Virus record (IMG/VR): IMGVR_UViG_3300017708_003205
Span: 1 to 25,551 of that record
Origin: a virus
Length of the DNA stretch: 25,551 nucleotides
Reading direction: 5' to 3' (one strand)
Below, piece after piece: positions 1 through 25,551 of this stretch (position 1 is the first letter of the stretch; the number at the start of each line of letters is the position of its first letter). The translations under genes were made by a program, and so were the position numbers. The notes under the pieces were generated by a model. The model made no database searches, was not told the DNA's origin, and saw only the letters and a list, made by a program, of their open reading frames with translations.

Positions 1-318
1 ACTGAAGTTCGCAAGAAAGCCGAATTTATCTGTAAAAGAATCGCAGAAAAAGCAGAAGTAGCGGTTTCAGACATGATCTGGATCCAAAAATGGGCAAAAA
101 GCAACCACAGTGTCGAAGCAATGCTTCGTAGAGCCCGCAGGAGAGCAATTAGAGGTGATCAACCCACCGAAGGGTTAGATCGTTTTCTTGAAGATATGGA
201 TTTAGGTGACCCAGACCCTGAGGAACAACGTTTTGGTCCTCAGAACCCAGTTGAACTTGCCGAATGGTTCGGAAAGAAGCGCAAGTGGTTCGTAGATGAC
301 GAAGGATGTAGGGACTAA
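1..318 (+). CDS. Unknown basic helical protein, 5' end outside window
   Basis: The reading frame is open from the first base, so the gene probably starts upstream; the first internal ATG (73) sits mid-helix and need not be the start. The visible part is about 105 residues: a charged, probably helical stretch with KRIAEKAEVA, an arginine cluster (LRRARRRAIRG), then an acidic segment (LDRFLEDMDLGDPDPEEQ) and a tryptophan-containing tail (KKRKWFVDDEG). No family was recognised. It lies ahead of a run of small plus-strand genes and may be a phage structural or accessory protein, but nothing in the sequence proves it. Confidence 0.6.
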   Translation, partial: TEVRKKAEFICKRIAEKAEVAVSDMIWIQKWAKSNHSVEAMLRRARRRAIRGDQPTEGLDRFLEDMDLGDPDPEEQRFGPQNPVELAEWFGKKRKWFVDDEGCRD

Positions 319-347
319 GCCTGTGTGGGATCCCCCACTTAGACTGA

Positions 348-542
348 GTGACCGGCGTATTCAGTGTGTCAGACGAAGTTCAAGAGTTAAGAGCTCATGA
401 ACAACTTAAAAGACTCAAGAGTTTGATGTCTGGCAACGTCAATAACGTTGATCTTTCTTGCGACCACTGTGGCTGCGCTTACAGCTATAGCGTTATGTCT
501 TTAATGAGTTGGGACGAAAATGGGAATTTAAGTGTGGATTGA
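348..542 (+). CDS. Small unknown protein with CDHCGC motif
   Basis: This is a 64-residue ORF starting at GTG 348; a second in-frame GTG at 366 is equally possible, and neither has a good ribosome binding site. The N-terminal half is charged and helical (EVQELRAHEQLKRLKSL). The C-terminal half has CDHCGCAYSYSV, three closely spaced cysteines and a histidine that could bind a metal, although a complete four-ligand zinc site is not evident. It lies 29 bases after the preceding gene in the same direction. A five-base-pair GTGGG/CCCAC hairpin (325-338) sits between them without a T-tract. Function unknown. Confidence 0.5.
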   Translation: MTGVFSVSDEVQELRAHEQLKRLKSLMSGNVNNVDLSCDHCGCAYSYSVMSLMSWDENGNLSVD

Positions 543-574
543 TTTAAACTATATACATTAGATAAATTTCTAAA

Positions 575-910
575 GTGGATTTTAGTGCTTTAGCCAGTCT
601 CGCAGGACCCATTATTGGGGCTGTTGCAGGAGGATCTTCTGGTGGTGGGGCTGGTGGTGGGGCTGGTATTCCTGGTATTGGCGGTGTTGCTGGTATGGGT
701 GCGAGTGCTATCGGAGGATTAGCTGGTGAGTTTTTAAATAAATATCCGTTAGGCGTAGCTGGAGGCATGCTAGGTGTTGACGAAGCAGGCCCTGCAACTG
801 GTAGTGCTCCTATTACAGGTGAAGAAGACGATAATATCTTTAATTCGTTTCTGGGTAACTACTTAGAAAAGATTAAAGCAGGTTACGTTCCTGGTTCTTC
901 CGTTATTTAA
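575..910 (+). CDS. Glycine-rich hydrophobic protein, possible virion or ejection protein
   Basis: 111 residues from GTG 575; no ATG is available near the N-terminus and no Shine-Dalgarno is seen. Residues 1-60 are nearly all small and hydrophobic (LASLAGPIIGAVAGGSSGGG, then GIPGIGGVAGMGASAIGGL), a glycine-zipper composition able to form a membrane helix pair. The remainder is more polar and ends in FLGNYLEKIKAGYVPG. Similar glycine-rich N-termini occur in the proteins at 8299-8847 and 9524-10336. Phage proteins that enter the host envelope during DNA ejection often have this composition, so that role is inferred. The next gene starts two bases after the stop (TAATCATG). Confidence 0.6.
   Translation: MDFSALASLAGPIIGAVAGGSSGGGAGGGAGIPGIGGVAGMGASAIGGLAGEFLNKYPLGVAGGMLGVDEAGPATGSAPITGEEDDNIFNSFLGNYLEKIKAGYVPGSSVI
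641..664. repeat. Perfect 12-base tandem duplication
   Basis: GGTGGTGGGGCT occurs twice in direct succession (641-652 and 653-664) inside the glycine-rich gene at 575-910, encoding GGGA twice. It keeps the frame and is probably a slippage-type expansion of a low-complexity tract. Confidence 0.9.
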
Positions 911-912
911 TC

Positions 913-1431
913 ATGGGTTATCCACAGCCAGATCGTCGTTACGACACACCTAATCTAGGTTCGTATCCTCAACCAGATCGTCGTTACGACACACCTATGC
1001 AAGGTTCGTTTCCTGAACGTGGACCTGAAATTGATATCGAAGCTGAAATCAGGAAGTATATCGATCCTGACCGCAACCTTTTGTACCGCCCTGGTGTAGA
1101 TAAGTTCGAGATTAGGCGACCTGTTTTCCGTCCTGGTGTGGACAGCGTTGAAATCCAACCTTTGGATTTTTTAAATCAAACTCTTGAGCAAAACAAAGAA
1201 GTGATGGGATTGAAGGAACAGGTGTTCCCACGTTTTGCTGATCCTGCTGACGGTACTCTAAATAACACTATGATCGCCGCAGATCCTGGTTTGATGCCTG
1301 GTGAAAGACCTGGTTACGGTCCCGCTACTCCTATGGAGATGCGCGATTCGATTTTAGAACGCCTTGCACCTGGTGGACTACAGCGTGCTAGAGACGTTCT
1401 GTACGGTAGGACACCTCTAAGGGGCGTTTGA
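913..1431 (+). CDS. Unknown protein with internal tandem repeats
   Basis: 172 residues, ATG 913, two bases after the preceding stop. Residues 3-13 and 18-28 are near-identical copies of YPQPDRRYDTP separated by a short linker. A second pair, RPGVDKFEI (59-67) and RPGVDSVEI (73-81), follows. The C-terminal half has proline/glycine turns (DPGLMPGERPGYGPATP) and a short helix (MEMRDSILERLAPGGLQRARDVL). There are no membrane segments or signal peptide. The repeat-rich, tyrosine/proline/arginine-rich N-terminus looks like a flexible binding arm. No family recognised; it belongs to the same run of genes as its neighbours. Confidence 0.6.
   Translation: MGYPQPDRRYDTPNLGSYPQPDRRYDTPMQGSFPERGPEIDIEAEIRKYIDPDRNLLYRPGVDKFEIRRPVFRPGVDSVEIQPLDFLNQTLEQNKEVMGLKEQVFPRFADPADGTLNNTMIAADPGLMPGERPGYGPATPMEMRDSILERLAPGGLQRARDVLYGRTPLRGV
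919..996. repeat. Two 33-base direct repeats, 45-base period
   Basis: Copies at 919-951 and 964-996 share the run CCAGATCGTCGTTACGACAC and differ at only a few bases, all near the 5' end. They encode the duplicated YPQPDRRYDTP of the gene at 913-1431. Conservation at the DNA level points to a recent duplication. Confidence 0.9.
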
Positions 1432-1495
1432 TTCTTTATTGCTTCAGATATTTCTTTTTGAATTAAAGTAGACTTGTAGATATCTATGGCGACTG

Positions 1496-2203
1496 ATGAG
1501 TAAAAATAAGGATTTTGAACGTAAGGTACAAGAACAACTAAGCTCTAAACTTTTTACAGATTACGATCGCAAGCGTTATGGTGCTGGTTCTCAGAAAGAT
1601 CCCCGAGTAGATCGTTTTAGCGGGCTGGATGTAAGGAAGCTTTTTGGTGAAGCAGAGGGTCCAGATAGAGTCAAAGCTGCAGCAGTTTTAGATTATTTTG
1701 ACATTGTTAAAGACAATACAAAATATGGTGGTGCTACTGAGACTGAACTAGATAGGTTAAGAATGATCGTTGGGGATCGTCCTAAAGATAATGGCGGTAG
1801 TGGACCAGGTGTGCTTGCTCCTGGTGAGCAGACTTTTGGTGATCCTGCACGCCCAGGTGCATTTGCTGGTTCTTATTTTGATTACTTAGGCGGCGACCCA
1901 AGCGATCCAGGAAATTATTACGACTCTAATTTCTTAGGTGATGATGCCCGTGGTACCGGAGGGATCATGCGTAATGTTTTTGATAACCGGATCGAACGCA
2001 GTGTGCCAGTAGGTCAAGGTTCGTTCTTGCAGCCTTTGAGTGAACTAGAACCTGAGAATGAAGGAGAAGACTTCTTAAGAAGTTTGGTTGGTGAACTTGG
2101 TTATGTTGGACCAGGCCAAGCTGAGGGTGGTGAAGTTGGAATGGTGTCTAATGAAGCCACACGTGCTTTGGGCCAGCTGATTGCAGGGTACGCCGCCAGG
2201 TAA
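1496..2203 (+). CDS. Unknown 235-residue protein, likely phage structural or accessory
   Basis: Starts at ATG 1496, which overlaps the end of a five-codon mini-ORF (1486-1503), so reinitiation is possible. The N-terminus is charged (KNKDFERKVQEQLSSKLF). The middle is rich in Gly, Asp, Pro and Tyr (SYFDYLGGDPSDPGNYYDS). The C-terminus reads VSNEATRALGQLIAGYAAR, a small-residue helix. No catalytic motif, signal peptide or clear transmembrane helix is visible. It is the last gene before the 615-base gap. Codon use resembles its neighbours. Family not recognised. Confidence 0.6.
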   Translation: MSKNKDFERKVQEQLSSKLFTDYDRKRYGAGSQKDPRVDRFSGLDVRKLFGEAEGPDRVKAAAVLDYFDIVKDNTKYGGATETELDRLRMIVGDRPKDNGGSGPGVLAPGEQTFGDPARPGAFAGSYFDYLGGDPSDPGNYYDSNFLGDDARGTGGIMRNVFDNRIERSVPVGQGSFLQPLSELEPENEGEDFLRSLVGELGYVGPGQAEGGEVGMVSNEATRALGQLIAGYAAR

Positions 2204-2419
2204 AAAAGTTAGTAATAGCAGATAAGAGAAAGTCTAATTTTTGTTTTGTTTTATCGTGTTTATATTGCGTTGCTTGGCTAAGGCAATCACTTACAAACAA
2301 GAGACCAAACTCGTAGTATCACTCGGTGTTGTATGGATGCTGAGTATACTTAGTTTAACTGTGTACTTAACACGAATGGGTCAACCGTTAAATATGTAGG
2401 TAGAAGGCATAGTTACAAA

Positions 2420-2501
2420 GTACTAAGTAGAAAAAACGGGGTCAGCGGCAGGCTGCGAAAATAAACTCTGTGGCAGCGCGATTTAGCTGAGTGCCCACAG
2501 G
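2420..2501 (+). repeat. Element A of a diverged duplicated pair
   Basis: Order: GTACTAAGTAG-GAAAA-type leader, then GTCAGCGGCAGGCTGC (2441-2456), an 11-base A-rich spacer, then CTGTGG (2468-2473) paired with CCACAG (2495-2500) across a 21-base loop. The same parts occur in the same order in element B, about 175 bases downstream. The 16-base core differs from that of B at two positions. The strand given is arbitrary. Confidence 0.6.
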
Positions 2502-2553
2502 CTATATGTTGGCAGTGTGTTCAGAGAGGACATGGGCCAGCAGTGAGTCGTGA

Positions 2554-2591
2554 GGGTTGGGCGAGCAGAGGGAGTAGAGGAGGGGCAGGGG
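2554..2591 (+). other. G-rich tract with quadruplex-like runs
   Basis: The plus strand has five runs of three or four Gs (GGG, GGG, GGG, GGGG, GGGG) separated by 2, 8, 9 and 2 bases. Two loops exceed the usual seven-base limit for a strict G-quadruplex, so folding is possible but unproven. It lies between elements A and B of the non-coding gap. Confidence 0.4.
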
Positions 2592-2673
2592 TATTAGGTG
2601 AAAAATAAAAACGTCGTCTGCGGCAAGCTGCACTAATTTTTTACTGTGGGAACAGCATTGACAAACCCACAGG
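2591..2673 (+). repeat. Element B of a diverged duplicated pair
   Basis: GTATTAGGTG leader, A-rich run, then GTCTGCGGCAAGCTGC (2616-2631; 14 of 16 bases equal to element A), a 12-base spacer, then CTGTGGG (2644-2650) paired with CCCACAG (2666-2672) across a 15-base loop. The stem is kept in both copies while the loop sequences differ, which is what selection on structure would give. Confidence 0.6.
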
Positions 2674-2725
2674 TCTAGATATCATTTGTTTGCGTCGAAG
2701 GAAGTTAGCCTGCTTCCAGAGACTG

Positions 2726-2751
2726 TCTTCATGATCCCCCGATGATGAAGA
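2726..2751 (+). other. Hairpin with CCCC loop
   Basis: TCTTCAT (2726-2732) pairs with ATGAAGA (2745-2751). After one G-G mismatch, ATC (2734-2736) pairs with GAT (2741-2743), closing a CCCC loop. No T-tract follows, so this is not an intrinsic terminator. It lies about 70 bases upstream of the oxygenase start. Confidence 0.6.
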
Positions 2752-2799
2752 TGGGGTTACTCAGTCCCTCACACCTGACTAACCCGCCTGGCAAAACAT

Positions 2800-2831
2800 C
2801 TCCGAAGTTTTCGGTGTTGTGAACTTCGGAG
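2800..2831 (+). promoter_or_regulatory. 10-bp perfect hairpin covering the oxygenase start codon
   Basis: CTCCGAAGTT (2800-2809) is perfectly complementary to AACTTCGGAG (2822-2831), with a 12-base loop that contains most of the GTG start at 2819. The first codons of the gene form the 3' arm. Such a structure could limit ribosome access, or the gene could be opened by translation of the 26-codon upstream ORF (2742-2822), whose TGA overlaps the GTG. No T-run follows, which argues against a terminator. Confidence 0.5.
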
Positions 2832-3412
2832 AGTTTGCTATTTCTAAACAAAATTTTATTCATACGTACAAACTTCCAGACTTAGAAGTTTGCGATGAAG
2901 TTATAAGTTTTTTTAAGCAGCGTTCTGACCTACATCAGACAGGAAAAGTATTTGAAGATAATTCAGAAACAGTAAATAAAGCTGCCAAAGATTCGATTGA
3001 TATACAAGAAGATTTTGACTTTTTTAACAGAGAGCCTTGTTTCTCTGATCTTTTAAAATTTCTTTGGTCTTGTACAGAGAACTACGCAAGTACATACGAT
3101 GAACTATGGGAGTCTTCTTTCCGTATCGTCGATACGTTAAAACTTCAGTACTACAAACCTCCTAGTGGAGGTTTTAAGTTATTTCACAGCGAGAGGAACA
3201 ATGCTCAGTGCCACAACTGCTTGGTGTGGATGCTTTATTTAAACACCGTGGACGACGGGGGAGAAACTGAATTTAGATATTTAGATCACCTAGAGAAAGC
3301 AGAGAAAGGAAAGTTAGTAATATGGCCTCCAGACTTTACTCATGCTCATAGAGGTATACCTTCGTTCACTCAGGAAAAGTACATTTTTACTGGTTGGTAC
3401 GAGTTTACGTAA
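2819..3412 (+). CDS. 2-oxoglutarate/Fe(II)-dependent oxygenase, prolyl-hydroxylase-like
   Basis: 197 residues. The iron ligands are visible as H123-S-E125 (an HxE form of the usual HxD) and a distal histidine in THAHRG (H175 or H177); K187 in QEKYIFTGW fits the 2-oxoglutarate-binding basic residue. The YLN-VDDGGETEF block (140-152) is typical of the prolyl 4-hydroxylase-like branch. The family couples decarboxylation of 2-oxoglutarate to hydroxylation of a protein or small molecule; the substrate is unknown. The GTG start is the only plausible one: the frame is closed at 2780 and no ATG follows closely. Its last 8 bases overlap the convergent second oxygenase. Glu replacing Asp as an iron ligand is uncommon. 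Confidence 0.85.
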   Translation: MNFGEFAISKQNFIHTYKLPDLEVCDEVISFFKQRSDLHQTGKVFEDNSETVNKAAKDSIDIQEDFDFFNREPCFSDLLKFLWSCTENYASTYDELWESSFRIVDTLKLQYYKPPSGGFKLFHSERNNAQCHNCLVWMLYLNTVDDGGETEFRYLDHLEKAEKGKLVIWPPDFTHAHRGIPSFTQEKYIFTGWYEFT

Positions 3413-3995
3413 TTTCTGTAAAGGTCGCAGCTAATGAAAATCTTGGTTCTACACAGTATCTGCTTGGAGCTGTTCCGTAGTGGTACAGATCAGCTCTAAA
3501 TAAAACCCCTCGATTAGGCATAAGGGGTACATTTACATAATCACGATCATCATTTCCTCTGTGTACAACAAAACTACCTCCCCAAGTAGGGTGCCAGAGA
3601 TCATTAGCAAATATTAAAAAAGTCCATTCGTTACTCTTTCCGTCTTTATGCGGCCACGACTCCATGCCGTAGAACTGCACGTTTGTATTAACTCTTCTTA
3701 ACTTAATATTCTTTTTGAGTGTTTTTTGAGCTTTAATTTTTATAAGTTCAGATATATGTATTAGACACAAATTATCACCTAGAGGAGAACGGTTGAGGGC
3801 AGTATTTTTTGACTCAGTCATAGGTTTGTGAAGAGCCCCCCATAGTGGATAATTAAGTCTGCCGTCAGCTATATAGGGGGAAGTTTGCTCTGTTTTTACG
3901 TATATAACAGGGTTGTAAAATTGATTAAATTCTTCGACTAAAGCCTGACAGTTGTCGCTGTCAAGCACATCGTCAAAGATATAAATTTTTTCCAC
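3405..3995 (-). CDS. Second 2-oxoglutarate/Fe(II)-dependent oxygenase
   Basis: 196 residues. The iron triad appears as H116-K-D118 (WPHKDG) and H172 (LYHYGTAP), with R185 (PRFSLAATF) as the 2-oxoglutarate partner; WGGSFVVHRG (138-147) sits on the expected strand between them. It is a different subfamily from the convergent oxygenase at 2819-3412, with an HxD rather than HxE motif and Arg rather than Lys. The gene follows the methyltransferase at 4002-4727 with a six-base gap on the same strand, so the two are probably cotranscribed. The substrate is unknown; sugar, protein side chain or lipid modification are all possible. Confidence 0.85.
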   Translation of the reverse strand: MEKIYIFDDVLDSDNCQALVEEFNQFYNPVIYVKTEQTSPYIADGRLNYPLWGALHKPMTESKNTALNRSPLGDNLCLIHISELIKIKAQKTLKKNIKLRRVNTNVQFYGMESWPHKDGKSNEWTFLIFANDLWHPTWGGSFVVHRGNDDRDYVNVPLMPNRGVLFRADLYHYGTAPSRYCVEPRFSLAATFTEIT

Positions 3996-4001
3996 TACTT
4001 G

Positions 4002-4727
4002 TCATCCGTGAGTGTTGGCAACTGAAGCGAGCTTAACCACAAGTTGCCATCCTGTAAAAATACCAAACTCAATCGACGCTAGAGCCGAAAGTCCGCTGTC
4101 TACTGCACGTTGTACATCAGGGTGACCGTAGTCATCAAAGAAAACAACGCCACCAGGCTTGACCATAGGTACGTAAAGGATTAAATCTCGAGCGACTGAT
4201 GCTGAATCGTGAGCTCCATCGATATAAAGGATATCAATCCACGGTTCAGAGCCAAAACGTTGGTCTAGATCAGCAAAAACGTGTTGAGAAAGACCTTTAA
4301 TTACTTCAACTTTCCCGCAGTTGTCAGATTTAGCGATATTTTCGCGTGCAGTTCGCTCTAACTTGCTTAAACCAGAGTACTTTTCTGGATTACGGAGGTG
4401 TTCTTCGCTTCCCGTGAACGGATCAATCGAAATAAGGCTTGATTCGTCGTTATGAAGGAAATAATCTGACCAAAAACATGAAGATGCTCCTTCATACACT
4501 CCAATTTCTACAATTTGACGTTTTGCAGCGGGATCTAGAAGAATTTTCTTTTCTGTTTGAGGTGCACGAATAGCATACTCACTATTTAGCAGAGCATCGT
4601 ACCAACCTTCTGTAAATGTATAGCGTTCATCCAATGTTTTCTTTGCATCAGCGGGAATACTGACGGTGGGCACCGATGTGTCGTCTTTGAGCTGACCCAT
4701 GAGCTCTTTAAAGGACGCTGCTGGCAT
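4002..4727 (-). CDS. Class I SAM-dependent methyltransferase
   Basis: 241 residues. The SAM-binding motif I is VEIGVYEGAS (73-82), followed by an acidic residue at the end of the second strand (SIDPFTG, D102), DILYIDGAHD (165-174) and KPGGVVFFDDYGHPDVQRAV (190-209). The IDGAH and FDDY pair is characteristic of the Methyltransf_24/CmcI-like group acting on sugars or small molecules. The N-terminal 60 residues are an extra helical region. It leads a two-gene minus-strand operon and has the shared CTGTT-N2-YATACT box 21 bases upstream. It could modify a glycan built by the nearby glycosyltransferases; that is inference. Confidence 0.85.
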   Translation of the reverse strand: MPAASFKELMGQLKDDTSVPTVSIPADAKKTLDERYTFTEGWYDALLNSEYAIRAPQTEKKILLDPAAKRQIVEIGVYEGASSCFWSDYFLHNDESSLISIDPFTGSEEHLRNPEKYSGLSKLERTARENIAKSDNCGKVEVIKGLSQHVFADLDQRFGSEPWIDILYIDGAHDSASVARDLILYVPMVKPGGVVFFDDYGHPDVQRAVDSGLSALASIEFGIFTGWQLVVKLASVANTHG

Positions 4728-4748
4728 GGGAAAGGGTTGTAAAGCATC

Positions 4749-4761
4749 AGTATGCTAACAG
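4749..4761 (-). promoter_or_regulatory. Shared minus-strand promoter box
   Basis: On the minus strand this reads CTGTTAGCATACT followed by GA. CATACT would be the -10 hexamer, with 21 bases to the ATG at 4727. The same CTGTT-N2-YATACT arrangement lies before the minus-strand genes starting at 5798 and 13246, and a looser copy before 21639. Confidence 0.55.
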
Positions 4762-4767
4762 CGGAGC

Positions 4768-4795
4768 TTGCTCTTGCTCAAATTTACGATATATT
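4768..4795 (+). promoter_or_regulatory. Possible promoter of the tRNA gene
   Basis: TTGCTC (4768-4773) and TATATT (4790-4795) are 16 bases apart, which fits a sigma70-type promoter. Transcription would start within a few bases of the tRNA 5' end (4805). The match is moderate and single-copy. Confidence 0.35.
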
Positions 4796-4804
4796 TTTTG
4801 TAGC

Positions 4805-4890
4805 GCCTGAGTGCCGGAATCGGTAGACGGATCGGACTTAAAATCCGCTGACTTGTAAAAGTCGTGCGAGTTCAAGTCTCGCCTTAGGCA
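4805..4890 (+). tRNA. tRNA-Leu, anticodon UAA
   Basis: An 86-base class II tRNA. The acceptor stem GCCTGAG (4805-4811) pairs with CTTAGGC (4883-4889) through one G-T wobble, and A4890 is the discriminator. The D stem is CCG/CGG with GG at 4822-4823. The anticodon loop CTTAAAA (4837-4843) shows anticodon TAA at 4839-4841; its stem has four good pairs and one mismatch at the base. The long variable arm pairs GACT with AGTC (4850-4863), typical of leucine, and the T arm is GCGAG-TTCAAGT-CTCGC (4866-4882). CCA is not encoded. There is no intron. It would read UUA codons, which are frequent in several window genes. Confidence 0.95.
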
Positions 4891-4903
4891 TTGCATTTAA
4901 CCT

Positions 4904-5119
4904 ATGAACGATTTACTCCTCGATGAGTACTGGAATGGACGCCAGCTTTATCAAGGTTCTAAAGGTGGTAAATACTATGTCAGTGACGCAGGAAACAAGA
5001 TGTATGTACGAGAAAATTTAAAATCAAGAAAGCAAAAGACAGAAAGAAGACCTAAAAGAAAGTTTATGCCTAGACGCGGTGCTTTTTACCGATCTCTTAT
5101 GAATCAAAAGCAGCTATAA
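4904..5119 (+). CDS. Small basic protein with GGKYY motif
   Basis: 71 residues, ATG 4904, 13 bases after the tRNA. The N-terminal half has YQGSKGGKYYVSDAGNKMYV (16-35), which resembles the short basic adaptor domain first described in chlorella viruses (PF08789), where GGKYY and a later KxY recur. The second half is strongly basic (SRKQKTERRPKRKFMPRRG), suggesting nucleic-acid binding. The last 23 bases overlap the convergent FkbM gene. The family assignment rests on motif memory, not on a search. Confidence 0.6.
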   Translation: MNDLLLDEYWNGRQLYQGSKGGKYYVSDAGNKMYVRENLKSRKQKTERRPKRKFMPRRGAFYRSLMNQKQL

Positions 5120-5798
5120 ACATGTTTTCAAAATTTCTTACTTGACCAACTGCGTACCCGTGTGAATTAAGAAAGTTAATAATTGTCCTTCTCATATCCT
5201 CGTTTCCAGGGTTGCTTTCGAAAACGATTAAAGGTTTATCTTTTTTAATCGTTAACTCTGCTCCTCTAAGCGCGTCGTGCTCATATCCTTCTACATCAAG
5301 TTTTATCATTCTTACAGGACCGTCATATGTTCCATAATCAATTGCAGTCATTTTTACTTTTTCTTCTGAAAGAACCTTTTCTCCTGTGGGTTTGATAAAG
5401 GAGGAGCCACCTCCGTCTTCGCTAACGACGTATAAAGTTTTTTCTTCGTGAGCTTTATTACTACACGTAACACCAGCGTTTGTCGGAGTCACGTTAGATA
5501 TTTCGTTAATAAATAAGTTTCCGCATAACTGAAAATATGTTCTCCTTTGCGCTTCGAAGGCATACACTTTGTCAAAACACTTGGAAAGCATGATGCTGTA
5601 AACACCCATGTGTGCTCCACAGTCAATCAACACCCCATCTCCTGGTAAGTGTTTTTTGACCATTTCTATAAGTGCTAGTTCAGGAACACCTACTCTGTGT
5701 GCTTGACAAAGACCTGAATCATCCCTGTGCATTAAGAAACTAGTATCACAAGTAGGGACAATCAAATCAATAGATGGTGTCCAGAAAAAAGTACTCAC
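5097..5798 (-). CDS. FkbM-family SAM-dependent methyltransferase
   Basis: 233 residues. Motif I is LIDCGAHMGVYS (57-68), followed by VYAFEAQ (78-84) and the family signature IKLDVEGYEHDALRGAE (165-181), in which D168-x-E170-GYE is diagnostic. IVFESN (191-196) closes the fold. FkbM proteins usually O-methylate sugars or polyketides, and are common in surface-glycan loci. This is a monocistronic minus-strand gene with the shared promoter box 18 bases upstream. Its 3' end overlaps the small basic gene by 23 bases. The glycosyltransferase at 5843 is divergent from it. Confidence 0.9.
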   Translation of the reverse strand: MSTFFWTPSIDLIVPTCDTSFLMHRDDSGLCQAHRVGVPELALIEMVKKHLPGDGVLIDCGAHMGVYSIMLSKCFDKVYAFEAQRRTYFQLCGNLFINEISNVTPTNAGVTCSNKAHEEKTLYVVSEDGGGSSFIKPTGEKVLSEEKVKMTAIDYGTYDGPVRMIKLDVEGYEHDALRGAELTIKKDKPLIVFESNPGNEDMRRTIINFLNSHGYAVGQVRNFENMFIAAFDS

Positions 5799-5816
5799 AC
5801 GGTTAATTCAGGTGTT

Positions 5817-5829
5817 AGTATATTAACAG
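5817..5829 (-). promoter_or_regulatory. Shared minus-strand promoter box
   Basis: The minus strand reads CTGTTAATATACT then AA. TATACT is a good -10 box, and its 3' edge is 18 bases from the ATG at 5798. The box lies in the 44-base divergent gap before the glycosyltransferase gene (5843), so it could also affect that gene. Confidence 0.6.
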
Positions 5830-5842
5830 TTGGCTAATAATT

Positions 5843-6613
5843 TTGAAACCGATTCCTGTTCTTGGCACAGCAGTAGTCAATGGTCCTCACTGGGTTTGGA
5901 GGTTGTTCTACAGCATTGATTACCCTGTAGATAATTTTGTTGTTTTTAACAACAACGGTCGGGGGCAGATTGACGAAGAACTAGATCTGTTAAAGAAAGC
6001 CCCACATAAGTACGTAAAGAAAGTTCATGTATGTCATATGCCCGCGAATCTTGGGTGTAGCGGAGCTTGGAATCTAATTATCAAATCGTTTATGAACGCG
6101 CCTTACTGGGTGATTTCTAATCATGACGTCATGTACGAACCGGGGTTTTTACAAGAAATGAGTACGGAGGCTGCGAATCCCTTTGCTGGAGTCGTCCATG
6201 GCAAAAATGGCGGTTGGGATATCTTTCTTTTAAAAGACTGGATGGTGCAGAAGTACGGTTTGTTTGATGAAAATCTTTACCCTGGTTACTGCGAGGACAT
6301 GGATTATGGGATGAGGTTTATTCATGACGACGTAGTTCGAGTTTTGTCTCTGCAGCGCGGTTACTACCACGGCTCGAAGAAAAACGATTATTCGGACGGT
6401 AGTCAAACCTGGCGTTCAGAACCTGAAATAGCAAATAGTATTCACCTAGCGCATGAGATGAATAAGAAGTATTTGCATATGAAGTGGAGCGAATCCTGGC
6501 AAGGTCACGTCGAAGGTGAAACCTATAAGACACCTTTCGATTTGGAAGACATGCCTGTCAGTTTTACCACTTATGACTTAGATTTCGTCCGCCGCAAAAA
6601 TCTCGGTTTCTAA
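5843..6613 (+). CDS. GT2-like glycosyltransferase
   Basis: 256 residues from TTG 5843, the only standard initiator near the N-terminus. GT-A features: NLGCSGAWN (69-77), SNHDV (92-96) in the place of the DxD metal site, and GLFDENLYPGYCEDMDYGMR (139-158), which matches the FDE...YEDxD block of rhamnosyl/glucosyl transferases. The enzyme would move a sugar from a nucleotide donor to an acceptor glycan; donor and acceptor are unknown. It lacks a membrane segment, so it is probably cytoplasmic. Two bases separate it from the next gene, a methyltransferase-like protein, so the pair is probably cotranscribed. Confidence 0.85.
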   Translation: MKPIPVLGTAVVNGPHWVWRLFYSIDYPVDNFVVFNNNGRGQIDEELDLLKKAPHKYVKKVHVCHMPANLGCSGAWNLIIKSFMNAPYWVISNHDVMYEPGFLQEMSTEAANPFAGVVHGKNGGWDIFLLKDWMVQKYGLFDENLYPGYCEDMDYGMRFIHDDVVRVLSLQRGYYHGSKKNDYSDGSQTWRSEPEIANSIHLAHEMNKKYLHMKWSESWQGHVEGETYKTPFDLEDMPVSFTTYDLDFVRRKNLGF

Positions 6614-6615
6614 TA

Positions 6616-7296
6616 ATGAAAACAGTTCGTCATCCAATTGAAAGTCAGTGCTGGTCTGTTGATGACGATCCAGCGGCACAAAACTTTGCTGACTGGGATT
6701 ATGTGGTTGAAGCTGTTAAAACAGCTGCGATTTGTCGTATTCAGTGTGACAATCCTTTTGTTAATGCTTTTCCTGGCGATCATTACCGCATTCTGGCTGG
6801 CCTCGTCTACAACCTTGATCGTTCTAAGGGGCCACTTAAGTTAGTAGACATCGGTACTCACTTAGGTACTTCAGCACGAACCATGCTGGATTTCTCGCCT
6901 GATGAAGATACTGTCGAAACTTTTGACGTTAATACGTGGGATAGCTATTCCGTTAGTTATTTAAACGAAAAGGACTTTGAAAGCCGTTTAACTCAGCACG
7001 TAGAGGATCTAATGGATCCTCAAGTTTTTGCGCGATTCGCAAAGATGCTTTGTGAGGCTGACTTTATTATGTGCGATGGCCCTAAGGACGGAATATTTGA
7101 ACAAAAGTTTTATAGTTTGTTATCTAGTTTAGAATTTCCTAAGAAGCCACGGTGGTTGTTTTTGGACGACATCCGTTTTCCTAGTGAAATGGTCTCCTGG
7201 CGATTGATCGATTCCCCAAAACTAGACTTGACTTCTTTTGGTCACTTCAGTGGAACTGGACTCGTCAACATCTCTGAAGGTTTTAAGTTTGGCTAA
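6616..7296 (+). CDS. Class I SAM methyltransferase-like protein
   Basis: 226 residues, ATG 6616. LVDIGTHLGTSARTML (76-91) is a standard motif I. ETFDVNTWD gives the acidic second-strand residue, ADFIMCDGPKDG corresponds to the IDGxH strand of the Methyltransf_24 group, and WLFLDDIRFPSEMVSWR matches the late DD motif. The H of IDGxH is replaced by P, so the active site differs from the enzyme at 4002-4727. The gene follows the glycosyltransferase by two bases, and its stop overlaps the next start (TAATG). Probably a sugar O-methyltransferase; this is inferred from context. Confidence 0.7.
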   Translation: MKTVRHPIESQCWSVDDDPAAQNFADWDYVVEAVKTAAICRIQCDNPFVNAFPGDHYRILAGLVYNLDRSKGPLKLVDIGTHLGTSARTMLDFSPDEDTVETFDVNTWDSYSVSYLNEKDFESRLTQHVEDLMDPQVFARFAKMLCEADFIMCDGPKDGIFEQKFYSLLSSLEFPKKPRWLFLDDIRFPSEMVSWRLIDSPKLDLTSFGHFSGTGLVNISEGFKFG

Positions 7297-7574
7297 TGCC
7301 TTTTTACTCGGCGTTCACAGCAAGCGGTTATTTAATTAATAACCTTCAGTCTTTACTTGACCAAAAAGACATCTCGTCTTTTGGCTTAAGTAAGCTTGCT
7401 TGCTTGTCTCCGACTACAACTCGTAAAATTTGTAGCGATTCAAGTTATATACCGTCACCCGATGTTCTTGAGAAGATTTGTCTTTCTCTTGAAGTTACTC
7501 CCGGCGACGTTTTAGGAATAAAGAGTACAATGGAGTTAACTGTTGCAGTAGGTTCTGGTGTTTTCTCAGGCTGA
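7296..7574 (+). CDS. Cro/C1-type helix-turn-helix protein
   Basis: 92 residues, ATG overlapping the preceding stop. Residues 14-75 have the layout of an XRE-like five-helix DNA-binding domain: INNLQSLLDQKDIS, then FGLSKLACLSPTTTRKICS as the helix-turn-helix, then SPDVLEKICLSLEVTPGDVL. No dimerisation or cleavage domain follows, so it is Cro-like in size. It could be a regulator, but its place inside a run of structural genes, without its own promoter gap, is odd for a repressor. The last 17 bases overlap the next gene. Confidence 0.75.
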   Translation: MPFYSAFTASGYLINNLQSLLDQKDISSFGLSKLACLSPTTTRKICSDSSYIPSPDVLEKICLSLEVTPGDVLGIKSTMELTVAVGSGVFSG

Positions 7575-8061
7575 TTATGCGTTAGCTGCACGTCTGCTCG
7601 GTCTGCCGATGCCGGTAACCCCTGCTGAGCAAGCAGCGGCTGCTCCAATGACGGCACGTGTTTTACGTGACTTCATGCAAATGCGACCACCAAGTGCGGA
7701 TGGTGGTTCAGACGCGATGTATACGGGAGCTACACGCTCTTTGAATTCATATCCGGATGTCGAGTATCCGATGGTGAAGGCTAAGTTGGCCTCTCGACTT
7801 CGCACTGAGGTTGAAGAACCCAGTGCTGATCAGTATTTAGCTGAACTTTTGGAGCAACTTATCCAAAACCCTGAGCTAGTCATGGAGATGCTGGCTCTCT
7901 TGGATCAGCTTGATGCACAAGAACAGGCACACATGGACGAGCTTTCATCTCAGCGTCCTCCTGATTTTGATATGCCTAACGAGGGTACCAATTATTCGAT
8001 GCTTAATGCACCGGCTTCAAACACTATTCCTCCCTCTGTGCAGTTTCAACAACTGAGCTGA
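7558..8061 (+). CDS. Unknown acidic helical protein, likely virion-associated
   Basis: 167 residues from GTG 7558, inside the preceding HTH gene (17-base overlap). N-terminal alanine-rich helix (ADYALAARLLGLP), central polar region (RPPSADGGSDAMYTGATRS), then a strongly acidic, leucine-rich helix with coiled-coil character (AELLEQLIQNPELVMEMLAL and LDQLDAQEQ) and a disordered polar tail. No enzyme motif. Overlap with flanking genes on both sides (TGATG at 8059-8063) indicates translational coupling in one operon. Not recognised. Confidence 0.65.
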   Translation: MFSQADYALAARLLGLPMPVTPAEQAAAAPMTARVLRDFMQMRPPSADGGSDAMYTGATRSLNSYPDVEYPMVKAKLASRLRTEVEEPSADQYLAELLEQLIQNPELVMEMLALLDQLDAQEQAHMDELSSQRPPDFDMPNEGTNYSMLNAPASNTIPPSVQFQQLS

Positions 8062-8297
8062 TGAACAACCAACGTAATCGGGAACTTATGGAGAGAGACG
8101 TCCGTAGAGACGCGCCTGAGCAAAATCCTGTGGATTTTATGCACAGATATATTCTTTCTAATTTTCCTCAGACTTCTGCTCTTCCTTCTAAGGAACAGAA
8201 AGAATCTATGTTGCCCATGAATACTCAAGATAATGGTTTAAAATTAATGAAGAAGCCACTTAGTGGCACTTCTTTCGATAACCCAGCAGGAAGTTAA
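8061..8297 (+). CDS. Small unknown polar protein
   Basis: 78 residues; the ATG at 8061 overlaps the upstream TGA. It is polar, with an N-terminal arginine/asparagine-rich stretch (NNQRNRELMERDVRRDA) and a serine-rich tail. No membrane segment or motif is visible. The stop (8295-8297) lies one base before the next start, and its last codons contain the AGGAAG ribosome binding site of the next gene. Function unknown. Confidence 0.6.
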   Translation: MNNQRNRELMERDVRRDAPEQNPVDFMHRYILSNFPQTSALPSKEQKESMLPMNTQDNGLKLMKKPLSGTSFDNPAGS

Positions 8298-8298
8298 A

Positions 8299-8847
8299 AT
8301 GCCAGTAATTACAGGCACGGGTGGTGCAATCTTAAGTGGGGCAGCTAAATCTGGCTTAGCAGGAGCTACGCAACAAGGAGTTATAAACTCTGTTCTGGGT
8401 AGTGCTTTAGCGACAAGTGCGCCTGAACTTTTTAAAGCTTTTTTTGGTCCAGGGGGCGCTGCACGGACAAACCCTAGTGCGCAAACAACTGGACCTGGGG
8501 GTAAATTTACTATTACTGCTCAAGATGTATTAGCTCTTGAACAGTATGCGTCTAAAGAAAATTTTAAACGTCGACTTCTTAATCTGCCTGAAATTGACGT
8601 TCAACAAGTTCTTGACGACACTGCACGCCGTCTTGATGATCAACTAAGTCGTGCGTCTGAACGCAAAAGAGAAGAAGTTAGGTTAGAAGGTGAGTTAAGA
8701 GCTTTGCCACAAGCTTTTGCAAGTATGGGGCAAATGGGCACCGCACAAAGTAGGATAGCTGAAGCAGCTCTTTCGAAAGTTTTAGAGGGCAATCTTCCTG
8801 CTCCTTATCTTTCGAATATGGGCAACGTTCGCCAAATTACTAAGTAA
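8299..8847 (+). CDS. Glycine/alanine-rich virion or ejection protein candidate
   Basis: 182 residues. ATG 8299 is preferred over GTG 8263 because AGGAAG (8288-8293) sits five bases upstream; this is one of the few clear ribosome binding sites in the window. The N-terminal 45 residues are small and hydrophobic (GTGGAILSGAAKSGLAGA, VINSVLGSALA), a possible membrane-entering segment. Residues 75-130 form a charged helix (NLPEIDVQQVLDDTARRLDD, then SERKREEVRLEGELRAL) with coiled-coil character. It opens a three-gene block with TAATCATG junctions. A DNA-ejection or internal virion protein is inferred from composition and position; no family was recognised. Confidence 0.65.
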   Translation: MPVITGTGGAILSGAAKSGLAGATQQGVINSVLGSALATSAPELFKAFFGPGGAARTNPSAQTTGPGGKFTITAQDVLALEQYASKENFKRRLLNLPEIDVQQVLDDTARRLDDQLSRASERKREEVRLEGELRALPQAFASMGQMGTAQSRIAEAALSKVLEGNLPAPYLSNMGNVRQITK

Positions 8848-8849
8848 TC

Positions 8850-9521
8850 ATGGAACAAGGAGATCTTACAAAATTCGGTGGCAGCCTTACAGACATGTAT
8901 GGCATTGATTTTAGTGAAACCGGTGGACTTCCTAAAGTAGATTCACAAAAAAGTCCTTATAAAGAAGCGAAACCAATTTCTCGAGCGTTAAATGCTCTTG
9001 GGAACATTATTTTAGGAACTGACGGAGTTGACGAGTTTGTGCAGAACAGACCGCAAAGACTTCCAGAATTTGGAGGAGGAAAAGTATCTGATGCTCCTCT
9101 AGTTCCTACTCAAACTCAACAATCTGATCGTAGCCAACGAATTCCCTTAGAACCTTATACGCCACCACGTGATCCAACACCAGCAACAACAACTACTCCT
9201 ACAGTTGTCGGGGCGTACGACGCAAATCAACAGTTAATTAAAGATCTTCTTTCTAACCTTCCTGGTTATCAAGAGCGAGCTTTACAAGGTCGCCTTAAAG
9301 AAGCTGAAGCTGTTGGTGCTCAAGCACGAAAGCGAGACGTTATTGCAGAGTGGGGCGCTATTACTAGAGCAGAAATTGCTAAGGAACAAGCACTAGCTCA
9401 ATCACTTATGGTGACTAGTGTGTACGCCAACACTCCAAATGTGAGTGTCATGCAGGCAATGAACGCTACAGCTCCTAGCGTTATTGGAGCCTACAAAATG
9501 GGTTCTTCGGTACTTAAGTAA
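8850..9521 (+). CDS. Unknown virion-associated protein candidate
   Basis: 223 residues, ATG 8850, two bases after the preceding stop. The N-terminal third is polar with YGIDFSETGG. The middle is disordered, proline/threonine/glutamine-rich (PTQTQQSDRSQRIPLEPYTP, PTPATTTTPT). Residues 125-215 are a long alanine-rich helix (LLSNLPGYQERALQGRLKEA, RAEIAKEQALAQSLM). This layout of a disordered linker and long helices is seen in internal virion proteins. No motif identifies it. It is the middle member of the 8299-10336 block. Confidence 0.6.
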   Translation: MEQGDLTKFGGSLTDMYGIDFSETGGLPKVDSQKSPYKEAKPISRALNALGNIILGTDGVDEFVQNRPQRLPEFGGGKVSDAPLVPTQTQQSDRSQRIPLEPYTPPRDPTPATTTTPTVVGAYDANQQLIKDLLSNLPGYQERALQGRLKEAEAVGAQARKRDVIAEWGAITRAEIAKEQALAQSLMVTSVYANTPNVSVMQAMNATAPSVIGAYKMGSSVLK

Positions 9522-9523
9522 TC

Positions 9524-10336
9524 ATGGGATTTAATATCGGTGGTGCAATTACAGGCGGCCTTGGCGGTTTCGTTTCAGGCGGTCCAGTCGGTGCTGTTGC
9601 CGGAGCGTTGGGCGGTGGTCTTTCAGGAGGAGGAGGGTCCTCCAGTAGTGGAGGTAGCGCTGCTGCTGGGCCCGCCCCCATTGATTACTACGCAAAGTAT
9701 GGAGCTGCAGCTGCGGCAGCTAATGCTCCTCTGACTTTAGCTGGACAACGTTATGGACAAACTGTCTCTAGTGTTTCTGGTGCTCAAGGTCTTTTAGGGT
9801 CAAGTCTCTCAAGCGGACAAATGACTGCTTTACGAGATGCGGCAGAGCGTGGTCAGCTTGCTTCGCAGGCGCAAGTCCAAGAGGTTGCCGATCTTGTCGG
9901 TAAAGGACTTGATTTACAATCTGCACTTGGTAACGCAAGACTTAGTGTTGGGCTACTTGATCCTCAGTTCTTAAGCCAAGCTGCCACAGCGGCACGCGGG
10001 GGTGACAACACACTTGCTCAGAACTTAGCTAATACGAATCTTGGTGTTAAAGCCTTACAAGAAGGCGCAAAAACTAATATTGCTCAGCGGTATGCGCAAG
10101 ATTTGGGAGCTATGGCCCAAACCCGTGCAACTGGAGCAGCAAATCTTGCTCTCGGTTCACAGCGAATTGCCGGTGATCTGGCTAAATATGATGCGCAGAT
10201 TATCGGTAATTTGACTCTTAACAAAGCCAGAACAGAAAGTGATCTTGCACGCGTTCGTGCGAATGTGGGTGCTACCAAAGATTTACGTCAAAACGCAATG
10301 AATATTGCGCTTACTGGTCAGCGATTCTTCGGATGA
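9524..10336 (+). CDS. Glycine-zipper N-terminus plus long helix: ejection protein candidate
   Basis: 270 residues, ATG 9524. Residues 1-48 are glycine-rich (GGAITGGLGGFVSGGPVGAV, ALGGGLSGGGGSSSSGG), able to form a membrane glycine zipper. Residues 60-270 are alanine-rich and predicted helical, with regular small residues (ALRDAAERGQLASQAQVQEV, GAMAQTRATGAANLALGSQR). Phage DNA-transfer proteins such as those of P22 and T7 have comparable composition, but no homology could be tested. The stop overlaps the next start (ATGA at 10333-10336). Confidence 0.65.
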   Translation: MGFNIGGAITGGLGGFVSGGPVGAVAGALGGGLSGGGGSSSSGGSAAAGPAPIDYYAKYGAAAAAANAPLTLAGQRYGQTVSSVSGAQGLLGSSLSSGQMTALRDAAERGQLASQAQVQEVADLVGKGLDLQSALGNARLSVGLLDPQFLSQAATAARGGDNTLAQNLANTNLGVKALQEGAKTNIAQRYAQDLGAMAQTRATGAANLALGSQRIAGDLAKYDAQIIGNLTLNKARTESDLARVRANVGATKDLRQNAMNIALTGQRFFG

Positions 10337-10863
10337 TTGAAACACAAGTTCGCGATACTAATACGGTCGGAGCTTGGTTGACAGCGTTAGGTAAAACTGA
10401 AAAAGATTCTTTCTTGCACTATGTCAAGAACAGCACTAGCGAAATTGAGTCGTATTTATATGCTCGTTTTTTGCGTCCTGGTTATAGCGGCTCAATTGCC
10501 GACTTATCCGCCTGGGTGCAAGAGAAATATCCCAAACAAGATCTACGTAAAGTCTTGTTGATTGAAATCGACAGTCTGAAAATGGATATCGATAACGTAA
10601 GAGACATGACCAACACAGGGATGTTGGACTATGCCACAGCGGCAACAAAAATTTCTGTACTTCAAAAAGAGCTTAGGTCTCACATTCAAGCAGTCCGACA
10701 GCTCACTGACGGTGTCGATCGACGCGGACTTCTGCTTGCTGGAGCTGATCGATGCCTGCGAGAACTAATGAATAGTTTCGAAGATTCTCCTACGATGGCC
10801 GATTTACTCGACGATGCTTCTATCGTTGTGTGGTCAACAATCGAACGCGAAGAAAAAACGTGA
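10333..10863 (+). CDS. Helical protein, possible small terminase subunit
   Basis: 176 residues; start overlaps the upstream stop. An N-terminal helical region contains YARFLRPGYSGSIADLSAWV, followed by QEKYPKQDLRKVLLIEIDSL and a long amphipathic stretch (ATKISVLQKELRSHIQAVRQ) that fits the central oligomerisation helices of a small terminase subunit. The SGSIADLSAWVQEKYP segment could be a helix-turn-helix-like DNA-binding unit. It precedes the large terminase gene, from which it is separated only by a small gene and a minus-strand insert, which supports the guess. No catalytic site. Alternative: a general head-associated protein. Confidence 0.55.
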   Translation: MIETQVRDTNTVGAWLTALGKTEKDSFLHYVKNSTSEIESYLYARFLRPGYSGSIADLSAWVQEKYPKQDLRKVLLIEIDSLKMDIDNVRDMTNTGMLDYATAATKISVLQKELRSHIQAVRQLTDGVDRRGLLLAGADRCLRELMNSFEDSPTMADLLDDASIVVWSTIEREEKT

Positions 10864-11075
10864 CGGACGCTGAACGAATTATTCAGTACATCGAAGACAC
10901 CGAATACGACAGAGAAGTTTTACCGCATTACGGTCTACTGCCGGATTGGTTTGTTCGCTATAACGAGCTTAAAGAACTCATCGTCACGTATTTAGACGGG
11001 TTCGAGAAGTCCGAGGATATTGACGAGAGGACACTTAAATATTCCCATGAAGGAATCATTGACTCCGAGAGCTAG
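10860..11075 (+). CDS. Small acidic unknown protein
   Basis: 71 residues from GTG 10860, which overlaps the upstream TGA (GTGA). An in-frame GTG at 10830 exists but lies deep in the previous gene, so 10860 is preferred. The protein is acidic and helical (DAERIIQYIEDTEYDREVLP, then YNELKELIVTYLDGFE). Its last 84 bases overlap, antisense, the 3' end of the GH130-like gene. It could assist the preceding protein; no family was recognised. Confidence 0.6.
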   Translation: MTDAERIIQYIEDTEYDREVLPHYGLLPDWFVRYNELKELIVTYLDGFEKSEDIDERTLKYSHEGIIDSES

Positions 11076-12083
11076 TTCGATTGTGTCATCTTCTTCGACG
11101 TAACTACCTCCAAAAGGCAAGATACAAGCAGGTTGCGTAGAAACAGGCTGGCCTGTGCAATCAGTCCACCAAATTAAATCGTCGTGTAGAGAACCACTAA
11201 AAAGTGCTTCAGTACACTGCCGCGTAATCTTAGTTAGACCTTCGTCGAGTGTGTACACACCTAGGTGGTATAGAAGGTGCTGCCTTTGTGTCTTTGTGTC
11301 AAAAGCCATGTATTTCCAGTGAAAAAACACCAACCACTCATCTCCAATTTTTATAGGAGCGGTCGAGTTAAAGGTAGGACAATCACTGACGACCTTTTTG
11401 AGAGACGACGAATCAATCTCTCGATCGGGTTCTCCAGGAGTTTTAAAGACAAGAGGCAGGGTTGAATACTGCAACCTTAATTTTTCGCCATCAGTAAAGA
11501 AACACCAGTTTTTTTCAGCTTTATCTTTAACTAAATTTTGCCCAGCAGGAGGGTAAACACAGTCTGTTACCTGGCCTTTTTTATCAACTTTTCCCACGCA
11601 GACTTTGGGGCTTTTTACGAGCATGCGAGATGAAGTATCCCACTTTGAGGCGTAAGAACTTGTAATAAACTGCATGTAAAGTTCTTTGTCTGGACCTTCA
11701 AAAAGTCGAGCATCTTCGTAGCTCAACCTATGAGGTGTAGATCTGATTTTGCGAGCTTTCTCAATACGATCTTCTGCTACTAGTTCACCGATATAGATAT
11801 CAGTTGGGGTGTTGTTGTAGTAAAAATATTTTCTGTCATGTCTGAATACAAAAGGTTCAGGTTGACTCCTGAACGAAATAAGTTTATGGCCTTTGTGAGT
11901 TAGTAGACAAGGACTAAAATTTGCAATTGCTTGATCAGGTAGTCCCCAGTTGATTCTCGTAAATTTTCCTCCAATATCATCTGCTTGTTGATATACAGTG
12001 GCGTAGCCATCTTTATGTCGAATATTAATAGGTACTTGAAGATACTTAAGCGCCGTGGTGTGCCTGTTGATTTGAAGTGTCAT
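10992..12083 (-). CDS. GH130-like five-bladed propeller protein
   Basis: 363 residues. FSPCLLTHKGHKLISFRSQP (56-75), SYEDARLFEG (121-130) and DCPTFNSTAPIKIGDEWLVF are in the order seen in the GH130 / GH43-like propeller clan; the EDxRL block (E123-D124-A-R126-L) matches the hallmark EDPRL of beta-mannoside phosphorylases with Ala for Pro. The C-terminal LALGVNDSFMGIF also fits the last blade. GH130 enzymes break or make beta-mannosyl linkages using phosphate. Whether this one is catalytic is not visible. No signal peptide, so cytoplasmic. It follows the GT4 gene with a TAATG overlap, so the pair forms an operon. Confidence 0.7.
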   Translation of the reverse strand: MTLQINRHTTALKYLQVPINIRHKDGYATVYQQADDIGGKFTRINWGLPDQAIANFSPCLLTHKGHKLISFRSQPEPFVFRHDRKYFYYNNTPTDIYIGELVAEDRIEKARKIRSTPHRLSYEDARLFEGPDKELYMQFITSSYASKWDTSSRMLVKSPKVCVGKVDKKGQVTDCVYPPAGQNLVKDKAEKNWCFFTDGEKLRLQYSTLPLVFKTPGEPDREIDSSSLKKVVSDCPTFNSTAPIKIGDEWLVFFHWKYMAFDTKTQRQHLLYHLGVYTLDEGLTKITRQCTEALFSGSLHDDLIWWTDCTGQPVSTQPACILPFGGSYVEEDDTIELALGVNDSFMGIFKCPLVNILGLLEPV

Positions 12084-13246
12084 TAGGCTTGCTCCATTGC
12101 TTTAGTGAATCCTTCAGCTACTCGTTCCCAGGAGTATGAAGGATTTTGGGTAACTTCAAAGCAATCGTCAGCTACTTTTTTGCGATAATCTTTATCTTCA
12201 TAAACTTTATTAAGAAGTTCTGCAGCATGTTTATAGTCAATAATTCCTCGCTCAACACCGAGATCTTTATCAGTAATCCACGCAGCTACATCAATCAGCA
12301 AACCTTTACCCTGCCAGACATCTTTGCAGGAGGTGTGATTCGGAACGATTTGAGGTTTTCGACAAAGAGCATGTTCAAAAGGAACTAAACCCCATCCCTC
12401 ACCATTGGCCGTATTGATTCCGACGTCCACGGAGTTATAAATAAGATTGAGCTGCTCATCAGGTGGAGCGCCCATGTAGTTCATGTTTGGTGTCAAAGCC
12501 AGTTTCTGCGTGGGATCGTTTCCTCTTCGACGCATCTCAGTTTCAAAAAGCTCTTTTACCGCCCACCCGAGATCCTTTTCTCCCATGTGCAAGTACAACA
12601 TGACGTCGTCTTTACCCGTGGCAAACTCAGCAAATGCTTTGATTGTTAGGTCAATATTCTTTCTAGGTTGATTTCTATTGCCGTTAAATACTACGAATTT
12701 GTCTAGAGGAATACCAAGTTTTTTACGAGTTTCCAGCATGTCCAGCTCATGAAACTTTCCTTGATCAAGCCCATGAGGAATTACACCTAATTTTTGAGGT
12801 TGGATTCCGTGAGCCATTAGCCTTTGGGCTTGCTCGATAGTAAACGTAATAGCAAAGTCAAAGTCTTTGATGAACCTCAACATCGAGAGGGGGTACCACT
12901 CAGAATCTGTAGGGAAGTAGCCAATAAATTTAAACTTGAGTTGATGTTTGAGGAGGTGAATACGCTCCCAAACTTGATTGACGATCCAAATATCGTTAAG
13001 GCAAATAAACCAATCTGGACGTTCGTTTTCGACGATTGACTGGATTCTCCCTAGACCAAAACGATCGGCCGGATTGTGCGGAGCAGCAGGGTATATTTTG
13101 AAAGGGTACGGATGAGGATCTCCTGTGTAGTTAATGCCATATACGACTACTTCGTTGGTTTTCGATAAATGCTCGAGAATACTGTGAGTTACTCGTGCAA
13201 ATCCTGTATTTGAAACCGCATCTCCGTACCACAGAATCTTTGCCAT
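12083..13246 (-). CDS. GT4-family glycosyltransferase
   Basis: 387 residues, a full-length GT-B enzyme. The N-terminal domain opens with AKILWYGDAVSNTGFARVTH (2-21), where the glycine-rich loop meets the acceptor. The C-terminal donor domain has VIPHGLD (155-161), NGNRNQPRKNIDLTIKAFAE (188-207) with the phosphate-binding R195-K196, and the E283-x7-E291 motif (EGWGLVPFE). It uses a nucleotide sugar with retention of configuration, as for mannosyl- and glucosyltransferases of this family. First gene of a two-gene minus-strand operon with the GH130-like gene, so both may act on the same, possibly mannose-type, glycan (inference). The shared promoter box is 22 bases upstream. Confidence 0.92.
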   Translation of the reverse strand: MAKILWYGDAVSNTGFARVTHSILEHLSKTNEVVVYGINYTGDPHPYPFKIYPAAPHNPADRFGLGRIQSIVENERPDWFICLNDIWIVNQVWERIHLLKHQLKFKFIGYFPTDSEWYPLSMLRFIKDFDFAITFTIEQAQRLMAHGIQPQKLGVIPHGLDQGKFHELDMLETRKKLGIPLDKFVVFNGNRNQPRKNIDLTIKAFAEFATGKDDVMLYLHMGEKDLGWAVKELFETEMRRRGNDPTQKLALTPNMNYMGAPPDEQLNLIYNSVDVGINTANGEGWGLVPFEHALCRKPQIVPNHTSCKDVWQGKGLLIDVAAWITDKDLGVERGIIDYKHAAELLNKVYEDKDYRKKVADDCFEVTQNPSYSWERVAEGFTKAMEQA

Positions 13247-13268
13247 TGGGGTCTAGACTTTCGGTATC

Positions 13269-13281
13269 AGTATACAAACAG
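13269..13281 (-). promoter_or_regulatory. Shared minus-strand promoter box
   Basis: The minus strand reads CTGTTTGTATACT then GA, with TATACT as -10 box and 22 bases to the ATG at 13246. The box fills much of the 44-base gap shared with the divergent terminase gene. On the plus strand the gap carries TAGATAAT right before the terminase ATG. Confidence 0.6.
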
Positions 13282-13290
13282 TACTAGATA

Positions 13291-14811
13291 ATGCCTAGCA
13301 GGGAAACATTCGCATATCGCCGGGCTTTAAAACTACGTGCTCAAAAAGCCTTAGAGACTGAAGACACAACAATCGATAATGTATTCTCTCGTGCACAGAC
13401 TGATTTCTTAACCTTCTGCACTCTTTTAGATAAACCTCCAGCCAGACATATGCTGGAGTGGCATAGAGAGCTCATAACCGGAGAGAGCAATAAGTACCTT
13501 ATAGATATCGCGGGTCCGAACTTAGATATTCTGAGCCCTCGTGGTTCAGCCAAAAGCACTGTACTTAACCTGTTTACTGCTTGGGTTATCGGCAGGCACA
13601 CTCAGGCTGGTAGACCTCTTCAGATTATTTATTGCTCATACAACATCGCGACAGCTATTCCCAAAAGTCGAATTATTAAACAAATTATCGATTCATCGAC
13701 TTTCAAAAAAATATTTCCAAAAGTTAAGTTAAAAGCTGGGATGCAGAGCGACATAGGCTGGTCTGTCGACTTTGATTATGCGGGCATCACTCGTATTGGT
13801 GACGAGGAATTTACCTTAAGAGCAGCTGGTCTGAGAGGTTCGATTACGTCTAAACGAGCTCACCTCGTGATCGTGGATGACCCTATTAAATCAAGTACCG
13901 ATATTAAAAATCCTACTGTTCGCGAGGAGATGAACGGTAACTGGTCATCGGTCATTGCTCCCATCGTGTTTGAGGGAGGTCGATCTATCTGTCTAGGAAC
14001 TCGTTTTCACCCTTTGGATATACATAAAACAATGTTTATCCCGCAGAAGGGCTGGAAACAAGTCTCACAGGAAGCACTCACGTACAACAAAGACGGAGAA
14101 GCGGTTAGTTATTGGCCTGAGCAGTGGTCTGTCGAATATCTGCAAGGCCAAAAAGAACTGGATCCTGTTGCTTTTGCTTACCAGTATCAGCAACAACCTG
14201 TAATGACCTCAGATCTCGTCCTTTCTCCTGACTTAATTGTTAAAGGAGAAGTCGAAACTGAGTTCGATTCCTTGGCTGTAGGGATCGATCTATCCGCCAG
14301 CAAGAACGAGACTTCTGATTACACCGCTTTTGTCCTCGGTGGGAGACTCGGAGACAAATACTATGTCATTGATGCACATCAGGTGCGGACCATCGGCAAC
14401 CTTGAAAAGATTGACTTGCTGTGCGATATGTTAGTTGAGTGGGGAATCTTAGAACTACAGAACGATCAACATTTCCCGACGTATTCCACAGTGACCCTCG
14501 TTGTTGAAGCCGTGGCTTACCAGGCTTCTCTTGCGGCTGATCTCCGTCGTGTTTTGTTAAACGAAAGAGGTCTGGGTAATTTGCATGTCCACGAAGTCAA
14601 AGGATTCAGGGGAGACAAAGTCGCGAGGTTTAGAGGTACTCTCGGTCTTTTGGAAAATAAAAAAGTTATTTTTAACAAATACAGAAAGTTTGATGCTCTT
14701 ATAGATCAGCTAATTAACGTAGGGGCGACGTCTCATGATGACCTTCTTGACGCTTACACTTGGCTCATGACTTATCTTCAACGTCGCGGAAACTTCTCTG
14801 TTGAGTTCTAA
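13291..14811 (+). CDS. terL: Terminase large subunit
   Basis: 506 residues, usual length for the family. The ATPase domain has Walker A PRGSAKST (83-90), Walker B LVIVDDP (192-198) and the coupling motif LGTRFH (235-240). The C-terminal RNase H-like nuclease shows AVGIDLS with D333, VVEAVAY with E406 and HDDLLDAY with D483/D484. The enzyme cuts concatemeric DNA and drives it through the portal into the procapsid. The ATG at 13291 has no clear ribosome binding site. The stop overlaps the start of the next glycosyltransferase (TAATG). Packaging strategy (cos or headful) cannot be told from this. Confidence 0.95.
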   Translation: MPSRETFAYRRALKLRAQKALETEDTTIDNVFSRAQTDFLTFCTLLDKPPARHMLEWHRELITGESNKYLIDIAGPNLDILSPRGSAKSTVLNLFTAWVIGRHTQAGRPLQIIYCSYNIATAIPKSRIIKQIIDSSTFKKIFPKVKLKAGMQSDIGWSVDFDYAGITRIGDEEFTLRAAGLRGSITSKRAHLVIVDDPIKSSTDIKNPTVREEMNGNWSSVIAPIVFEGGRSICLGTRFHPLDIHKTMFIPQKGWKQVSQEALTYNKDGEAVSYWPEQWSVEYLQGQKELDPVAFAYQYQQQPVMTSDLVLSPDLIVKGEVETEFDSLAVGIDLSASKNETSDYTAFVLGGRLGDKYYVIDAHQVRTIGNLEKIDLLCDMLVEWGILELQNDQHFPTYSTVTLVVEAVAYQASLAADLRRVLLNERGLGNLHVHEVKGFRGDKVARFRGTLGLLENKKVIFNKYRKFDALIDQLINVGATSHDDLLDAYTWLMTYLQRRGNFSVEF

Positions 14812-15683
14812 TGTCTTCTATTTACATCTCTGTCACAGCTTACAATCCACTTAGCCGCATTGAGACTCTTCTTGAAGTTTTAAAGGGTTACGAAACTCTT
14901 GATTTGGATAAAGAAATTGATATTACGATCGATCACGAACATGCTTATGACCTAGATGAGTTCTCATTAATAGTTGCCGGTAACACTAACTTAAAACGCG
15001 TAAGTTTTACTGTAGCGTCTCCAGAGTATGTAGGTTACTCACTTTGCTGGGCACACAAACCGTCTCTAGCTTACCAAGTTTTAAATAAAAAACATGATTA
15101 TTACATGTATTCAGAAAATGATATTCTTTTTACTAAGAGACAATTTGATTACTGGATCGAATATAAAGATGTTTTAAAAAAAGAAAACCTAGAACCAGGT
15201 TTTTGTCGAGTCGAGAAAGTAAAAGATAAATTTATTCCTTTTGACAATTACCGTCGCTGGAATTTGAGTGGTGTTACCCCAGATGTTTGGGGACCAATCG
15301 GCTACAACTGCGGTTTTAAATTCCGTCCGGCTGAGTCCGGTGTGATTGGTTTTACAACACTCGGTAACCCATATGGTGGTTTTATGATCATGGATCAAGA
15401 AGACTCTGAGGAGTACATTCGCTCAGACAGCAGTCACCCTGTAAAAAGTCACGCAAAAATTGGCTTAAGAAACTGGCCGATCGCTGATCGATCTTCAATG
15501 GGTTTGGCTTTTGAAAAACTGCTCCCAGGGCAAGAACATCGCCGAGCTATTCCCCTGATAAACGAAAATGGAAAAATTAAAATCCCTGAGTGTGCCTTAG
15601 TTCAGCACTTGGATAATAAGTACTCCTCTGCACTTTTGAAAAACTCTCCTATGATCGACACAGATACTATGTTTACATACTGA
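14811..15683 (+). CDS. GT-A-type glycosyltransferase-like protein
   Basis: 290 residues, start overlapping the terminase stop. The N-terminus IYISVTAYNPLSRIETLLEV (4-23) resembles the nucleotide-binding strand and helix of GT-A enzymes. YYMYSENDILFTKRQFDYW (97-115) supplies an acidic END in place of DxD. Later blocks (WGPIGYNCGFKFRP, GNPYGGFMIMDQED) could form the acceptor site. No signal or membrane segment. Its tight coupling to the terminase gene means it is expressed with the packaging machinery, which would fit virion glycosylation. Specificity unknown. Confidence 0.7.
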   Translation: MSSIYISVTAYNPLSRIETLLEVLKGYETLDLDKEIDITIDHEHAYDLDEFSLIVAGNTNLKRVSFTVASPEYVGYSLCWAHKPSLAYQVLNKKHDYYMYSENDILFTKRQFDYWIEYKDVLKKENLEPGFCRVEKVKDKFIPFDNYRRWNLSGVTPDVWGPIGYNCGFKFRPAESGVIGFTTLGNPYGGFMIMDQEDSEEYIRSDSSHPVKSHAKIGLRNWPIADRSSMGLAFEKLLPGQEHRRAIPLINENGKIKIPECALVQHLDNKYSSALLKNSPMIDTDTMFTY

Positions 15684-15684
15684 C

Positions 15685-15975
15685 ATGTTCTCTTACTCCG
15701 ATGACACCATCACCCTGGGAGGTATCGAGTTTGACATGGCTATGCCAAGTATTTTTCCCGGCAGCACTGTGGATCACCCCAGTCACTACAACCAAGGTGA
15801 TGTCGAGTGCATTGACGCAATGCTCGCTGCAGCTGGAAAAGATGCTGTACAAAACTTTTGTCACCTCTCTTGCATAAAGTATCTCTGGCGCTTCCAACAC
15901 AAGAACGGAGTTGAAGATTTAAAAAAAGCTGATTGGTACCTAAAAAAGCTTATTGAGCTGAATAAGTTAGACTGA
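15685..15975 (+). CDS. DUF3310 protein
   Basis: 96 residues, ATG 15685, one base after the preceding stop. Residues 28-93 carry the domain: VDHPSHYNQGDVECIDAM, then CHLSCIKYLWRFQHKNGVED and LKKADWYLKKLIEL. HPSHY near the start and KYLWR-x3-KNG-x-EDLKKA are the family signature. DUF3310 is widespread in phages and has been described as nucleotide-kinase-like, but its activity is not established. The first 27 residues are a variable extension. Confidence 0.9.
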   Translation: MFSYSDDTITLGGIEFDMAMPSIFPGSTVDHPSHYNQGDVECIDAMLAAAGKDAVQNFCHLSCIKYLWRFQHKNGVEDLKKADWYLKKLIELNKLD

Positions 15976-15991
15976 CAGAAAGAATTCACAA

Positions 15992-16279
15992 ATGGACATC
16001 CGCGCTTTCGGATCTGTATACGGGCAGACGCCCATACTGCCTTACGCAAGTGGGTTTGTTTGGGTGCCTTCGGACGGTCAAAAAACTTTTCCTACCTGTC
16101 GTTCTTTATTCGTCGAATCAAAAAGTACTCCTGGGACAGATGACGTTTATGTACGTCTAAACGACATGGGAGAAAATCAATTTATACATATCGAAAATGT
16201 TGATGGCAATATCGAGTTGCCTTTTGGAGCAGTTACACTAAGTGGAGGTTCTGTGAACGGCGTAGTCGTCCTTTACTAA
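15992..16279 (+). CDS. Small beta-rich unknown protein
   Basis: 95 residues, ATG 15992, with a weak AGAAAG 10 bases upstream. The sequence alternates polar and hydrophobic residues (VYVRLNDMGENQFIHIENVD, GAVTLSGGSVNGVVVLY), as in a small beta-sandwich such as a head decoration or fibre knob. This is inference from pattern; no family was recognised. It ends seven bases before the membrane protein gene at 16287. Confidence 0.6.
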   Translation: MDIRAFGSVYGQTPILPYASGFVWVPSDGQKTFPTCRSLFVESKSTPGTDDVYVRLNDMGENQFIHIENVDGNIELPFGAVTLSGGSVNGVVVLY

Positions 16280-16286
16280 TAGGACT

Positions 16287-16853
16287 ATGAATTTATTCAA
16301 ATGGACTGCATTAGGAGTTGGTAGTCTTGTTGCTGTAGCACACATTGGTGTGCTGGGGCACATTATTAAAGCAACAAAAACTCCGCAAGCTCCAGTTATA
16401 AATTTTCCCAGAGGAGATTATTCCTCTTACAAAGTTAAAGCAGATAAAGAAGGTTATACGGTCGAATATAAAGCGAATGATCCTACTGTTCTTGAGTCAC
16501 AAAAATCTTTATCGGTAGATAAAGAAAAGAAAGGATTTTTTGGTAGTGGTAGTGAAAATCGTCACGAGTGGCGCAAAGATCAATTCACTATGGATGGCAC
16601 CAGGAACCTAGGAGGTGCCACGGCAGATGGCGAGGGAAAGTCTGCAAAAGACATACAGTGCATCGTGGCGGACGCTGGAGCACGGTCACAAGGTGCAATG
16701 GCCGGAACTAGTATTGCTGCTGGGGTTGGTGTTCCTGCTGTTATCGGTATCCCGTATGTTGGGTGGCTAGCTGCTGGATGGGTTTCACTTTTAGGCGGAA
16801 AATTAGGTTCTGCTGCTGGATCTACCGTTGGTAGCATAGTTAATGACTGCTAA
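16287..16853 (+). CDS. Membrane protein with N-terminal anchor and C-terminal glycine zipper
   Basis: 188 residues. Residues 6-28 (WTALGVGSLVAVAHIGVLGH) form a transmembrane helix or uncleaved signal. The middle 90 residues are polar and charged. Residues 134-185 are a glycine/alanine-rich hydrophobic stretch (AGTSIAAGVGVPAVIGIPYV, WLAAGWVSLLGGKLGSAAGS), as in glycine-zipper hairpins. Two membrane regions separated by a soluble domain would suit envelope interaction during lysis, exclusion or DNA entry. No family recognised. A single cysteine ends the protein. Confidence 0.65.
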   Translation: MNLFKWTALGVGSLVAVAHIGVLGHIIKATKTPQAPVINFPRGDYSSYKVKADKEGYTVEYKANDPTVLESQKSLSVDKEKKGFFGSGSENRHEWRKDQFTMDGTRNLGGATADGEGKSAKDIQCIVADAGARSQGAMAGTSIAAGVGVPAVIGIPYVGWLAAGWVSLLGGKLGSAAGSTVGSIVNDC

Positions 16854-16859
16854 ATAAAG

Positions 16860-17153
16860 ATGAGTTTTACTGGTTACTCCGATATTTTTGCTGATCGTTA
16901 CGGACGGTCTATTGCTGCCGCTGATAATCAAAGGCGTCGCGATCAAGAATCCACACAGCAATTCGCTGGGCAAGTTCAGTCAGACTTAAATCAAGAAGCC
17001 GGTGGCCCTGTTCCGCCAACAATGCCGGACGATGGGAGTAACCCGCAGTTTGATACTGGTATGGACGAGGAAGTAAACGAAAACGTAGAACGCACTAAAA
17101 ATTACTTGCTAGAAGTATCTAAAAAACGCTTGAACCAAGTAGCAGACGTCTAA
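16860..17153 (+). CDS. Small polar unknown protein
   Basis: 97 residues, ATG 16860, six bases after the preceding stop. Polar, rich in Gln, Asp and Asn (NQRRRDQESTQQFAGQVQSD), with a central proline/glycine linker and a C-terminal charged helix (NENVERTKNYLLEVSKKRLN). No membrane segment. It may form a helical assembly protein. Not recognised. Confidence 0.6.
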   Translation: MSFTGYSDIFADRYGRSIAAADNQRRRDQESTQQFAGQVQSDLNQEAGGPVPPTMPDDGSNPQFDTGMDEEVNENVERTKNYLLEVSKKRLNQVADV

Positions 17154-17160
17154 GACTGAG

Positions 17161-17175
17161 GTAGCATATTGCTAC
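17161..17175 (+). other. Small hairpin before the GT17-like gene
   Basis: GTAGCA (17161-17166) pairs with TGCTAC (17170-17175) around a TAT loop in the 37-base gap. No T-run follows directly, so it is not a typical terminator. It lies 15 bases before the GTG start and could influence initiation. Confidence 0.45.
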
Positions 17176-17190
17176 TCGAATCGTTCTTCT

Positions 17191-18003
17191 GTGCTGATCG
17201 ATTGCTTTCCTTATTTCAATGAAAAGGAGCTACTAGAACTTCGTATTAAAACTCTCTACGATCATGTAGATGGTTTCTTGATAACAGATGCTAATTATAC
17301 GCACAGAGGGGAACCTAAAGAATTTACTTGCGTTAATACTCTCAGAGAGCTCGGGATTCCCGAAGACAAAGTGCAAGTGCTCCACGTTGAGTTACCTACG
17401 TACGAAGAAGCACCAGACCCCTGGGTTAGAGAAAGAGGGCAGAGAGACGCTTTAAGTGTTGGTTTATTTCAGCTGCCAGGAGATACCTTTTTTATATGCT
17501 CCGATTGTGACGAAATAGCAAACCCGGAAAAGCTAGAAGAGGTAAAACAAGCTGTTTTAGATAACCCCGATAAGACAGTTCGTTTGAGTATGTCTATGCA
17601 CTACGGACGAGCTGATCGGCAGCTTCAGTCGCCACAAGAAGAAAAATTTGATTGGCGTTGCGGGGTAGTTAGTACGGTTGCTGGACTAAAGGAATTCGGA
17701 ACTCTTTCTTCTTTACGAGCTACAACGAATAATTATTACGTAGGCGAACGCGACGCAGGGTGGCATTTCAGCTGGATGGGCGATGCGGATAAACGACGAA
17801 CTAAGTTACGCTCCATCGCTGAGTATTACATCTGGGATAAACCTGAAGTACAGGAGTTGTGTGACGAATTCAAACCTGAAGAAGGCAACACAGACATGCT
17901 TGGTCGTCAGGATCATTTGTTGACTTCGTATCCAGTGGATAAACTTCCTGAAGGTGCCCTTAGAATAGAAAGAGTTAGAAAATACCTTTTACCTGATGGC
18001 TGA
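17191..18003 (+). CDS. GT17-like glycosyltransferase
   Basis: 270 residues from GTG 17191. The N-terminus LIDCFPYFNEKELLELRIKT (2-21) followed by VDGFLITDANYTHRGEPKEF (26-45) is the recognisable start of the GT17 family, whose eukaryotic members add bisecting GlcNAc. SDCDEI (104-109) provides the DxD metal site, and GWHFSWMG (190-197) matches the conserved GWH block. GT17-like proteins also occur in bacteria and large viruses with unknown acceptors; GlcNAc transfer here is only inferred from the family. No membrane anchor is seen. The 3' end overlaps the next small gene by eight bases. Confidence 0.85.
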   Translation: MLIDCFPYFNEKELLELRIKTLYDHVDGFLITDANYTHRGEPKEFTCVNTLRELGIPEDKVQVLHVELPTYEEAPDPWVRERGQRDALSVGLFQLPGDTFFICSDCDEIANPEKLEEVKQAVLDNPDKTVRLSMSMHYGRADRQLQSPQEEKFDWRCGVVSTVAGLKEFGTLSSLRATTNNYYVGERDAGWHFSWMGDADKRRTKLRSIAEYYIWDKPEVQELCDEFKPEEGNTDMLGRQDHLLTSYPVDKLPEGALRIERVRKYLLPDG

Positions 18004-18139
18004 CAAAATGCCTGCGGAGGTTTTGGCTAAGTTCCAAAAGGATCGCGACGAAAAAAAGGCTCCTAGTGGTGACGAGGTTAAGATGGAAAAACAGAAACGG
18101 GCTAAAGAAAAAGCTCGTTCCTTCAAAGAAAAGAAGTAA
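17996..18139 (+). CDS. 47-residue lysine-rich protein
   Basis: ATG 17996, overlapping the GT17-like gene by eight bases; stop TAA 18137-18139, eight bases before the portal ATG. The start reads MADKMPAEVLAKFQKDRDEK; the rest is lysine-rich and helical (VKMEKQKRAKEKARSFKEKK). It fills the gap exactly and continues the tight gene packing, which supports a real gene. A nucleic-acid-binding or assembly role is possible. A second lysine-rich mini-protein lies at 20903-21037. Confidence 0.6.
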   Translation: MADKMPAEVLAKFQKDRDEKKAPSGDEVKMEKQKRAKEKARSFKEKK

Positions 18140-18147
18140 TTTTTTAA

Positions 18148-20367
18148 ATGGCAGCCTCACTTGACACGCGAAATAAGTTCGAGGAGATCTTAGAGGCTGC
18201 TCGGACTCAAGGTCGCCAGAACCAAGCTGCAACCATGGTGGTGCTAAGCCACTTGCAGCAGATGACCCTCTTGATGATCAAAAAGGGGATCTCTTTTTAC
18301 TGCGATCAAGACACTTTGAAAAGCAGAACAAGGTTTCTGCACGATGTAATCGAGTTAAATCGGCTTGATATTCGTTTTCCAGCGATTATCAGAAATTTTC
18401 TAATCGACGGTTGTGGCCTGTTTTACTTCCGCCCAGATCAGAAACTAAAATATCAGATCTATTTCTTTAACAAGAACCAATATCGGGTCTTTCACGATCT
18501 GAATGGTCAAATTGAAGAAGTCGTAATTATTTACGATTACAAAGTAAAGAACGCCACCCTTGGTCTTCCGAGCGATGTCTACGGACAAAACAAACGGTAT
18601 GTCCGACTTTCGATTACAGCTGAGACAATCAGCGAAGTTGAGTCTGACTCAGAACTAAGTTTTGAAGTAGAACCAGGCCCAGGTATCAACGGCACTAAAG
18701 TTCGCCCAAATTCTCTAGGTTTTGTGCCCGCTGTCGAATGCTTAAACAAACCTAACGCCAGCGGCACAGAAGGAGAAGGTGATTTTGATCCGTTTATGGA
18801 GCAAATTGTGCTTCATAACGAGATGATCACAAACATCTCAAAGAATATTGAATTTTTCGGTAACCCTACTCTGATCTCCAGTCGACCACGGTCTGACCTG
18901 GTCGAAGCTGCTGATGCCGGAAGTGCTTTCCGTCCAACAATCAGCTCTCAGAGTGGGTTTGCGGGAAGAGATTCTCCTTCAACACGCGTTAGTGAACCAT
19001 TCGGTTCAGCGATGGGAGGTGGCCTTCGTGTACCTCGCATCATCGCTAACGTCGAGCCCTCAGATCGTGTCGGCTACATGACGCCTGACCCGATTAGCGG
19101 TGACATGAACCGTTATGTTCTGTTGCTTAGAGAAGAAATCCGTACTGCTTTAGGTGGTGTGGATGAAATTTCGATCTCGGCGGGCGCTACTGCGACAGAA
19201 ATTAAAGGTTTGATGGGTCGTGCTCAAGCCACGGCTCTTCGAAAAAACAAAAGTTTCCTTACTTACGGTTTTTGTCGTCTCTTAGAGATGATGATTTACC
19301 ACCAGGAAATGATTTTCCGTGAGTCGTTTATCGCGGCCTCGGGATTAAAGGAACCTAAAGAACCAACCGAAATAACCGAAGATTCAACTGAAAAGTATCA
19401 GAAAGCTTTACGTCGTTTTGACATGAAGCTCGACGAAGAAATTAAAAAAGCCTTAGAAAAAAACAAAGTCCCTCGCGGCGTTATTGGTTTACCAGAAGAT
19501 GGAGACCGTAGCGTTTCATATCGCTTCATGGGCGATGTGTACGAGGATACGGCCTTTGACTTACAGCAAAAGTCAATCGTTGTAAGGAACATGCAAGAGG
19601 TTGGTGTTAATAGTGTTGAAGCTATTAAGTACCTATTCCCGGATAAGACTGAAGCCGAGCGTGCCGAAATGTTGAAAGGATTCCCTTTCAGAATGGTTGG
19701 ACAAACACAGTCGGCAATGCAGCAATTCCTGGTATTATTAAATCAGATGTATCAGTCTCCGCATCCTCTTGCGCCTGATCAACCCCTTGCGGCTGATCCT
19801 AGACTGAATATCACACCGCTCCTTTACAGGACGTTTGATCACCTTGCGGAAGAATTAACTTACTCGGGTAGCTATGAGCCAGCAGATCCAAGCTTCGACC
19901 CCGAGCCCGGTGTCCCCGGCGGCAGCCCCGGCGGTATACAACGACCAGGGCTCAACAACCGCCTTCCCGCAGTGGGTGGCACAAACGTCTACCCCGGCGG
20001 TAGCTTCGGTGCCTACAGCCCAAGCGCCACAGCAGGTGGCACCGGTTTCGGACCCTTCTATCAACGCCCCGTCCAGCCCGTCAACGTCGCAATCCTCCCC
20101 GAGCAACCCTTGGGAAGCAGCGATGGGGTCCCTGGAACGAGTGTTGGGCCAGATTCCATCCCCCAGCCAGGCAGCACCATCACAGACCCTGGAAACACTG
20201 CAGGGTACAACACAGCTGAGTCAGCCTTCACAGGTCCAGCCTTGGGCCTACCAGCAGCAGGCTCCGCAGACATCGCCTACCAGCGCCTCACCGACCCAAA
20301 CTTCCTCGCAGGCTTCTACGGAAACCAGCAACGGGGAACTCAGCGCCGCAAGCGTCGAGGTAATTAA
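18148..20367 (+). CDS. Portal protein
   Basis: 739 residues, ATG 18148. The N-terminal half has alternating strand and helix segments with aromatic residues (FLIDGCGLFYFRPDQKLKYQ). The middle, about residues 325-380, has LREEIRTALGGVDEISISAG followed by a helix (IKGLMGRAQATALRKNKSFL), the layout of portal stem and wing domains. Position after terminase and before scaffold and capsid genes agrees with portal. The protein is long compared with common portals of about 500 residues. From about residue 576 it becomes a glycine/proline-rich tail (GGSPGGIQRPGLNNRLPAVG) ending in RRKRRGN, and this part is encoded by the 494 bases that also encode the N-terminus of the scaffold-like gene in the +1 frame. 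Confidence 0.8.
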   Translation: MAASLDTRNKFEEILEAARTQGRQNQAATMVVLSHLQQMTLLMIKKGISFYCDQDTLKSRTRFLHDVIELNRLDIRFPAIIRNFLIDGCGLFYFRPDQKLKYQIYFFNKNQYRVFHDLNGQIEEVVIIYDYKVKNATLGLPSDVYGQNKRYVRLSITAETISEVESDSELSFEVEPGPGINGTKVRPNSLGFVPAVECLNKPNASGTEGEGDFDPFMEQIVLHNEMITNISKNIEFFGNPTLISSRPRSDLVEAADAGSAFRPTISSQSGFAGRDSPSTRVSEPFGSAMGGGLRVPRIIANVEPSDRVGYMTPDPISGDMNRYVLLLREEIRTALGGVDEISISAGATATEIKGLMGRAQATALRKNKSFLTYGFCRLLEMMIYHQEMIFRESFIAASGLKEPKEPTEITEDSTEKYQKALRRFDMKLDEEIKKALEKNKVPRGVIGLPEDGDRSVSYRFMGDVYEDTAFDLQQKSIVVRNMQEVGVNSVEAIKYLFPDKTEAERAEMLKGFPFRMVGQTQSAMQQFLVLLNQMYQSPHPLAPDQPLAADPRLNITPLLYRTFDHLAEELTYSGSYEPADPSFDPEPGVPGGSPGGIQRPGLNNRLPAVGGTNVYPGGSFGAYSPSATAGGTGFGPFYQRPVQPVNVAILPEQPLGSSDGVPGTSVGPDSIPQPGSTITDPGNTAGYNTAESAFTGPALGLPAAGSADIAYQRLTDPNFLAGFYGNQQRGTQRRKRRGN

Positions 20368-20785
20368 ACAGTTTGGCGTTGAAGCTCCTGGAATTCTGAA
20401 TTCTTATGCTTGCGCTTTGGAGGACATGCTCCTTCAGCAGGCACAAAAGACCGATCAAATCACCGAGAGAGCCGGTGGTATGGAGCAAATCCTTACCAAC
20501 CCTGACTTCTTGGCTGATTACACTGATCGTTTCTTTACTGAAGTGGTTCCTGTTGACATCGATAGCGATGTTCAAACTCAGGCTCCTCAGCAGTATCAGC
20601 AGAACTACGACATGCCTGCTCCTCCGGCTGCAACTGCCGGTCAACAGCAAGCTGCTCAACCACAGCAGCAGTGGGATGCCTTCGGCGACGCTATGAATCG
20701 TTCACCTGAGAATGCTTGGCGTCATCTCGCACATATGAGCCCTGAAGCTCTGCGTTCAAAGCTCCTATTTATGGAAGCTTCTTGA
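19874..20785 (+). CDS. Scaffold-like head assembly protein overlapping portal
   Basis: 303 residues from ATG 19874, in the +1 frame relative to the portal gene. The first about 164 residues are Pro/Ser/Gln/Thr/Ala-rich and disordered (ASTPSPVSPAAAPAVYNDQG) and are wholly embedded in the portal gene. Residues 165-303 lie outside it: a helix (ASVEVIKQFGVEAPGILNSY, then ALEDMLLQQAQKTDQITERA), a Gln-rich linker and a terminal helical pair (SPENAWRHLAHMSPEALRSK). A disordered N-terminus with a helical capsid-binding C-terminus and a place between portal and capsid fit a scaffold. An internal initiation site just after the portal core would allow coupled expression. The family was not proven. Confidence 0.7.
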   Translation: MSQQIQASTPSPVSPAAAPAVYNDQGSTTAFPQWVAQTSTPAVASVPTAQAPQQVAPVSDPSINAPSSPSTSQSSPSNPWEAAMGSLERVLGQIPSPSQAAPSQTLETLQGTTQLSQPSQVQPWAYQQQAPQTSPTSASPTQTSSQASTETSNGELSAASVEVIKQFGVEAPGILNSYACALEDMLLQQAQKTDQITERAGGMEQILTNPDFLADYTDRFFTEVVPVDIDSDVQTQAPQQYQQNYDMPAPPAATAGQQQAAQPQQQWDAFGDAMNRSPENAWRHLAHMSPEALRSKLLFMEAS

Positions 20786-20794
20786 CTTAAAGAT

Positions 20795-20828
20795 TAAACC
20801 CTGTAACTTTATTAAGTGGAAGGGTTTA
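20795..20828 (+). other. 8-bp hairpin before the terminator
   Basis: TAAACCCT (20795-20802) is perfectly complementary to AGGGTTTA (20821-20828) with an 18-base loop. It sits between the scaffold-like stop and the terminator hairpin; two stacked hairpins may protect the 3' end of the mRNA. Confidence 0.55.
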
Positions 20829-20844
20829 GGGGCTCTGCCCAGGG

Positions 20845-20873
20845 AAAGACTCCTCGAAAGGGGGGTCTTTTTT
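20845..20873 (+). terminator. Rho-independent terminator after portal/scaffold
   Basis: AAAGACTCC (20845-20853) pairs with GGGGTCTTT (20862-20870) with one T-G pair, loop TCGAAAGG, followed by a T-run ending at 20873. It is 59 bases after the scaffold-like stop and would separate the packaging and portal transcript from the capsid region. Confidence 0.85.
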
Positions 20874-20902
20874 CTGCTATCTTGATAAAAAAGAAGCTAA
20901 TT

Positions 20903-21037
20903 ATGAAGTCTTTACAAGCTAGTGGTCGAGATAAGAGCAAAGGGAAGGATAAAAAACCTCGTGTAGGGGCATCTCCAGGCCCAGCCAAAAAAACTGCGGC
21001 TGAACAAGAGGGATTTGACGAAAATGTTCAACTCTGA
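20903..21037 (+). CDS. 44-residue basic protein
   Basis: ATG 20903 is preferred over an upstream GTG at 20816, because the longer frame would run through the terminator. The protein is basic and low-complexity (ASGRDKSKGKDKKPRVGASP) with an acidic C-terminus (EQEGFDENVQL). AGAAG nine bases upstream is a weak ribosome binding site. It lies just after the terminator, so it begins a new transcript. Possibly a disordered assembly or nucleic-acid-binding peptide; not recognised. Confidence 0.5.
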   Translation: MKSLQASGRDKSKGKDKKPRVGASPGPAKKTAAEQEGFDENVQL

Positions 21038-21067
21038 TTCTCTTTAGTCACTATTTTTGTCAGATTT

Positions 21068-21328
21068 ATGTTGCGTAGTCTTTTTTCGCTAGTTTTTGCC
21101 GCTGTTTTGTGGGTTCAAGTACCTCAGTGGGAGGCCGATTGGTCAAAATGTGCTGTTGATGTACCCGATGTCAGCTGTCATTGGTACGTAGTCGCGCCAG
21201 ATAACACTTTTGGCACAGGTTTTGACTGGGCAACCGCACCATGGTTTGACGTAAACGGTTTGCAAGACGTGAGCAAGCTAAGAAACACGATGCAAGTAAT
21301 TCATCAAGAATCTTTGTCCGTTAACTGA
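21068..21328 (+). CDS. Small exported or membrane-anchored protein
   Basis: 86 residues, ATG 21068. Residues 2-19 (LRSLFSLVFAAVLWVQVP) form a basic-then-hydrophobic signal peptide or anchor. The rest is aromatic-rich with two cysteines (WSKCAVDVPDVSCHWYV) that could form a disulfide outside the cytoplasm. Its 3' end overlaps the convergent holin-like gene by 25 bases. The exported topology beside a holin candidate suggests a lysis or envelope role, which is inference. Confidence 0.6.
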   Translation: MLRSLFSLVFAAVLWVQVPQWEADWSKCAVDVPDVSCHWYVVAPDNTFGTGFDWATAPWFDVNGLQDVSKLRNTMQVIHQESLSVN

Positions 21329-21639
21329 AGATCTTTTTTTGATCTCTCTTTGATTTTGTGAAGCACACTAACTTCAAGGGTGTTCAGTATCTTTATACCG
21401 GCGTAACCACCTACAAAAGCCACTGCAACAGATTCTGATTTGGTTAATTTCATGCGCTCAGCTACCGCAGGGCTGACAAAGGTCGCAAGTAACCAGCCGA
21501 CAGATAATGCTCTTAAAAAATGCGTTATAAACTCTCGCTTACTTCGCGGGTTGACTAAAGCTTCAGTCACGGTACCTGCAATAGAGCTACCTGCTATACC
21601 AGCATCAACTGCCATCATAGATGCGACTTTCTCAAGCAT
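21304..21639 (-). CDS. Holin-like membrane protein
   Basis: 111 residues. Three hydrophobic segments can be traced: about 9-27 (MAVDAGIAGSSIAGTVTEAL), 40-58 (HFLRALSVGWLLATFVSPAV) and 68-90 (SESVAVAFVGGYAGIKILNT), and the C-terminus is strongly charged (HKIKERSKKDLQLTDKDS). Size, three helices and charged tail fit a class I-type holin, which forms the membrane pore for lysis. No endolysin is seen in the window. It is alone on the minus strand, with a looser copy of the shared promoter box 45 bases upstream. Confidence 0.65.
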   Translation of the reverse strand: MLEKVASMMAVDAGIAGSSIAGTVTEALVNPRSKREFITHFLRALSVGWLLATFVSPAVAERMKLTKSESVAVAFVGGYAGIKILNTLEVSVLHKIKERSKKDLQLTDKDS

Positions 21640-21684
21640 CTGTCTCTTAAGTATTAACGCTATATGAATCTTAATCAGGCTTAG

Positions 21685-21697
21685 AGTATAAAAAAAG
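21685..21697 (-). promoter_or_regulatory. Looser copy of the minus-strand promoter box
   Basis: The minus strand reads CTTTTTTTATACT then CT. TATACT and the initial C, T, T, T of CTGTT-N2-TATACT are kept, with one base difference (G to T). It lies 45 bases before the holin-like ATG, further than in the other three cases, and falls in a T-rich run, so the match is weaker. Confidence 0.35.
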
Positions 21698-21705
21698 CTC
21701 GTTAA

Positions 21706-22533
21706 ATGACTTTTGCTGCTCTTACAAACTGGAAATACGATAAATCGTTATATCACAACATCCAGTCAGGGCCTCAGCGGACTGCATCTAATTTAAATCT
21801 CACAGATACTTACTTACTGACGTCAAGTGGGTACGTTTACGCAAGTGGGGAGCAGCAAACCTTTGTCGCTTTGCACGATCAAGGAGCCAACTTCGGAATA
21901 GTCACTCCAGGGCCTCCAAATAGTTCTGGTTACTTCACTAATGACTGGCGAGCTGTGCCCACAGCCGTGTCAGGCTACTGGACAGATTATCAAAACACTT
22001 ATCCTCACTCATCGGGACTTTTAACTGTTTACAACGGATTTAGACGTCAAGGTCTAATTAACACTGCTAACAGCACTGTACAAACTGCCTTTGGACCTGA
22101 ACCTGGTCTAAAAGACATCGGACCTTACATTTCCTACGGAAGAAACCTTCCGGATAACCAACTTTATGGTCCGTTTGAGACACCTGAAGGAAATACAGCA
22201 GCGCAAGGTAGTACAGGTGGACCTGTCGCTTACCCTCTCTCGCAATTCCCTCTTTTAACTAACCCAACACAAGGCGTAACCGGGTCTAGGGCTGATTGGG
22301 TTTATAACACTCCTGTGTACTGCAAGGTGTGGACAGAATCGACGACGTCAAGAGTTCCTCCAGGCGAAACAGCTGACAATACGAATCCAATCGTAAGAGG
22401 TAGTTATAGAGGTAGATCTTCTCGGTATGTTCCAAACTATGGTGGAATCTACGGAGTACTAGGAGAAGGTGTAAGGGGCATGATCCGCACCTTTAGTTCT
22501 ACAGTTAATAGTTCTAACCAAAAAGGTATTTAA
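21706..22533 (+). CDS. Unknown structural protein candidate
   Basis: 275 residues, ATG 21706. It is rich in Gly, Ser, Thr, Asn and Tyr with beta-type patterning (NLTDTYLLTSSGYVYASGEQ, SGYWTDYQNTYPHSSG) and has no charged coiled coil, signal or membrane helix. Proline/glycine turns are frequent (TPGPPNSSGYF). Its position between the scaffold-like and capsid genes and the composition suggest a virion surface or head-completion protein. Not recognised. Codon use is AT-richer than in the two genes that follow. Confidence 0.65.
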   Translation: MTFAALTNWKYDKSLYHNIQSGPQRTASNLNLTDTYLLTSSGYVYASGEQQTFVALHDQGANFGIVTPGPPNSSGYFTNDWRAVPTAVSGYWTDYQNTYPHSSGLLTVYNGFRRQGLINTANSTVQTAFGPEPGLKDIGPYISYGRNLPDNQLYGPFETPEGNTAAQGSTGGPVAYPLSQFPLLTNPTQGVTGSRADWVYNTPVYCKVWTESTTSRVPPGETADNTNPIVRGSYRGRSSRYVPNYGGIYGVLGEGVRGMIRTFSSTVNSSNQKGI

Positions 22534-22551
22534 CGCTAAAAACGAGACGTC

Positions 22552-22569
22552 AGCTATGTAGACATAGTT
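22552..22569 (+). promoter_or_regulatory. Hairpin in the capsid gene leader
   Basis: AGCTATG (22552-22558) pairs with CATAGTT (22563-22569) through one G-T wobble around a four-base loop, 46 bases before the capsid ATG. TTGATA follows at 22568-22573 and might act as a -35 box, but no convincing -10 at correct spacing was found. No T-tract, so not a terminator. Confidence 0.4.
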
Positions 22570-22615
22570 GATAAAAGGCTAAGATTATTTTGTAGTTTCT
22601 TGTGGACACTTATCG

Positions 22616-23731
22616 ATGTTTATCGATAATGATTTCCCCAAGATTCTTGGTGCGGAACTGTATCGTCCCCATCCTGCTTATATCGTTGAAATGGCTGCCG
22701 AACCGGTGGTCGTTCATGATTTTTCTAAGCAGCCTGGTCAGACTGTTCAGCTCGATCGTTATCGTTTCTTCGGTAACCCAGGCTCCAAGGAATCTCGGGA
22801 ACGTACTGCAGAGCAGACCATTGGTACTGCTAACAGCCGTAACATCGTCAAGGACAAAGTCCTGGTGACTCTTAAGGAGTACACCGGACCTGCGGACCCT
22901 AACGATCCAACTCAGCCTTCTACTTTCAAGATTGCTCGGGAAACCCTTATCACTGCGCAGCGACTGCTGCTTGATACAGGCAACCTGACCACCTTCCATC
23001 AGTCAATCGGCAGTCTGACCCTGCTCGATGACTATCGTCGGTGGCGCGATCGGGTGTTCATTAATGAACTCCTTAAAGCTGTTTCTAAGGGACAAAGTTC
23101 TGATTCCCAGGGTGGTTATTACTTCCCAGGTGATCTAGCAACTGGTGCCCTTACCTACACCAACGCCGAACAAGCTAAGTTCGACGTCAAGGACGACCTC
23201 CTCCGTGTGGTCAAGTCCCTCCGTAAGCGCAACACGCCGACCTACCAGGACGGTTTCTATCGCTGCGTTTGCGATCCTACATTCCTGATGCACCTGCGTC
23301 AGAACTCTGACTTCCGTGAGGTCGCTCGTTACCCAGGTAACGGACAGATCAACCCGCTGATGTCGGCTATGCAGCCGAACGCCAGCATCTACATGGGTCA
23401 GGGCTTCGGCCAAGCTACGTTTGTGGCTGGCGAACCGATCATGCCAACTGGCTTCGTCTTTGAAGGCGTGCGATTCTTCGAATCCACCAACATGCCTTCC
23501 CAGACCCAGAGTGCAACGATCGCAGGTGCGACTGCAGATACCAAGGCTGCCATCGGCATGTTCTTCGGTCCTCAGTCTGTTGGTGTGGGCATCGGCGGTA
23601 ACAACGCTCAGGTGCTTCTCAACAACAATGACGACTTCAGCCGTTTCATCATGATGATTTGGAGCCTCTATGCAGGTTTCGAACTTCTGAACGCTGATTT
23701 CGCCACAATTGCTTACTCCTTTGACGCCTGA
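22616..23731 (+). CDS. Major capsid protein
   Basis: 371 residues, ATG 22616, no clear ribosome binding site. The N-terminal arm (KILGAELYRPHPAYIVEMAA) leads into a beta-rich region (HDFSKQPGQTVQLDRYRFFG); the core has helix LLDDYRRWRDRVFINELLKA and then YRCVCDPTFLMHLRQNSDFR, a pattern reminiscent of N4 gp56-type HK97-fold capsid proteins. The end (SLYAGFELLNADFATIAYSF) returns to strand. Position after portal and scaffold, length and codon use support the assignment. Codons are C-ended and GC-rich (35 of 60 bases G or C in 23221-23280), unlike most of the window, as expected for a very abundant protein. Two cysteines occur (YRCVCD). Confidence 0.8.
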   Translation: MFIDNDFPKILGAELYRPHPAYIVEMAAEPVVVHDFSKQPGQTVQLDRYRFFGNPGSKESRERTAEQTIGTANSRNIVKDKVLVTLKEYTGPADPNDPTQPSTFKIARETLITAQRLLLDTGNLTTFHQSIGSLTLLDDYRRWRDRVFINELLKAVSKGQSSDSQGGYYFPGDLATGALTYTNAEQAKFDVKDDLLRVVKSLRKRNTPTYQDGFYRCVCDPTFLMHLRQNSDFREVARYPGNGQINPLMSAMQPNASIYMGQGFGQATFVAGEPIMPTGFVFEGVRFFESTNMPSQTQSATIAGATADTKAAIGMFFGPQSVGVGIGGNNAQVLLNNNDDFSRFIMMIWSLYAGFELLNADFATIAYSFDA

Positions 23732-23736
23732 GGAGG
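23731..23736 (+). promoter_or_regulatory. Strong Shine-Dalgarno AGGAGG
   Basis: AGGAGG begins at the last base of the capsid stop codon and lies ten bases before GTG 23747. It is the best ribosome binding site seen in the window and fixes the start of the next gene. Confidence 0.85.
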
Positions 23737-23746
23737 AAATTAAACA

Positions 23747-24613
23747 GTGATTAACGCTAATCAGTTACACGTTGCCAAGATTTATCCTGGTAACTACACG
23801 AATGTTCTTCGTTACTGGCACGAAGTAAAATCCATTGCATCTCAGAATGCAAATGGTGTTGACACGACCATGACGGGTCAGCCCGTTGGTGGTCCTGTCG
23901 GTGTTGTGTTCCAGCCTGGCTGGATTGCACAGCAGGCAGTTGGTTATGTCGACATGAGCTACCAAGCTCTTGGCACTAACAACCAGCTTGCCTACTATGC
24001 GCAACCTTATGGCTCAGGTCAGAACGCTTCTCAGCAGCCTTTCCTGAACGCCAACGTTATCGTTCCTTCACCCGACTTCCACAAAGATGTCCGGGCTGAC
24101 ATTACCGATGGCATTAAAGTCCCTGCAACAGCCTACGTTTATCGCGCTTCTCTGCGCCTTAGCGGTGGCGACATCGTTAGCAGCGGCGTTGCTGGATCTG
24201 ATTCTACTCCTGAACTAACCCTCGTTCCCGCTGTGGGCGAAGGTCTTAAGGATGACGGCACTGTCGTCTCCGGTCAGTTCGGTGCAACCATTACTGGTGC
24301 TAACAGCGCTATCGCTAACGGTAGTGTTGCTTCCACGAACATCTTCGACTCCAGCAGCTGGGCTGCTTTGGGTTCTGAGACTACTTGGAAATTGTTCACC
24401 ACTAATGATCAGAGTGCTTCTGGTCTTTACCAAGGCTCAGGTGTCTATGACCCCCGTGCCGGTGTCAACAAGTTGGCTGGTGATGACAAGGCTCTCGCTA
24501 TCTGCGAAGTCTGCTGGATCATTCCTGATGAGCCGCCCGAGCGCCAGGACGTTGCTCTGCAACCCGATGGCCTCACCGAATCTCAGGTGTACACCTCCAC
24601 TTCTCCTTCCTGA
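23747..24613 (+). CDS. Abundant structural protein candidate, decoration- or tail-type
   Basis: 288 residues from GTG 23747, fixed by AGGAGG. The sequence is beta-rich with many Gly, Ser, Thr and Asn (GGPVGVVFQPGWIAQQAVGY, GSGQNASQQPFLNANVIVPS) and several turns, without membrane segments or coiled coils. Codon use matches the capsid gene (C-ended, GC-rich), implying high expression. It directly follows the capsid gene and precedes a strong terminator, so it is probably a capsid-associated decoration or major tail/neck protein. A frame shifted by one base also stays open (24252-24695), which I treat as a shadow. Confidence 0.7.
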   Translation: MINANQLHVAKIYPGNYTNVLRYWHEVKSIASQNANGVDTTMTGQPVGGPVGVVFQPGWIAQQAVGYVDMSYQALGTNNQLAYYAQPYGSGQNASQQPFLNANVIVPSPDFHKDVRADITDGIKVPATAYVYRASLRLSGGDIVSSGVAGSDSTPELTLVPAVGEGLKDDGTVVSGQFGATITGANSAIANGSVASTNIFDSSSWAALGSETTWKLFTTNDQSASGLYQGSGVYDPRAGVNKLAGDDKALAICEVCWIIPDEPPERQDVALQPDGLTESQVYTSTSPS

Positions 24614-24634
24614 TATACTCAGCAAGCGAGGACC

Positions 24635-24667
24635 AAAGACCTTTCCTTCGGGAAGGGTCTTTTTTTT
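24635..24667 (+). terminator. Strong rho-independent terminator after the capsid operon
   Basis: AAAGACCTTTCC (24635-24646) pairs with GGAAGGGTCTTT (24651-24662), 12 base pairs with one T-G pair around a TTCG tetraloop, then a T-run to 24667. It ends the capsid transcript 22 bases after the stop of the preceding gene. Confidence 0.95.
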
Positions 24668-24738
24668 GTCTTTAATCAAATATATTTATTTCTAAATTAT
24701 TTACGTAACTAAAATATGAGTAGCAAACGAATAGCACT

Positions 24739-25029
24739 ATGTCTGATCTCACAGATCAAATGATTAAGTGCAGGCAGTGTGAGAAGTGCGGTGCTAAGTG
24801 GATAAACGATCAGCTTTACTGGGCAACAGGCAAAAAAGGAAAGAACGATGATTTGGCAGGTTTAGTTTGCAACACGGTCAATTCACCGGAGTGCATTAAC
24901 CCTGAAAAGGGCTCAGAAACTGGAGATACCTGGGAGAAAAGACTAGGCAAGCTAAAGCAGCTCTCCACGGTAATGGAGAAGGAATACGATATTAAGTGGG
25001 ATTCAGGAAGCTCAGGTTCAGATTTTTAG
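24739..25029 (+). CDS. Cysteine-containing small protein, possible zinc binder
   Basis: 96 residues, ATG 24739. CRQCEKCGAKW (11-21) has two CxxC pairs; VCNTVNSPECINPEKG (43-58) gives two further cysteines, so a four-cysteine zinc site could form. The C-terminal part is charged and ends in a disordered SSGSSGSDF-type tail. The frame is preceded by AT-rich sequence with TAAAAT (24711-24716) as a possible -10. Its stop overlaps the convergent gene by four bases. No known domain recognised. Confidence 0.6.
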   Translation: MSDLTDQMIKCRQCEKCGAKWINDQLYWATGKKGKNDDLAGLVCNTVNSPECINPEKGSETGDTWEKRLGKLKQLSTVMEKEYDIKWDSGSSGSDF

Positions 25030-25499
25030 AAACCAGAAGAACTCATAGGAATCATTAAGCCACCAGCTCTAGGGATTCTTGATTGAACTCTTCCCTGAGC
25101 TTCCATAGCGTCGGTAAGTATCTGCTTAGTTTCAGGGTGATCTCCGCCGTAAGCCGCTAAACGAAGATAGTTTTCGACATTAAACAACGGAGCAGAATCT
25201 AAAGCATCTTGAATTTCTCTAGGTCCTCGGGGCCAATCGTTTTGTTTAGCTATTTGGTTATATAACTCGACTGCAAACGGAACTAAATCAGCTCCACCTG
25301 AAAAAAGTGATGCTGCAATACCACCACCTCCCACAATCGCTGCGTTTTTGAACCTTTGCACTGGATCAGGTTCAGGTGAGTTGAGTTCAAAACCAATAGC
25401 TTGTGCGTCTGCTGCGCCAGCAAGTTTCTTAAGTGGAGTGTCGTAGTTAGACGCTATTTTCTTAACAAACTCGCCTGCTACTCTTTTAAGTGGTGACAT
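25026..25499 (-). CDS. Unknown protein with glycine-rich hydrophobic segment
   Basis: 157 residues on the minus strand. An N-terminal basic helix (LKRVAGEFVKKIASN) is followed by a short glycine/alanine-rich hydrophobic stretch (NAAIVGGGGIAASLFSGGAD, about 52-71) and a helical domain with FNVENYLRLAAYGGDHPETK. The composition recalls the glycine-zipper proteins elsewhere in the window. The 52 bases upstream that are visible show no copy of the CTGTT-N2-YATACT box. Not recognised. Confidence 0.6.
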   Translation of the reverse strand: MSPLKRVAGEFVKKIASNYDTPLKKLAGAADAQAIGFELNSPEPDPVQRFKNAAIVGGGGIAASLFSGGADLVPFAVELYNQIAKQNDWPRGPREIQDALDSAPLFNVENYLRLAAYGGDHPETKQILTDAMEAQGRVQSRIPRAGGLMIPMSSSGF

Positions 25500-25551
25500 A
25501 GTTTTTGTCCGATGGCACTATTTTAATCGATACTGGTTTAAGCTACTGCTC

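Follow-up and report, generated by a model that had tools for sequence, protein, structure and literature searches.

How can the last 494 nucleotides of a phage portal gene also carry the beginning of the next gene, and are both reading frames kept? We addressed this question in IMG/VR virus record IMGVR_UViG_3300017708_003205, whose 25,551 bases make up the whole stretch of DNA analysed here (the window). The initial annotation had described two plus-strand frames, one base out of phase, that remain open together over 494 bases, and we recovered both: the portal ORF spans 18148-20367 (739 aa), the scaffold-like ORF lies in phase +1 at 19874-20785 (303 aa), and 494 nt are common to the two. 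Overall, we favour, with a probability of roughly 0.8, a long-lived dual-coding overlap in S-EIV1-like cyanophages, in which one message is read twice. The features discussed below are the following.

13291..14811, plus strand: terminase large subunit gene, context (phrog_38, E 1.9e-76)
18148..20367, plus strand: portal gene (phrog_20475, phrog_64; AlphaFold2 model compared with solved portals)
18148..19872, plus strand: portal residues 1-575, single-frame folded core (predicted elements up to helix 556-572; fold alignments)
19856..19879, plus strand: conserved internal start region of the second gene (TCGGGTAGCT or TCCGGTAGCT before ATG)
19873..20364, plus strand: portal residues 576-739, Gly/Pro-rich tail within the overlap (pLDDT, composition)
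19874..20785, plus strand: scaffold-like gene, 303 aa, frame +1 (ORF; homologue of the partly annotated AHV82225.1 of S-EIV1)
19874..20367, plus strand: putative dual-coding overlap, 494 nt, scaffold residues 1-164 (ORFs; homologue conservation; selection tests)
20108..20146, plus strand: scaffold-frame island, predicted helix 79-91, NPWEAAMGSLERV region (pLDDT ~55; conserved residues)
20161..20175, plus strand: portal-frame island PxPGS, portal residues 672-676 (conservation in 41 portals)
20320..20364, plus strand: basic portal C-terminus, last 15 residues (net charge, 166 representatives)
20345..20782, plus strand: helical C-terminal part, scaffold-like residues 158-303, mostly beyond the overlap (predicted helices)
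20842..20873, plus strand: terminator-like hairpin and T run after the second gene (z -2.75)
22616..23731, plus strand: major capsid protein gene, context (phrog_1357, E 3e-21)

The locus and its relatives

The window is an S-EIV1-like cyanophage. Synechococcus phage S-EIV1 was the sole relative found among 50,697 phage records (43.0% portal identity, 91% query coverage), and in a near-identity DNA search other cyanophages shared only one patch, ~4% of the query. The portal gene lies within a packaging and head block, with the terminase gene upstream and the major capsid protein gene downstream; the second gene stands between the portal and major capsid genes. We refer to the window's group as W, to the S-EIV1 group as E and to a third group as O; two deeper groups were recognised besides, and the groups were assigned by start context and identity, not from a tree.

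The initial annotation had remarked on the composition of the overlap. Its GC counts are exact (41 of 60 in 19921-19980, 25 of 60 in 19681-19740), the whole overlap reaches 63% GC, and in all representatives of three groups (60/60, 84/84 and 22/22) the overlap exceeds both flanks. The G-ending scaffold-frame codons, said to fall where the portal frame needs G first, were also found, the third base being G in 63 of 164 codons, 17 of which are CCG or GCG. Scaffold third bases supply the G needed by portal Gly, Ala, Asp and Val codons; portal third bases, which are C in 83 of 164 overlap codons as against 136 of 575 portal core codons, supply the C that the scaffold frame requires for its Pro, Ser, Thr and Ala codons.

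In the window sequence alone, the open frame is suggestive and not decisive (P 0.015-0.09 from the portal side). When portal codons were randomised, the +1 frame was stop-free by chance in 9.0% of cases by synonymous shuffle, 1.5% by codon-usage redraw and 8.0% by codon permutation; the reciprocal test on scaffold codons gave 5.1% and 0.0%. A single sequence is thus insufficient, and it is the homologues that rule out a chance ORF. We pooled four locus sets with the window and S-EIV1, 361 loci in all, which gave 300 distinct portal ends. Among the matches listed, the +1 frame is open across the portal stop, over 446-680 nt (median 527), in 297 of these 300, and relatives with the overlap extend down to ~43% portal identity. 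Homologues that break one frame while keeping the other, which the initial annotation had named as one of the findings that would count against it, did not appear among these 297. The three exceptions are a locus whose portal frame is broken early, ahead of its true end (L174), one with a stop 9 nt before the contig end (L251) and one in which both frames are shifted together (L299). The +2 frame at the same site is open for less than 50 nt in 204 of the 300 portal ends.

The same arrangement recurs however the loci were gathered. In the best 80 of 246 loci nearest the window, the second ORF is in the same phase, and wherever the portal stop is reached (78 loci) the overlap measures 488-512 nt; in the best 80 of at least 598 loci nearest S-EIV1, the phase is again the same and the overlap, in the 79 extending to the stop, is 554-641 nt. 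Two pattern scans, made with no similarity ranking, added at least 166 further loci, 165 of them with a portal match and 130 reaching the portal stop, and a profile scan led by a fourth group gave the best 80 of at least 594 relatives, 72 of which reach it. Moreover, indels in the overlap preserve both frames. An assembly artefact is unlikely, given that contigs L001-L003 are nearly identical (99-100%) and that the S-EIV1 isolate genome itself carries a 554-nt overlap.

Downstream of the second gene, a major capsid protein gene was found in relatives at a median gap of 1481 nt (122 tblastn hits). A terminator-like site follows the second gene in 53 of 57 W, 1 of 82 E and 14 of 22 O representatives and in 0 of 60 control stretches, so that a shared unit ending there is likely in some groups only.

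The portal tail and the second protein

The 739-aa protein matched phrog_20475, a virion structural protein family (E 9e-166), more strongly than the portal families phrog_64 (E 2.4e-07) and phrog_104. An AlphaFold2 model built from 41 sequences (mean pLDDT 53.8) supports a portal fold: against solved portals the best alignment had Z 17.2 and rmsd 4.6 over 274 residues, and the top rows of both Foldseek and VIA-align were portals, those of VIA-align covering mainly residues 9-493. In this model the last helix of the core (556-572, low confidence) stops a few residues short of 576, where the overlap starts. Residues 559-739 have pLDDT <50 except for a short helix at 708-715, and the portal tail is therefore predicted to be mostly disordered.

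A similar picture is predicted for the second protein, whose model has a mean pLDDT of 46.7. Its residues 1-155 are mostly below 50 except around helix 79-91 (~55), which makes a mostly disordered N-terminal arm probable; further helices are predicted at 158-220 (pLDDT ~50-54) and 263-299 (~66-81), the helical part starting close to residue 164, where the overlap ends. The overlap-encoded products had been described as low in complexity but not random, and their compositions agree (portal tail G18 P14 A9 %; scaffold arm S19 Q15 A14 P13 T10 %). The initial annotation had gone on to propose that one of the two proteins owes its disordered arm to overprinting. The disorder holds as a prediction; such an origin for one arm in particular is a possibility only, since both arms are predicted to be mostly disordered, both are present in every group sampled, and codon usage does not point to either frame as the older.

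Tail and arm diverge more between groups than the portal core does, the likeness of W to E being 0.29 for the tail and 0.33 for the arm, as compared with 0.47 for the portal core and 0.38 for the C-terminal part of the scaffold-like protein. Each frame carries conserved islands. Among 41 portals these include P585, P672, P674-S676, G705 and D708, with P672 invariant and P674, G675 and S676 at ≥90%. Those of the scaffold frame (38 sequences) include P79 and A83, which are invariant, and N78 and L91, at ≥90%. The last 15 portal residues are basic throughout 166 representatives (mean net charge 5.35, 5.60 and 4.95 in the three groups; minimum 3). The second protein is acidic, with a group mean pI of 4.1-4.4, the sole exception among the 166 representatives being the basic protein of L315 (pI 9.4).

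We use the term scaffold-like since our searches revealed no homology to a known scaffold: Pfam, PHROG and PDB-sequence searches gave no informative match, and VIA-align of its model, most of which is of low confidence, yielded no alignment reaching Z 2. A procapsid scaffold is nonetheless suggested by the gene order, the acidity of the protein and its predicted helices, and the names "scaffold" and "essential" given to it in the initial annotation are plausible. It is possible, if rather unlikely, that the dual-coding overlap is real but encodes, as its second product, a different protein of head assembly or of the head interior. This would account for the failure of family, profile and fold searches to match a known scaffold, as well as for a capsid gene that does not follow directly; but the order portal, second gene, major capsid protein is that of T7, P22 and P-SSP7, the length of 303 aa compares with 307 in T7 and 303 in P22 (from coordinates), and both the low pI and the predicted helical C-terminus, with its terminal helix cluster, are in keeping with a scaffold.

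Taking the second protein as scaffold-like, ribosomes starting at 18148 would make the portal, and other ribosomes would start inside the portal gene at 19874, in the +1 frame, to make the 303-residue second protein, which is acidic and predicted to be largely helical. The shared 494 bases would then specify a mostly disordered Gly/Pro-rich portal tail ending in a basic cluster and also a mostly disordered Pro/Ser/Gln/Thr-rich arm carrying a short conserved helix. From what is known of other portals, the tail may lie inside the procapsid near the scaffold. In the P22 procapsid, the portal has an unstructured C-terminal barrel and is contacted by the scaffold (PMC12005531); the tail described here would, by analogy, sit among the scaffold. 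Contact between the two would be in keeping with the tail end being basic and its partner acidic. We also put forward, tentatively and as a doubtful extension, that the overlap starts capsid assembly: the basic portal tail and the acidic scaffold-like protein would bind in the procapsid, the portal of each phage would nucleate its own scaffold, and the internal start would help set the portal-to-scaffold ratio. Since one stretch of DNA is shared, tail and arm would be inseparable by recombination, and if they interact, they would represent a case of genetically inseparable binding partners.

Selection on the two frames and the internal start

To measure constraint on each frame we used our own site count, which follows the idea of OLGenie (PMC7531306) and is not the published program. 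Ratios were computed over non-overlapping sister pairs, with the effect in the other frame held constant. After removal of near-duplicates, 98, 125 and 22 loci of W, E and O were reduced to 60, 84 and 22 representatives, and 28, 40 and 11 pairs were used; from the two deeper groups (34 and 31 loci), 26 and 29 representatives provided 11 and 12 pairs. L174, L251 and L299 (frame broken) and L309 (GTG start) were excluded, as were loci that lacked a complete end, contained N or had <900 nt of upstream portal sequence. It should be noted that the estimator is not centred on 1: in one-frame simulations the free frame gave 0.86-0.91 at the observed transition fraction (44-49%), and at 60% transitions the free portal frame gave 0.65-0.67 and the free scaffold frame 0.78-0.84 (0.65-0.84 overall). 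The ratios obtained, with their ranges in brackets, were as follows.

W (28 pairs): portal 0.233 (0.173-0.313), scaffold 0.288 (0.205-0.398)
E (40 pairs): portal 0.592 (0.437-0.785), scaffold 0.249 (0.191-0.314)
O (11 pairs): portal 0.508 (0.396-0.633), scaffold 0.327 (0.253-0.417)
First deeper group: portal 0.52 (0.42-0.63), scaffold 0.38 (0.29-0.48)
Second deeper group: portal 0.54 (0.43-0.68), scaffold 0.37 (0.29-0.47)
Control, fake second frame outside the overlap (W and E): scaffold frame 0.76-0.79, portal frame 1.45-1.49

On this sequence evidence, purifying selection is firmly indicated on the scaffold frame in all five groups tested and on the portal frame in W. Outside W, the case for the portal frame is weaker and depends on the assumed transition rate, the ratios of 0.51-0.59 lying below the 0.86-0.91 null and not being clearly separable from the 0.65-0.67 null. 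The selection test proposed in the initial annotation thus came out positive for the scaffold frame everywhere and for the portal frame in W, and less strongly for the portal frame elsewhere. Its companion, suppression of synonymous change, is plain in W, where third-position divergence of the portal frame falls from 0.354 upstream to 0.117 in the overlap; that of the scaffold frame is 0.101 in the overlap and 0.370 downstream. In 30-codon windows of W, constraint alternates between the frames: columns 60-90 gave 0.10 for portal and 0.26 for scaffold, columns 80-110, over the conserved helix, 1.30 and 0.09, and columns 140-170 0.10 and 0.20.

Could the scaffold frame alone be functional, the portal tail being a passive read-through extension with no selected function? 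Such a tail would stay open because Pro/Ser/Ala-rich, GC-rich codons rarely create stops, and both the portal ratios of E, O and the deeper groups, which do not fall clearly below the 60%-transition null, and some windows constrained in the scaffold frame only, with a portal ratio >1, could be read in this way. We consider it improbable, in view of the portal ratio in W and of the portal-frame islands and basic C-terminus conserved across groups. Moreover, when an untranslated portal frame was simulated, 66-89% of sister copies acquired a stop, against real portal ends that are open in 297/300; this is the count to be used, since open frames within the selection-test pairs follow from how the ORFs were delimited.

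The start of the second gene is itself conserved. Of the 297 ends, 296 have a start codon no further than 22 codons into the open stretch, the first one being ATG in 265 and GTG in 31. For the selection tests and the start table, the start was defined as the first ATG in that stretch. Given that W and E were sorted by start context, conservation of that context was taken from loci fetched by protein similarity. In 76 of the best 80 (of 246) window-nearest loci the internal ATG is preceded by TCGGGTAGCT, and in the other 4 by TCCGGTAGCT. In the loci fetched by S-EIV1 portal similarity, AAAAGGAGATGAG before the ATG is identical in 80/80 (best 80 of at least 598), unlike portal codons elsewhere, which vary at synonymous sites; in S-EIV1 the ATG is preceded by AAAAGGAG. 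No Shine-Dalgarno was found at the internal start in the window's group. Among 12 window starts inspected, only that at 23747 pairs strongly with the anti-Shine-Dalgarno, so that starts of this kind appear usual here. The signal for a hairpin at the internal start was unclear (accessibility 0.47, 0.46 and 0.54 vs 0.43, 0.40 and 0.40 at random portal positions).

For S-EIV1, GenBank places the start 3' of the portal stop: AHV82225.1 comprises the last 134 residues only, while the open frame gives 325 from the upstream ATG. If this record were right, the arm would be untranslated, and an in-frame ATG is indeed present there in S-EIV1. We regard this as very improbable, as scaffold-frame ratios are 0.25-0.38 across the overlap in five groups and the strong upstream AAAAGGAG-ATG occurs in 80/80 E loci (best 80 of at least 598). 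Of the E representatives, 88% carry the downstream ATG; at that place, neither W nor O has a corresponding start in more than 50%, and in the three groups tabulated no start codon further downstream is common to all representatives. Both frames are probably translated in the overlap, as judged from sequence.

An RNA or DNA signal, such as a packaging site or a regulatory RNA, would explain why synonymous sites are so strongly conserved, with a maximum around the internal start, but is the least credible reading, as the pattern tracks codon phase, with the constrained frame alternating between blocks, indels respect both frames, the fold z is -0.38, the overlap holds a single imperfect direct repeat, and no Rfam family reached its gathering score there (three weak sub-threshold matches only).

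Known overlaps and the origin of this one

Overlapping genes are already known as a kind; this variant is unusually long, old and widespread. In phiX174, protein B is an internal scaffolding protein whose gene lies wholly inside gene A. As there, a capsid-assembly protein would here be read out of frame from the DNA of another phage gene; unlike B within A, however, the portal and scaffold-like genes overlap at their ends. PhiX174 is also a small single-stranded DNA phage whose gene A is not a portal gene, whereas the present phages are tailed, with large double-stranded genomes (S-EIV1, 79,178 bp). In lambda, an internal start inside the head gene C gives the scaffold Nu3 in the same frame as C. 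The internal start within an upstream head gene is shared with the present locus, but the second gene here is in phase +1. The locus resembles T7, P22 and cyanophage P-SSP7 in gene order, protein sizes and portal fold, yet in those phages the portal and scaffold genes have no long overlap, being 99 nt apart in T7 and 13 nt apart in P22 and overlapping by 1 nt in P-SSP7. For phiX174, PMC8227390 describes the overlap of A and B and gene E within D.

The initial annotation had called an overlap of this length rare, and the comparison bears it out: the overlap is out of frame, conserved and, by the standards of tailed phages, very long. Ordinary viral +1 overlaps share its strand and frame but are far shorter, with a median of 14 nt (IQR 8-26) in a survey of 12,609 virus genomes (PMC8903798); a second survey put the longest overlap common to different families at 185 nt (PMC7017920). 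No long portal/scaffold overlap was found in the literature searched, which took in few subscription papers and not the paper on S-EIV1. Long out-of-frame overlaps occur mostly in very small genomes; here, ~450-680 nt of probable dual coding in two putative head-assembly genes recurs among tailed phages, across five groups of relatives and in environmental contigs numbering in the hundreds. These loci offer a large natural alignment of how two mostly disordered segments can share DNA, with constraint alternating between frames. They also call for a correction of the S-EIV1 reference record, which gives 134 of the 325 residues of the second protein, and annotation pipelines that forbid long overlaps would truncate this protein in other genomes.

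As to its origin, the overlap would have arisen by extension of one gene end past the other. The portal gene may have lost its stop, or the start of the second gene may have moved upstream. In simulations, 3' extension of the upstream gene is in general twice as frequent, which serves as a prior and not as a test (PMC3887535). Codon usage fits about equally badly in the two frames (-0.224 and -0.185 in W, -0.216 and -0.235 in E, -0.350 and -0.311 in O), marking neither as the younger. Every group sampled has both frames, and the overlap would therefore predate the split of the groups.

Start codons and unusual forms of the second gene

The scaffold-like second ORF (19874-20785, plus strand) carries an in-frame ATG at codon 84 (~20123, within window positions 20108-20146) in 97% of the 60 representatives of W, the group of relatives to which the window belongs, whereas the other groups do not conserve this codon. 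A shorter form of the second protein could be produced from this ATG. In loci of the deepest group (L355, L371, L375, L377, L309 and others), the second gene seems to begin with GTG instead of ATG, a few codons past an upstream stop.

Two homologues stand apart. L299 is the only one in which both frames are shifted jointly, inside the portal/scaffold-like overlap; the shift may be genuine or may stem from misassembly. The second ORF of L315 encodes 363 aa with a pI of 9.4; the second proteins of its relatives are acidic.

The capsid gene and its surroundings

In the isolate genome of Synechococcus phage S-EIV1 (L409; KJ410740.1, 60853-62010), we observed a 385-codon open frame whose product is 69% identical to the window's major capsid protein. 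The GenBank CDSs covering this frame are an antisense one (60784-61545) and a short sense one (61540-62010); thus, the record seems to omit the major capsid gene.

In the window, a strong terminator-like hairpin lies 3' of the gene next after the capsid gene:

24635-24662: terminator-like hairpin, 12 pairs, tail TTTTTGTC

Other genes of the window

16287-16853: ORF matching phrog_605 (E 5.5e-88)
12083-13246, minus strand: glycosyltransferase-like gene (Glycos_transf_1, E 5e-11)
17191-18003, plus strand: glycosyltransferase-like gene (Glyco_transf_17, E 1.3e-12)
4805-4890: tRNA-Leu, anticodon TAA

At the DNA level, the phrog_605-matching ORF is ~76-80% identical to sequences of cyanophages, S-RIM12 and S-SM2 among them, and no comparable cyanophage DNA match occurs in the remainder of 15000-25551 among the matches listed. 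This restricted identity may reflect recent exchange. The two glycosyltransferase-like genes are interspersed with packaging and head genes.
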